A stretch of DNA of 64,000 nt from an uncultured Bacteroidota bacterium (lineage in GTDB: Bacteria > Bacteroidota > Bacteroidia > Flavobacteriales > Flavobacteriaceae): positions 20,419-84,418 of the forward strand of contig CABYFY010000007.1 of NCBI GenBank assembly GCA_902518355.1. Direction: 5' to 3'. The notes beneath the pieces were generated by a model. The model did not search any database, was not told the origin of the DNA, and saw only the letters and a program-made list of their open reading frames with translations. Positions 1-64,000 of this stretch are shown piece after piece (position 1 is the first letter of the stretch; each line of letters opens with the position of its first letter). The position numbers and the translations under genes are program-made.

Positions 1-212
1 TCTACTTTATCCTGAGCTAGATTTTTTAATTCATTTAATAAACGACCAGCGTTTTTCTTTTCAATACTATCTAATGATTTAAATTCAACAAAATATGAAT
101 TTAATAAACCTTTCTTTCCCAAAAATTTTATTCTAAACTCCTCTATTTCAGCAATTGAATCAGACGTGAAATCTTGAATCTCCTGAATATCTTTTTTTAT
201 TTTATCCTCCAT
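1..212 (-). CDS. pheS: Phenylalanine--tRNA ligase alpha subunit, N-terminal part (truncated by window edge)
   Basis: Manual translation of the minus strand from the ATG at 212: MEDKIKKDIQEIQDFTSDSIAEIEEFRIKFLGKKGLLNSYFVEFKSLDSIEKKNAGRLLNELKNLAQDKV, typical PheS N-terminal coiled coil (FR-KFLGKKG-L). Not in the ORF track. Confidence 0.82.
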   Translation of the reverse strand, partial: MEDKIKKDIQEIQDFTSDSIAEIEEFRIKFLGKKGLLNSYFVEFKSLDSIEKKNAGRLLNELKNLAQDKV

Positions 213-240
213 AATGATCTATTCTCAAATTTATGAAAAC

Positions 241-591
241 TTAATTAATATAATTTGATTTAATAAAATAGTTAATAATTGCTTTTTTCATGAGAATTGT
301 TTGCTCTCCTGGCTTTAGATTTGGTAATTTTTTAATTAGCTTATAGTGAGGCCAGCCATCTTCGTCTATAAAATCAAATTCATAATATCCATAATCACTT
401 AATAATTTACAAACAGCTATATGTATAACCTCCATTTTCCTTTGCTTGTTAAGTCTTTTTTGAAATTGACCTAATTCCTGTAATCCAATCAAAAAAATTA
501 TTGAATCTAAATCGATTATTTGGTCTTCTGAAAAATCAACAGAAAGTTTATTTTTTAAATTATCCCACTTTATTTTTAACTCAGATTTCAA
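241..591 (-). CDS. Hypothetical protein
   Basis: 116-aa ORF, ATG start, no recognised motif. Confidence 0.55.
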   Translation of the reverse strand: MKSELKIKWDNLKNKLSVDFSEDQIIDLDSIIFLIGLQELGQFQKRLNKQRKMEVIHIAVCKLLSDYGYYEFDFIDEDGWPHYKLIKKLPNLKPGEQTILMKKAIINYFIKSNYIN

Positions 592-672
592 TGCTTAACT
601 TTATTGCAATATTAACTTTACTAATATAAAGAAGTTAATATTTATTAAATTAACTTCAATGAATATTTTATT

Positions 673-1170
673 ATGAGTTACCTAGATCTTTTTTTCGGAT
701 TAATAATTGCCTGGGGAGCTTACAGTGGTTTCTCAAAGGGATTAATAAAAGAATTAGCTTCAATAGTAGGAGTTATTGCGGGGATATTCTTAGCAAAAAA
801 TTTCTACCCATACTTAGATTTAAAACTAAAACCGATTTTTGAATCTGACGCAAATTTTATTTCCATTCTTTCAGCTACAGTAATTTTTTTGATAACAATT
901 ATGCTGTTCAAAATTATTGCTAAAATTTTAACAAAACTCTTAAAAATAATTGCACTTGGATTACTAAATAGAATTATTGGATCTGTTTTCGGAGTTATAA
1001 AAACTATCCTTCTTTTATGTATTGTGGTTTTTATATTTTCAAATATTAATAGGCTAATAAGTATAATTGAAGCAGAAAAACTTAACCAATCTTTTTTTTA
1101 CCCAAAAATTGAAAAAATCAATAATCTAATAATTGAAAGTAATTATAGGGAAAATGGTAATGAGGAATGA
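673..1170 (+). CDS. CvpA family membrane protein
   Basis: N-terminal YLDLFFGLIIAWGAYSGFSKGLIKELASIVGVIAGIFLA, multiple TM helices, typical CvpA. Confidence 0.85.
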   Translation: MSYLDLFFGLIIAWGAYSGFSKGLIKELASIVGVIAGIFLAKNFYPYLDLKLKPIFESDANFISILSATVIFLITIMLFKIIAKILTKLLKIIALGLLNRIIGSVFGVIKTILLLCIVVFIFSNINRLISIIEAEKLNQSFFYPKIEKINNLIIESNYRENGNEE

Positions 1171-1604
1171 TGAAGATCTATTACCAGCTTTCCATCATTT
1201 AATTTATAACCAAATGTAAATTCCACCTTTACTACATTGTCTGAACCATCCTTGAAAAAGTAATTTCCCATTGCAATAGCTCTACTATCTTCTATAATAT
1301 ATCCTGAATTTTCAAAATTTACATCAACCCAGGGCTTCATAGCAAAACCATCATCTTCAGAACAAAAAGAATCATCTCCACCTAAGAAATATGATAATGC
1401 CATTTTAAATGTTGGTCTAAATTGTTCAACAGATGCTTTTGTCGGTTTGAATAATACATCATGATTTTCAAAATCATACATTTCATTTAAAAATGAAGTA
1501 GTGTATTGAATGCACTCCGAATTGTTATGCTTTAAACTTCCGATTCTTATAATTCCTTCGCCCCATTTTTTTTGAGCTTCATGAATTAATTCTTTTGTTA
1601 TCAT
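1143..1604 (-). CDS. NTF2/SnoaL-like protein (often annotated as phosphoribosyl-AMP cyclohydrolase-like)
   Basis: 153 aa; TTSFLNEMYDFENHDVLFKPTKA...HHSSLPF pattern. Convergent 3' overlap with the cvpA-like gene. Confidence 0.6.
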   Translation of the reverse strand: MITKELIHEAQKKWGEGIIRIGSLKHNNSECIQYTTSFLNEMYDFENHDVLFKPTKASVEQFRPTFKMALSYFLGGDDSFCSEDDGFAMKPWVDVNFENSGYIIEDSRAIAMGNYFFKDGSDNVVKVEFTFGYKLNDGKLVIDLHHSSLPFSL

Positions 1605-2392
1605 ATTATCTTAATTTCTTTATTATTAATCCAGCCTTCTTGACCATTTACTAATTTTATTTTTACCCATTCTTCATTGAAACTATCAATGATCTTTACT
1701 TTAGTACCTAGATGCAAATTAAGTAAATTCTCACTTCTTTCATTTGGCTCTGCTTTTATTTCAGTTTTTGTTGAAAAGATAATTGCATATTGTTCAACAT
1801 GATTTTTTTCATAGGCATGAAAGCTAATCTTCAATATAGTGCCAACTAGAATAAATAAAACGAATAAAAAAGTAAATAAAGCTCTTTTAAAATTAGGTTC
1901 TTTTGAAAAGAAATATAAGACAAATATAATAAGAAACAGGAATGATAAAATTATTGATATGTAGCTCCATGTAGAAAAACTCAGAGCATTTGAAATTTTA
2001 TTTAATTGACTTTCGATAAAAGGTTCTGGGATCTTTGTTATATCATCAATAATTGCATTGTTAACCATTTTTAAATTATTGATTGCGTCTTTGTCATTAA
2101 AATTAAGTTTCAACGATTTTTCGTAAAACAATATACTGTTTGCTATATCATTTAATTTATAAAACGAGTTTCCAAGATTAAAGTAAAGTTCGGCCGAATG
2201 AAATCCTGAATCTAAAATTTGATAATATAGATCTATTGATTTTTCATATTTTGATTCATTATAAAGATTATTGGCCTCGGTGAATTTATCGTTCAAATCA
2301 GAAAAATCAAGCTGATCTTGACTGTGAAGATTATTTGAGAAAATCATCACAAAAAGAATAAAGACTACATTATGTAAATATTTTAATATCAT
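1601..2392 (-). CDS. batE: BatE-like TPR protein with C-terminal SH3 domain
   Basis: Signal peptide, TPR (SAELYFNLGNSFYKLNDIANSILFYEKSLKL), TM, SH3-like end (VKIKLVNGQEGWINNKEIKII); position in Bat operon. Confidence 0.8.
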   Translation of the reverse strand: MILKYLHNVVFILFVMIFSNNLHSQDQLDFSDLNDKFTEANNLYNESKYEKSIDLYYQILDSGFHSAELYFNLGNSFYKLNDIANSILFYEKSLKLNFNDKDAINNLKMVNNAIIDDITKIPEPFIESQLNKISNALSFSTWSYISIILSFLFLIIFVLYFFSKEPNFKRALFTFLFVLFILVGTILKISFHAYEKNHVEQYAIIFSTKTEIKAEPNERSENLLNLHLGTKVKIIDSFNEEWVKIKLVNGQEGWINNKEIKII

Positions 2393-2395
2393 TAT

Positions 2396-4153
2396 CTAAT
2401 ATTTTTCAAGCTGCTCAATAAATTGTTTTGTCTTATTATAATCATCGCTCATTGCATCTATATTTAAAGGAGTGTATCTGGCAAGTTGACAATTTTCAAA
2501 AATCTCAAATAATAAATCAACTGTATTTTTTTCTACATTCATTTGCTCAAGCTTAATTTGAATAACTTCATTTTTAAAATCAGAATTCTTAATTGTTAGC
2601 TTTGTCTTTAAGTATATTGTTAATGCTTTGTCAATAGATTCATAGAATTTTTCTTTGTTTCCAATTAGGACCTTTGACTCATCTAATAGTTTATTTGTTT
2701 TATTTCGGGCAAGCTTTAATTCGTCAATCTTTTTTGAGTTATAGTTGCTAATAAACTTAGTTACAATTATAATTATAAAACAGATTATTAATGGTGTAAT
2801 TAGTAAAATCCAATAGAAAATTGAATTAAAAAAAATACCCTCGTTTACTTTTGAAAATTTTGTTTTGGTTTTAAAGGATGAGAATTGACTCTCAGATAAT
2901 TGAATTTTATTTGTTTTAATATTCTCAGAGTTATCCTCGGAATCTAAGGAAGATTTGTAAACTCCTTCAACATCGATAAAAATCGGATCTGAATAAATGG
3001 TTTTATAATCTTCTAACTCAGGATCAAAAAACGAAAATTTTGTTTGTGGGATTGTATACTTTCCAGGGTTATTGGGCACAACTGTATATTTATTGTTTAT
3101 TTTACCCTTAATTCCGTTAGATCTAACCGAAACATTTGATATTTTTTCGGGCTCGTATACCTCTAACGATACTGGTAAAGATATCTTTGGATCATCAAAT
3201 AAATTAAAATTACCTTTTCCAGAAACAATCAAACTTAATTGAAATGCCTCATCTAATAACAATTCTTTTTTATCTGATTTAATCTCAAAATTAAAGTTCC
3301 CAACAGCACCAGAAAAATCCAATGGCTTATTGTTAAGTGGTAATGGCTTAACATCAATAGTTGAGCTTCCAGAGGAAACAGTTTTGTTTACACTAGATGA
3401 TAAAAGATTTCCAAAAAAATCTCTCCTGTTTGAAGGAACCTGAACAGAAATATCTAAAGTTAATGGCTCAATTTTTAACTTACCTGTTTTCTGAGGATAC
3501 AATAATGTTCTTCGTAATACAACATATCTGTAAGGTTCACCTTTATATGTGCCATTTTGAACATTCAGTGACTTAATATCTATATTATTACTCCAAAAAT
3601 CAGCATATCTTGGAGCTTCCAATTCTCTCCAATTATCAACCCCAGTATCTGGCGCAACATAAAGCTTATATATGACTGAGACTGCCTCATTTAAAAAAGG
3701 ATTACTATCGGATAACTCCGCAACTAAGTGTATCTTTTTATCTGCAATGTAATTTGGATCATTAGGATTTGTTGGTTTATCAACGGCGGATGTTACAATA
3801 ATTTGAACGGGAAGAGTTTTATAAATTTCTCCGTCAACTTCAATGGAGGCCTGACCAATTTCAAAAGAGCCTTTTTCAATTGGAGATAAAAAATATGAAT
3901 AGGTTTTAGAGTATGATCTTTTACCGTTAATCCAAGAATTTCTGATTGATTGGCTTGGACCTCCAACAATTCTAAAGTTTTCAAAAGTTGGGGGTATAAA
4001 ATTGTCACCATCTTTGTCAACCGAAAACTCTACTTTAACTCTTTCATTTAAACCCAATTGATTCTTACTCAATTTTGTGGTAAAATTTACTTGTGAAAAG
4101 GCTGAAAAGCCAATCAGGAAAACAATTATATTTATAAATTTATTTCTAAACAT
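2396..4153 (-). CDS. batD: BatD family protein
   Basis: 585 aa; VNFTTKLSKNQLGLNERVKVEFSVDKDGDNFIPPTFENFRIVGGPSQSIRNSWINGKRSYSKTYSYFLSP is characteristic of BatD. Confidence 0.88.
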   Translation of the reverse strand: MFRNKFINIIVFLIGFSAFSQVNFTTKLSKNQLGLNERVKVEFSVDKDGDNFIPPTFENFRIVGGPSQSIRNSWINGKRSYSKTYSYFLSPIEKGSFEIGQASIEVDGEIYKTLPVQIIVTSAVDKPTNPNDPNYIADKKIHLVAELSDSNPFLNEAVSVIYKLYVAPDTGVDNWRELEAPRYADFWSNNIDIKSLNVQNGTYKGEPYRYVVLRRTLLYPQKTGKLKIEPLTLDISVQVPSNRRDFFGNLLSSSVNKTVSSGSSTIDVKPLPLNNKPLDFSGAVGNFNFEIKSDKKELLLDEAFQLSLIVSGKGNFNLFDDPKISLPVSLEVYEPEKISNVSVRSNGIKGKINNKYTVVPNNPGKYTIPQTKFSFFDPELEDYKTIYSDPIFIDVEGVYKSSLDSEDNSENIKTNKIQLSESQFSSFKTKTKFSKVNEGIFFNSIFYWILLITPLIICFIIIIVTKFISNYNSKKIDELKLARNKTNKLLDESKVLIGNKEKFYESIDKALTIYLKTKLTIKNSDFKNEVIQIKLEQMNVEKNTVDLLFEIFENCQLARYTPLNIDAMSDDYNKTKQFIEQLEKY

Positions 4154-4965
4154 TACCAGTCTTTTTCAGAAACAACTTTTGTGCCTTTTTGTTTCTTATC
4201 ATTCACTTTTGCTTGAACTTTCTTTTCAGCATTTTCCATAGCCTTCAATAAATTTTTAATCTGTTGGGGAGAAAGTTTTGATTGTTGGTTCTTGTTTTCT
4301 TTAGGTTTCTCAGACTTATTATCATCCTTGTTTTGATCGTCTTTATTCTCACTATCCTTATTCTGATCATCTTTATTTTGATCGTCTTTATTCTCATTGT
4401 CCTTATTCTGATCATCTTTGTTTTGATCGTCTTTACTCTCATTATCCTTATTCTGATCATCTTTGTTTTGATCGTCTTTATTCTCATTGTCCTTGTTCTG
4501 ATCATCTTTGTTTTGATCGTCATTTTGCTGTTCCTCTTCACATTTCTTAGCCAGTGCTAAATTGTAACGAGTTTCATCATCGCCGGGGTCATTTCTCAAA
4601 GCATTTTTATACGCTAATACTGCTTCTGAACACATTTCTTTTTTCATTAGAGAGTTGCCCAAATTGTGAAAAGCTTTGTGTTTTTCGGATTTATTTTTTG
4701 CAAGTTTGGTTGATTCTATTTGTCTTGAAATTGCTTCGTCATATAGACCTTCGCTGTAATATTTATTAGATAAATTGAATGTGGCTCTTAAGTCACTTAG
4801 TGAATCGTCAATAGCAACTCTAAAATTCTTTTCAGCTTCCTCAAAGTTGTTTTCAATAAGCTTATTTCCTTTGTTATAAAATTTAGCATAATTTTCTGAC
4901 TGAGAATAAATATTATTTGATGCCAGAATGAAAATAAAAAAGCAAAAAAGTATATTATTTTTCAT
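4153..4965 (-). CDS. batC: BatC-like TPR protein with acidic DDQNK repeat
   Basis: Signal peptide, TPR motifs, low-complexity D/N/Q/K repeat; between batB and batD. Confidence 0.8.
   Translation of the reverse strand: MKNNILFCFFIFILASNNIYSQSENYAKFYNKGNKLIENNFEEAEKNFRVAIDDSLSDLRATFNLSNKYYSEGLYDEAISRQIESTKLAKNKSEKHKAFHNLGNSLMKKEMCSEAVLAYKNALRNDPGDDETRYNLALAKKCEEEQQNDDQNKDDQNKDNENKDDQNKDDQNKDNESKDDQNKDDQNKDNENKDDQNKDDQNKDSENKDDQNKDDNKSEKPKENKNQQSKLSPQQIKNLLKAMENAEKKVQAKVNDKKQKGTKVVSEKDW
4318..4525. repeat. Coding tandem repeat, 45-bp period (15 aa: KDDQNKDDQNKDNEN), about 4 copies, inside batC
   Basis: Direct reading of repeated gatcatctttgttttgatcgtctttattctcattgtcctt units and of the translated repeat. 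Confidence 0.9.
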
Positions 4966-5989
4966 TGAATAAATTTAAGTTTTTTAACCATATAGTTTTA
5001 CCATCTCTCATGAAAATATCGATAACTATCAATACAAATCCAATTAAGATAAACCACTGAAATTGGTCTTTAAATTCAGAAAATTTTTGTGTATCAAATT
5101 CTTTTTTTTCAGTGTTTTCTAAAATTTCAATTACCTCATTTATCACATTTTCAGTTACAGAGCCATCTATGTATTTTCCTTTGGTTTTATCAGAAATATT
5201 TTCAAGATAATTTTTATTAAGTTTTGTAATAACCACCTCCCCATTGATATCTTTTTTATAGCTCATTACAATTCCATTTTTTTTAATTGGAATGGGTGAG
5301 CCCTTTTCTGTTCCGACACCAATCGAGTAAATAATAATATTATTTTTTGCAGCTAAGTCTGCCATTTCATAGGATAAATCATTATGATCCTCTCCATCTG
5401 AAACAATAAATAATAACCGCTCTGTTGACTGGTCTTTATCAAAATAAGTAGAAGATAATCGGATAGCTTCATCAATGGCAGTACCTTGTGATGAAAGCAT
5501 ATCAGTATTCATATTTTGCAAAAACATTTTAGCTGATGAATAGTCAGTGGTTAATGGTAGTTGAGGAAAAGCCTTGCCAGCATAAGCTACAATACCAATT
5601 CTGTCACCACCCAGATTATTTATAACTTGGCCTACTAGCTGCTTAGATTTTTCTATTCTACTAGGAGCTATATCTTCAGCAAGCATACTTTTAGAAACAT
5701 CCACTGCAAAAACTATATCAACTCCTAGTCTTTGAAAAGTCTCAATCTTAGTTCCAATTTTAGGATTAATCATAGCGATTATAAACATTGAAATCCCAAC
5801 TATCATAAAAAATATTTTTATGATAGGTTTTAGATTTGAAATGTTTGGGCTTAATCTTTCCAAATTGGACTTTGAGAAAAATAATTTCTGAGTTTTTATT
5901 TTCCAAGCTCTGTCAAAAATAAACAGTATGCTGATTAAAATAATCAATAAAAACAACCAAGACCATGATATGTTTTCTAATTCATACAT
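4955..5989 (-). CDS. batB: VWA domain-containing protein BatB
   Basis: VFAVDVSKSMLAEDIAPSR (MIDAS DxSxS), N- and C-terminal TM. Confidence 0.87.
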   Translation of the reverse strand: MYELENISWSWLFLLIILISILFIFDRAWKIKTQKLFFSKSNLERLSPNISNLKPIIKIFFMIVGISMFIIAMINPKIGTKIETFQRLGVDIVFAVDVSKSMLAEDIAPSRIEKSKQLVGQVINNLGGDRIGIVAYAGKAFPQLPLTTDYSSAKMFLQNMNTDMLSSQGTAIDEAIRLSSTYFDKDQSTERLLFIVSDGEDHNDLSYEMADLAAKNNIIIYSIGVGTEKGSPIPIKKNGIVMSYKKDINGEVVITKLNKNYLENISDKTKGKYIDGSVTENVINEVIEILENTEKKEFDTQKFSEFKDQFQWFILIGFVLIVIDIFMRDGKTIWLKNLNLFNEK

Positions 5990-6987
5990 TATATAAAACT
6001 TCTTAGTATTGTTAATTTCATAATCATCTCAAATGCAATTAATATAATTGCAGGTAGAAGGAAGTATCTAAACTTCTCGTCAACTGAATAATATTTAAAC
6101 TCCTCTATCTCTGTCTTTTCTAACTCATCAATATCTGAATAAATTTCTTTTAGTGTTTCATTGTCTGTGGCTCTAAAATATTTTCCTCCGGTCATTTCAG
6201 AAATTTGAGTAAGTAAGTTTTCGTCAATTTCAACCTGAACATTTGCATAATTAAATTTTCCTCTTGCATCAATACCAACCGGGGATAATGCAAGACCATT
6301 TGTTCCCAATCCTATAGAATATATCTTAATTTGAAATTCTTTTGCTAACTCAGCTGCTGTTATAGGGTCAATAAATCCTGCATTATTTACTCCATCAGTC
6401 AAAAGAATAATTACCTTGCTTTTAGCCTTACTGTCTTTTATTCTATTTACGGAAGTTGCTAGTCCCATTCCAATTGCGGTTCCACCTTCAATAATATTAT
6501 TGTATTTTATCTCCCTAAGAGATCTTAATGTTATATTCTTATCAGACGTGAGCGGAGTTTTTGTATAACTTTCACCAGCATATTCAACCAGCCCTATTCT
6601 GTCTGAAACTCTATTTTTAATAAATTCGTCAGCAACATTTTTTAATGCATCAAGCCTGTTTGGTTTTAAATCTTTTGCCAACATACTTGCAGAAACATCA
6701 ATTGCCATTATTATATCGATACCACTATTTGTTTTTACTCTAGTTGATGTATCAATTACTTGTGGTCTTGCTAGAGCAATAATGACTAATATTAATGAAA
6801 TCAACCTTAAAAATTTGAATGTTGATTTTAGTTTTGAATAGAAGTTTCCTGAATCACCAAAGGCTTCTGAATTAGAAAATTTAATCGAGTTTGTTAAATT
6901 ATCTCTCTTTAGGTAATTCCATAAGACTATTAAAGGAATAATAGCCAATAAAATAAAGTACTCTGGATTTAAAAATTCTAAATTCAT
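5989..6987 (-). CDS. batA: VWA domain-containing protein BatA
   Basis: IIMAIDVSASMLAKDLKPNRLDALK MIDAS motif, TM helices, Bat operon. Confidence 0.88.
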   Translation of the reverse strand: MNLEFLNPEYFILLAIIPLIVLWNYLKRDNLTNSIKFSNSEAFGDSGNFYSKLKSTFKFLRLISLILVIIALARPQVIDTSTRVKTNSGIDIIMAIDVSASMLAKDLKPNRLDALKNVADEFIKNRVSDRIGLVEYAGESYTKTPLTSDKNITLRSLREIKYNNIIEGGTAIGMGLATSVNRIKDSKAKSKVIILLTDGVNNAGFIDPITAAELAKEFQIKIYSIGLGTNGLALSPVGIDARGKFNYANVQVEIDENLLTQISEMTGGKYFRATDNETLKEIYSDIDELEKTEIEEFKYYSVDEKFRYFLLPAIILIAFEMIMKLTILRSFI

Positions 6988-8615
6988 TTTTCTTCTTCTT
7001 TTAATACTTCAATTGACTTAATAATTCTTTCTCTAATCTCATCAACATATCTTTTTTCATGTGTTAAAAGAATTGCTGTTTTAAATCCTGTTTCTGTTAA
7101 AAAACCAATAACATTATAATTTCCAGATTTATACTTCTTATCACTTATTTTAAAATCTGAAGTTCCTGAAATAAGTAGACCTTTTCCTTTATTGTTTGTT
7201 TCAAATTCCTCATACTTAACAAATATATTTTGAAGTCCCCTACTTTCTAAATTATCCAAACTTGACTCTAAAATTGATTGGAAATTTTGTGGTTCTATCT
7301 TCGTTTGAGAAGAATAGTTTGAGACAAAAAATTCAATAGATTGATTTGAATTCGAGAAATAAAATTGAGATTCCATTTTATAATCATCATATAAAAACTC
7401 ATTATCGTTATTTAATCTTACTAAAGCATCAGGAGTTTCAGCAAATATTCCAGGAGACCCATATTCGGATTTTACCCAAATTTTATTTAGCAATCTAAGA
7501 TTCTTATTAAATGTTATCCTATCTAACGAATATTGAAAACCATTTATAAAACCTGAAAAAATAAATAATAAGAAAATTAAAGAAGCTGCTGAAATTGAAA
7601 CAATTTTTAGTCTTTCATTTCTCAACTTCTTCTCTGCTTGTTTTTGATAATTTAAATTTTTTAGTTTTTCTTCTTCACTGGGTTCAGGCAGTAATTGTGA
7701 AAAAAGTTGAACCTCTTCATTAATTATGCTAAGGTCATTTTGAATAATATTTTTTTCAGGAATAAATTTTGCAAACTTTACCAAGTCTGCTCTTTTAAAA
7801 ACATCTTCAATTCTATTGATAGATTTCTTTGAAATATTAAAAGAATTTATATCGCTTAAGTTTTCTAGTTTTAAGATTAGCTCACCTGTAGTACTTTCTA
7901 AGGCTCTTTCATATACTTCTTTTTCAAAAAAACTTCTTAATGCATATGTTAATTCAGAATAAAACAACTTAATATCTAATTTCGAATCAAGATTAATTTT
8001 TTCTAAATCACTTAATCTTTTCTTAATTAATTCAATAGGTCTTAATGCAGGTTTAATATTTAATAGTGGATTAAAAAAATCGACAAGTTGTCTTCTGAAA
8101 AAAAGTAAAATCAGGATTAAAAAAAGAGTGAATAGAATAATTGGGTAATTATTCATTAAACGAAGTTTGAAAATTTCTAATGTTGAGAACTTATCGAATG
8201 ATGGCTTTATATCGTAGAGACCTTGCTTACTAGTGTCAACTTCAACTAAATTAACTAAGATTTTTTTTGAGTCAGTAGAAAATAATTTATCTCCAATTTG
8301 AATCTTTATTTTTGGAATGATATATTCTCCTTCATCAAATGATGTAATACCGTATTTCTTTGAAAATAGAAAACCCTCTTCAACCTCAGTTGTATCAATC
8401 TGATATTCTGAAATTAATTCGAAAGGCACAAACGAAGTTGAATCTGGAAAAATAATATTTTCCACCCTTTCAGAACTGACATCAATTGTATAAATAAGTT
8501 CTTTTCCTATTAATGTTGAATCAGATTCAACAGAAGCAGTAACATTTTGTGAAATGGATGAAACGCTTTGTAAAAAAACAAAACAAATAATTAAAATATT
8601 TAGAAGTAGTTTCAT
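6984..8615 (-). CDS. Bat-operon membrane protein (BatD-like/DUF4381-like), hypothetical
   Basis: 543 aa, signal peptide and two TM segments; overlaps neighbours by 4 nt in the operon. Confidence 0.7.
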   Translation of the reverse strand: MKLLLNILIICFVFLQSVSSISQNVTASVESDSTLIGKELIYTIDVSSERVENIIFPDSTSFVPFELISEYQIDTTEVEEGFLFSKKYGITSFDEGEYIIPKIKIQIGDKLFSTDSKKILVNLVEVDTSKQGLYDIKPSFDKFSTLEIFKLRLMNNYPIILFTLFLILILLFFRRQLVDFFNPLLNIKPALRPIELIKKRLSDLEKINLDSKLDIKLFYSELTYALRSFFEKEVYERALESTTGELILKLENLSDINSFNISKKSINRIEDVFKRADLVKFAKFIPEKNIIQNDLSIINEEVQLFSQLLPEPSEEEKLKNLNYQKQAEKKLRNERLKIVSISAASLIFLLFIFSGFINGFQYSLDRITFNKNLRLLNKIWVKSEYGSPGIFAETPDALVRLNNDNEFLYDDYKMESQFYFSNSNQSIEFFVSNYSSQTKIEPQNFQSILESSLDNLESRGLQNIFVKYEEFETNNKGKGLLISGTSDFKISDKKYKSGNYNVIGFLTETGFKTAILLTHEKRYVDEIRERIIKSIEVLKEEEK

Positions 8616-9475
8616 CGACTTTTAAAATATTTTAATAATTTTTTTTGATAATCATCCTGCGTATTACATTCAATTATTCCAGATCCTGACCTTTTAAAAT
8701 AATCCACAAACTCTCTCCTTTTGGAATTATAATATTCATGGTATTTCCTTCTGATTTTTTTTGAGCTGGTATTTACTGTAGTTCGTTTTCCGGTTTCATT
8801 ATCATTTATATCAATAACACCTAAATTTGGAATAATTTCTTCGGTTTTATCATATATTCTAATTCCTGTAACATCATGTCTAGAGGAAAATATTTTAAGA
8901 GAATTTGAATAATCTTGAGCAATAAAATCAGAGATAATAAAAGCGATAGATCTGTTTTTTAAAATATTGGAGACAAACTTTAAAGGAACATTAATATCAG
9001 TCTTTTTACTCTTCGATTTAAATTCTAGCAACTCTCTAATAATTCTTAAGACATGAGATTTTCCTTTTTTTGGGGGGATGTATAATTCAACATTATCAGA
9101 GAATAAAATTAATCCAACTTTATCGTTGTTTTTAGTTGCTGAAAATGCTAAAGTTGCCGCTAATTCGGTAACATATTCATTTTTAAAGGCTGTATTAGAT
9201 CCAAAAAAATTGGAGCCAGAAATATCAATAATTAACATCATTGTTAGCTCTCTCTCCTCCTCAAATACTTTTATAAATGTGTCGTTATATCTCGCTGTTA
9301 CATTCCAGTCTATTGCTCTGACATCATCTCCGAATTGGTATTGTCTTACTTCACTAAAAGCCATACCCCTTCCTTTGAATGTAGACTGGTACTCTCCACC
9401 AAAGATGTGGTCTGATAATCTTTTGGTTTTGATTTCAATTTTTCTGACTTTTTTTAGAAGATCTTTTGTTTCCAT
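8612..9475 (-). CDS. DUF58 domain-containing protein
   Basis: FKGRGMAFSEVRQYQFGDDVRAIDWNVTARYND is the DUF58 signature. Confidence 0.93.
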   Translation of the reverse strand: METKDLLKKVRKIEIKTKRLSDHIFGGEYQSTFKGRGMAFSEVRQYQFGDDVRAIDWNVTARYNDTFIKVFEEERELTMMLIIDISGSNFFGSNTAFKNEYVTELAATLAFSATKNNDKVGLILFSDNVELYIPPKKGKSHVLRIIRELLEFKSKSKKTDINVPLKFVSNILKNRSIAFIISDFIAQDYSNSLKIFSSRHDVTGIRIYDKTEEIIPNLGVIDINDNETGKRTTVNTSSKKIRRKYHEYYNSKRREFVDYFKRSGSGIIECNTQDDYQKKLLKYFKSR

Positions 9476-9485
9476 TGTTAAGAGT

Positions 9486-10481
9486 TTATGGAACAGCTAT
9501 TTCATTTACAATTTTTGTGATAATATCAATAGATGACATATTTTCTGCTTCGGCTTCATAAGAAATTCCAATTCTGTGTTGTAAAACATCAAACACCACT
9601 GCTCTTACATCATCAGGAATTACAAATCCTCGTCTATTTATGAACGCGTAACATTTTGCAGCTAAGGCAAGGTTAATACTTCCTCTTGGGGAAGCACCAA
9701 AAGATATTAGCGGTTTTAATTTTGATAAATTATATTTTTCTGGAAATCTAGTGGCAAAAATAATATCAAGTATATATGACTCAATTTTTTCATCCATATA
9801 AACTTCTCTCACAACTTTTTGCGCAGTCATAATCTTTTTAAGTGTCACTACGGGTTTTACCTTGCTTGCAGTATTTTCTAAATTTGCTCGCATTATTAAT
9901 TTTTCATCATCTAATTCAGGATAGGTAATAACTGTTTTTAACATAAATCTATCTACCTGAGCCTCCGGAAGTGGATATGTTCCTTCTTGGTCAATTGGAT
10001 TTTGAGTAGCCATCACTAGAAACGGCTCCTCCAACTTAAATGTTTCTTCACCAATTGTAACTTGTTTTTCTTGCATTGCTTCTAGCAAAGCCGATTGCAC
10101 TTTTGCAGGTGCTCTATTTATTTCGTCTGCTAAAACAAAATTTGCAAAAACAGGACCTTTCTTAACAGAGAATTTTGACTGTTTCACATTATAAAGTTGT
10201 GTCCCGACTACATCAGCAGGTAAAAGATCAGGTGTGAATTGAATTCTACTGAAACTACCACTTATCGCCTTTGATAAAGTATTGATGGCAAGGGTTTTTG
10301 CTAAACCAGGGACACCTTCAAGTAATATGTGGCCTTTTGCAAGAAGACCTATTAAAAGTTTATCCACCATATTCTTTTGACCAACAATTACTTTATTCAT
10401 CTCTGATCTCAACAAATCAATGAAAGCACTTTCTTTTTCTATTTTTTCATTAATTTTCTTTATATCAACTTTGTTTTCCAT
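9486..10481 (-). CDS. MoxR-family AAA+ ATPase
   Basis: GHILLEGVPGLAKTLAINTL (Walker A), ADEINRAPAKVQSALLEAMQEKQVTIG, ATQNPIDQEGTYPLPEAQVDRF. Confidence 0.95.
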   Translation of the reverse strand: MENKVDIKKINEKIEKESAFIDLLRSEMNKVIVGQKNMVDKLLIGLLAKGHILLEGVPGLAKTLAINTLSKAISGSFSRIQFTPDLLPADVVGTQLYNVKQSKFSVKKGPVFANFVLADEINRAPAKVQSALLEAMQEKQVTIGEETFKLEEPFLVMATQNPIDQEGTYPLPEAQVDRFMLKTVITYPELDDEKLIMRANLENTASKVKPVVTLKKIMTAQKVVREVYMDEKIESYILDIIFATRFPEKYNLSKLKPLISFGASPRGSINLALAAKCYAFINRRGFVIPDDVRAVVFDVLQHRIGISYEAEAENMSSIDIITKIVNEIAVP

Positions 10482-10615
10482 GACTAAAAATTATTATAAC
10501 TTTAAAATTGGTTTTGCAAATTGGTAAATCATTATAAATATCTCTGTTAACATTAGGTTAAAAAAGACCATTTTTAACCAAATATTAACATTTTGAATAA
10601 CTTAAAATTTAAGAC

Positions 10616-11365
10616 TTGAAAACTATACTTATTACCGGAGCAACAAGCGGAATTGGATTAGCAGCTGCTAAAAAATTAGCAAATAAAAAAAATCAACTGA
10701 TTTTATGTGGTAGAAGACAACGTAAATTAGATGAAATATCTGATGAACTTTCAAAATCTACAAACGTATTATCACTTAGCTTTGATGTTTCAAATAAAAA
10801 TGAAGTAAGTAAACTTTTAAGTAATCTTCCAAAGGAGTTTTGCTCTATTGATATTCTTGTAAATAATGCAGGAAATGCTCATGGGCTTGATACAATTCAA
10901 GATGGTTCGCTTGATGATTGGGATAACATGATTGATAGTAATGTGAAAGGTTTGCTTTATGTTTCTCGTGTTATCATGCCAAAAATGATTGAACAAAAGA
11001 ATGGGCATATAATTAATATAGGCTCTTTAGCAGGTAGGGAAGTTTATGAAAAGGGCAATATTTACTGCGCAACAAAACATGCGGTTAATGCTATTTCAAA
11101 AGCTATGAGAATTGATTTAAATAAAACAGGGATTAAAGTATCTGAAATTAATCCAGGACTTGTAGAAACCGACTTTTCAAATGTACGTTTCAAGGGAGAT
11201 AGTAATCTGGCAGAAAAGGTTTATCAAGGTTATAAAGCTTTACAAGCAAATGATATTGCTGATATTGTCGAATTTGTCATAAATAGACCAAGTCATGTCA
11301 ACATTGCAGATATTTTGGTACTTCCTCAAGCACAAGCAACAAGCTCAATTATATATAAGAAATAA
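10616..11365 (+). CDS. SDR family NAD(P)-dependent oxidoreductase (YdfG-like)
   Basis: TGATSGIGLA, NNAG, YCATKHAV motifs; TTG start. Confidence 0.9.
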   Translation: MKTILITGATSGIGLAAAKKLANKKNQLILCGRRQRKLDEISDELSKSTNVLSLSFDVSNKNEVSKLLSNLPKEFCSIDILVNNAGNAHGLDTIQDGSLDDWDNMIDSNVKGLLYVSRVIMPKMIEQKNGHIINIGSLAGREVYEKGNIYCATKHAVNAISKAMRIDLNKTGIKVSEINPGLVETDFSNVRFKGDSNLAEKVYQGYKALQANDIADIVEFVINRPSHVNIADILVLPQAQATSSIIYKK

Positions 11366-11409
11366 CATTTAAAAAAAAATTTATATTAATTTTAAATTAT
11401 TATTAATTC

Positions 11410-13164
11410 TTGACTATGAGAATATTATTGATTTTTTTGTTGATTTTTTCATTTTCCTGTTCTGAAGATTCAGTGACCAATGATTCTGATAATAATGGGG
11501 GAAATACAGGAGATAATAATAACAATAATAATTCAGGCCCAAGCGGAAATGTATTTACATTTGGTAATTTAGATGTTCTTGGACAATGGGACTTTGACCA
11601 AAATAGAGGTCAAATAAATAATTTTAGTGGACCAAGAAAAAGAGACATTAATATAAATATAGCTCAACGAGATTATGATGATTCTCTGGATGTTGGAATT
11701 CTTAATTTATACCCTCCACTAAGCGGAATACTGGGTTCAAATGAAATAATCACATGTTATATCGGAAATTATGGCTATCTTCCAATATTTGAAGACTTCC
11801 AGGTCTCGTATAAAATTGCATATGAAGATGGTGAGTTTGGAGAAGAAGTATTTGAAACCTTCACAATTACAGATTCATTAGCACCTGTTGACTATACGAC
11901 TTTTAGTTTTTCGACAACAGCGGATCTTTCTCAATTTGGATCTTACACGATAGAGGCAAGTACACATATGCCTGACGATATGGATGCTGAAACTGATACA
12001 TTTACAAGAGTCGTAGAATCTTTAGAATTTACAGATGTATGTAACTTGCATTCTTTGATTCTAAACGAGAACAATACTTTCAATCTCTATACAACTAACG
12101 AAGAGGGTGTTAGCAATTATGTTATTTTAGGTTATTATGAGATAAATGAAGAAAATAACATGATTATATTATCTGTATCTGAATCTAGTGGTTCAATCAC
12201 AGAAATCGGTGAAATATACGACGTTGAAATTGATGAAAATGGATTAATTACAGGAACTATAAATATTGAAGGGTTATGTGTTCAACTTGTTGAGGGTTAT
12301 GAGGAAGAGAATTATTACACTGGTTTAACATACATACCAGACGAAAATTTAGAAGCTTACCTAATAGAAATTGGGATTGATAATGTATTGGATGGTTATA
12401 TTTTTACAAATAGTGCTGAACAAGTTACTTCAATTGGTATTGAAGCTACAGATAATTGGGTACAAGGTGGTTCAATCGATTTTTGGGATTTTGAAAACAG
12501 ATTTACTAATCGATTAACCAGCTTGGCAGGAATCGAAGCTCTTCCATCATTACAGCATATAAATTTAAGAGGTCAGAACTTAGACAGTATTAATATTAGT
12601 CAAAATACAGGATTAAGAAATTTCTATGCGAATTTTAACACATTTAACAAAATCGATACTAGTAATAATACACTTTTAGAGATTATTTCGATTGACAGTA
12701 ATGAAGTAAATCCCGAACTGGATTTTTCAAATAATAATAACCTAAAGAGTCTTTCTATACCAATGTGTTATATTGACGGATATATAGGTGAAGGAGGTTT
12801 TTTAGATATTTCAAACCTTACTCAACTAGAATTTCTAGATCTTTACGATAATAATTTGACCTCAGTTGATATTAGTAATAATCCAAATTTAAATGAAATT
12901 CGCTTAAACTTTACATATAATATCACGACCATGGACTTTAGTAATAATTTGCTTTTAGAAAAAATTTTATTAAATCAAAGTAATCTTCAAGGGACATTAG
13001 ATGTATCAATGTGTGAAAATCTTACAGAACTTAACGTTGCTCAAAATCCTGGTTTATCTTGTATAAAGGTTAGTGCATTTCAGCTAGATGCAATCAACAA
13101 TAATGACCCAAATTTCAATTGGGAATTTGATAGTGGAGTTACTTTATCTTTGGATTGTAATTAA
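11410..13164 (+). CDS. Lipoprotein with leucine-rich-repeat-like region
   Basis: Lipobox (LLIFSFSCSED), Asn-rich linker, LRR-like units (LTSLAGIEALPSLQHINLRGQNLDSINISQN...). Confidence 0.75.
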   Translation: MTMRILLIFLLIFSFSCSEDSVTNDSDNNGGNTGDNNNNNNSGPSGNVFTFGNLDVLGQWDFDQNRGQINNFSGPRKRDININIAQRDYDDSLDVGILNLYPPLSGILGSNEIITCYIGNYGYLPIFEDFQVSYKIAYEDGEFGEEVFETFTITDSLAPVDYTTFSFSTTADLSQFGSYTIEASTHMPDDMDAETDTFTRVVESLEFTDVCNLHSLILNENNTFNLYTTNEEGVSNYVILGYYEINEENNMIILSVSESSGSITEIGEIYDVEIDENGLITGTINIEGLCVQLVEGYEEENYYTGLTYIPDENLEAYLIEIGIDNVLDGYIFTNSAEQVTSIGIEATDNWVQGGSIDFWDFENRFTNRLTSLAGIEALPSLQHINLRGQNLDSINISQNTGLRNFYANFNTFNKIDTSNNTLLEIISIDSNEVNPELDFSNNNNLKSLSIPMCYIDGYIGEGGFLDISNLTQLEFLDLYDNNLTSVDISNNPNLNEIRLNFTYNITTMDFSNNLLLEKILLNQSNLQGTLDVSMCENLTELNVAQNPGLSCIKVSAFQLDAINNNDPNFNWEFDSGVTLSLDCN

Positions 13165-14693
13165 AGATCAAATTTAATTCCCTGAGCTAGTGGAAGATTA
13201 TCTGTATAATTGATTGTATTTGTTTGTCTTCTCATATAGATTTTCCAAGCATCTGACCCTGATTCTCTTCCACCACCAGTGTCTTTTTCGCCACCAAATG
13301 CACCACCAATTTCGGCACCAGAAGTACCTATATTCACATTAGCTATTCCACAATCAGAACCTGCAGCAGACAAGAATCTTTCAGCTTCCTTTAAATTATT
13401 TGTCATAATTGCTGAAGACAATCCTTGTGTAACATTATTTTGAATTTCAATTGCATTAGTTACCGGTCCAGAATATTTAAGTAAATATAAGATTGGAGCA
13501 AAGGTTTCTTCTTGAACAATGTGAAAATCAGGTTTTGCCTCAGCTATAGCAGGTTTCACATAACAACCGCTTTCATATCCTTCACCTTCCAAAACACCAC
13601 CTTCAACAATTATATTTCCACCTTCCTCAACTACTTTTTCCAAAGCTTTAGTGTACATGTCCACAGCTAATTTATCGATGACAGGTCCGACATGATTTGA
13701 TTGATCAAGGGGATTTCCAATTTTAATCTGCTTGTAAGCATTTACAATTGCATCACGAACTTCATTATATATATCATCATGTATAATTAACCTCCTAGTT
13801 GAAGTACATCTCTGACCTGCGGTTCCAACTGCTCCAAAAACTGCACCCATTACAGTCATCTTAACATCAGCATCAGGGGTAACAATAATAGCATTATTGC
13901 CACCAAGCTCTAATAATGATTTCCCTAATCTAGACCCTACTTCACTTGCAACAATTTTTCCCATTCTAGTTGAACCTGTTGCAGAAATAAGAGGAATTCT
14001 CTTGTCTTTTGTCATGTATTCGCCAACTTTATAATCTCCGTTTATTAAACAAGAAATTCCTTCCGGTAAATCATTTTCTTTTAATATTTCAGCAATAATC
14101 TTTTGGCATGCAACTGAGCAAAGTGGTGTTTTTTCACTTGGTTTCCAAACACATACATCACCACATATCCAAGCTAAAGCTGTATTCCATGACCACACGG
14201 CAACTGGAAAATTAAATGCTGAAATAATTCCAACAATTCCAAGTGGATGATATTGCTCATACATTCTATGTCCAGGTCTTTCACTGTGCATAGTTAAACC
14301 ATGTAACTGTCTCGAAAGACCAACAGCAAAATCACAAATATCAATCATCTCTTGAACCTCTCCTAAGCCCTCTTGAAAACTTTTTCCCATTTCATAGGAA
14401 ACCAAAACGCCTAATGGTTCTTTTAAGTCTCTTAGTTTATTTCCAAACTGTCTTACGATTTCACCTCTTTGAGGTGCAGGGACTGTTCTCCAAAATTTAA
14501 AGGCAGACTGAGCGCTTTCGATTACCTTATTGTAATCTTCAAAAGTTGTCGTTGAAACAGTTCCAATCTCTTTTCCATCAACCGGGGAATAACTGCTAAT
14601 CTTTTCTCCATCACTGAAATAATTACTTCCAGTTGATGTTCCGATATTATGATTTGATAGTCCTAATTCCTTAAGTGAGTTTTCGATATTCAT
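13161..14693 (-). CDS. amaB: Aldehyde dehydrogenase family 7 (alpha-aminoadipic semialdehyde dehydrogenase-like)
   Basis: [67 protein letters not shown]-type C-terminus of ALDH7. Confidence 0.88.
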   Translation of the reverse strand: [510 protein letters not shown]

Positions 14694-14744
14694 GATAAAT
14701 TATTTAACTTGACGAAGATAAGGATTTATTAATATTTATGGTTT

Positions 14745-15698
14745 ATGAAAAAATATTTGTGTCTTCTAATTATTATACTTTTTAGCTGCAATAATCATGA
14801 TGAAAACAAGATTGCAATTGTCATTCATGGAGGTGCAGGAATTATACTTAAAGAAAATATTTCCAAATCAAAAGAAGATTCAATTATTAATAAACTTGAT
14901 GAAGCTATTTCAAAGGGATGGGAGTTATTAAAAAAGGGGCAATCTAGCGAAATGGCTGTCATTGAAACAATTAAAATATTAGAGGACTCTCCTTTATTTA
15001 ACGCTGGTAAAGGAAGTGTATTTAATAATGAAGGAAAAGTTGAAAATGATGCATCCATAATGAAGGGTAATGATCTTAATGCTGGGGCATCATCCGGAAC
15101 TTCAAATGTTAAAAATCCGATAACTCTTGCAGCCAATATTATGAATCATTCAGAACATGTTTTTCTTTCGGGTAAAGGGGCAGAAAACTTTGCAAAAAAC
15201 AGAAATCTTGAGATTGTCGACAATGAATATTTTCACACGAAATTTAGATACAATCAACTCTTGAATAAAAAAGGTGATGATAAATATGGAACTGTTGGTT
15301 GCGTAGCAATTGATGTTAATGGTAATATTGTGGCAGGTACATCCACAGGTGGAATGACAAATAAAAAATGGGGTAGAATTGGCGACTCACCAATTATTGG
15401 TGCTGGAACTTATGCAAACAACAACACATGTGGTATTTCATCAACCGGATCTGGAGAATATTTTATAAGGACTGTTGCAGCGTATCAAGTTTCTTCATTA
15501 TTAGAAAATCACAATTATGATTTAAGGAAAGCGATGTACAAGGTAATTCATGAAAAAATTGCAGCAATTGGAGGTGATGGTGGAATGATAGGTATAGATA
15601 AAAACTCAGATATATCAATGGAATTTAATACTCCAGGCATGTATCGAGCGTATGTCAACAAATATGGGGAAAAAGAAATTTTCCTTTACGAGAAATAA
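14745..15698 (+). CDS. Isoaspartyl peptidase/L-asparaginase (Ntn-hydrolase), lipoprotein
   Basis: IHGGAG start, NAGKGSVFN, DKYGTVGCVAIDVNGNIVAGTSTGGMTNKKWGRIGDSPIIGAGTYA autocatalytic Thr region; lipobox LFSCNN. Confidence 0.93.
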   Translation: MKKYLCLLIIILFSCNNHDENKIAIVIHGGAGIILKENISKSKEDSIINKLDEAISKGWELLKKGQSSEMAVIETIKILEDSPLFNAGKGSVFNNEGKVENDASIMKGNDLNAGASSGTSNVKNPITLAANIMNHSEHVFLSGKGAENFAKNRNLEIVDNEYFHTKFRYNQLLNKKGDDKYGTVGCVAIDVNGNIVAGTSTGGMTNKKWGRIGDSPIIGAGTYANNNTCGISSTGSGEYFIRTVAAYQVSSLLENHNYDLRKAMYKVIHEKIAAIGGDGGMIGIDKNSDISMEFNTPGMYRAYVNKYGEKEIFLYEK

Positions 15699-15699
15699 G

Positions 15700-17136
15700 C
15701 TATTTAATTTCTGAAATTTTAAGGGTGTTCACCATACCACTTTCCTTAACTGGCATTGAAGCAAGGTTTATTACCATATCACCTTTTTTTGCAAATCCTT
15801 TTTTATTTACAATCTCGTTAATTTCTTGAATTGTTTTGTCGGTTGAAACTGATCTATTATAGTAGAAGGCTTTAACTCCCCATAATAAATTCAACCTACA
15901 AAGTATTCTTTTATTAGAAGTGAAAACGATAATATTTGAATGTGGTCTCCACGACGAAACTTGAAATGCTGTATAACCACTTTGAGTTAACGTTGTAATT
16001 GCTGCAATTTTAGTTTCATTTGCTATTTGTGCAGCATGATAACATATAAACTTAGTAGTATATCTATTTGTTTTAATCTTGGGAGGCGACTCAGGAACGG
16101 AAATCATATCGGAATATTCAACACTTGTAATAATCTTCGAAATCTGAGTTACTACTTCTGCTGGATATTTTCCAACTGAAGTTTCAGCAGATAGCATTAC
16201 AGCATCAGCACCATCCATGATTGAATTTGCTACATCATTCACCTCAGCTCTGCTCGGCTTGAGGCTGTCAATCATGCTTTCCATCATCTGTGTAGCGATG
16301 ATTACAGGTATCCTATGTTTCTTAGCGAGGTACACAATTCTTTTTTGCAATAGTGGTACTTCTTCAGACGGAATTTCAATTCCTAAATCTCCTCTAGCAA
16401 CCATTATTCCATCAGAATTTTGAATAATATCCTCTATATTTTTTATCGCCTCTGGCTTTTCTATTTTTGCTATGATAGGTATTTTTTCATCTGATTCTTT
16501 TTCGATAATTTTTCGAAGATTTATCATATCATTAGCATCTCTAACAAATGACAATGCAACCCAATCTAGCTCTTTGGAAATTGCATAAAGTAGGTCCTTC
16601 TTATCCTTTTTGGTTAAAGATGGGGTAGAGATCTTAGTATTTGGTAAGTTTACTCCTTTCTTAGAGGATAATTTTCCACCCTGAATATTTTTTAATTTTA
16701 CCTCATCCTTTTTATTAGTAGAGATAACTTCAAAAATCAATTTACCGTCATCGACTAAGACCTTATCTCCTTTCTTAACATCTTTAGCAAAATCTTTATA
16801 TGAAAGCGATGCTTTTTGTTTATTACCTATAATTTCTTTTTCTGTTGATAATTTAAACACATCTCCCTTTTTGAAAACCACACCATCCTCCATTTTTCCT
16901 ACTCTAATCTTTGGCCCCTGCAAATCTGCAAGAATAGCAACATTAGTATCTAACTCCTTATTTAAGGATCGAATAAGCTCAACATGTCTATCAACCTCTT
17001 CATATGTAGCATGGGAAAAATTAATTCTAAATACATTAACTCCAGCTTTAATTAATCTTGACAGCACGGTTTTATTAGCACATCCTGGACCTAGTGTTGC
17101 GACAATTTTAGTTTTTTTGAATTTTATATAACTCAT
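15700..17136 (-). CDS. pyk: Pyruvate kinase
   Basis: KTKIVATLGPG, VMVARGDLGIEIPSEEVPLLQK, ATQMMESMIDSLKPSRAEVNDVANSIMDGADAVMLSAETSVGKYP. Confidence 0.97.
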   Translation of the reverse strand: MSYIKFKKTKIVATLGPGCANKTVLSRLIKAGVNVFRINFSHATYEEVDRHVELIRSLNKELDTNVAILADLQGPKIRVGKMEDGVVFKKGDVFKLSTEKEIIGNKQKASLSYKDFAKDVKKGDKVLVDDGKLIFEVISTNKKDEVKLKNIQGGKLSSKKGVNLPNTKISTPSLTKKDKKDLLYAISKELDWVALSFVRDANDMINLRKIIEKESDEKIPIIAKIEKPEAIKNIEDIIQNSDGIMVARGDLGIEIPSEEVPLLQKRIVYLAKKHRIPVIIATQMMESMIDSLKPSRAEVNDVANSIMDGADAVMLSAETSVGKYPAEVVTQISKIITSVEYSDMISVPESPPKIKTNRYTTKFICYHAAQIANETKIAAITTLTQSGYTAFQVSSWRPHSNIIVFTSNKRILCRLNLLWGVKAFYYNRSVSTDKTIQEINEIVNKKGFAKKGDMVINLASMPVKESGMVNTLKISEIK

Positions 17137-17609
17137 GAGAAAATTAAATTTTCTTTGTTTTCTAATCTATTCTCAGAAACAAATGAAGTAATTACTCCAC
17201 TAATTTCTGAAATTTTTTTTAATACTTTGTCTACATAAGTCTTATTTGCAATATTTTCTATAATAAGAAAATAATCAACTGACTTTTGTTGGCTCAAAAG
17301 ATTCATTTCATTGGAAGCCGTGTTTTCCTGACCAAATAAACTTAAATCTTCTTCAAGATTTTTTTCTGAAACTAATGACTTGTTAGAAAAGAATATCCAC
17401 TTTAAATATTTTGTATCATCTAAATATTCATATTGCGAGTAGTTTGCATCTTGCTCTGCAAAATAGATATCATTGTTTTTCCTTTTTAAACCAATATTTA
17501 GTTTTTTATTTAAAAAAAATGCCAATCTAAATTCATCTAAGTCCGAATGAATTGCGATTAGATGATAATTTTCGGGAAATTGATTTAAGTTTAATTTATA
17601 CTTATTCAA
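17133..17609 (-). CDS. IPExxxVDY family protein
   Basis: Small protein adjacent to pyk and rnc as in Flavobacteriia; MNKYKLNLNQFPENYHLIAIHSDLDEFRLAFFLNKKLNI. Confidence 0.7.
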   Translation of the reverse strand: MNKYKLNLNQFPENYHLIAIHSDLDEFRLAFFLNKKLNIGLKRKNNDIYFAEQDANYSQYEYLDDTKYLKWIFFSNKSLVSEKNLEEDLSLFGQENTASNEMNLLSQQKSVDYFLIIENIANKTYVDKVLKKISEISGVITSFVSENRLENKENLIFS

Positions 17610-17641
17610 AATATGAATTTCTCTGTAAAGATAAGCTTATT

Positions 17642-18388
17642 CTATGAATTTTGATTTTGATATTTTAAAATATCTTCTTGAAACATGAAAAATGCTCTTT
17701 TCGAAGCTTTTTCCTCCGCTTTTTTCTTTGATGTATCTCTTGCTTTCGCTATTAGTTTATCATCAATTGATAATTTAACTGAAAAGTGTTTTATTGTATC
17801 GTTTCCAGTATCTTCAAAAGTTTCGTAATTATACAGCTTTTTGTTTTTTTGGCACCACTCAATAAATAAACTCTTGTAACTAATGATTTTATTTTTAAGT
17901 CTCTCTAAATTAACATGAGGATAAATCACACGATCAAATATGAATTTCTTACAATGAGAGTATCCACGGTCAAGAAATATAGCTCCAATAAGTGCTTCGA
18001 AGAGATTGCCATGTATATCATCTCCATAGTTTTCTTCGGAAATATTTGAATCAATAAACTGTAACAGATTTAATTCTAAGCCAAGTTCATTTAAATGATT
18101 ACGGCTAACAATTTTTGATCTCATTTGAGTAAGATAACCCTCTGAACCAGTTGGGATATTTTTAAATAAATATGAAGAGATGATAGAGCTTAAAATAGAA
18201 TCGCCCAGAAACTCTAATCTCTCATAGTTAACAGCTACTCCATTTAAATCTTTTTTGTTTGATGAACGATGGGTAAAAGCTCTCTTATAATACTTAAGTG
18301 ATTTTGGGGTAAATTTTAAGAGATTTTTAATGGGTCGATAAAATGGGTCCTTTTTTAATTTTATTAATTCATAAAAATTAAAATTCAT
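17642..18388 (-). CDS. rnc: Ribonuclease III
   Basis: NYERLEFLGDSILSSIISSYLF, GNLFEALIGAIFLDRGY, dsRBD. Start moved to the internal MNFNFYEL because the track ORF (to 18439) overlaps fabF. Confidence 0.93.
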   Translation of the reverse strand: MNFNFYELIKLKKDPFYRPIKNLLKFTPKSLKYYKRAFTHRSSNKKDLNGVAVNYERLEFLGDSILSSIISSYLFKNIPTGSEGYLTQMRSKIVSRNHLNELGLELNLLQFIDSNISEENYGDDIHGNLFEALIGAIFLDRGYSHCKKFIFDRVIYPHVNLERLKNKIISYKSLFIEWCQKNKKLYNYETFEDTGNDTIKHFSVKLSIDDKLIAKARDTSKKKAEEKASKRAFFMFQEDILKYQNQNS

Positions 18389-18389
18389 A

Positions 18390-19640
18390 CTAATCCCATT
18401 TTTTAAATAATACACAAGCATTGTGGCCACCAAAACCAAATGTATTACTCATCCCAATTTTTGCATTCCTTTTTTGTGCTTTATTTAAGGTTAAATTTAA
18501 CTTTGGATTGATATTTTCATCTATATTTTGATGATTAATGGTGGGAGGTACAATACCATTTTGGAGAGATAAAATAATCGAAATCGCTTCAACAGCTCCA
18601 GCGGCACCTAACAAATGTCCTGTCATTGACTTAGTCGAATTAATATTAATATTAGGGGCATGATCTCCAAAAATATAATCAATAGCTTTTAATTCAGCAA
18701 CATCACCTAATGGTGTAGAAGTACCATGAGTGTTAATTAAATCAACGTCATTTATACTAACTTTTGAGTCATTTAAACAATTTTTTATTACAGCCTTTAC
18801 ACCATTTCCTTCAGGGTGAGGAGCAGTAATATGATGAGCATCTGATGACAAACCTCCTCCAAGAAATTCTGCATAAATCTTTGCACCTCTTGCCTTAGCA
18901 TGTTCATATTCTTCAAGAATTAAAGCTCCAGAACCTTCACCTAACACAAAACCATCACGAGTAGAATCAAAAGGTCTAGATGCAGATTCGGGCGAATCAT
19001 TTCTGGTTGAGAGTGCATGCATAGCATTAAATCCTGCCATTCCGGCAATATTTACACCAGCTTCACTGCCGCCAGTTACAATAACATCGCAATAGCCTAA
19101 TCTTATATAATTCAAAGCATCAACCATAGCATTTGCACTTGAAGCACAGGCAGAAACAGTTGTATAATTTGGACCCATAAATCCATAATTCATAGAAATA
19201 TAACCAGGGGTTATATCGGCAATCATTTTAGGAATGAAAAACGGGTTGAATCTAGGAGTTCCATCTCCTGAAGCATGGTCTAACATTTGGTTTTGAAAAG
19301 TTTCAATTCCTCCAATACCTGACCCCCAAATTACACCAACACGTAATTTGTCAATTTTTTCTAAATCTAAACCAGAGTCTTGTATTGCCTCTTCTGTTGA
19401 AACCATACCATATTGGGTGAATCTATCCATTTTTCTTTGTTGTTTCCTGTCAAGATGAAGAGAAACATCAAAGTCTTTTAATTCACAAGCAAACTTTGTT
19501 TTGAATTTTTCAGTATCGAAATATGTGATTGGGGCTGCACCACTTTTACCTTCAATAAGGCCAGTCCAAAAATCATTAAGATTGTTCCCAATTGGGGTGA
19601 GAGCTCCAAGACCAGTAACAACTACTCTCTTTAAAGCCAT
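18390..19640 (-). CDS. fabF: Beta-ketoacyl-ACP synthase II
   Basis: RVVVTGLGALTPIG, TVSACASSANA, NTHGTSTPLGD, TKSMTGHLLGAAGAVEA. Confidence 0.97.
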   Translation of the reverse strand: MALKRVVVTGLGALTPIGNNLNDFWTGLIEGKSGAAPITYFDTEKFKTKFACELKDFDVSLHLDRKQQRKMDRFTQYGMVSTEEAIQDSGLDLEKIDKLRVGVIWGSGIGGIETFQNQMLDHASGDGTPRFNPFFIPKMIADITPGYISMNYGFMGPNYTTVSACASSANAMVDALNYIRLGYCDVIVTGGSEAGVNIAGMAGFNAMHALSTRNDSPESASRPFDSTRDGFVLGEGSGALILEEYEHAKARGAKIYAEFLGGGLSSDAHHITAPHPEGNGVKAVIKNCLNDSKVSINDVDLINTHGTSTPLGDVAELKAIDYIFGDHAPNININSTKSMTGHLLGAAGAVEAISIILSLQNGIVPPTINHQNIDENINPKLNLTLNKAQKRNAKIGMSNTFGFGGHNACVLFKKWD

Positions 19641-19649
19641 AAAAAAATA

Positions 19650-19880
19650 TTATGAATTCTCTATATAAGAAATCGCTTGACCAACAGTTGCGATATTTTC
19701 AGCCTGATCATCTGGGATTTGAATATCAAATTCTTTTTCAAATTCCATAATTAATTCCACAGTATCAAGTGAATCTGCTCCTAGGTCATTAGTGAAACTT
19801 GCTTCGTTTACAACTTCACTTTCATCTACTCCTAATTTATCTACGATAATAGCTTTTACTTTTGATGCGATATCTGACAT
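19650..19880 (-). CDS. acpP: Acyl carrier protein
   Basis: [43 protein letters not shown]. Confidence 0.98.
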
Positions 19881-19916
19881 AACTTTGTTTTTTTAATTTA
19901 TAATTTTGTTAAAGTG

Positions 19917-19924
19917 CAAAAATA
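19917..19924 (-). promoter_or_regulatory. Putative -7 box (TATTTTTG, TAnnTTTG type) upstream of acpP
   Basis: Minus strand reads TATTTTTG 37 nt upstream of the acpP ATG; matches the Bacteroidota sigma -7 consensus. Confidence 0.45.
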
Positions 19925-19963
19925 AAAAACTTTATTTTAATTTAACTAATTCAAAAAAAAATT

Positions 19964-20560
19964 GTGAACATTAATTCTGATAAAAAAGTTAGTATTTTAA
20001 TTTTTGCGTCTGGTAATGGATCTAATGCAGAAAATCTTATAACATACTTTAAAAAAAAGCACATAGAAATTAACTGGATAGTTGCAACAAATAACTCAGA
20101 AGCTGGAGTTATTGAAAGGTGTATCAAATTAAATGTTCCTTATTTCGTGATAAGTAAGGATGAACTGAATAAAAATAGCCTATTGGAAAAAATCAAAATG
20201 ATTGACCCTTCATTAATTATTTTAGCTGGCTTTCTTTTAAAAATTCCCGAACAAATTATCGATTATTTTCCACAAAAAATTGTTAATATCCACCCTTCTT
20301 TGCTGCCCAAATATGGCGGAAAGGGAATGTATGGAATGAATGTTCATAAAAAGATTATTGAGAATAAGGAATCAAAAAGTGGAATTTCCATTCATTATGT
20401 AAATAAATATTATGATGAAGGGAAGCTTATTACTCAGAAAACTATCGAAATTAAATATCCAACAAATGCATTAAATCTTTCAAAAGAAATTCACAAGCTT
20501 GAAATGAAACATTTCCCTATTACGATAGAAAAACTACTTAACAACTTTAATAATGGTTAA
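19964..20560 (+). CDS. purN: Phosphoribosylglycinamide formyltransferase
   Basis: ILIFASGNGSNAENLI, LAGFLLKIP, NIHPSLLPKYGGKGMYG, SGISIHYVNKYYDEG. Confidence 0.95.
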   Translation: MNINSDKKVSILIFASGNGSNAENLITYFKKKHIEINWIVATNNSEAGVIERCIKLNVPYFVISKDELNKNSLLEKIKMIDPSLIILAGFLLKIPEQIIDYFPQKIVNIHPSLLPKYGGKGMYGMNVHKKIIENKESKSGISIHYVNKYYDEGKLITQKTIEIKYPTNALNLSKEIHKLEMKHFPITIEKLLNNFNNG

Positions 20561-21161
20561 ACAAAAATTTTATGTTGTTTGGAAAGGAAATAATCCTGGG
20601 GTTTATCAATCGTGGGAAAAATGTCAGAATGAAATAAAAAATGTAAATGGCGCACTATTTAAAAGTTTTTCCAATCTAGAAGAGGCAAAAAAAGCTTACG
20701 ATCAGGGTTATGAGGAATATAAACAAAGTTTAGATTATAAGAATGTTCTAGATGGTCCTGAGTTAAATTCAATTTCTGTAGATGCTGCCTCTAGTGGTAA
20801 TCCTGGATTAATGGAGTACCAAGGAGTAGATACTAATACAAAAGAGATCTTATTTAAAATGGGGCCTTTTAATAATGCCACAAATAATATTGGTGAGTTT
20901 TTAGCTTTAGTTCATGGGATAGCTATTTTAGAAAAAAAATCAGATAAAAAAATTATATATTCTGACTCAATAACTGCAATGAGCTGGGTTAGGAAAAAAC
21001 ATTGTCAAACTAAATTGAAAAGAAATGAAAAAAATGAAGAGGTTTTTGTTTTAGTGGAAAGAGCAATCAAATGGTTAAAACAAAATAATTATTCCGTTAT
21101 AATAAAAAAGTGGGACACAAAAAATTGGGGAGAAATTCCTGCTGATTTTGGTAGAAAATAA
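20553..21161 (+). CDS. rnhA: Ribonuclease H1 with N-terminal viroplasmin-type domain
   Basis: KFYVVWKGNNPGVYQSWEKCQNEIKNVNGALFKSF plus RNase H fold (ISVDAASSGNPG, IGEFLALVHGIA, YSDSITAMSW). Confidence 0.92.
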   Translation: MVKQKFYVVWKGNNPGVYQSWEKCQNEIKNVNGALFKSFSNLEEAKKAYDQGYEEYKQSLDYKNVLDGPELNSISVDAASSGNPGLMEYQGVDTNTKEILFKMGPFNNATNNIGEFLALVHGIAILEKKSDKKIIYSDSITAMSWVRKKHCQTKLKRNEKNEEVFVLVERAIKWLKQNNYSVIIKKWDTKNWGEIPADFGRK

Positions 21162-21170
21162 AATAATTAT

Positions 21171-22073
21171 ATGAGTAAAATAATAGTAGTAGGGACATTA
21201 GCGTTTGATACAATTGAAACTCCATTCGGAAAAGTTGAACGAGTTATAGGAGGGTCAGCACCATTTGCAAGCCTTGCTGCAAAAACAAAAAATGTTGATT
21301 GCGCTATTGTTTCAATCGTTGGTAGTGACTTTCCAAAAAGTTATCTACAGCTTCTAGTTTCAAAAGAAATTGATATTTCGGAAGTTCAAATTGAAAAAAA
21401 TGGTAAAAGTTTCTTTTGGTCTGGAAAATATCACGATAATATGAACAAGAGAGATACCTTAGAAACTCAAGTAAATGTTTTGGCTGATTTTGATCCTAAA
21501 ATTCCTAAAAATTTTAAAAACCCCGAAGTGTTAGTTTTGGGAAATCTTGACCCTAAAGTTCAATTAAGTATTGTGTCTCAATTTGATAAAAAACCCAATT
21601 TTATTATGCTTGATACAATGAATTTTTGGATGGATCATACTCTGGATAATCTGATGAAAATTATTTCAAAGGTTGACCTAATATGTATTAACGATGAAGA
21701 AGTAATTCAATTATCTGGCTGCTCAAATCATGATCTTGGAATAAAAAAAATTCTTACAATGGGCCCAAAATATATTATCATGAAAAAGGGTGAATTTGGT
21801 GCTACACTATATTCTGATAAGTCTGAATTTTTCTGTCCATCTTTTAAAATTGATAGGGTTATTGATCCTACCGGTGCTGGTGATTCTTTTGCTGGTGCTT
21901 TTGCAGGTCAATTAGCTCATTCAAAGAATTATTCTTTTAGCTCAATTTCTAATGCATTAATTTATGCTAATGCAGTTGCATCATTTTGCGTTGAAAAGTT
22001 TGGTGTAGAAAACATGTTGGATATATCAAAAGAGGAAATTAATGAGCGAATAAATTTTATTAAAAAAACATAA
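21171..22073 (+). CDS. PfkB family carbohydrate kinase
   Basis: VIDPTGAGDSFAGAFAGQLA and N-terminal VVGTLAFDTIETPFG. Confidence 0.93.
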   Translation: MSKIIVVGTLAFDTIETPFGKVERVIGGSAPFASLAAKTKNVDCAIVSIVGSDFPKSYLQLLVSKEIDISEVQIEKNGKSFFWSGKYHDNMNKRDTLETQVNVLADFDPKIPKNFKNPEVLVLGNLDPKVQLSIVSQFDKKPNFIMLDTMNFWMDHTLDNLMKIISKVDLICINDEEVIQLSGCSNHDLGIKKILTMGPKYIIMKKGEFGATLYSDKSEFFCPSFKIDRVIDPTGAGDSFAGAFAGQLAHSKNYSFSSISNALIYANAVASFCVEKFGVENMLDISKEEINERINFIKKT

Positions 22074-22131
22074 TAATTAAATGTCTTTATTAAATATTTA
22101 TTTTGTTTTTTTGTATGCATACTATTAGAAA

Positions 22132-24027
22132 ATGAGTGATGCTATAAAACACGAGTGTGGTATCGGCCACATAAGATTACTTAAGCCACTAGAATTTTAC
22201 AAAAAAAAATATGGTAGTTCATTTTATGGAATAAATAAAATGTATCTATTAATGGAAAAACAGCATAATAGAGGTCAAGACGGAGCAGGTTTTGCTTCGA
22301 TAAAACTTGACGTTCAGCCTGGAAAAAGATTTATTAGTAGAATTAGATCTACAGAAAAAGAACCAATTCAGGATGTTTTTGGTAAAATAAACGAAAGGAT
22401 TAACTCAGAGCTTAAATCAAATCCATCAATCGTTGATGATATTGAAAAATTGAAATCAAAAGTACCCTATTTAGCTGAGGTTTTATTGGGTCATGTTAGG
22501 TATGGTACATTTGGAGGAAATAGTGTTGAAAATGTTCATCCTTTTCTTAGACAAAATAATTGGAAACATCGAAATTTAATCTTAGCTGGGAACTTTAACA
22601 TGACAAATTCAAATGAGCTTTTTAACAGCTTGATTGAATTAGGGCAACATCCCAAAGAGTATACTGATACAGTAATTATCATGGAAAAAATCGGACATTT
22701 TCTTGATGATGCAGTAAGAAAAATGTACAAAGATTTTAAAAAAGAAGGACTAAATAAACGAGAATGTTCCAGTCTAATTTCAGAAAAACTTGACATTTTT
22801 AAAATTCTTAAAAAAGCCTCTAAAAGATGGGATGGAGGATATGTGATCGGAGGCATGCTAGGGCATGGTGATTCTTTCGTACTAAGGGACCCAAACGGTA
22901 TAAGGCCTGCTTATTATTATAATGATGATGAGGTTGTTGTTGTTGCCTCTGAAAGACCAGCAATTCAGACTGCTTTCAATGTTGGACAAAAGATGATTAA
23001 AGAGTTAGATCCTGGAAATGCAATCGTCATAAAAAGCAATGGAGCCACTAAAATAAAAAGTGTAATTAAAGCAAAGGAAAATAAATCTTGTTCATTCGAG
23101 AGAATATACTTCTCTAGAGGAAATGATGCAGATATTTATCAAGAAAGAAAAGATCTCGGTAAATTATTAATGCCTTCGGTATTAGAGGAAATAAATTACA
23201 ACATCGGTAAAACTGTCTTTTCATATATTCCAAATACTGCTGAAACATCTTTCTATGGAATGATTGAAAGTGTTGAAGAATACCTCAACTCAAGAAAAAG
23301 TGAAGAAATCATTGGTAAAAAAGGTCTTTCTGAAGAAAAGATAAAAGAAATTTTATCTGTTAGACCGAGAATAGAAAAAATAGCTGTAAAGGATGTCAAA
23401 TTAAGAACATTTATAACGGAAGATGATAGTCGAGATGATTTAGTCGAGCATGTTTATGATATCACTTATGGAGTGGTAAATAAAAAAGATACTTTGGTAA
23501 TTATTGACGATAGTATTGTAAGGGGAACGACCCTAAAAAAGAGTATTTTAAAAATGTTGGACAGATTAGATCCTAAAAAAATAGTAATTGTTTCATCTGC
23601 ACCTCAAATAAGATACCCAGATTGTTATGGAATTGATATGGCTAATTTGGAAAGCCTTGTGGCTTTTAACGCAGCCCTTGAACTATTAAAAGACCGTGGC
23701 ATGAATTCTTTAATTAAAGAAGTCTATGAAAAATGTAAAAGTGAACTTGAATTAGAGGATAGTAAAATGAAAAATCATGTAAAGGCCATTTACGATTTAT
23801 TTTCAGCCGAAGAAATTTCAGATAAAATAACCGAATTACTAAGCTCACATTTAGAAAAAAGAGATGTTAAAATCATTTTTCAATCTATAGAAAATTTACA
23901 CAAAGCATGTCCAAATTCAACGGGTGATTGGTATTTTACAGGAAACTACCCGACACCTGGTGGAAACAGAGTTGTCAACACGGCATTTGTAAACTTTTTT
24001 GAAGGAAATAAAAAAAGAGCCTATTAA
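22132..24027 (+). CDS. Amidophosphoribosyltransferase family protein (PurF-like, Bacteroidota 630-aa type)
   Basis: [27 protein letters not shown] class II GATase; PRTase motif [19 protein letters not shown]. Confidence 0.9.
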
Positions 24028-24626
24028 AAGGATTTCTCAAATTTTTCTGAAACTACTCCCCAATTTACCACATTAAAAAAAGCATCAATATAGTCTGGTC
24101 TTCTGTTTTGATAATTTAAATAGTATGCATGCTCCCAAACATCAATTCCTAGTATTGGTGTTCCTCCGCATCCATTTGGCATCAAAGGATTGTCCTGATT
24201 AGGGGTTGAACATACTTCAAGTTGTCCGTTTTTGACGCAAAGCCATGCCCAACCTGAACCAAATCTTGTTGCAGCAGCTTTTGAAAAAGCTTCTTTGAAA
24301 GCTTCAAAAGATCCAAATGCTTCATCTATTGCGGTTTTTAAATATTCAGACATAATATTTTCTTTATTTGGATTCATTACTTCCCAAAATATTTTGTGAT
24401 TGTAATAACCGCCAGCATTATTTCTTAACGCCATATTAGTCATATCAAGGCCAGATAAAATATCATGGATATCCTTTGATTCATTTTCTGATCCTTCGAT
24501 AGCTGCATTAAGTTTGTTGGTATAACCTTGATGATGTTTTGAATGGTGAATTTCCATTGTCCTGGCATCAATATGAGGCTCTAAAGCATCATAAGAATAT
24601 TCTAATTGAGGTAAACTAAAGCTCAT
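24024..24626 (-). CDS. sodB: Superoxide dismutase (Fe/Mn)
   Basis: [62 protein letters not shown]. Confidence 0.96.
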
Positions 24627-24704
24627 ATATTATTGTATTTATATCCCAAATTTACAATAAAAAATTTATTAATAATCAACAACTATCATTAACTTGTATT
24701 CTTC

Positions 24705-27700
24705 ATGATTAACACAAACTATTTTAATATTTACAACGCTTCGGCTGGTACTGGGAAGACATTTAGTTTGGTTAGAGACTATCTCATTCTTCTATTCAGT
24801 TCAAATAATTTTGAGCTTTATAAAAATATTCTTGCAATAACATTTACAAATAAAGCAGTTAATGAAATGAAAGGAAGAATTGTTAGATATCTAATCAACT
24901 ATTCAAATTCCATTGACCCCGATGAAGTAATGATAAAAGAAATTGCAAAAGTGTCAGGTTTAACAAAGAAAGAAATATTTTCTAAGTCATCAATCATATT
25001 GAAAAATCTTTTAAAAAACTATGGTTCTTTTGAAATATCAACAATAGACAAGTTAACTCAAAAAATAGTTAGAAACTTCACTTATGAACTTGGAATTGAT
25101 GCAAAATATGAAATTGAATTAGACCAAAATGAAGTTATTAATAAGGCTATTGATAATCTGATTTCTAAAATTGAATTAAATGATGAGCGTTCAAAAAATA
25201 TTATAAACTTTTCATCAGAAAAAACCCAAAATGATAAAAGCTGGGATATTACAAAAGATCTAAAAGATATTGCTGAATTAATCTTCAATGAGAATAACTT
25301 TTCTGAACTAGACTCTCTAAAGGATTCTGAAGTTAGAGACTTTGAGAGATGGAAAAAAAATTTGAAAGAAAAAATCAAAAAGATTAACTCAGAAACCAAA
25401 ATTCTTGCGACAAATGCAATTAAGATGATTGATAAAAGAGAAATAAGTCATGATAGTTTTTCTTTTAAATCTGTTCCTAAACATTTTATCAAAATTTCTA
25501 ATGGAGAGTTAGATAATTTATATAATAATCAAATCGAAAACAACTTAATTGATGGGATTCTTTATCCTAAGAGGATTCCTGAAAAGGAGAAAATAAAAAT
25601 TGAAAAAATTAGATCAAATTTATTAGACATCTATAGAGCATGTAAAACAAATGTTTATAAAATAAAATTATACAAAAATATATTAAATAACCTTTCTCCT
25701 CTTTCAATTTTGAGTGAAATAAAAAAAGAAATTGAACTTTTAAAAAAAGAAGAAAATTTCATATTAATCTCAGAATTTAATAAGCTGGTTAATGAAGAAA
25801 TTAAAAATCAACCAGCTCCGTTTATTTACGAAAAAATTGGAACAAAGTTTAGTCATTTTTTTATTGATGAATTTCAAGATACATCTAAAATGCAATGGGA
25901 AAATTTAAAACCCCTAATAGAAAATTCTTTGTCTTCAGATAACTCATCTTTGACCTTAGCTGGAGATCCTAAACAATCAATATATAGGTGGAGAGGCGGA
26001 GATGTTGATGAGTTCATGAATCTTCTAGTTAATGAATCTCCTTTTTATTGTAAAAAAACTTCAATAAATCTTAACACAAATTTTAGAAGCGCTAAAGAGA
26101 TTATTAGTTTTAACAACTCACTATTTAAACATATTTCCAACTTATTTACCAATAATCTTAAATTAGCCGAAATTTTAAATTTTCCAGAGCAAAATTCATT
26201 TAGAAAAGATATAGGATATATAAATTTAAAATTTCACGATAAAGATGATGCAATCAAATCAGATGAATTTTACAATAATGAAGTGTTATCAAATATCACA
26301 GATTTAGTTGCAAGGGGGTATTCTTATAAAGATATATGTATTATTGTTAGAAAGAAAAAAGAAGGGATTATAATCGGAGACTATTTAACCGAAAATAATA
26401 TTCCTATTATTTCATCTGAAGTTCTGCAGCTATCCTCAAGGCCTGAGGTTTGTTTGATAATCAATTTAATTAGATATCATGTTGATAGTTCAGACTTCAA
26501 TAAAATCAACTTTTGTAAGTCATTATGTGAATTGAATTTTATAGATCAAATTAAGGAAGATTTCTTAATAGAAATTTTTGATAAAGACATCTCAGAAATA
26601 AAAAAACAAGTTACAATTGACAAATTTGATTTCGATTTTAACAGATTAAATAGAACGTCTATTTATGAAGCAATAGAATATATAATTGATGAATTTGGGA
26701 TTATGAATGATGGAAACTCATACGTTCAATTTTTTCTTGATTTTGCTCTTGATTATTCAAATAAGTATCAAACCGGTTTAAATGAATTTGTTGAACACTT
26801 CGAAGAGAAAAAAGAGAAACTAAATATTATTAATCCACAAGGAATAAACGCAGTTGAAATAATTACAATTCATAAATCTAAGGGATTAGAATTCCCAGTT
26901 GTAATTTACCCATATGCAAATATTAATATTCATGGTGATTTGAATCCAAAAACATGGATTGATATTAAAAATGATGACAATATTGATTTACAAAAGTCTA
27001 TCATTAACATTAATAAAGATCTAGAAAAAATCGATGGAAATTTATATAACAGCTATCGAAATAAATTAGAAGTTGATAATATAAATCTTTTATATGTTGT
27101 GCTTACCAGAGCAGTTAAAGAACTTCACATTATTTCACAGAAATATTTAGATAGTAAAGGAAATGAAAATACAAACTACTTCTCCGGAATATTTATAAGT
27201 TATTTAAAAAATATCGGCATCTGGGAGAATTCAAAAACCTTATATGAATTTGGGGATAAAGTTAATGTTAAGTCTGAAAACATCTCATCAGAAAATATTA
27301 CCCAAAAACTATTTCAAGTGAATTCTCGGATTAAACAAAATATTATAATTAACTCAAAAAATGCAGATTCTTGGATTAATGATTTAGATGAAGCTCAAGA
27401 GGAGGGAAACATCTTCCATCAAATCATGGAAGAAATTAATTCAAAAAAAGAGATCAATATTGTACTAAATAGATTTTATCAATCAGGATTAATCGGATTA
27501 AGTGAAATGAAATACTTAGAAGAAAAGATTTTACAGATAGTCAACCATCCAGATTTAAAAAGATATTATGATGGTGATTTAGTTTACTTTAATGAAAGAG
27601 AAATAATTTCTAAAAAAGGATTTGTTTTAGTACCTGACAGATTAGTTTTTTTAAATGATACAGATGTGGTCATTATTGATTATAAAACTGGTAATGAAAA

Positions 27701-27818
27701 TGATTATCATAAAATTCAATTGAATAAATATGAAGCTGTACTTGATGAAATGAGCTTTAAAGTGTGTAAAAAAATAGTAATTTATATAAGTAACAAACCG
27801 AGAATAAGATTTTGTTAA
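24705..27818 (+). CDS. UvrD/RecB-family helicase-nuclease (AddA-like)
   Basis: NASAGTGKTFSLV, ITFTNKAVNEMK, FIDEFQDTSKMQW, LAGDPKQSIYRWRGGD, TIHKSKGLEFPVV, C-terminal nuclease VIIDYKTG. Confidence 0.93.
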   Translation: MINTNYFNIYNASAGTGKTFSLVRDYLILLFSSNNFELYKNILAITFTNKAVNEMKGRIVRYLINYSNSIDPDEVMIKEIAKVSGLTKKEIFSKSSIILKNLLKNYGSFEISTIDKLTQKIVRNFTYELGIDAKYEIELDQNEVINKAIDNLISKIELNDERSKNIINFSSEKTQNDKSWDITKDLKDIAELIFNENNFSELDSLKDSEVRDFERWKKNLKEKIKKINSETKILATNAIKMIDKREISHDSFSFKSVPKHFIKISNGELDNLYNNQIENNLIDGILYPKRIPEKEKIKIEKIRSNLLDIYRACKTNVYKIKLYKNILNNLSPLSILSEIKKEIELLKKEENFILISEFNKLVNEEIKNQPAPFIYEKIGTKFSHFFIDEFQDTSKMQWENLKPLIENSLSSDNSSLTLAGDPKQSIYRWRGGDVDEFMNLLVNESPFYCKKTSINLNTNFRSAKEIISFNNSLFKHISNLFTNNLKLAEILNFPEQNSFRKDIGYINLKFHDKDDAIKSDEFYNNEVLSNITDLVARGYSYKDICIIVRKKKEGIIIGDYLTENNIPIISSEVLQLSSRPEVCLIINLIRYHVDSSDFNKINFCKSLCELNFIDQIKEDFLIEIFDKDISEIKKQVTIDKFDFDFNRLNRTSIYEAIEYIIDEFGIMNDGNSYVQFFLDFALDYSNKYQTGLNEFVEHFEEKKEKLNIINPQGINAVEIITIHKSKGLEFPVVIYPYANINIHGDLNPKTWIDIKNDDNIDLQKSIININKDLEKIDGNLYNSYRNKLEVDNINLLYVVLTRAVKELHIISQKYLDSKGNENTNYFSGIFISYLKNIGIWENSKTLYEFGDKVNVKSENISSENITQKLFQVNSRIKQNIIINSKNADSWINDLDEAQEEGNIFHQIMEEINSKKEINIVLNRFYQSGLIGLSEMKYLEEKILQIVNHPDLKRYYDGDLVYFNEREIISKKGFVLVPDRLVFLNDTDVVIIDYKTGNENDYHKIQLNKYEAVLDEMSFKVCKKIVIYISNKPRIRFC

Positions 27819-27927
27819 AAAGCTATTCTAGGATTAGCTGATATATTAATGTCATTCAATTTTTTGATTTTTATTGAAATATTAATCTAACTTATTCTAG
27901 ACTTTATATTACAGTAAATATTTAATT

Positions 27928-28545
27928 ATGAAAAAAATAATAACACTCTTATCCATTTTAATCCTTATAATTAACCCTTTAGAAATCAGATCTCAGGACA
28001 AAGACTACCCATGGCAAATAAGTTTTGGAACAAATGCAGTAGATATTGAAGCTGATACAAACACATCAATTTCTGAATTTTTTAATGTAAATGGAAACTG
28101 GAATGTTTCAAAGTCTCCTATTTCCATGTTTTCTGTTTCGAAATATGTGAGCGGGAATTTTTCGTTTGGAGTTGGTGCTTCATTTAATAGCATCAGTAAG
28201 TATGCAACAGACAGAGAATTATCAAACATTACAAACGATTATTTCTCAATTGACGCAATGTTAAAATATGATTTATCTGAACTTTTATCTATTAAAGTTT
28301 TAGGTACTACATTTGAACCTTTTGTTGGCATTGGTCCTGGTTGGACTTCTTTTAATGATCAAGATGGATTGACCGCTAATTTCTCATTGGGTGTTAATTA
28401 TTGGCTTACAGAAACATTTGGAGTTGTAGCAATGTCTGAATATAAACATAACCTTGACGATATCGATGATGGTTTAATGCTTGATGAGGGAGGTACCATG
28501 CGATGGTCGTTAATGTTTGTTATTAAATTTGGAAAAACTGAATAA
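27928..28545 (+). CDS. Outer-membrane beta-barrel protein, short paralog of the following OmpA protein
   Basis: Signal peptide; extensive similarity to the N-terminal barrel of 28647..30044 (YPWQISFGTNAVDIEADTNTS... vs [21 protein letters not shown]...). Confidence 0.85.
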   Translation: MKKIITLLSILILIINPLEIRSQDKDYPWQISFGTNAVDIEADTNTSISEFFNVNGNWNVSKSPISMFSVSKYVSGNFSFGVGASFNSISKYATDRELSNITNDYFSIDAMLKYDLSELLSIKVLGTTFEPFVGIGPGWTSFNDQDGLTANFSLGVNYWLTETFGVVAMSEYKHNLDDIDDGLMLDEGGTMRWSLMFVIKFGKTE

Positions 28546-28608
28546 AATTGAATAATAGAGTTTTTAGCTCTTTTTTCTTAAAAATCATTACATTTACAGA
28601 GAAATCCG

Positions 28609-28616
28609 TATTTTTG
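28609..28616 (+). promoter_or_regulatory. Putative -7 box TATTTTTG upstream of ompA-like gene
   Basis: TAnnTTTG match 31 nt upstream of the ATG; the -33 element is weak. Confidence 0.4.
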
Positions 28617-28646
28617 CGGAAAATATTAAATAGTAAATAAAAAATT

Positions 28647-30044
28647 ATGAAAAAATTTTACTCTCTATTCTTAACTACTTTGTTAGTTTTTGGGCTTAAT
28701 ACATTACAAGCTCAAGATAAGAATAACCCATGGCAATTTAGCTTTGGTGCAAATGCTATCGACGTAGAAGCTGATACCAATACACAGTTTACTGAATTCT
28801 TCGATGTTGACGAAAATTGGAATATTGCTCAGTCACCTATCTCAATGTTTACAGTTTCTAAATACATTGGTGATAACTTATCATTCGGAGTTGGTGCCTC
28901 TTTCAATAGTATCAGTAAATATGCAACAGGTCTTGAGTTATCTGAAACAACAAATGATTATTTCAATGTTGATATGATGTTAAAATATGACCTATCTGAT
29001 GCGCTACCAATTAGAGTTTTAGGAATGGACTTCGAACCTTTTGTTGGTGTTGGACCAGGATGGACTTGGTTTGATGAGCAAGATGGTTTAGTAGGAAATC
29101 TTTCTGTTGGAGTTAACCACTGGTTTAACGATGTATTTGGTTTTACGTTAATGGCTGATTACAAGCATAATATGGATGACTTACAAAGATGGAGTACACC
29201 TGTCCTGGACGAAGGTGGTACAATGAGATGGTCAGCAATGCTTTCTGTTAAGTTTGGTGGAACTGATACTGATGGTGATGGGATTTATGATGCTTATGAT
29301 GAGTGCCCAGAAGTTCCTGGTTTAGAAGAATTTAACGGATGTCCTGATACTGATGGTGATGGAATTCAAGACAGTGAAGATGACTGTCCAATGGTAGCTG
29401 GATTAGCTGAATTTAACGGCTGTCCTGATACTGATGGTGACGGAATTTCAGATAATAAGGACAGATGTCCTGAGGTTGCTGGTTTAGAAAGTATGGGTGG
29501 TTGTCCTGATACCGATGGTGACGGTATTGCTGATGGTCAAGATGCTTGTCCTAAAGTTGCAGGCCCTAGAGGAAACAGAGGTTGTCCTTGGCCAGATACC
29601 GATGGTGATAGCGTTGTAGATAAAGACGATAACTGTCCAGAAGTTCCAGGAACGGTTGCTAATGATGGATGTCCAGAAGGCCCAACAGCTGAAGATATGG
29701 CTAAAATCACTGAGCTTTCAAGAGGAATTCAGTTTGCATTTGGTGCTACAACATTCACTGAAGGTACACCTCCAGTTCTTGATGCGATTGTTTCAATTAT
29801 CCTTAAGTATCCTACAGCTAGCTTTAGTGTAGAAGGACATACTGATAGTATTGGAACAAAAGGATTTAACCAATCTCTTTCAGAAGGAAGAGCTGCTGCA
29901 GTAGTAAATTATTTATCAGGAAGAAATGTTTCTGCTGATAGATTAAGTGCTGTTGGTTTTGGTGAAAATAATCCAATTGATACAAATGTTAATTCTGCTG
30001 GTAGAGCAAATAACAGAAGAGTTGAAATCTTATTTGTGAAATAA
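28647..30044 (+). CDS. OmpA family protein with thrombospondin type-3 repeats
   Basis: N-terminal beta-barrel; repeated DTDGDGI.D..D.CP.V.G...F.GCP; C-terminal OmpA ([30 protein letters not shown]...NRRVEI). Confidence 0.95.
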
Positions 30045-30070
30045 AGATTTAAACACATATACTATATTAG

Positions 30071-30107
30071 AAAACGCTTCGCTAAATGCGAGGCGTTTTC
30101 TATTTTT
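30071..30107 (+). terminator. Rho-independent terminator
   Basis: AAAACGCtTCGC-TAAAT-GCGAgGCGTTTT hairpin followed by a T-rich tract just after the ompA-like stop. Confidence 0.85.
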
Positions 30108-30112
30108 ATAGG

Positions 30113-32838
30113 ATGCATGGATTTGTTAAAGAGGTCATAAATAAGATAATTGTCAGTGATGGCACTGATATATCGAAAGTAATAATAATATTACCAAATA
30201 AAAGATCTCGAATTTTTCTAAAACAAGAGATCAGCAGTATTGTAAAAAAAACAATCTTCTCTCCCATTATTTATGACATTGAAAGTTTCATGTCGATAGT
30301 TTCAGGATTAGATAAAATTTCTGACTCCGAGATATTATTTGAATTTTACAATATTTACCTAAATCAGACTAAAAAAGAGGAACAACAAACCTTTGAAGAA
30401 TTTATCTCTTGGGCTAAAACTTTGTTGAAAGATTTCAGTGAAGTTGACAGAGAATTATGTGATACTGATTCATTATTTGATTACTTAAAAGCTTTTAAAG
30501 ACTTAACTCATTGGTCTAACTATGAAGAGGAAACTGACTTAATCAAAAATTACAAAGAATTTTGGGGAAAAATAAAAGCATATCATAATGAACTTAAAAC
30601 TAGACTATTTGATATTGGCAAGGGGTATCAAGGTTTAGTTTATAGAGAAGCTTGTGAGCAAATTCTAAATTATACAGAAAATAAAAAAAATGTAAAACAT
30701 ATTTTTATAGGCTTTAACGCTCTAAGTAAATCAGAATCAGAGGTAATCCAAGAAATAGTTAATAGTCATGGTGAAATATATTGGGATATTGACAAGTCAT
30801 TACTAAACTCTGATTATAATAATGCTTCATTATTTATAGAATCTTACCTAAAAGAATGGCCGTACTACAAAAAAAATAATATTGAAATAGTTGCAAATGA
30901 ATATAAGAAAGAAAAAAACATTCAAGCAATTGGCACACCCAAAAATATAGGGCAAGTAAAATACGTTGGTGAATTATTGCAATCAATGAGTAATGATGAA
31001 ATAAATAACACAGCTGTCGTATTAGGGGATGAAAAATTACTAATTCCCTTATTAAATTCTATCCCAAGAAATGTGAAAAATATAAATGTTACGATGGGCT
31101 ACCCACTGAAAAATTCAAATATATATTCTTTCTTTTATTTGTTATTAAGTATACATACTAAAAGTCAAAATAGCTTTTATTATAAAAGTGTAATTTCTTT
31201 AGTTTCTCATGAACTTATCAGTCCAGTTTTAAATAAGGGAATTGATTTAAGAAAAAAAATCAAAGATGAGAATCTTATTTATCTGTCAATAAAAGATATT
31301 ATAGATCTTGATAAAGAAAATCACAAAATTTATAAGCTTCTATTTTCTAAGTGGAACAATGCTAATAATGGTATAAGTTCATGTATTAAGTTGATTGATT
31401 TTATAAAAAAACATTACTCTAAAAATCCACAAAATGATTTTATAAATCTTGAACTATTATATCACATCAATAAAATATTTTTACAAATTAAGGTTTCCTG
31501 TGAAAACTTAGATTATTTAAAAAATATTAATTCTCTAAAAATATTATTTAAGGAATTATGTGAAATGAGTACATCCCCTTTTAGCGGAGAACCAATAAAA
31601 GGTCTTCAGATAATGGGAATGCTGGAAACTAGATTATTAAACTATAAAAATATAATAGTAACGTCTGTAAATGAGGGTATTCTCCCAGTTGGAAATAGTA
31701 ATAGTAGCTATATACCGTTTGAAATAAAAAAAGCTAATCAGCTTCAAACCTTTAAAGAAAAAGATGCTGTATTTGCTTATCATTTTTACAGATTAATCAA
31801 AAGAGCTCAAAATATTTGGTTAATCTATAATACAGAGCCCGATGCAATGAATAATGGTGAAGAAAGTAGGTTTATCAAGCAAATTGAAGTTGAGGGAATC
31901 CACTCTGTGGATAAAAATCTACTAATTTCTAAAACACCTGTGAATCAAAATATGGAGCCTTTTTATAAAAAAACAAAATTGGTTGAAGAAAAATTAAATG
32001 CCATTGTAAAAAACGGTGTAAGTGCATCAATGTTATGCCTATACGCAATGGATCAGATCAAATTTTTTGAAACTTATGTGCTAGGCCTAAGGGAAGAAAT
32101 TATAGAGGAAACAATAGCATCAAGCACAATTGGAAATATTGTACACGATTCATTAGAGTTGATTTATAAAGACTATGTCGGAAAAAGACTTAAAATCGGA
32201 GATTTTAAAAAAATGGAAGAGAAAATAAATACAATAGTTCAAAATATAATCAGAAATTACGTGCGTGAGGAAAACATATATATAGGCAAAAACATAATAA
32301 TTGTTGAGACAGTTAAAGAATACGTAAAAAAAGTAATTGAGCTAGATCAGAAAACGATTGAAAGAGGAAATGGGTTAAAAATAATAGCTGTGGAAAGAGA
32401 ATTTGAGAATGAAATAAAAGATAAAGGGAAAAAATCGTAACATTTATATTTTTCACATTTCTTGGGATAGAATTTAAAATTAGAGGAAAGATTGATAGAA
32501 TTGATGAGTTAAATGGTGAAGTAAGAGTAATAGACTATAAGAGCGGAAAAAAACTTAGACAGAGAAATATAACAATCAAGGATAGTGAAGAATTAACAAA
32601 AGAAAAGGGTATTTATAACTTACAGTTATTAGTATATATGTTGGGGATAAAGGAGGAATTCAAAGAGAAAACAATCAAAAGTGGTATAATCAATTTAAAA
32701 AATATAAGTGAGGGTGTACTTGAAGGGGTATTCAATAGAAAAACAGTTTTAAATAATAATGAGATGGAAAATTATAAAAACGAAATAATCACGATTATAG
32801 CAAATATCCTTGATAAGAGTAAATTGTTTAAAAATTAA
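30113..32838 (+). pseudogene. AddB/RecB-like PD-(D/E)XK helicase-nuclease, interrupted by an apparent -1 frameshift at an A6 run
   Basis: Frame of 30086..32440 ends ...NEIKDKGKKS*. The nuclease motif GKIDRIDELNGEVRVIDYKSGKK and LLVYMLGIKEEF continue in the -1 frame to 32838. Start placed at 30113 (MHGFVKEVINK) because the track start at 30086 lies inside the terminator hairpin. Confidence 0.8.
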
Positions 32839-32967
32839 TTTTTTTCTTGCTATAAAATGCTTGAATTAAATTCAAAATTTTTATTATAAAATATTTTATT
32901 ATATATTTAAATACTCTTTTAAGATAGAAATTAATAATAATATTAATGAAAAATTTTATGTAAAGTT

Positions 32968-34353
32968 ATGAACATTAAAATAACAAAATCTTCATATAAA
33001 ACGAAAGAAAATAAAAGAGCAATAATTTACGACTGTAGTGCAAAAAATTATCGGAAAAAAATTAATACTGGTGTCTTTGTTGAAGATGATCAGTTTGAAA
33101 ACCCTGCAATTCCAAGTTCAATTTCATTAAACATCACTATAAAAAAATTAAGGAATAAAAAAAAAGATGCTCTTATCAAGTATTATGAAAACAATTGGTC
33201 AACTAGTGAATTAGAGAGCTATTTGAAGAAGGGGATTGATATTTACTCTGTTGAAGAATATGTTAAAACTGATTTTATTAAGAATAAAAGCCTCATAACT
33301 GCGAATGATTATTTAAATGTTGTGAAAGTATTTAAAAAACATCTTAAAAAAGCGAATATTCACTTTAATGATATACTAGATGAAAATACAATTTTTGAAT
33401 TTAAATATAATGCAGAAAAGAAGGGGTTAAAAACATCATCAATTAATTCTTACATAAAAAAAATGGCAGTGATTATGAATAGGGCGCATAAAGATAATCT
33501 AATCAATAAAAAATTTTTGATTCCTAGGCTAATGATAGAAAAGAGACAAAAATCAATTACGTCAAAATCATTTAACAAAGAAAAATTCATTAAAGCAGTA
33601 AATAATTCTGAGGATTTGTATCAAATACAATCCTTATCGTTATTCTTAATGCTTGTTATCTGCGGGGGTATGACTCCTTCAAACCTTGTAAATTACAAAG
33701 TCATAAAAAATAAAAAGCAAAAAGATTTAGTTAGTTCAATCTTATATGATGAAAACAGCATTATTTTAAAGTATAGAAGATCTAATAAGGGTGAGGCAAA
33801 AAAATACATCAAACTATGTCATGTTAAAATAAAAATTATTGAATTAGTTAAAATATTATTTTACATAACTCACCAAAAAAAATACCCTTTTATTATATCA
33901 CCCTACTCTAATTATTATTCCATATTTGATTTTGATATTAATAAGCATCATAATCTATACAGGAACTTTTGGAACTTTTATCAAATAAAGATCAAGGAAA
34001 ACTATGACTTAAAGTTTAGTGACGCCAAAAATATTTATAATGAAAAAATGAACGAGATTGAAATGAACAGAAAAATCAGTGATATTCTATTTTCTAGAGT
34101 AAATGAAGCTGAGATAATTAGTTTTCGGAAAACAAATAATTTACAGCAAAGTATCGAGAAATATGAAAATGAAATTGTAAATAGTTTTGCGGCCAGCGAA
34201 CTAATACAAGTAATCAAAAATAAATTAATTTTTTTAGGCGTTGACTTAACTAAAATTTCATTGAACAATATCAAAACTCCAATGGCATTTTCTGATTTTA
34301 TCCAAACAATTAGTAAGTATCGTATAGGGTTAAAAAATTCAGGCTTTCTTTAA
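32968..34353 (+). CDS. Divergent tyrosine-recombinase/phage-integrase-like protein, catalytic residues not apparent
   Basis: 461 aa; N-terminal arm and SAM-like core-binding-like region (LITANDYLNVVKVFKKHLKKANIHFNDIL...TSSINSYIKKMAVIMNRAHKDNLI), then SLFLMLVICGGMTPSNLVNYK where active enzymes have TGxR. No clear HxxR...Y. Confidence 0.5.
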   Translation: MNIKITKSSYKTKENKRAIIYDCSAKNYRKKINTGVFVEDDQFENPAIPSSISLNITIKKLRNKKKDALIKYYENNWSTSELESYLKKGIDIYSVEEYVKTDFIKNKSLITANDYLNVVKVFKKHLKKANIHFNDILDENTIFEFKYNAEKKGLKTSSINSYIKKMAVIMNRAHKDNLINKKFLIPRLMIEKRQKSITSKSFNKEKFIKAVNNSEDLYQIQSLSLFLMLVICGGMTPSNLVNYKVIKNKKQKDLVSSILYDENSIILKYRRSNKGEAKKYIKLCHVKIKIIELVKILFYITHQKKYPFIISPYSNYYSIFDFDINKHHNLYRNFWNFYQIKIKENYDLKFSDAKNIYNEKMNEIEMNRKISDILFSRVNEAEIISFRKTNNLQQSIEKYENEIVNSFAASELIQVIKNKLIFLGVDLTKISLNNIKTPMAFSDFIQTISKYRIGLKNSGFL

Positions 34354-34499
34354 ATGAGTTTATCGAAATAGCACTGAAAGAGTGAAAATTTGAAATATAA
34401 CAGCTTTTATAATATTCATATAGTTAACAAATTATGAATTCTAAATTTTAAAGAAAAATGAATAATTTATAATTTTAAGTTTCATGTTAATTTCATCTT

Positions 34500-35405
34500 T
34501 TGAAAAAGATTTCGATTGTAATCTTAATAGCTCTTAATTTAAACACCTTTTCACAGGAGAAGATAGCTGATTCAACGAAAGTCAACGGTTGGCAAAAATC
34601 ATGTAAAACCAGTTTTTTAATCAATCAAACAGCTTTTAGTAACTGGGTTTCTGGTGGTGAAAATAGCGTTGCAGGCACACTCTCTGTTGATTATAATCTG
34701 AATTATTATAAAAATGGATGGTCATGGGATACGAAAATGATTGGTTCCTTTGGAGTAAATAAGAATAGTGATAGTAAATTTTTTAAAAAAATAGATGACA
34801 GGATAGAAATAAACTCTGTTATGGGGAAAAAGTTTATTGAAAAATTTAGCTTTTCAAGCTTTTTGAACTTTAAAACACAATTTGCAAAGGGCTTTAAATA
34901 CTCAACAAATGAAGATGGGAATGAAATCAGAACAGAAAAAACAAGAATATTCTCACCAGCATATATTCAGTTGGGAGTTGGTATTTATTGGAAGGAAAGT
35001 AATTCTCTTTGGGTAAATTTTGCGCCAGTAACCGGAAGATTAATTTTAGCAAGTAAGAAATTCACCAATGATTTAAATGAAGGTGAAGAATATTTTGGTA
35101 TTCCTAGGGGGCAAAATTCAAGGTTTGAACTTGGTGCATCAATTAGTGCCTTCTACAAATTTGAGCTAGTCGAAAATATAATGTTGGAACAAAGAGTTAA
35201 TCTCTATTCTGACTACTTATACAAAGCAGATAATATCGATGTTGACTATACTCTCTCAGCTTTCATGAAAATTAATGATTACTTGTCTACAACTCTGATT
35301 ATACAATGTATTTACGATGATAATGCTATAAAAAAGATACAGCTTAGAGAAGTGTTTGGACTTGCATTTGTAATTGATATAATGGAAATCCCAAATATAA
35401 TCTGA
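34500..35405 (+). CDS. DUF3078 domain-containing protein
   Basis: Signal peptide; GWQKSCKTSFLINQTAFSNWVSGGENSVAGTLSVDYNLNYYKNGWSWDTKM typical DUF3078. TTG start. Confidence 0.88.
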   Translation: MKKISIVILIALNLNTFSQEKIADSTKVNGWQKSCKTSFLINQTAFSNWVSGGENSVAGTLSVDYNLNYYKNGWSWDTKMIGSFGVNKNSDSKFFKKIDDRIEINSVMGKKFIEKFSFSSFLNFKTQFAKGFKYSTNEDGNEIRTEKTRIFSPAYIQLGVGIYWKESNSLWVNFAPVTGRLILASKKFTNDLNEGEEYFGIPRGQNSRFELGASISAFYKFELVENIMLEQRVNLYSDYLYKADNIDVDYTLSAFMKINDYLSTTLIIQCIYDDNAIKKIQLREVFGLAFVIDIMEIPNII

Positions 35406-36158
35406 TTACCTGTTTCTAAGTTTAGCAATTAACCTTAATATCTCAAAATATAACCATATTAAAGTTACAAGTAAACCAAAAGCACCATACCACTCCATGT
35501 ATTTAGGAGCCCCCTTTTCCGCTCCTTCTTCAATAAAGTCAAAGTCAATAACAAGACTAAATGCACCAATTGCAACTACAAAAACTGAAAATCCAATACT
35601 AGCAAGAGATGAATTTCTAGGATCTAATATAGAAAGGCCTGTTCCAAAAAGCCCCATAAAGAAGCCAATGACATATATTAAAAATATTGCCATAATGGAA
35701 GAAAAAATAGCCAATTTGAAGTTTTCAGAGGGCTTTATTATTTTTGACCTGTAAGCAAATAACATTGAAAATAATACAAGAATTGTCAATAAAACTGCCT
35801 GTAATACAATTCCTTCATACTGAGAATTATAGAAGTATGAAATACCCCCAACCACAAAACCCTGTGAGATAGAATACAGAGGTACAATGAATGGGGCCCA
35901 AGATTTTTTGAAAATTAATGTAAAAAATAAGAATAAACCTATAAATATTCCTAATGCCATCAAAGTTAAGTTTGCCTGCGAATAACTGTAATAACCAGAA
36001 ATTACTAACATACACAAAGCTAATGCTGTTTTATCTACAGTACCTCTGATTGTCATAGTACTATCTAGGTGTAAGGAGTCTTTTTTAATCACATTCTTAA
36101 ATGTGTTGGAATTCAATGCAGGATTAGATGTTCTATAAGACAAGTGTTTATTAATCAT
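35406..36158 (-). CDS. Bax inhibitor-1/YccA family membrane protein
   Basis: NPALNSNTFK start, seven-TM pattern, APKYMEWYGAFGLLVTLIWLYFEILRLIAKL end. Confidence 0.92.
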   Translation of the reverse strand: MINKHLSYRTSNPALNSNTFKNVIKKDSLHLDSTMTIRGTVDKTALALCMLVISGYYSYSQANLTLMALGIFIGLFLFFTLIFKKSWAPFIVPLYSISQGFVVGGISYFYNSQYEGIVLQAVLLTILVLFSMLFAYRSKIIKPSENFKLAIFSSIMAIFLIYVIGFFMGLFGTGLSILDPRNSSLASIGFSVFVVAIGAFSLVIDFDFIEEGAEKGAPKYMEWYGAFGLLVTLIWLYFEILRLIAKLRNR

Positions 36159-36288
36159 TATTTAGCTAATTTTTAGTCAAATTTAATGAATTTCATGATT
36201 TTTTCTTAAGTCATTGTAAACCATGAATTAAAAGATATGAATTTGATAAAAAAAGGCCTTTAAAATTGCTGATATCGCAAAAAAAAAG

Positions 36289-36316
36289 TTGTTTTTTAAA
36301 TAATTTCGTATATTTG
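36289..36316 (+). promoter_or_regulatory. Putative Bacteroidota promoter TTG-N17-TATATTTG
   Basis: TTG at 36289-36291 and TATATTTG at 36309-36316, upstream of the beta-barrel gene at 36345. Confidence 0.6.
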
Positions 36317-36344
36317 CCTCATATTAACTAAAAATTGATTTAAA

Positions 36345-36905
36345 ATGAAAAAATTATTACTTTTTATTACAGTATTATTTTTCGGAATTTCTACTATTAA
36401 TGCACAAGACGCTAGCTACGGTTACGAAGCTGGTGACTGGTTACTTGGTGGTGGAGTAACATTCGGATCTATGGACATGGGCGGTGTTGAAACTAAAATG
36501 AACACTATTGCTCCTCAGGTTGGATATTTCTTAAATGAAAATTCAGCTCTTGGTCTTAATTTAGGTCTTATGAGTACAGATGTTGACGGGACTAAGGTTT
36601 CTAACACTGATTTTGGTTTAGCTTACTATAACTTCTTTATGGATTTAGGAGAAAAAACTAAAGTATGGTGGGCTGCAGGATTCGGTACATCTAGTGGTGA
36701 TAGTTTTCCTGATGCTCAAACTAGATTAGGAGCTGGTATAGGTATGAACTACTTTATGAGTGAAAACATCATTGTTAACTTCCAACTAGCAAATATACTT
36801 CAGTATGTTAAGCAGGGAGATGATTCTTCTATGACTTTTGGTTGGGATGGTGAAATCGCTAATATGAGCGCTACTCCAACTCTATCAATTTTCTTTAAAC
36901 TTTAA
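36345..36905 (+). CDS. Outer-membrane beta-barrel protein
   Basis: Signal peptide (LLLFITVLFFGISTINAQ), Gly-rich beta strands, terminal SIFFKL. Confidence 0.8.
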   Translation: MKKLLLFITVLFFGISTINAQDASYGYEAGDWLLGGGVTFGSMDMGGVETKMNTIAPQVGYFLNENSALGLNLGLMSTDVDGTKVSNTDFGLAYYNFFMDLGEKTKVWWAAGFGTSSGDSFPDAQTRLGAGIGMNYFMSENIIVNFQLANILQYVKQGDDSSMTFGWDGEIANMSATPTLSIFFKL

Positions 36906-36929
36906 TAAAAAGAAAAATTGAAATAATTT

Positions 36930-36957
36930 AAAAAACCGCCCAATGGGCGGTTTTTTT
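36930..36957. terminator. Bidirectional Rho-independent terminator
   Basis: AAAAACCGCCC-AAT-GGGCGGTTTTTTT palindrome between convergent genes. Confidence 0.9.
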
Positions 36958-37489
36958 ATTTATCGTTAGTCATAGAGTATGGAACACTTGATTCATCTGA
37001 TCCCCAATCTGAGGGCATACTCTGCATACTAAAATCTATTTTAGGTCCCTTCGTTAATTCAGCTCTTATATTATATTTTTTAAGTAAAACATTATAATAT
37101 CCTGGTGAAACATATTCGTCAGTTTTTGAATATTTTGAAGCATATCCATTTTCATAATCATTGAACCCAGGTGTTAATAAAACATCTCCTGTTGCGGGCA
37201 TTAACAGGATTTCACCTAAATCTCCAATTCCTGTACCACTTAGTTTCAAGTGTCCAAACCCCTTAATAATACTATCAGAATAATGATAAGATGATGTCCA
37301 ATCCCAGCCCTTATGAAAATTTGCTGGCCCTACCTGCACTCCACCAAATGGGACATTAGCACCAACAAAAACATGTCCATGCGCGTCTGATCCGATAAAT
37401 GGATCCACATACCTAATTAAATTTTTATCATTAGAGCATGAGCTGAAATATAGTGCTAAAAAAGAATAAATTATAATTCTAATCTTCAT
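36956..37489 (-). pseudogene. GH92 (alpha-mannosidase family) remnant: N-terminus joined in frame to the extreme C-terminus
   Basis: Lipoprotein signal, YVDPFIGSDAHGHVFVGANVPFGGVQVGPANFHKGWDWTSSYHYSD (GH92 N-terminus), then ELT|KGPKIDFSMQSMPSDWGSDESSVPYS resembling the GH92 C-terminus. Only 177 aa against the usual ~700+. Confidence 0.75.
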
Positions 37490-38432
37490 GTAAGAAATCT
37501 ACAATTAAATTAACTAAACTATCATCGATTGAAAGTTCTGGATTTCCATAGGTTTGCATATTTAATAATCTATTTTCTGGTGCCTGCCTAAAGACATGGT
37601 TCATTCCCTGAATAATTTCTATTCTTGATTTTTTAGCAGCGTTATGTAGTAATTGTGCATCTTTTATTTCAATTTGAATATCATTACTGCCCTGGACTAT
37701 TAAAACCGGGATGTCTAATTTTGAAATTTCTTCCTCAGGATCATAAGATGATGCATCAATAAGGTACTTCTGAACAGTCTTATTAAATAAACTATTAAGT
37801 AAAGGGGGGACTGAATCTACAAGCTCTTTATTTTTTAATTTTTCAATTATAGGATCTGACATTGATTTCACATATGGTGGTTGAATTGAAAGCTGTCTTT
37901 GAATAAGGGTCAAATAATCTTCACCAGCACCTGAAATAGATATAAAACTATCAGCAATTAATCTACTTGCAATCATCCCAATCAATGCACCTTCGCTGTG
38001 CCCTATAACAACTATCTGTTTGTATTCTTTTATATCATTGAAATGATTTATAATACTTACTACATCATTAATGTAATCTATAAATTTAATATCATTTCCA
38101 CTTTGAATATTTCCAATACTATTACCTACTCCTCTTTTATCATATCTGTACGAACTAATCCCATTTTCAAAAAGTCCTTCAGCTAACATTTTTAAATAAT
38201 CGCTTTTTAAAGAAGTGTTATTACCATCTCTGTCAGTTGGTCCAGATCCAGAAATAATAATTGATAAAACTGAATTTGACTTAGCTGATTCAAGTAATGT
38301 GCCGTGAATTGAGTGATTGTCAAAGCTATTGATCACATAGTCATTAGAAAACGAATAACTAAAAGTAAATACGCACAAGAGTCCATATAAGTATTTCATT
38401 TTAGTTTGTTTTAAAAATATTTTCGAGAACAA
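37479..38432 (-). CDS. Alpha/beta hydrolase (signal peptide)
   Basis: SGSGPTDRDGNN, YDKRGVGNS, VIGHSEGALIG, VLIVQGSNDIQI, GMNHVFR. Confidence 0.9.
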   Translation of the reverse strand: MFSKIFLKQTKMKYLYGLLCVFTFSYSFSNDYVINSFDNHSIHGTLLESAKSNSVLSIIISGSGPTDRDGNNTSLKSDYLKMLAEGLFENGISSYRYDKRGVGNSIGNIQSGNDIKFIDYINDVVSIINHFNDIKEYKQIVVIGHSEGALIGMIASRLIADSFISISGAGEDYLTLIQRQLSIQPPYVKSMSDPIIEKLKNKELVDSVPPLLNSLFNKTVQKYLIDASSYDPEEEISKLDIPVLIVQGSNDIQIEIKDAQLLHNAAKKSRIEIIQGMNHVFRQAPENRLLNMQTYGNPELSIDDSLVNLIVDFLHED

Positions 38433-38442
38433 AGAAATGTTC

Positions 38443-38811
38443 TTAACCCATAGTAAAGTACATTATCAATGCAATCATAAATAAAATTGATAATGCAGGA
38501 TAGGACTTTTTTATTGGGTCTTTAACCTTTACATGCATTAATACTGCTGCAATCATAAGTGCAGCTAAGGCAATAAGATTATAAACTAATAATTGCTCTA
38601 TCCAAATACTAACAATAAGCATTATAGCAATTGCTACTTTCATTGTCCCAACAAAATACATTAGCCAAACAGGAAGTCCATATGCTACAAATTCCTCTTT
38701 CATATTTTGTGCATCTCCACCTCTATATTCTGTTGCTTTATTAAATCTAAAAAGCCATACATTTATTAATCCAATTGCAATGGCAAGTTGTAAAATCATT
38801 ATAAGTGTCAT
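38443..38811 (-). CDS. DoxX-like family membrane protein
   Basis: Four TM segments; MILQLAIAIGLINVWLFR...VWLMYFVGTMKVAIAIMLI. Confidence 0.75.
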   Translation of the reverse strand: MTLIMILQLAIAIGLINVWLFRFNKATEYRGGDAQNMKEEFVAYGLPVWLMYFVGTMKVAIAIMLIVSIWIEQLLVYNLIALAALMIAAVLMHVKVKDPIKKSYPALSILFMIALIMYFTMG

Positions 38812-38846
38812 AACATAAATATTTGGTTAGCTACCTAAATATAAAA

Positions 38847-39335
38847 TTATTTTAATTGCTTTGGAAATTTTAAATCAACAAGATTACTATTTTCATAGGA
38901 AATATCACTCCAGCTATTAATGTTAAATTCAATTTCTGCTAACCCTGTTGTAGGTAAATTATCTAATGAAATATTTGTAATATTATTAATTAAATTGGTT
39001 AATCCAGGGTTATGAGCAATAATCATAACAGATTGATAATTGTCTGAATAACTAGTTATCATATTTAATATTGATGTCGCAGAGCAGTGATATAAAGAAT
39101 CATCATATTCTACTTTTTCAAATTCTATTTGCTTAATAAAATATTTAGATGTTTCAAAAGTTCTAACAGAACTACTAGAATGTAAATAATCAATTTTATT
39201 GATTTTACTCTTTAAATAATCTGCCATTAAAGGCCCATCAAATTTACCTCTTCCATTTAGGGGTCTATTAAAATCTGTTAAGCTCAGGTCTTTCCATGAT
39301 GATTTTGAATGTCTAATTAAAATCAACCTTTTCAT
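38847..39335 (-). CDS. SixA-type histidine phosphatase
   Basis: LILIRHSKSSWKDLSLTDFNRPLNGRGKFDGPLMADYLK, IIAHNPGLTNLIN. Confidence 0.92.
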   Translation of the reverse strand: MKRLILIRHSKSSWKDLSLTDFNRPLNGRGKFDGPLMADYLKSKINKIDYLHSSSSVRTFETSKYFIKQIEFEKVEYDDSLYHCSATSILNMITSYSDNYQSVMIIAHNPGLTNLINNITNISLDNLPTTGLAEIEFNINSWSDISYENSNLVDLKFPKQLK

Positions 39336-39421
39336 AAATTGTTCTATAATTTAATGTTTATATAAAATTAATCTTTAAAAAAATTTTTAAATTGTATATA
39401 CTAACAAACAAATAAATTATC

Positions 39422-40174
39422 ATGAAAAAAACAATTTTATTTCTATTATGCTTGATGTTTACATTTTCTACTTTTGCACAAATACCTCCTTTTGTTGATG
39501 TTCAAGAGTGGGAAGTTAAAGATCAAGATAAAGCATTTACTTTAATGAATACATGGAAGGAAATAGAAAAATCTATGGTTGAAAATGCGCCGGCAATTTT
39601 TCTATTATCAGAAATGGATGGAAACACAATTTACTTTTGCAGAGCCTTTAACTCAATGGAAGAAGTTATAGAATATCGTCAATCAAGATGGGGCGAAAAT
39701 GGCTGGAACTCTAAAGTTTCTGAAAAATGGAGAGAAAGTGTTGGAGAGGATCCTTGGAAAGGCACTGGCGCTGATGTTGTTATGAATCACATATTCAGAA
39801 TGCGAACTGACTTAAGTTATATACCTGAGGGAACTAATCTTGATGAAGAGCTTCCCAATAACCCTTACAGAAGACATGTTAATATTGCTGTTGACTGGGG
39901 TAAAAGAGGTGAGTTCATTGAAAATATAAAAGCAGGTATTGAAAATGACAAAAAACTTAATAATGACTACATAAGGTTTATGTTTCAACCAATATTTGGA
40001 GGTGTAGATGGAGGGGATTTTATGATGGTCGTTCTAGGTGAATCCAGGGCATCTTATTTTACAGGTCTTGAAAAAAGAACTGCTAAAAGGGAGGCAGATG
40101 GTGACTGGCAAAAAATTCAAGCCAATCCAATTGCAACTTGGGTCAATGAAGAAAGTTTAATGATTACCTATTAA
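39422..40174 (+). CDS. Secreted hypothetical protein
   Basis: Signal peptide LLCLMFTFSTFAQ; no recognised family. Confidence 0.7.
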   Translation: MKKTILFLLCLMFTFSTFAQIPPFVDVQEWEVKDQDKAFTLMNTWKEIEKSMVENAPAIFLLSEMDGNTIYFCRAFNSMEEVIEYRQSRWGENGWNSKVSEKWRESVGEDPWKGTGADVVMNHIFRMRTDLSYIPEGTNLDEELPNNPYRRHVNIAVDWGKRGEFIENIKAGIENDKKLNNDYIRFMFQPIFGGVDGGDFMMVVLGESRASYFTGLEKRTAKREADGDWQKIQANPIATWVNEESLMITY

Positions 40175-40193
40175 CAAAGGGTATAATTATTGG

Positions 40194-40230
40194 AGAGGCT
40201 TTTAAGAATTTTTGAAAGCCTCTTTTTTTT
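40194..40230 (+). terminator. Rho-independent terminator
   Basis: AGAGGCTTT ... AAAGCCTCT followed by TTTTTTTT; directly abuts the ATG at 40231. Confidence 0.85.
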
Positions 40231-41280
40231 ATGGACTCATTAACACAAATTGTTTTAGGAGCTTCGGTAGCTGAAGCTACACTTGGAAAGAAAATAGGCA
40301 ACAAAGCAATTGTGCTTGGGGCAATAGCCGGAACCATTCCTGATCTAGATATAGTTACAAGATTTTTTGTTGACGATCTGACTGCTTCTGTGATGCATAG
40401 AGGTTTTTCTCACTCTCTTATATTCCCGTTTGTAGCAGCTCCTATTTTAGCGTGGATTTTAAAAAAAATATATTCTAACTATTCAGATGTTAGTTTTAAT
40501 GATTGGTTAAAAATGTTTTTTTTAGCAATCATTACTCACCCATTACTTGATGCTCAAACCACTTGGGGCACTCAATTGTTTTGGCCTTTTGAATGGCGTG
40601 TCGCTGTAGAAAATATTTTTATTATCGACCCAATCTACACTCTTCCTTTTTTAACATTCCTAATACTAACTGCATTTCAAGACAAGATCTCTAAAAGAAG
40701 AAAACTCTACAATTCATTAGGATTAATTGTAAGCTCAGCATATTTACTTATAACATTATCTTTTAAAGGGGTTGCACATTATAATATCGCAAAAGGTCTA
40801 GAAGAAAATAATATTGAATACAAGGACATCAATACTAGGGCTACATATTTTAATAGTATTTTGTGGTCGAGTCAAGTTGAATTAGAAGACTCTTATATCT
40901 TTACATATTACTCATTATTTGATAAGTCAAAACCTATTTTTACCAAAAAGTTTCCTAAAAATCATGATATGCTACAACCATTTATCAATGAGAAAAAAAT
41001 CCAGCAACTGATAATTCTATCAAATGGTCATTACTTAATGACTAATGAAAATAATGAGTTAATTTTCTGGAATTTAAAACTTGGATTAAAAGGATTTGAT
41101 GAAAATGCTTCTCCATACATATGGTCGTATGTTATAAAAAATAATAATGGGGAAATTTTCTTCGATGAGAAAAACGAAAAAATGGATGCTCTGAAAATTC
41201 AAGAGAGAAGATCATTCAGAAATAACAGAAATTATTCTAAAGAATTTAGTGCGTTTTATGAAAGACTAAAAGGAATTTAA
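40231..41280 (+). CDS. YdjM-like membrane-bound metal-dependent hydrolase
   Basis: MDSLTQIVLGASVAEATLGKKIGNKAIVLGAIAGTIPDLDI, MHRGFSHSLIFP, HPLLDAQTTWGTQLFWPF. Confidence 0.92.
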   Translation: MDSLTQIVLGASVAEATLGKKIGNKAIVLGAIAGTIPDLDIVTRFFVDDLTASVMHRGFSHSLIFPFVAAPILAWILKKIYSNYSDVSFNDWLKMFFLAIITHPLLDAQTTWGTQLFWPFEWRVAVENIFIIDPIYTLPFLTFLILTAFQDKISKRRKLYNSLGLIVSSAYLLITLSFKGVAHYNIAKGLEENNIEYKDINTRATYFNSILWSSQVELEDSYIFTYYSLFDKSKPIFTKKFPKNHDMLQPFINEKKIQQLIILSNGHYLMTNENNELIFWNLKLGLKGFDENASPYIWSYVIKNNNGEIFFDEKNEKMDALKIQERRSFRNNRNYSKEFSAFYERLKGI

Positions 41281-41294
41281 TTTAATTTTGATAT

Positions 41295-41459
41295 ATGCCA
41301 ACTCCACTAATAATAATAATTACCTTATTTGTTTTGAATTGGATTATAAGAATTCTAATCAGAAAGAATCCTCAAAATAAATCATTAATGAAACTAAGTT
41401 TTTTTATAAGCTTTAGTATGATTGCATATACAATATATTACTTCTTTTTTGTAAGATAA
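41295..41459 (+). CDS. Putative 54-aa membrane peptide
   Basis: Manual translation MPTPLIIIITLFVLNWIIRILIRKNPQNKSLMKLSFFISFSMIAYTIYYFFFVR; two hydrophobic segments; overlaps the 3' end of the GH43 gene. Confidence 0.35.
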   Translation: MPTPLIIIITLFVLNWIIRILIRKNPQNKSLMKLSFFISFSMIAYTIYYFFFVR

Positions 41460-43111
41460 TTTACATAATCGAACGAAGCAAAATCCTGATTGTTTTTTCC
41501 ATTTCCTGTTGCATAAAGTCCAAGATGTGCGCCCGTATAACCATTACTTTTGAGGTATGACCCCTCTAGGCTAGTAAACAATTTAAAATGCATTCCTTTT
41601 AATGAATAATAAAGCTTGTAAACATCTTTGTATGCGATTACTTTAAGTTTTATGTTGCCTTTGTACTGTTTCAACTCATCTTTTATTAACTCTAATATTT
41701 CACCATTTTTCACAACATAGACTTGTAGGTGGTGTTTATCACCTTTTTTTATTATCGTAAAGTTTATATAATTATCATCTTTTTGAAAAAGACTAATCCC
41801 TGCTTCTGAATCACTTGAATTTGGTTGAAAATACATTTGTGTTAAATATTCAAAATCTGATTCAGTTTGTTTAAAACCTAAAAGCGCAGCTCTTCCTCTC
41901 TCCTTTATTTGATTTGGATGACAAAATAAGTTTAAACGATTTTCTTGATTATTGATTTTGTAAACATCTTCTATTGGATATCTGCGAAAGTTCCAGTTTA
42001 AATCAAGCTTTGTTGTGTCAAAATTATCTGCAAAATGTGTTACTTTATTTTGAACTGAGTTATTAAATATAACATCATTTAAGATTTCAACTCTGCCGGT
42101 TTCAGGAGCTACAACAGGCCATAAATGTTTGGTCTCTTTCCATTCAAAAGGCTCTCTTTCCCATGTTAGAGGAACAAGAAAAGTTTCTCTACCCATATTT
42201 GAGCCTCTTTCAATTTGATTTCTAATCCCCAATAATACCATATAATTTCTTCCATCATTTAATTCCAAAATGTCACCATGACCAGTACTATTTACCCAGT
42301 TATCATATGATAGATGTCGTGAGGTTATTATAGGGTTTCTAGGGTTTGATATATATGGTCCTTCTATGTTATCGCTTAATGCTACCATAACAGCATGATT
42401 AAAGCTAGTACCACCCTCAGCAATGATTAAATAATAACGCCCATCCTTTTTATACATATGAGGACCTTCGGCCCAGACGCCTCCACATGCACCTCTCCAC
42501 AGAAGGTGCTTTTTTCCGATTAATTTAAATTCGTTTATATCTAATTCTTGAAGCCAAATTTCTCCTTCTCCGTCAAAATTTGGATTTTCCGGCATTTGAT
42601 TACCTACATACCATACCCTTCCATCATCGTCAAAAAATAAATCAGGATCTATTCCTGGAGCACCCTGAATGTGAAATGGATCTGACCACGGACCAGCAGG
42701 GTTTTCAGCCGTTATTATAAAATTTACCATGTCAGCTTTTCCCTTCTCTTCATCGTAATATACATTAGTTGTAATTATATAATAAATTCCATCTTTATGC
42801 CTTATTGTAGGTGCATGAATTCCACCGTTAGATTGGACATCGATTAGATTTACAGTTGAATTGACCTGAGATTTTCTGTGTAGTCCATAACCAATTAATT
42901 CCCAATTAATTAAATCTTTACTTTTATGAATAGGTAGCCCGGGAAAGTATTCAAATGATGAATTGACTATATAGTAGGTGTCTCCAACTTTACAAATTGA
43001 TGGATCTGGATAGCCACCAGGAATTATCGGATTAGAAAACTTTTCCTGAGCATTTGTAGAAAAAGAAAAAAATAAAAATATTATCAAATATTTTTTATAA
43101 TTACGATTCAT
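41438..43111 (-). CDS. GH43 family beta-xylosidase/arabinofuranosidase with C-terminal beta-sandwich domain, secreted
   Basis: Signal peptide; NPIIPGGYPDPSICKVGDTYYIVNSSFEYFPGLPIHKSKDLINWELIGY; C-terminal xylosidase-type domain. Confidence 0.93.
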   Translation of the reverse strand: MNRNYKKYLIIFLFFSFSTNAQEKFSNPIIPGGYPDPSICKVGDTYYIVNSSFEYFPGLPIHKSKDLINWELIGYGLHRKSQVNSTVNLIDVQSNGGIHAPTIRHKDGIYYIITTNVYYDEEKGKADMVNFIITAENPAGPWSDPFHIQGAPGIDPDLFFDDDGRVWYVGNQMPENPNFDGEGEIWLQELDINEFKLIGKKHLLWRGACGGVWAEGPHMYKKDGRYYLIIAEGGTSFNHAVMVALSDNIEGPYISNPRNPIITSRHLSYDNWVNSTGHGDILELNDGRNYMVLLGIRNQIERGSNMGRETFLVPLTWEREPFEWKETKHLWPVVAPETGRVEILNDVIFNNSVQNKVTHFADNFDTTKLDLNWNFRRYPIEDVYKINNQENRLNLFCHPNQIKERGRAALLGFKQTESDFEYLTQMYFQPNSSDSEAGISLFQKDDNYINFTIIKKGDKHHLQVYVVKNGEILELIKDELKQYKGNIKLKVIAYKDVYKLYYSLKGMHFKLFTSLEGSYLKSNGYTGAHLGLYATGNGKNNQDFASFDYVNYLTKKK

Positions 43112-43152
43112 TAAAAGTTAATTTTAATTTCTAATTTACAATAAAAAATAAC

Positions 43153-43827
43153 ATGGATGTCTTAATTACAGGAACCACCGGAATGGTTGGAAAATCCGTT
43201 CTTCAAGAATGTATAAATGATAAAAGGGTAAAAAACATATATTTAATAAATCGACTTCCTGTAAATCTAAAAAGTCCTAAAATTTCTGAATTTATTATTT
43301 CAGATTTTTTAAAAGTTGGTGAAGTAAAAAAGAAGATAAAAAATTGTGATGCATGTTTCCACTGTATGGGTATAACTTCATTTGGTCAGAACTCTCAATA
43401 TTATTATCGTGTAACTTATGAGATGACAAAGGCGATTACTGATTTAGTATACAGCATTAATTCAAATTCAATTATGACTTATGTTTCTGGTGAAGGAACA
43501 AGTACTAAAGAAAACAGTAAAATACCTTGGGCAAATGTAAAAGGAAAAGCAGAAAACTATATTTTAAATAGAGGGCTTAAAGATGCTTATATGATTAGAC
43601 TTGGACTTTTAATTCCCGGAGACGGCATTAGGGCTAAAACAAAATTATATGATTTATTTTATACATTAATGAGGCCCTTCTATCCACTGATGAAATTATT
43701 CCCAACGATTACCACTAGTAGCAAATTAGGTCTAGCAATGATTAATTCTTTCTATTATCCTCTTTCTGATAAATTCCTGGACAACAGAAAAATTAATAAG
43801 CTATCTCAGTTACATTTGAATAAATGA
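43153..43827 (+). CDS. NAD(P)-binding epimerase-like protein
   Basis: MDVLITGTTGMVGKSVLQECINDKRVKNIYLINR Rossmann motif. Confidence 0.85.
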   Translation: MDVLITGTTGMVGKSVLQECINDKRVKNIYLINRLPVNLKSPKISEFIISDFLKVGEVKKKIKNCDACFHCMGITSFGQNSQYYYRVTYEMTKAITDLVYSINSNSIMTYVSGEGTSTKENSKIPWANVKGKAENYILNRGLKDAYMIRLGLLIPGDGIRAKTKLYDLFYTLMRPFYPLMKLFPTITTSSKLGLAMINSFYYPLSDKFLDNRKINKLSQLHLNK

Positions 43828-43985
43828 CAATAAAAAAAATATTATTAGTAATTGTTATATGTATTTCTTTGTTCCTGTTTATTGCTAGCTTGTGGGAAAT
43901 AATTTACGGCAAGCACGTTGATGGCTTTACTTCTAACCTTTTTTGCAATATTTGTTTGGTTTCTTGTTTATGCCTCTTCTTCTGA
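43824..43985 (+). CDS. Putative 53-aa hydrophobic peptide, start overlaps upstream stop (ATGA)
   Basis: Manual translation MTIKKILLVIVICISLFLFIASLWEIIYGKHVDGFTSNLF...; may be the 5' part of the next ORF. Confidence 0.35.
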   Translation: MTIKKILLVIVICISLFLFIASLWEIIYGKHVDGFTSNLFCNICLVSCLCLFF

Positions 43986-44124
43986 TTCTACCCCTCAAGG
44001 CTTGTTACAATTAAATGAAAATGATTGGATGAATGCAATTGTTTTAGGTTTTGTTTATTTAATCATAGCTATTATTATTTCCTTTGGCCTTTGGAAGACT
44101 AACTTTTTCACACGTAATAAATAG
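43918..44124 (+). CDS. Small membrane protein
   Basis: 68 aa with two TM segments. Confidence 0.5.
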   Translation: MMALLLTFFAIFVWFLVYASSSDSTPQGLLQLNENDWMNAIVLGFVYLIIAIIISFGLWKTNFFTRNK

Positions 44125-44135
44125 TATTAGCTTTT

Positions 44136-44342
44136 TCATTTATCTGTTTTTTCTTTAACGAATAATTTAGTCCAAAACCCACTACAATATAGAATTGCAA
44201 AAAAAATCACAACAAATCTTGCTAATCTTCCATTCCCCCAATCCAATGGATTTAATCGCATTTCAAAAGGAAAAAAATCAATTGCAACAGCGAGGTAAAC
44301 AATCAACGTATATATTAAAAAATCTTTACGAGTTTGTTTCAT
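44136..44342 (-). CDS. Small membrane protein
   Basis: 68 aa; DFLIYTLIVYLAVAIDFFP...ARFVVIFFAILYCSGFW. Confidence 0.55.
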   Translation of the reverse strand: MKQTRKDFLIYTLIVYLAVAIDFFPFEMRLNPLDWGNGRLARFVVIFFAILYCSGFWTKLFVKEKTDK

Positions 44343-44354
44343 ATCGTATGTTGG

Positions 44355-44723
44355 CTATGCATTTGATGGAGCCCCATACTTATTATCACCATCTGTACCT
44401 TTTAAGATGTTCAAAATAATTATATATACAGCGCCTAATAATGGTATTAGCATCCATAATAAATTCCATCCACTTTTGTTAATATCGTGGAGACGTCTAA
44501 TAGTAACTGAAAAAGATGGTATTAAAAGCACTAAGTTATATGCTACTTGTAAAACCCCAATCGAGGTTATATCCATAGGGTCATAGCCCAAAAATGAAAC
44601 ATCGATAAAATATGCAATTGCACCAAATATGAAATAAAAAAGGGTAAAGTACCAAAATTCTGAGCGGTTAGCTCTTCCATTGAATTTGTTCCAATTTTTA
44701 AGTCCAAGTATAAAGTATTTCAT
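44355..44723 (-). CDS. DUF805 domain-containing membrane protein
   Basis: NKFNGRANRSEFWYFTLFY, VTIRRLHDINKSGWNLLW, GTDGDNKYGAPS. Confidence 0.93.
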   Translation of the reverse strand: MKYFILGLKNWNKFNGRANRSEFWYFTLFYFIFGAIAYFIDVSFLGYDPMDITSIGVLQVAYNLVLLIPSFSVTIRRLHDINKSGWNLLWMLIPLLGAVYIIILNILKGTDGDNKYGAPSNA

Positions 44724-44906
44724 AGCTTTTTTTGTTTAATGTATGTACAAGATAGTAAGTTGTTTAGGTTTTGTCAAGTAAGAAATGTAGATATTGATAG
44801 TTCGTGTGTTGCTCGATACATTATATATACTATATACTTAATATATATACATCCCTTAAACAACTAAGTAGCATACTAATCATATATACAACCTATTTGC
44901 ATTCCA

Positions 44907-45068
44907 TCATTTTTTCTTAATTAATTTTTTAACATAATAAAAAAAAATTAAGGTAAAAGCAGTTAACATAAGTTTATCAAATAAGCTGTAGTCATCATCA
45001 TAGTATACAATCGGGGATTGAGAAAAAGAAACAAACGGAATAAATAGTAATAGTATTAGCTTTTTCAT
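44907..45068 (-). CDS. Putative 53-aa secreted/membrane peptide
   Basis: Manual translation MKKLILLLFIPFVSFSQSPIVYYDDDYSLFDKLMLTAFTLIFFYYVKKLIKKK; 5' end nearly identical to that of the gene at 45077..46312. Confidence 0.5.
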   Translation of the reverse strand: MKKLILLLFIPFVSFSQSPIVYYDDDYSLFDKLMLTAFTLIFFYYVKKLIKKK

Positions 45069-45076
45069 ATCGTTTA

Positions 45077-46312
45077 TTACTCTTTGATTATTTTATGAGT
45101 TGAGGTATTAACACCATCAGATAAATTAAGTATATATGGGCCTTTTTCTAATTGGCTAATATCAAGTTTTGTAGTGAAATATTCGCTCATTATGAGTTTT
45201 CCAGTTACATCAAAAACTGATGCTTCTAGCTCTGTATTACTTTTTGTATAAATAAAGGAAGAAGAAGGGTTTGGATATATAGTTATATTCTCCAATATGC
45301 TTTCGTCATCTTGATATGAAGATGATAAATTATATGCATCTAAAGCAAAAGGCATATTATCTACCTGTAGCTCATAAAAATAATTGTCATTACTAATTGG
45401 TGTTGATGCAATAATTTCTGCATCAGAAACATCAACTAATTTTAAGTAACCACTCGTCTCATTCTGTACCTTAATAATATATGTTTGACTTTGTTGATCA
45501 AAGCATAGCCCCCCAAGATTATAACCAGTTAAATAACCACCAATAACCGTAGTTTGAGAATCAATTATGGTTGCGCTTCCACTTATTAAATCAATTTCGG
45601 CCAAACGTAAATCTGTATAATAATTTCCATAGCTCTGACTATAATCTTCGTAATCAGTATCTTGAAATAGCCCATAAAGTTTTCCATTTTGATTGTTGAA
45701 TTCTAAAGCCGAATATCTATTTCCATTTTGCCAAATAGTTGGGGAATTAACAATAGCCCCAGTTAATGCATCAATTGTATAAAGTTTATATTGATTTGCT
45801 TCATAGCCAATAAAAATATATTTTCCGCTGTTTGAGTCAAAAGTAGAATTACCTATGGCTACCGCCTCAACTCCAGGTAAAGTTGATATAGAAGAAACTA
45901 AACCTGTTAATAAATTAACTTCTCCAAAATGCTCAGCTGTTCCATCCCACCAAAGACCATAAGTCTTTAGATTTTGTAAATCGTATTCCATTTCTATAGC
46001 CTGTGCAGAATTAAAGGGATTAATTTCGGTTTCCAAGTTAGCCAGATCCATTACGTATAGATTCTGATTATTTTGATTATCATATCCCCAGCAGATGTAT
46101 CTGCTATTCATTTGATCATAAGTAGTAGCCCCAGCAGCCACTCCAATTAATGAATTTGTACTTAATACAATTGAGGTAGATCCATCTGAAGGGTCAATAT
46201 TGACTACATCAAAAGGAATTGTTGATGATCCATTTTCTGTTTTTTTTAAACCGTAAAGGATTTGCCCAAATGAAATAAGCGGAACAAATAGTAATAGTAT
46301 TAGCTTTTTCAT
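45077..46312 (-). CDS. Secreted T9SS type A sorting domain-containing protein
   Basis: Signal peptide; C-terminal ITIYPNPSSSFIYTKSNTELEASVFDVTGKLI...LEKGPYILNLSDGVNTSTHKIIKE. Confidence 0.85.
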   Translation of the reverse strand: MKKLILLLFVPLISFGQILYGLKKTENGSSTIPFDVVNIDPSDGSTSIVLSTNSLIGVAAGATTYDQMNSRYICWGYDNQNNQNLYVMDLANLETEINPFNSAQAIEMEYDLQNLKTYGLWWDGTAEHFGEVNLLTGLVSSISTLPGVEAVAIGNSTFDSNSGKYIFIGYEANQYKLYTIDALTGAIVNSPTIWQNGNRYSALEFNNQNGKLYGLFQDTDYEDYSQSYGNYYTDLRLAEIDLISGSATIIDSQTTVIGGYLTGYNLGGLCFDQQSQTYIIKVQNETSGYLKLVDVSDAEIIASTPISNDNYFYELQVDNMPFALDAYNLSSSYQDDESILENITIYPNPSSSFIYTKSNTELEASVFDVTGKLIMSEYFTTKLDISQLEKGPYILNLSDGVNTSTHKIIKE

Positions 46313-46325
46313 ATCGTATGTTGGT

Positions 46326-46541
46326 TTAGCCTTTTTTATTTTCTATGGAGTCTTTTTCTTTTGCAAGCTCTAATCTTTCAATAGCTTTTTCTCTGTCGTA
46401 TTCAAGTACTCTCTTGGTTGTATAGTCAGCATACTCACTTTGTAGAATAAACAAAATTAAAAGAGTCAAGAACGCTATCCACTGCTTCCAATAGGTTTTG
46501 TAACATAGTTTGATTTTAAAAAAGTTGTATAGCTTTTTCAT
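46326..46541 (-). CDS. Small membrane protein
   Basis: 71 aa; TM WIAFLTLLILFILQ; ATGA overlap with upstream gene. Confidence 0.5.
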   Translation of the reverse strand: MKKLYNFFKIKLCYKTYWKQWIAFLTLLILFILQSEYADYTTKRVLEYDREKAIERLELAKEKDSIENKKG

Positions 46542-46861
46542 TTATTTATTTCTGTCAGTTTCTTAAAACCTTCACAATTTTCTAATAAATATGCTTGAAA
46601 TTCATCTTCATCATATTTAACCTTTAAATTTTCTATCACTGCAACCAATAATTTTATATCTGCTTCAAGTTTATCAAGTTGCTTTTGAGCTTCTTTTTTT
46701 GATTCCTCATCTCCATAATCTACTTTCTTACGTAATTCTACCATTGCAGGCATCACGTTCGTTGTAAGAGTGGTTAAATTACAAACTTTTTCTGCATCAG
46801 ATTCCATATTTGAACAAGAAAAAATAAGTGGAATAAAAAGTGATAGTATTAGCTTTTTCAT
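46538..46861 (-). CDS. Small lipoprotein
   Basis: MKKLILSLFIPLIFSCSNMESDAEK lipobox, helical body. Confidence 0.65.
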   Translation of the reverse strand: MKKLILSLFIPLIFSCSNMESDAEKVCNLTTLTTNVMPAMVELRKKVDYGDEESKKEAQKQLDKLEADIKLLVAVIENLKVKYDEDEFQAYLLENCEGFKKLTEINK

Positions 46862-46978
46862 AGTTGTAAAAAATGAATTCTAACTGATTTTTTAAACAGA
46901 TTAATATCTATAAACAAACCATATACAACTAAAAATATAGAAAAATAAACGAGTTTATAGTAAAGGATTTTTATTTGA

Positions 46979-47128
46979 TTATCCACCTCTTCCTACTTTT
47001 CTTACACCACCTGACTTGGCTCTATTATTCTGATTTTGAGCCTTATTATTTGAGGATTTATGAGAGGATTTTTTTCCTTTACTGTTAGACTGTTTGTCAA
47101 ATCTATTTCCGAAAAATTTACTTGGCAT
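46979..47128 (-). CDS. Small basic protein (49 aa)
   Basis: Manual translation MPSKFFGNRFDKQSNSKGKKSSHKSSNNKAQNQNNRAKSGGVRKVGRGG; resembles small basic proteins found in Flavobacteriia. Not in the track. Confidence 0.5.
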   Translation of the reverse strand: MPSKFFGNRFDKQSNSKGKKSSHKSSNNKAQNQNNRAKSGGVRKVGRGG

Positions 47129-47201
47129 GACTTTCTTTTTTTATTATCGTTTAAATTATTTAAATTATGTTACAAATTTAACTTTTAATTCAAAAAATAA
47201 A

Positions 47202-47657
47202 ATGAAAAAAATTCTATTTACACTTGTTTTAACAGCTTTTCTGTTCAATTGTGAAACACCTGAGCAAAGTAAATACAATGAGAATGAAATAATATTTGTA
47301 GTTGAAATGGATGCTAATGAGGGGAAATCTGAAGATGATATCGCAAAATTTTCTAAATACTATACTGATGCAATTGATAATACGGAACCTAATTCACTAG
47401 GATGGGGATTTTACAATTCAGGTGATAAAGTAATTCTAATCGAAAGATACTTAGACGGAAATGCAATGATGGAGCATGTGAAAAATATTTCTGAAGGTGG
47501 GCCACTGGAAACACATTTTGTTAAATTCATGGAGCATTTTACAATAAACAAGATTGATGTTTATGGTACTACGTCTGATGAATTAAAAGAATTTGTAAAA
47601 CCTTTCGGTTTACCTTTCTATTTTCATCCTGATTTTGCAAAATTTAGCAGAAATTAA
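47202..47657 (+). CDS. Lipoprotein with ABM (antibiotic biosynthesis monooxygenase)-like domain
   Basis: Start trimmed to MKKILFTLVLTAFLFNCETPEQ (lipobox); EIIFVVEMDANEGKSEDDIAKFSKYYTDAIDNTEPNSLGWGFY...ERYLDGNAMMEHV. Confidence 0.7.
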   Translation: MKKILFTLVLTAFLFNCETPEQSKYNENEIIFVVEMDANEGKSEDDIAKFSKYYTDAIDNTEPNSLGWGFYNSGDKVILIERYLDGNAMMEHVKNISEGGPLETHFVKFMEHFTINKIDVYGTTSDELKEFVKPFGLPFYFHPDFAKFSRN

Positions 47658-48709
47658 TGTTTAATTTTTTTAAAGTTTCTATTTTAATTAGTGCCATGTT
47701 TTTTTCATGCGCTAATAATCAGAAAGATAAAAGTATTTCATTTGAAACTCCTGATGGTATGGTTTGGGTTGAAGGGAAATCATACACAAAAGGGGCGAAA
47801 CAAAATGATGATTACGCAATGATGAGAGAAAAGCCTTCTCATGAAGTTTATATTGACGGGTTTTATATCGACGTTACGGAGGTTACAAATAATCAATTTC
47901 AAAAATTTGTAAACGAAACTGGTTATTTAACAATAGCTGAAAGAGAAATCGATTGGGAGGAAATGAAAAAAAACCTACCCGCTGGGACACCAAAACCCCA
48001 CGATTCTATTTTACAGCCAGGCAGTCTAATATTTAATGATAAATTAAAAAAAGTCGATAATATGAATAATTATTTTCAATGGTGGAGATGGCAAACTGGA
48101 GCAAATTGGAGATCACCAAAAGGCCCTGGTTCCAGCATTGAAAATAAAGGCAACTTCCCTGTAGTTCATATTGCTTATGAGGATGCTAAAGCTTATTGTG
48201 AATGGGCTAACAGAAGACTTCCTACTGAAGCAGAATGGGAATCAGCAGCACAGGGGAATTATAAAAATGCTGTTTTTCCTTGGGGAGATGATTTAAAATT
48301 GTTGAACTCAAATGCAAATACCTGGCAGGGCAATTTTCCTGTAAAAAACGAATCAATTGACGGATATGAGATGATTGCCCCAGTAAAATCTTTTCCTGCA
48401 AATAGCATTGGTGTATTTGATATGGTTGGAAATGTTTGGGAAATCACTGATGATTTATTCAACGTCAATTACTATTCAGAAATAAGTACTGAAACTGAAC
48501 TAAAAAATCTAAAAGGCGCTAGTAGTTGTTACAACCCAAGCAACCCATACGAAATACAATATGTAATGAAAGGTGGTTCGTTTTTATGTCATGATTCTTA
48601 TTGTGCAAGCTATAGAATTTCTGCAAGGATGGGTCTGAGTGTTGGTTCAGGGTCAGACCACACTGGATTTAGAACAGTGGCAACACCTGAAATGCTTCTA
48701 AATAAATAA
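47657..48709 (+). CDS. Formylglycine-generating enzyme (SUMF1/FGE) family protein, lipoprotein
   Basis: DGMVWVEGKSYTKG, DVTEVTNNQFQKFV, RRLPTEAEWESAAQG, GNVWEITDD and FGE-type active-site motif GGSFLCHDSYCASYRISARM; lipobox AMFFSCAN. Confidence 0.93.
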   Translation: MFNFFKVSILISAMFFSCANNQKDKSISFETPDGMVWVEGKSYTKGAKQNDDYAMMREKPSHEVYIDGFYIDVTEVTNNQFQKFVNETGYLTIAEREIDWEEMKKNLPAGTPKPHDSILQPGSLIFNDKLKKVDNMNNYFQWWRWQTGANWRSPKGPGSSIENKGNFPVVHIAYEDAKAYCEWANRRLPTEAEWESAAQGNYKNAVFPWGDDLKLLNSNANTWQGNFPVKNESIDGYEMIAPVKSFPANSIGVFDMVGNVWEITDDLFNVNYYSEISTETELKNLKGASSCYNPSNPYEIQYVMKGGSFLCHDSYCASYRISARMGLSVGSGSDHTGFRTVATPEMLLNK

Positions 48710-48778
48710 GGTTTTTTTGAGGTATAAGACTCTATTTTTTTATATTTAATAATAATAAAACAAACTAACTAATTTCAA

Positions 48779-50266
48779 ATGTATTTTTTAGGTTTAGATG
48801 TTGGTAGTTCCTCTGTTAAAGCAGCTTTAGTAGAATCTGAATCTGGAAAAAGTGTTCTTAGTGTACACGAGCCAAAAAACGAGATGAGCATAAGTTCAAT
48901 AAAAAACGATTGGGCCGAACAAGATCCTAATTTGTGGTGGAAATATACCTGTCTTGCGATTAAAAGAGTTTGTAAAGAATCAAACGTAGATCCAAAAAAA
49001 ATTATTTCAATTGGTATTTCATACCAAATGCATGGTTTAGTGATTGTCGATAGTAATGGTGAACCTTTGCGAGATTCAATTATTTGGTGTGACAGCAGAG
49101 CTGTAGATATTGGTAATAAAGCATATGAGAAATTAGGTGAGGAAAAATGTATGTCGCGACTACTAAACTCACCAGGAAATTTTACAGCTTCTAAATTGAA
49201 ATGGGTAAAAGAAAATGAACCAGATATTTATGAAAAAATTTATAAATACATGTTGCCAGGTGATTATATAGCCTACAAATTAACGGGGGAGATTAATACA
49301 ACTAGAAATGGCTTGTCAGAAGGAATAATTTGGGATTATAAAGAAAATAAAACTGCAGATTGGTTGCTTGATTTTTATGGCATCGACTGTAGTTTAACCC
49401 CTGAAATTGTAGACAACTTTTCAAATCAAGGATCTACAAATATCAATGCTTCTGAACAAACAGGATTAAATATTGGTGTCCCAATAACATATAGAGCAGG
49501 AGATCAACCAAACAATGCATTAGCCTTAAATGTTTTTGATGATGGTGAAGTGGCGGCCTCTGGTGGAACTTCCGGAGTCATTTACTCGATTACAAATAAT
49601 ATAAATTCCAAAGAACCTTCACGAATTAATCATTTTGCTCATGTTAACTACAATGATGATAGCAAATCAATTGGTAAATTACTTTGCATAAATGGAGCAG
49701 GAATTCAATACAGATGGCTTAGAAATCATAGTGTTGGAAAGTCCTATGAAAAAATGAATGAGCAAGCATCTAGTATTTCTGTCGGATCAGATGGAATTTC
49801 TGTAATACCATTTGGAAATGGAGCTGAAAGAATGTTAAATAATAAAAATATAGGCACACATATTTGTAATATAAATTTAAATAAACATAGTCATGGCCAC
49901 CTTTATAGATCTGCTTTAGAAGGTATTGCCTTTTCTTTTATGTATGGGATGGAAATACTCAAAAACGATAATGCAGCTATCAATGTGATTAGAGCCGGAA
50001 ATGATAATTTATTTAGATCAGAAATTTTTGCTAATACCGTTTCAACTTTGATTGGTCATGAAATCGAAATATATAATACAACCGGTGCATTTGGGGCAGC
50101 CCGTGCATCAGGGGTTTTAAATAATGATTTAAATTCATTTAGAGAGAAAATTACCAAGAATGATCACGTAATGACATTTCTACCTCTTAAAAATAGGTCT
50201 GAATATGAAGATGCATATTCGAGATGGAAAGAAGATTTACAAGGAATATTAAATAACAAAAAATAA
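48779..50266 (+). CDS. xylB: Xylulokinase
   Basis: FGGY kinase: [35 protein letters not shown]; adjacent to xylA. Confidence 0.95.
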
Positions 50267-50270
50267 AGTT

Positions 50271-51584
50271 ATGAGTAAAGAATATTATAAAGGAATTGAA
50301 AAAATTAAATATGAAGGAGCTGAATCAGATAATCCTTTAGCATTTAAATATTATGATCCAAACAAAATAGTTGCTGGTAAGAAAATGAAAGAGCACTTCA
50401 AATTTGCAATTGCTTATTGGCATTCATTCTGTGGAGTTGGATCAGATCCATTTGGTCCGGGAACACTAAATTTTGAATGGGATAAAAATCCAGATCCAAT
50501 TCAAGCAGCCAAAGATAAAGCTGATGCTGCATTTGAATTTATTCAAAAAATGGGCTTTGATTATTTCTGCTTTCATGATTTTGATTTAGTAAAAGAAGCT
50601 ACAACGTTTTCTGAATCTGAAAAAAGATTAGAAACAATTGTTAACTATATTAAAAACAAAAAAAAAGAAACTGGAATTAAGCTTCTTTGGGGAACCGCAA
50701 ATTGTTTTTCAAACCCAAGATATATGAATGGAGCAGCAACTAATCCCAACTTCAATGTAGTTGCTCATGCCGGAGCTCAAGTAAAATTAGCCTTAGACGC
50801 AACAATCGAATTAAATGGAGAAAATTATGTTTTTTGGGGTGGTAGAGAAGGTTATATGTCACTACTAAATACTGATATGGGTAGAGAACTAGATCACATG
50901 GCAAGATTTTTAACAATGGCAAAAGACTATGCAAGAGCTCAAGGTTTCAAAGGGACTTTTTTCATTGAACCAAAACCAATGGAGCCAATGAAACATCAAT
51001 ATGATTTTGATTCAGCTACAGCGATTGGATTTCTTAAAGAATATGGGCTTGATAAAGATTTCAAACTAAATATTGAAGTGAATCATGCTACCCTAGCTCA
51101 GCATACGATGCAACATGAATTAGCCGTAGCCGCAAAAGCAGGAATGCTTGGAAGTATAGATGCTAATCGAGGTGATTATCAAAATGGATGGGATACCGAT
51201 CAATTTCCTAATAATATCCTTGAGACAACAGAAGCTATGCTTGTGTTTCTTCAATCAGGAGGGCTTCAAGGGGGTGGTATAAATTTTGATGCAAAAATTA
51301 GAAGAAATTCTACTGATTTAGAAGACATATTCTATGCCCACATTGGTGGGGCTGACACCTTTGCAAGAGCTTTAATCACTGCTGATAAAATAATGACCTC
51401 TTCTTCCTATTCTGATTTAAGAAAAAAGAGATATCAGAGTTTTGATAGTGGAAAAGGTAAAGATTTTGAAAACGGTAAATTAGAACTGAAAGACTTGTAT
51501 GAAATAGCAAAAGATGCAAATGAAGTAAGTCCTGAAAGTGGAAAACAAGAGCTTTTCGAAAATATTTTGAATCAGTATATCTAA
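50271..51584 (+). CDS. xylA: Xylose isomerase
   Basis: [86 protein letters not shown]. Confidence 0.98.
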
Positions 51585-51590
51585 GGAATT

Positions 51591-53243
51591 TTGACAACAG
51601 TTTTAGAAGGATTAGATTGGGTAGTACTTGCAATATATTTTCTTGCTTTAATTCTCGTTGCAGTCTGGGTTGTTTTACAAAAGAATAAAAATACAGAAGA
51701 TTATTTTTTAGCTGGAAGGAATGTAGGATGGTTTGTAATTGGTGCGTCAATTTTTGCATCAAACATTGGGTCTGAACATGTTGTTGGGCTAGCAGGAACG
51801 GGATTTGAGTCTGGAACACCTATGGCTCATTATGAGCTACATGCTTGGATAGTTTTATTACTTGGCTGGTTGTTTTTACCGTTTTATATTAGGAGTGGCG
51901 CTTTTACGATGCCCGAATTTTTAGAGAAAAGATTTGATTCAAAATCAAGATGGTTTTTATCCCTTTTTTCTCTGATTGCCTATGTCTTAACAAAAGTTTC
52001 CGTTACGATTTACGCTGGTGGAATTGTCGTTTCTGAATTGCTGGGAATACCTTTTTGGTATGGTGCTATTGGTGTTGTGGTTTTTACAGGGATATATACC
52101 GTGATGGGAGGAATGAAAGCTGTAATTTATACTGAAACCCTTCAAGCTGTTGTGCTAATTTTAGGTTCAATAATTATCACTTATCTAGGGTTACAAGAAG
52201 TTGGTGGATGGACTGAATTAAGAAATACTGTAATTGCTGCAAGCCCTGATCATTTTAACATGTGGCGCCCTATGTCAGATCCTGATTTTCCTTGGACTGG
52301 ATTGTTATTCGGGGGTACTATAGTGGGTGTTTGGTATTGGTGTACAGATCAATATATAGTTCAGAGAACACTTGCTGCCAACAATATTAAAATTGGAAGG
52401 CGAGGAGCAATATTTGGTGCTTATTTAAAGTTGTTGCCAATATTCATTTTTCTAATTCCAGGAATAATTGCCTTTGCATTATCGATTCAAAATCCAGAGG
52501 TATTTTCTATTGAAAAAGCTGATAGAGCATTCCCAGTGCTTGTTAAAACTTTACTTCCTGTTGGATTGAAAGGGTTAGTTGCAGGAGGTCTGATGGCAGC
52601 ACTTATGAGTTCACTTGCGTCAGTATTTAATTCATGCTCAACTATATTTACAATTGATATATACAAAAAGTTAAAGCCTAATGAGTCAGAAAAAAAACTA
52701 TTGAATATTGGTAAGCTTGCAACTACTGTAATAGTAATTCTTGGAATCATTTGGATTCCGATTATGGAAAAAATTGGAGGTGGCGTTATGTATCAATATC
52801 TCCAAAATGTTCAATCCTATATAGCTCCACCTGTAGCTGCTGTTTTCATCTTAGGAATTGTTTGGAAAAGAGTAAATTCAAAAGCAGCCATAACAACTTT
52901 AATGGCTGGTTTAGTTCTGTTAATTATGAGGCTTAGTTCAGAAATTTACTTTCAACCTGAAATATCTTCAAACACAATAGTTGATAGCTACATGTTTATC
53001 TTTGCCACAATTAATTTTTCACACATGGCAATACTTATGTTTATATTTTCAATCTTATTATGTGTGGGTGTTACACTTTCTACAACTGAACCTGAATATA
53101 GTAAAATTGTGGGGCTATCATTTGGCACATTAACAAAGGAGCAGAGGTTAGAAAACAAAAATAGTTATGAAACAATAGATGTGATTTTATCAGTCAGTTT
53201 GGTAATCATTGTTGTTGCTATTTTAAGTTATTTTACCGGATAA
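51591..53243 (+). CDS. Sodium:solute symporter (SSS family), probable sugar transporter
   Basis: NTEDYFLAGRNVGWFVIGASIFASNIGSEHVVGLAGTG; SGLT-like TM protein directly after xylBA. Confidence 0.93.
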   Translation: MTTVLEGLDWVVLAIYFLALILVAVWVVLQKNKNTEDYFLAGRNVGWFVIGASIFASNIGSEHVVGLAGTGFESGTPMAHYELHAWIVLLLGWLFLPFYIRSGAFTMPEFLEKRFDSKSRWFLSLFSLIAYVLTKVSVTIYAGGIVVSELLGIPFWYGAIGVVVFTGIYTVMGGMKAVIYTETLQAVVLILGSIIITYLGLQEVGGWTELRNTVIAASPDHFNMWRPMSDPDFPWTGLLFGGTIVGVWYWCTDQYIVQRTLAANNIKIGRRGAIFGAYLKLLPIFIFLIPGIIAFALSIQNPEVFSIEKADRAFPVLVKTLLPVGLKGLVAGGLMAALMSSLASVFNSCSTIFTIDIYKKLKPNESEKKLLNIGKLATTVIVILGIIWIPIMEKIGGGVMYQYLQNVQSYIAPPVAAVFILGIVWKRVNSKAAITTLMAGLVLLIMRLSSEIYFQPEISSNTIVDSYMFIFATINFSHMAILMFIFSILLCVGVTLSTTEPEYSKIVGLSFGTLTKEQRLENKNSYETIDVILSVSLVIIVVAILSYFTG

Positions 53244-54083
53244 TTATTTTATTGTCGGTGGGCCTGATAAATACCGATTGGATTTTAAAAAAATATCTGA
53301 CTCATAAAGTGTATCTATAAAATCTTGTCCACGGTTAAAAAAAGCATGTTCAGCATCTTGATAAAAAATTACATCACATCTACTACCAACTGCTTCCATT
53401 CTTTTTTTATAGTTTTCAATTAATTCGACTGGAACTATTTTATCCTTTGTCCCGGTTAATATAATTGTTGGGGGAGCCCCTTTGCTTATATTATCGTATG
53501 GGGAAGCGTTGGATGGGTTGTTAATCCATCCCCATTTTCTTCCAAAATGTAAGACTGGATTATAAAGAATTAATAAGTTAGGTTTAGAACTGATAGTAAG
53601 ATCTTCGTTACTATTATCAAATAAGTCAATATTTCCCGACACTGCTGCCAAGTGGCCTCCTGCTGATCCCCCAGCGGCAGCAATTTTATTTGGATCAATT
53701 GAAAGTACTTTTGCATTCGACCTGATAAACCTTATTGCAGATTTTGCATCCTCCATTGCTTGAATCGGAGAAGTGCCATGCACATTTCTTATGCGATACT
53801 CAACAGAAACAGCTACCATTCCTCTTGAAGCAAAATATCTTGATTGTCTTTGAAATTGTTCAGGTGATCCGTTATTCCAACCGCCTCCGTGAAAAAAAAT
53901 AATACAACTATATTTTTTTTTGATATCAAATTCTGACGGTTTATATACAAATAAATTGAGGTCTCCTTCATTGGTTTTCTTGTAAAGAAGCTTTTCGGGT
54001 TTTATTTGTTGAATTTTATTTTGCGAATAATTTAATTGTAGTAATCCAAATATTAATAATATGCTTAAAGTAATCCTTAACAT
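53244..54083 (-). CDS. Secreted alpha/beta hydrolase (carboxylesterase/acetylxylan esterase-like)
   Basis: IIFFHGGGWNNGSPEQFQRQSRYFASRGMVAVSVEYRIR, AAAGGSAGGHLAA, AEHAFFNRG. Confidence 0.87.
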   Translation of the reverse strand: MLRITLSILLIFGLLQLNYSQNKIQQIKPEKLLYKKTNEGDLNLFVYKPSEFDIKKKYSCIIFFHGGGWNNGSPEQFQRQSRYFASRGMVAVSVEYRIRNVHGTSPIQAMEDAKSAIRFIRSNAKVLSIDPNKIAAAGGSAGGHLAAVSGNIDLFDNSNEDLTISSKPNLLILYNPVLHFGRKWGWINNPSNASPYDNISKGAPPTIILTGTKDKIVPVELIENYKKRMEAVGSRCDVIFYQDAEHAFFNRGQDFIDTLYESDIFLKSNRYLSGPPTIK

Positions 54084-54085
54084 TA

Positions 54086-55090
54086 TTAATCAAAATTTAT
54101 AAATTTTTTTACAACTTCATATGTTTTGGTTGGAATCGTGTCATTATCATATATAGACATATAATGACCTTTTTTACCACGAGAACTTATTCTCTCTCCC
54201 ATACTCCAAAAATTTACTGTAACTAATCCATTTTTTGATTTTTCTTGTAATAAGTCCATTAACTTTTGATACACCTCGGCTTGCTTTTTAACAGAATTAA
54301 AAATATTATTTTCACCGTCATTATAATAATCCAACTCAGTTATATGAAATTCAAGTTTATTTGAATGAGCCCAGTCAATTAGGTCAGATAATTTTTTTAA
54401 TTCCTCATCTAGATTTTCAACAAATTGTTTAAGTCCATTATTATTCATTAAATGACCTTGCCAGCCAATACCATCAACTCTTTGGCCTTTTGACTTTAAA
54501 TACATAACTGTTTCTTTTAGCTTCTCCCACATTGGAATCTGCATGCCACCATTCTGATTATAAACAAGCTTTTTATTAGGAGCATATTTATCTGCAAGTT
54601 CAAATGCCCTAATTATATATAATGGGTATCCATTTTCGTCAAGACCAATGTCTAACCATGGGTTTTCCCATTTACTATTCCCTGGCTTTGAGCCAAGCCA
54701 TTTTCCCGATGCTAAAATGGTTTCGTTTACAACATCAATCCATTTTATATTATCAAAATCTTTATATCTGTCTAGAAGTCTGAATAAAAATTCATCAAGG
54801 CTAGCTTGAAGTTCATCAGCTGTTCTTGCATCATCTTTAATCCATTTTGAGCATTGTGGTCCAATAGGACTATGGAGTCTAAAAAGTAAATTATTATCTT
54901 TTGAAAACTTGGCAAAGTTGTCAATTTGGTTCCACTTCCAACTACCTTTTGTCGGATTAATATTTGACTGTTTTGCAGCATTCATTGCTGTCAAATATTT
55001 AAAATCTTTTAAAAATAGATTTGCATAATTACTACTCAGTTCCCTGTGTATTAATGTTGATCCAACCAAAAAGCTTTCATTCTCAGGAGA
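54086..55090 (-). other. GH10 domain of the fusion (approx. residues 650-983)
   Basis: Acid/base Glu codon 54722-54724 and nucleophile Glu codon 54335-54337. Boundaries approximate. Confidence 0.85.
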
Positions 55091-57037
55091 TGAAATTGCA
55101 CTGATATTATTCTTCTCTTTTGGGGTTGACAATTTTTCGGATTCATATTTTAAGATTGAATCAACTTGTTTCTTTGTAAATTTTTCAAGCAATATGTCTT
55201 TTATAACACTAAATGTTTCTTTATAAATTGTTTCTATCTGATTATCTGTCAAATTGTTGTTAGCAGTCAAATTGTTATTTCTTGCATACTTACTATAAAG
55301 AACGTCAATTATAAATTCCTTTTGGTTTTTATTCATCAGCATTTCTCCAGCAATATAATTTCCAATAATCTTTGACCTTTTATCAGCCCACGAGTTTGAT
55401 CTGTCATTGGTCATAATATTTTGAGATATCACATTAGATTTAACAACTGTTGGTTTTTCCGAAATTTGAGAGTTAAAAAACCCATTGGCTAATTTGACAA
55501 ACTGAGTTTTTATCCTTTGGTAATTTTCTAAACTAGCTTTATTTTCAGTTTCATTTGGGTCAGTCTTGTAGTCATAAAGCTCTTCGGCATAGATATCATC
55601 ATTTGAAATCGGCTCAGTACTTTTTTTATTTTTCACCCAAACTGTATACCTATATCTTTCTGATCTAAAACTGTAGCCCATAGTTTCTCCAGAGGCCTTG
55701 GAGCGTCTTGGATATTGACTAACCGCAAAAATCTTTGATGTGTTATTTTCGCCCTCAATTTGTGGCTTCAAACTTATACCGTCTAGATTTTGAGGCATAT
55801 CCAAATTTGTCATATCACATAAAGTGGGAAAAATATCAACAAATTCAGTAGGTGAGCTTATTTTATTCATCTCGTTAACTCTTGGGTCTTTAATTAATAA
55901 TAGGGAACGTGTTGACTGCTCAAAATTTGTATGTTTAGTCCACTGGCTGTGATCTCCAAGATGAAAACCATGATCACCCCAAATAACAATAATTGTATTT
56001 TTATCTAGGCCCTTTTCTTTAAGCTTATCAACAAGCTTTCCTATTTGCGCGTCAATATAACTTGAAGCAGCATAATATCCATGAATCAATTTTCTTTGAA
56101 AATCATCTGCTAAAATCAAAAGATTTTCCTCATTGTGTGGATAGTCTGTTTCAGGCGTATGATATGAGTTAATTTCCCATCCAGCTTTATAAGCAATATC
56201 AACAGGGTATTTAGACTTTGTTCTAAATTCCGCCAACTTGATTTCATTTGGGTCATATAAATCCCAATATTTTGTTGGTGCAACAAATGGCATATGAGGT
56301 CGAACGAATCCCACAGCAAGAAAAAATGGTTGTGAAGTATCCATATTATCGATTAACTCAAGGCTACGATTAGCTATTGCGCCATCTACATATGCACCGT
56401 CAGGAACATCAGCACTTTCATAAGGTGGCTTATAAATGTCTGTAGTATATTTATTTAAACCACTCTCACTAATACCCTTTGAAATTCCTTCTTGCCTTAG
56501 TTGAGATACTTTTGCTCTAATTTCATCACTTTGATAGAATCCATTTGCAGGAAAACTGTATCCATCAGAAAATATTAGATTTCTCTGAGATATAAACGGA
56601 ACAGACCAAGACGGCTTATCTTTAAAATTGTCAACACTTCGATTATCAAAAATCTTTCCAATGCCTATTGTCTGATAGCCATTTTGCTTGAAATACTGAG
56701 GAATGGTTAAAATATCAGGATTCATATCTCTCATTCTTGTTTTTAAATCCCAAACTCTTGTCTTATCAGGTCTAAGGCCGGTCATTAAACTTGCCCTTGA
56801 GGGGCCGCATACTGCTTGCTGAGTGTGATTATTTAAAAAAACAGTTGATGATTTTGATAATTCGTCAATATTTGGCGTGACAGCGAAATCATCACCAAAA
56901 CTACCAATACTTGGCTTCAAATCATCCACGGCAATAAACAAAACATTCATTTTTTCCTCAGTTTGAGAAAATAGAGAAAGGTATGAGAAAAGTAAGGTAA
57001 AGAATATTATTGTTTTATGACTTGCTAATATTTTCAT
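54086..57037 (-). CDS. Bimodular secreted sulfatase - helical linker - GH10 protein (983 aa)
   Basis: Signal peptide; sulfatase NVLFIAVDDLKPSIGSFGDD and CGPSRASLMTGLRPD (predicted FGly Cys77), WGDHGFHLGDHSQWTKHTNFE; GH10 C-terminus WIDVVNETI (E772) and FHITELDYYND (E901); one uninterrupted ORF. Confidence 0.92.
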   Translation of the reverse strand: MKILASHKTIIFFTLLFSYLSLFSQTEEKMNVLFIAVDDLKPSIGSFGDDFAVTPNIDELSKSSTVFLNNHTQQAVCGPSRASLMTGLRPDKTRVWDLKTRMRDMNPDILTIPQYFKQNGYQTIGIGKIFDNRSVDNFKDKPSWSVPFISQRNLIFSDGYSFPANGFYQSDEIRAKVSQLRQEGISKGISESGLNKYTTDIYKPPYESADVPDGAYVDGAIANRSLELIDNMDTSQPFFLAVGFVRPHMPFVAPTKYWDLYDPNEIKLAEFRTKSKYPVDIAYKAGWEINSYHTPETDYPHNEENLLILADDFQRKLIHGYYAASSYIDAQIGKLVDKLKEKGLDKNTIIVIWGDHGFHLGDHSQWTKHTNFEQSTRSLLLIKDPRVNEMNKISSPTEFVDIFPTLCDMTNLDMPQNLDGISLKPQIEGENNTSKIFAVSQYPRRSKASGETMGYSFRSERYRYTVWVKNKKSTEPISNDDIYAEELYDYKTDPNETENKASLENYQRIKTQFVKLANGFFNSQISEKPTVVKSNVISQNIMTNDRSNSWADKRSKIIGNYIAGEMLMNKNQKEFIIDVLYSKYARNNNLTANNNLTDNQIETIYKETFSVIKDILLEKFTKKQVDSILKYESEKLSTPKEKNNISAISSPENESFLVGSTLIHRELSSNYANLFLKDFKYLTAMNAAKQSNINPTKGSWKWNQIDNFAKFSKDNNLLFRLHSPIGPQCSKWIKDDARTADELQASLDEFLFRLLDRYKDFDNIKWIDVVNETILASGKWLGSKPGNSKWENPWLDIGLDENGYPLYIIRAFELADKYAPNKKLVYNQNGGMQIPMWEKLKETVMYLKSKGQRVDGIGWQGHLMNNNGLKQFVENLDEELKKLSDLIDWAHSNKLEFHITELDYYNDGENNIFNSVKKQAEVYQKLMDLLQEKSKNGLVTVNFWSMGERISSRGKKGHYMSIYDNDTIPTKTYEVVKKFINFD
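55403..56956 (-). other. Sulfatase domain of the fusion (approx. residues 28-545; iduronate-2-sulfatase-like S1 family)
   Basis: CGPSR motif codon at 56807-56809; metal-binding DD and DHGFHLGDH motifs. Boundaries approximate. Confidence 0.85.
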
Positions 57038-57108
57038 TATCAGATAGTTTTTAGTTTACTTAAATATCAATAAAATTTAATTATTATCATAACTTTATAG
57101 TAATAGAT

Positions 57109-58320
57109 ATGAATAAAATAAGCCTAATAATTATAATCTGTTTGCAATTTGTTTTTAGAATTGAATCCCAGAACTATAACCCTGATTTATTTTTAAAAGA
57201 TTATTCGGGGGATATGATAATCACTACACAAGTAAAAGCGGAAAGAAATAAGGCTATTCTTAGGGGAACAGAAGCAAAGAAAAATAGAGGTTTTGTTTTA
57301 GAAAATTACAATGGCATTCAGCCCTCAATTTATCCAGCATGGGATGAAGGATTCTGGCCAAATAAAAAACCAGAGTCGTTAACAGATTTTAATTTTGAGA
57401 CCAAGTTTTTTGACGAATTAGTAAACTGGGGAGTAGAAAATGACTTTCATATAATCCATCACTGTTTAATCTTTCCTAATAAATACTTCCCAAAATGGTT
57501 CTCAAAAACTAACTACTCAGCTAATGAACTAGAGTATATTCTTGAAAAATTCATTGTAGAGGTTTTAAACTCAAATGATAATAAAGATAAGGTTGATATA
57601 TTTAATGTGATCAATGAGATTTTTGCTATGGGTAGATCTGGAAAGTATAGGGTTTCGGGAAATGAAAAAGAAGATTGCAAGTGGATGGATATGGGTTTTG
57701 AAAAAGATAATTCAGGACTTGTTGGTGAACAGAATATCAATAGTGAGCACCCAATTTTTGTTAGAAGAGTTTTTGAAATTGCCTCTGAACTAACAGATGC
57801 CAAATTAGAAATAAGAGATTTTAATATTGCTTTTGGGGGGAAAAAAGCAGATGGTTTATATCAACTTGTAAAACATTTAAAAAACTCTGGAGTAAGAATT
57901 GATGCTGTGGGCTTTCAATGTCATTTGAATGTAGGGATAAATTATAACTACGAAAACCTTAGAAAAAATATTAAAAGGTTTATAGAGCTGGGAGTTGAAG
58001 TTTATATTACAGAGTTAGATGTTGGATTAAATCTTTGGGGGCAGGGTGGTAATCACAAAAAGGTTTCGGATGTAATTAAATCCCAAAGTGATTGGAATAA
58101 TTTTTTTGAAGAGCAAAACAAAATATATTATAATTTGGTTAAAACAGCAAAAGAGTCGGGTGTTAAACTTATTAGTGATTGGGGTTTCCGGGATGATATT
58201 CCGTATGGTGGGTGGAGAAAAGATCAAAAGGCATGGATGGTAAATAAGGACTATTCTAGAAAGGGAGCATACTATGCAGTTCTAAAGGCGCTTTATGATG
58301 CTGAGCAAAATAAAAAATAA
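57109..58320 (+). CDS. Divergent GH10 family protein (secreted)
   Basis: DIFNVINEIFAMG (acid/base), IDAVGFQCHLN, VEVYITELDVGL (nucleophile), signal peptide. Confidence 0.88.
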   Translation: MNKISLIIIICLQFVFRIESQNYNPDLFLKDYSGDMIITTQVKAERNKAILRGTEAKKNRGFVLENYNGIQPSIYPAWDEGFWPNKKPESLTDFNFETKFFDELVNWGVENDFHIIHHCLIFPNKYFPKWFSKTNYSANELEYILEKFIVEVLNSNDNKDKVDIFNVINEIFAMGRSGKYRVSGNEKEDCKWMDMGFEKDNSGLVGEQNINSEHPIFVRRVFEIASELTDAKLEIRDFNIAFGGKKADGLYQLVKHLKNSGVRIDAVGFQCHLNVGINYNYENLRKNIKRFIELGVEVYITELDVGLNLWGQGGNHKKVSDVIKSQSDWNNFFEEQNKIYYNLVKTAKESGVKLISDWGFRDDIPYGGWRKDQKAWMVNKDYSRKGAYYAVLKALYDAEQNKK

Positions 58321-58365
58321 AATTTACGCTAATATTATTTCTGACATTTTTATGTAAATTATCTT

Positions 58366-60357
58366 ATGAAAAAAAATTTATTGATTTTTTTGACATTCAT
58401 ATCCCTAAATGTATTAGCCCAAAGCACATCTTTTGAAATTGTTGAGGAAATGGGTAGGGGTATTAATTTAGGAAATGTTCTAAGTGCTCCAATCGAAGGT
58501 AATTGGGCTTTTTCTGTATATGAAGAATATTTTGACCAAGTTAAAGATGAAGGCTTTAACAACGTAAGAATTCCAGTTGATTTTTTTGGGGGTACCTTTT
58601 TGAATGCAGATTACACTGTGAATGGAAGTGAAAGAACTCTTAGTAGTTTATCAAACTGCGATGACAACTCGTGTTTTTCAGAGTTAGCTGGTACCCAAAA
58701 TCAATATGATGGAAGTCCAGATGATTATTATGTTAATCCTTTGTACTTGGATAGGCTACAACAAATTGTTGACTGGTCAATGTCAAAAGGACTAGTTACA
58801 ATAATTGACTTTCATGGAGCGAAACTAAAAGAAAATTTTCTTTACACTTTTGACCAAAGTGACATAAACGGGGTGAACTACTATTCAGATCCAACATCTG
58901 CAAAAAGAATTGCGGATTTAAATAAATTTAAAGCAATCTGGAGAGATATTGCGGAAAGATTTAAAGATTATCCAGAAACATTACTATTTGAAGTTTTCAA
59001 TGAACCTTATTTTTGGCTTTCAGCCAATGAAATATCCACCATTTCCAGTGATATAATTAACATTGTAAGGTCATCAGGCTCTAACAATGAATCCCGTAAA
59101 ATAATTATTACAGGAGGAGATACTAACAGCTGGGAGGTTATTTTTCAGATACCAAATGATTTGATTAATTCTGACCCAAATTTAATAGCAACTTTTCACT
59201 ATTATCAACCCATGAGTTTTACATCATCAATGCAGGAGAACAATAATAATTTTAATTTGAGTCAAAATGCAAAAAATCAAATTATGCAAAGATTTAGTCA
59301 GATTAACTCATGGTCAACAACAAATAATATTCCTGTTTATCTAGGTGAATTTGGAGCAGATAATGAAAATGGAATAAATTATTGGATTGGAGGATCTAAC
59401 GGAGCTTTTGGTGGCCCAAACCCTGCAGATAGAATCGAATATCATAGGCATATTGCTGAGCAAGCAATATCAAATAATTTTTCGTTTTCTGCTTGGTGTG
59501 CTGGAAACAAATCAACCAAAACTATAAGTTTAAGAACTGACAACCCTGAAAGCGAAAATGTTATTGCGGGAAATTGGGTTGAAGAGGTTAAGGACGCATT
59601 ATTGGGAATTGGTTGCTACAATTCAGAGGATGTCTTAATACAAAACCCCGATTTTGAATGTGGTATTAATAATGGCTGGAATTTATCAACCTTTAGTGGT
59701 GCACAAGCTAATTTTTCTGAAACAGAAACTGAATCATATGAAGGGAAGTCGGCTAGGATTGAGGTTACAGAATTGGCATCCAGTAATTCTGGATTTAACA
59801 AGGTGATTTTGAACAATCAAGAATATGATCAGGATTTAAGTGGTAAAACAATTAATATAAAATTCAATGCTAAGTCAAACTCTAATAACAATGAATCCAT
59901 TTCAATAAAAATTAGGTTAAAGCTTGGTAGTAGTGGTAACAATTATATTGTTTCAGATGAATTAACCCTTAGTTCAGAATATAACCTTTATGAATTTGAA
60001 TTCGATATCGACGAGACATATGATGCTCATAAATTACAAGTATTATGTGGAAATGCTATTGGGGAATATTTCTTTGATAATTTTGAAACAATAATTAATG
60101 ACCAATCATTTTCAAATTATGATGAAATTCTTCATGATGTTATCTTCTTTCCGATACCATTTGAAAATAATTTATACTTCAATTCAAATCAAAATTTAGA
60201 TGTTAGTATATATAGTATAGACGGTAAACTAATAAGTATCTTAAAACTACAAGGTGAGACAGGGAAAGTAAATCTTGACTTTCTTGAAAAAGGTGTTTAT
60301 ATATTAAAGTACTTGGTTGAGGGGGTAAATTATTACAAAAGGATAATTAAAAATTAA
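58366..60357 (+). CDS. GH5 family glycoside hydrolase with CBM-like domain and T9SS sorting domain
   Basis: GINLGNVLSAPIEGNW, NNVRIPVDFFGG, LLFEVFNEPYFW, VYLGEFGADNENG; CBM4_9-like NPDFECGINNGWNLSTF; C-terminal sorting signal ending KGVYILKYLVEGVNYYKRIIKN. Confidence 0.92.
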   Translation: MKKNLLIFLTFISLNVLAQSTSFEIVEEMGRGINLGNVLSAPIEGNWAFSVYEEYFDQVKDEGFNNVRIPVDFFGGTFLNADYTVNGSERTLSSLSNCDDNSCFSELAGTQNQYDGSPDDYYVNPLYLDRLQQIVDWSMSKGLVTIIDFHGAKLKENFLYTFDQSDINGVNYYSDPTSAKRIADLNKFKAIWRDIAERFKDYPETLLFEVFNEPYFWLSANEISTISSDIINIVRSSGSNNESRKIIITGGDTNSWEVIFQIPNDLINSDPNLIATFHYYQPMSFTSSMQENNNNFNLSQNAKNQIMQRFSQINSWSTTNNIPVYLGEFGADNENGINYWIGGSNGAFGGPNPADRIEYHRHIAEQAISNNFSFSAWCAGNKSTKTISLRTDNPESENVIAGNWVEEVKDALLGIGCYNSEDVLIQNPDFECGINNGWNLSTFSGAQANFSETETESYEGKSARIEVTELASSNSGFNKVILNNQEYDQDLSGKTINIKFNAKSNSNNNESISIKIRLKLGSSGNNYIVSDELTLSSEYNLYEFEFDIDETYDAHKLQVLCGNAIGEYFFDNFETIINDQSFSNYDEILHDVIFFPIPFENNLYFNSNQNLDVSIYSIDGKLISILKLQGETGKVNLDFLEKGVYILKYLVEGVNYYKRIIKN

Positions 60358-60369
60358 GACTGTCCTAAA

Positions 60370-61419
60370 TTAAAGAATTGGAAAATCATTATAGGGATCA
60401 AGTGTTTTGATTAACCCATCCTCGTCGTATTGAATTTCAGCAATTTTAATAGATCTCAAATGCGTAATACCTTTAGAGAGTGAAGAATCATGATAAAATA
60501 AATACCATTTACCCTTGAATTCACAAATTGAATGGTGAGATGTCCAGCCAACAACAGGGTTTAATATTTTTCCTTTGTAAGTAAACGGTCCATAAGGATT
60601 ATCACCAATTGCATAACAAATAAAATGTGTGTCACCCGTTGAGTATGAAAAATAGTATTTACCATTATACTTGTGTACCCAAGCCGCCTCAAAAAAACGT
60701 CTTTCATTATCACCGGCTAATAGCAATTTACCTTTTTCATCAAGAATTTGTACCTCCCTTGGTTTTTCAGCAAATTCTAATAAATCGTCTGACATTTTTG
60801 CGACAAAAGGTAAAAGAGCATGTTCATCATCATTTGGAAGAAAAGCTGTTGGACTTGTAGGATTGCTTGGGTTAAAAACCCCATCTCTCCATCTTTGTAA
60901 TTGGCCACCCCATATACCTCCAAAGTACATATAATATTCTCCATGATCGTCTTTGTAAACTGCAGGGTCTATTGAAAAACTTCCTTCGATTGGTTTATCC
61001 ATTGGGATAAACGGGCCCTCTGGGTTTTCACCAACTGCAACGCCAATTCTAAAAATACCTTTATAATCTTTTGCTGGAAAAAACAAATAATATTTTCCAT
61101 CTTTCTCATTTGCATCTGGTGCCCACATTTGTTTTTCAGCCCATTTCACATTATCTACGTGTAATGCAATTCCATGATCTTTGACTTCGCTATCTATGTC
61201 TTCCATTGAAAATACATGATAGTCTTCCATAGCAAAATGACTTCCTAAATCGTCAAATGCATCACCAGCGTCTATATCGTGAGAAGGATATATGTAAATC
61301 TTTCCGTCAAAGACATGTGCAGATGGATCGGCAGTGTAAAGATGAGTAATTATGTGTGGTGATATTGATCTTTTATTTAAATCTTCAAAATCAATATGGT
61401 CGATACTATTCTCTGGCAT
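60370..61419 (-). CDS. GH43 family glycoside hydrolase, no signal peptide
   Basis: ITHLYTADPSAHVFDGKIYIYPSHD, MWAPDANEKDGKYYLFFPA, HHSICEFKGKWYLFYHD. Confidence 0.93.
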   Translation of the reverse strand: MPENSIDHIDFEDLNKRSISPHIITHLYTADPSAHVFDGKIYIYPSHDIDAGDAFDDLGSHFAMEDYHVFSMEDIDSEVKDHGIALHVDNVKWAEKQMWAPDANEKDGKYYLFFPAKDYKGIFRIGVAVGENPEGPFIPMDKPIEGSFSIDPAVYKDDHGEYYMYFGGIWGGQLQRWRDGVFNPSNPTSPTAFLPNDDEHALLPFVAKMSDDLLEFAEKPREVQILDEKGKLLLAGDNERRFFEAAWVHKYNGKYYFSYSTGDTHFICYAIGDNPYGPFTYKGKILNPVVGWTSHHSICEFKGKWYLFYHDSSLSKGITHLRSIKIAEIQYDEDGLIKTLDPYNDFPIL

Positions 61420-61427
61420 TGTAATCT

Positions 61428-62861
61428 CTAACTTTTTCTTTTTTTCAATAAATCTTGTTCAATCTTCTCCTCCATCTTTTTATCAATGATATAAAAGAAT
61501 AGTAAAGCAGCGGCAACTAAAAAAGGAATTGAGGGAAATATACTAACCAACATTTTAGTACCTAAAATTGCAGATTCGGTTTGTTCACCTACGCTATTTG
61601 GGACATAACCATAGCTGCCTAGTATAGATGCTACTAATGCGCCCCCAATACTTAAGCCAAGCTTAAGACCTACCATCATTGCTGAAAAAATTATTGCAGT
61701 AGCTCTTCTATTATTTTTCCATTCTGAATAATCTGCAACATCAGCAATCATCGCCCAAAGCAGTGGTATCGTAATCCCGTAAAAGAACCCATGAAATATT
61801 TGGGCACCAAAAATTAAATTAATGGAATCAGGTGAGAGAACATAAAAAACTAAAATGAATAAAGTTGATATAAATAAAAATACCCCAAACACATTTCTTT
61901 TTCCATATTTGTCAGCTAACATTTTAGACAAACCAATTCCAATTATCATAAATATAATCCCACCTGCATTAAACAATCCGAAACCAGCTGAGACAGGATC
62001 ACTTCCAAAGAAATTTATCCCGATACTTGATAAAAAATCTATTATGGGTGAAATAAAATCACTCAAAGAATTTTTTGAAACATAGTTTTCAAAATAATAG
62101 ACATATGCTCCCCCTTTCATAGCAAGGGTAGTGAATTGTAAAATGGTAACAGTTAGCATTATTACCCAAGGAATATTTTTTACTAAATCCTTTAGGTCAT
62201 CCAATATGCTTGATGATTCTTCTGGCTTAGGAACAATCCTTTCCTTAGTTGTAATAAATGTTATAAGTAATAAAACCGTTCCTATTACAGCAAGCCATGT
62301 CATAGTGATTTCAATACCAAGTGCTTTGTCTCCGTCACCAACATAATTTATAATAGCAAGCATAAATACTTGGACAAAGAATTGAGCAAACATAACAGCA
62401 ACAAATCTATATGCTGAAATACTATTTCTCTCTTTCATATCACCAGTTATAACTCCGCTAAGTGCTGAGTAAGGTAAATTGCTTCCCGCATATAATAAGA
62501 GTAATAATGTGTAAGTAACTACCGCATATATAACTTTACCGTTGTAAGAAAAATCAGGCGTAGTAAATGCTAATACTGAAGTAACTCCCAGTGGTACTGC
62601 AGTCCACAATATCCATGGTCTAAACTTACCCCACTTACTGTTTGTTCTATCGGCTAATGCTCCAACAATTGGATTAAAAGCAAAAGCAGCAACAGTTCCA
62701 ACTGTAAATATAATTTTGGTTGCATCATCCGCATTTAAGCCATAAATATCCGTGTAGAAATATGCTAAATATGTGATTAAAGTTTGAAATACAAGATTAG
62801 CTGATAAGTCTCCAAGACTATATCCAATCTTTTCTTTAATAGAGAGTGGTTGTGTTGTCAT
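61428..62861 (-). CDS. GPH-family MFS sugar:cation symporter (probable xylo-oligosaccharide/xyloside transporter)
   Basis: KEKIGYSLGDLSANLVFQTLITYLAYFYTDIYG, NPIVGALADRTNSKWGKFRPWILW. Start trimmed to MTTQPLSIKEKIGYSLG. Confidence 0.92.
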   Translation of the reverse strand: MTTQPLSIKEKIGYSLGDLSANLVFQTLITYLAYFYTDIYGLNADDATKIIFTVGTVAAFAFNPIVGALADRTNSKWGKFRPWILWTAVPLGVTSVLAFTTPDFSYNGKVIYAVVTYTLLLLLYAGSNLPYSALSGVITGDMKERNSISAYRFVAVMFAQFFVQVFMLAIINYVGDGDKALGIEITMTWLAVIGTVLLLITFITTKERIVPKPEESSSILDDLKDLVKNIPWVIMLTVTILQFTTLAMKGGAYVYYFENYVSKNSLSDFISPIIDFLSSIGINFFGSDPVSAGFGLFNAGGIIFMIIGIGLSKMLADKYGKRNVFGVFLFISTLFILVFYVLSPDSINLIFGAQIFHGFFYGITIPLLWAMIADVADYSEWKNNRRATAIIFSAMMVGLKLGLSIGGALVASILGSYGYVPNSVGEQTESAILGTKMLVSIFPSIPFLVAAALLFFYIIDKKMEEKIEQDLLKKRKS

Positions 62862-62865
62862 AGTT

Positions 62866-63978
62866 TTATTTAATGTTTGAAGTGTCAATTTTCAACAGCT
62901 CAAAATATGCAGGTTTCTTTTTGTACTCTCTGTCAAATAATAGTGGGTAATCCGTTCTACCTCTGATAGGATTTTCATTTCTCCAAGTATATTTATCAGT
63001 AGTACCCCAGAAAGTTACCCTACTAATTTTATCATGATGTTTTAGAAATAATTCAAATATGTCTTTGTATCTCTTAGTTAATTTTTTTTGAATATTTTCA
63101 GGAATTCCAGATTTATATGGATCCCATTTCTTATCTCCTTCAAATTTTTTAAATTCTTCCCTTGCAATTCCTGCTAATTCGTAGGGATTTGGAATTACTG
63201 TTATATCAAGCTCGGTTATCATTACATCAACTCCAGTCGCTGCTAAATCAACAATTGTTTCTTCAATTTCTTTAATGCTCGGAAAGTGAAGGTCCCAATG
63301 AGCCTGAATACCAACCGCATCAATTCTAATTCCTTTTTCCTTTAAAGAATTAATTATCCTGATTGCACCTTGTCGTTTCTTTGGTTTATATAGGTTGTAA
63401 TCATTGTATGCAAGATCAACATTCGGATCAGTATCATTTGCATATTGAAATGCTTTTTCGATATAGTCATCACCCATCATTTCAAGAAATAAAGTCTCTC
63501 TAAGCGACCCATCCTCATTCAAAGCTTCATTAACAACATCCCACATATCGACCTTGCCTTTAAATCTTGTGACCATTTGAAATATGTGATTTTTTAAATG
63601 TCGGTTGAATTTAGCTTTGTCATTAATTTCCGAAACATATTCAGGAACTTGATTGTGCCAAACCAAAGTGTGGCCTAACAAGTACATGTTATTATCTTTG
63701 GAAAAATCTGTTATTTTCTGAGCGTTTGAGAATGTAAATTTTGAGTATTCTGGATGGGAGTGCATCCACTTCATTGAGTTTTCAGGAGTTACCGAATTAA
63801 AGTCCTCAGAGACGATTTCTAAAATCTTTTCATCTTTATCAATTAATTGATAATCTTCTTGATTTATAGTTGCTCCAATTAAAAAATAATCTTCAAATTT
63901 TTCTTTTAAACTTTCTGTTTGTTGTGAGCACATCATCAACGGAAAACATGCAAAAAATAAAAACAAAATATTTCTCAT
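62866..63978 (-). CDS. GH10 endo-1,4-beta-xylanase, lipoprotein
   Basis: NSVTPENSMKWMHSHP, LLGHTLVWHNQVPEYV, DMWDVVNEALNEDGSLRET, IRIDAVGIQAHWDL, VDVMITELDITV; lipobox CFPLMMCSQ. Confidence 0.97.
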   Translation of the reverse strand: MRNILFLFFACFPLMMCSQQTESLKEKFEDYFLIGATINQEDYQLIDKDEKILEIVSEDFNSVTPENSMKWMHSHPEYSKFTFSNAQKITDFSKDNNMYLLGHTLVWHNQVPEYVSEINDKAKFNRHLKNHIFQMVTRFKGKVDMWDVVNEALNEDGSLRETLFLEMMGDDYIEKAFQYANDTDPNVDLAYNDYNLYKPKKRQGAIRIINSLKEKGIRIDAVGIQAHWDLHFPSIKEIEETIVDLAATGVDVMITELDITVIPNPYELAGIAREEFKKFEGDKKWDPYKSGIPENIQKKLTKRYKDIFELFLKHHDKISRVTFWGTTDKYTWRNENPIRGRTDYPLLFDREYKKKPAYFELLKIDTSNIK

Positions 63979-64000
63979 ATTTCAATGATTAATTATTCTA

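Follow-up and report, generated by a model that had tools for sequence, protein, structure and literature searches.

A sulfatase–GH10 fusion gene of independent origin in a marine flavobacterium

Introduction

Why would a sulfatase and a xylanase-family domain be encoded as a single protein, how did such a gene arise, and what might it say about the glycan on which it acts? To our knowledge, the use of sulfated xylans as a carbon source in the ocean has been predicted but has hardly any biochemical proof. We analyzed a sulfatase–GH10 fusion in a 64,000-nucleotide stretch of DNA (the window) from a marine flavobacterium (assembly of 1.42 Mb, 80% complete), together with its relatives among sampled genomes.

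Results

One intact gene with two enzyme domains

The fusion gene (54086..57037, minus strand) is one unbroken ATG frame of 983 codons, in which a helical domain separates the sulfatase from the GH10 domain. Pfam matches to Sulfatase (residues 31-411, 1.6e-42), SGSH_C (361-513) and Glyco_hydro_10 (655-977, 2e-39) are all far over cut-off, and a signal peptide is predicted at about residues 1-24, ending in LSLFSQ (56966..57037, minus strand), with a hydrophobic core of 2.11 on a crude scale. The ORF and Pfam results confirm the initial annotation, which had described a single 983-aa frame with a signal peptide, a Cys-type sulfatase and a GH10 domain. The product is probably secreted, soluble and periplasmic.

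That annotation also raised the concern of a chimeric assembly join. The gene is not a join artefact, because four other genomes of the same genus carry it at full length with 86-94% identity (G015, G008, G016 and G005; contig names AG-426-N06, AG-337-I16, AG-461-C17 and MED649); in a further genome, G004, residues 1-352 are present before the contig ends. Among the fusions, dN/dS is 0.02-0.08 for the sulfatase, 0.04-0.14 for GH10 and 0.10-0.28 for the helical part, and both enzymatic halves are under purifying selection; the short junction is relaxed, with codons too few to weigh. Since the same gene occurs in four independent assemblies with dN/dS far below 1, and no point was found in favor of a chimera or pseudogene, we consider either scarcely conceivable.

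The sulfatase domain (residues 27-515; 55493..56959, minus strand) is of the S1 type, with a PF00884 match, a CxPSR motif and the metal and sulfate residues; its tentative assignment to S1_7 is based on the nearest solved chains, namely 6hhm and iduronate-2-sulfatase (IDS). The formylglycine motif C77-G-P-S-R81 (56795..56809, minus strand) and the two GH10 glutamates, E772 and E901, are as originally annotated, and C77, P79, S80, R81, N771 and both glutamates are invariant in an alignment of ten fusions, all of which have CxPSR. Residues D38, D39, C77, R81, K128, H248, D355, H356 and K368 are likewise invariant, and the catalytic set is complete except for Asp131 (56645..56647, minus strand), which aligns with His138 of IDS. 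This usual pocket histidine is replaced by Asp in all readable members of the sulfatase branch, which has the motif GKI[FY]DxR throughout; outgroups have GKxxH. As far as we know, His at this position is usual in S1 sulfatases and is not required of every member.

The formylglycine motif itself varies among relatives: ten stand-alone sister sulfatases (L014-L023) have CAASR rather than CGPSR, which is kept in the window-type fusions and in G002. A related sulfatase in G424 (L109:1480-3804, with GKIYDTR) carries a different C-terminal part of ~260 aa, which resembles a binding module with a T9SS tail.

The GH10 domain (residues 653-983; 54089..55081, minus strand) combines a PF00331 match with both catalytic glutamates, the acid/base E772 (54722-54724, minus strand) and the nucleophile E901 (54335-54337, minus strand). 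Active-site residues Asn686, Lys689, His722, Asn771-Glu772, Gln860, His862 and Glu901 are retained, and the canonical −2 subsite Glu is replaced by Met (M in TAMNAAK). Together with Asp131, this substitution suggests that the specificity of either half could be unusual. AlphaFold2, given ten input sequences, modeled the full protein with a mean pLDDT of 42 and a pTM of 0.35, and therefore we make no claim on whether the two active sites face each other.

A four-helix domain between the enzymes

The initial annotation reported a helical linker of ~110 aa. A helical segment is indeed present (residues about 540-636; 55130..55420, minus strand), and AlphaFold2 models it alone as four helices with a pLDDT of 84.5, but it is not a linker specific to the fusion: it is a conserved domain that also forms the C-terminal part of the sulfatases that stand alone in sister genomes, and it is older than the fusion. 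It matched no Pfam family, a PDB sequence search gave no convincing relative, and nothing significant came out of a fold search (best E 0.69), in which two Bacteroides sugar-binding-complex proteins, 3g6i and 3kdw, were non-significant matches.

The domain is homologous to secreted proteins of 112-119 aa. A strong stand-alone copy was found in ten of the 398 Flavobacteriaceae genomes searched, every time on the same contig as a sulfatase–GH10 fusion or its unfused sulfatase or GH10 relatives and 2-16 kb away, a linkage that is partly built in because the search profile was made from PUL copies. These small proteins are undescribed and lie in sulfated-xylan-type PULs (L045:2967-3305, L028:21782-22120, L039:6533-6871, L056:10610-10966, L058:3569-3925 and L061:2682-3041). 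In the fusion, the domain is an ancestral C-terminal domain of the window-type sulfatase and probably acts as a docking or spacer module.

Origin of the fusion

Twelve sister genomes have only a sulfatase at this place, ~631-638 aa long with its helical C-terminal part (one is cut by the contig), and the esterase comes next on every contig that extends beyond it. Sulfatase and GH10 are unfused neighbors, in that order, in G019, G173 and G194. The G019 sulfatase ends in ...YESEKLSTL*, its GH10 starts at the second codon past the stop, and this GH10 has its own signal peptide, MNFFYLRNSLILFFSFAISFAQ. DNA alignment with G019 identifies residues 637-652 of the fusion (55082..55129, minus strand) as what remains of a GH10 start and signal peptide that have been lost: each of the five fusions has an altered stop and start codon and lacks an identical 33-nt stretch, the hydrophobic core of the former signal peptide, while the flanking DNA can still be aligned. 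On the GH10 tree, G019 is sister to the window-type fusions with moderate support (82/66). Because of the unfused pair, the 33-nt deletion at the junction and this position on the tree, we conclude that a GH10 gene entered the locus behind a sulfatase–helix gene and later fused to it. Although counting cannot separate gain from loss, the GH10 signal peptide in G019 gives the direction within the genus. We reject G019 as a split of an older fusion, since the signal peptide of its GH10 is complete and the outside relatives of that GH10 stand alone.

Other sulfatase–GH10 fusions

Eight more Flavobacteriaceae (G384, G402, G208, G280, G429, G084, G353 and G088) encode a sulfatase followed by a GH10 within one ORF of ~858-878 aa, which makes 9 of 398 sampled Flavobacteriaceae genomes with the window counted; a phylum-wide sample of 396 genomes held no additional fusion. 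Long GH10 frames of 1150-1166 aa in G330, G151 and G349 are not sulfatase fusions. The initial annotation knew of no characterized enzyme with this architecture, left its novelty to a database check and took a lack of homologs with the same fusion as evidence against a real bifunctional enzyme. Novelty is not supported: homologs exist both in the genus (four) and in these eight other genomes, and a ‘sulfatase domain-containing GH10’ was already named in putative sulfated-xylan PULs in a 2019 ISME J survey of North Sea Bacteroidetes (PMC6794258). The open-access literature yielded no other text naming the combination and no characterized member.

The window fusion has the same domain order as the other Flavobacteriaceae fusions, and all fused sulfatases form one clade with those of the window's genus (support 100/99). 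The window-type GH10 groups with unfused GH10s, apart from most other fusions. The clades to be tested were defined by architecture, although the tests themselves came after inspection of the tree. A single clade comprising G019 and all fused GH10s was rejected (AU p = 1.3e-5), as was one clade of the eight other fused GH10s (p 2e-10), and the GH10 tree requires at least three changes between fused and unfused states. Thus, with its GH10 on another branch and a single origin rejected, the window fusion is independent of the others; a single fusion inherited by all Flavobacteriaceae also conflicts with the unfused state of G019.

Another sulfatase may have been fused in the genus, in frames of 1313-1406 aa (G003:C11, G012:C17, G001:C23 and G004:C17). 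The counterpart in the window's genome (L041:4063-8012) is a 479-aa sulfatase followed by an 835-aa gene.

The surrounding locus

G015, G008, G016 and G005 all have the gene order GH10c, MFS, GH43, GH5, GH10b, fusion, BD-FAE esterase, symporter, xylose isomerase, xylulokinase and formylglycine-generating enzyme (FGE). The BD-FAE-type esterase (53244..54083, minus strand) adjoins the fusion downstream and is a conserved neighbor. Beyond it, on the plus strand, lie a sodium:solute symporter (51591..53243), a xylose isomerase over the TIGR02630 cut-off (50271..51584), a xylulokinase-like gene (48779..50266; 292.7 bits, under the TIGR01312 cut-off of 380) and the FGE (47657..48709). On the other side, a second, divergent GH10 (57109..58320, plus strand), transcribed divergently from the fusion, is followed by a GH5 with a T9SS sorting tail (58366..60357, plus strand), a GH43 without signal peptide (60370..61419, minus strand), an MFS_2 sugar transporter (61428..62888, minus strand) and a canonical GH10 xylanase (62866..63978, minus strand; 1.4e-100), so that the locus has three GH10 domains, one of them within the fusion. 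A GH43-like protein with weak arabinosidase-model matches lies nearby (41438..43111, minus strand).

The FGE has the copper-binding Cys pair (CHDSYC) and is the only convincing FGE of the genome; two other PF03781 frames, of 573-575 aa, look like GldJ/GldK judging by their length. It begins with a lipoprotein-like signal (MFNFFKVSILISAMFFSCA), which suggests that formylglycine forms outside the cytoplasm. No SusC/SusD pair was seen beside the enzymes, with no TonB plug match in C7:61000-84418 and the contig ending at the locus. A second locus of the same genome (L041:6573-17996) has three sulfatases adjoining a SusC/SusD-like pair. Elsewhere in the window, the predicted protein at positions 4153-4965 contains a long DQNKDDQNKDNENKD repeat.

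Discussion

We give a probability of about 0.6 to the reading that this two-enzyme protein desulfates and then cleaves a sulfated xylan-like glycan; the substrate, the order of the steps, the benefit of proximity, the cell location and the role of the helical domain are what we infer. The FGE of the same locus would convert C77 to formylglycine, the sulfatase domain would act on a sulfated xylan-like oligosaccharide and remove a sulfate ester, probably one on xylose, after which the fused GH10 would cut the freed β-1,4-xyloside chain. The esterase, the GH43s, the other GH10s, the transporters, the xylose isomerase and the xylulokinase could complete degradation. The proposed sequence of steps draws on P36 of Formosa agariphila, a GH78|S1_25 ulvan hybrid whose two domains act consecutively (PMC8511951), and on an exolytic xylose sulfatase among the S1_7 sulfatases (PMC8360166). 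This reading is supported by the presence of xylose catabolism genes, xylanases and an FGE in a single locus, by synteny in sister genomes and by purifying selection on both halves. The combination of a xylose isomerase, a xylulokinase-like protein, GH10s, GH43, GH5, an FGE and an esterase fits a xylan that is sulfated and perhaps acylated. The sulfated xylan of the initial annotation, or another sulfated xylose-rich glycan, stays the best guess for a two-module enzyme encoded in a locus for xylose processing and sulfatase maturation, and is also the published guess for related loci. The further claim that the substrate must be desulfated during cleavage goes too far, for the fusion shows coupling and neither order nor obligate need; coupling is not obligatory, since twelve sister genomes keep the sulfatase alone at this place.

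The substrate might instead be a sulfated, xylose-containing heteropolysaccharide other than xylan (ulvan-like or glucuronoxylo-type), in which GH10 cuts an unusual β-xyloside. The S1_7-type 6hhm as nearest solved sulfatase, the occurrence of xylose-2-sulfate in ulvan, the divergent GH10 with its altered −2 region, and the GH5 and GH43 at the locus all agree with this. However, no ulvan lyase, GH78 or GH105 was recognized in the locus, and the three GH10s and the xylose isomerase point to xylan as the backbone, leaving this alternative rather unlikely. It is also possible that fusion brings only co-export and equal dosage, with the domains working separately on different bonds or molecules and gaining nothing from proximity. 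The fusion can be traced to simple read-through between neighboring genes, and unfused versions persist in relatives; yet the same two subfamilies have been fused repeatedly, independently and in the same order, and we find this explanation improbable. A bolder extension of the preferred reading, which we put forward as speculation, is that the two subfamilies were joined several times since physical coupling is needed on one specific sulfated xylan, and that the four-helix domain serves these PULs as a dedicated docking module, keeping separate enzymes together in relatives and incorporated into the enzyme here.

That the same two subfamilies were fused more than once, independently, argues at the genomic level that desulfation goes together with chain cleavage, and the independent origin strengthens the case for joint action on an algal polysaccharide that is sulfated and rich in xylose. 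Nature offers fused, split and tandem versions for a direct test of the benefit of coupling. The locus also draws attention to a small helical protein, so far undescribed, that is linked to sulfatase–GH10 loci.

Among known systems, the closest are the fusions of PMC6794258 and the ~860-880-aa proteins found here, the former probably being such ~870-aa ORFs, judging by their description; they resemble the window fusion in sulfatase-then-GH10 order, sulfatase clade (100/99) and 47-55% overall identity. In contrast, the linkers of the ~860-880-aa fusions are short and lack an internal four-helix domain, and the GH10 is from another branch. Their PULs contain GH3 and additional sulfatases, often together with GH5 or BD-FAE; the window locus lacks an adjacent GH3 or SusC/D. 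P36, also from a marine PUL, is likewise a sulfatase joined to a glycoside hydrolase, but its sulfatase half (6hr5) is of another subfamily, its glycoside hydrolase of another family, and its substrate differs. With S1_7-type sulfatases (6hhm; iduronate-2-sulfatase, 5fql and 6ioz) the window sulfatase shares its fold family and its metal and formylglycine residues, and departs from them in Asp131 for His138 and in its fusion to GH10. The GH10 half has the catalytic Glu pair and the active-site Asn, Lys, His, Gln and His of the endo-xylanases 5ay7 and 8hkg, but belongs to a divergent subfamily with RxHxPxxPQxSKW and Met for the −2 subsite Glu. The sulfatase–GH10 architecture was therefore already described in outline; what is new is the independent origin with its fusion fossil, the undescribed helical domain and the change of the pocket His to Asp. 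The window fusion is ordinary in kind, yet a re-invention that still carries a clear fossil of how it was made.
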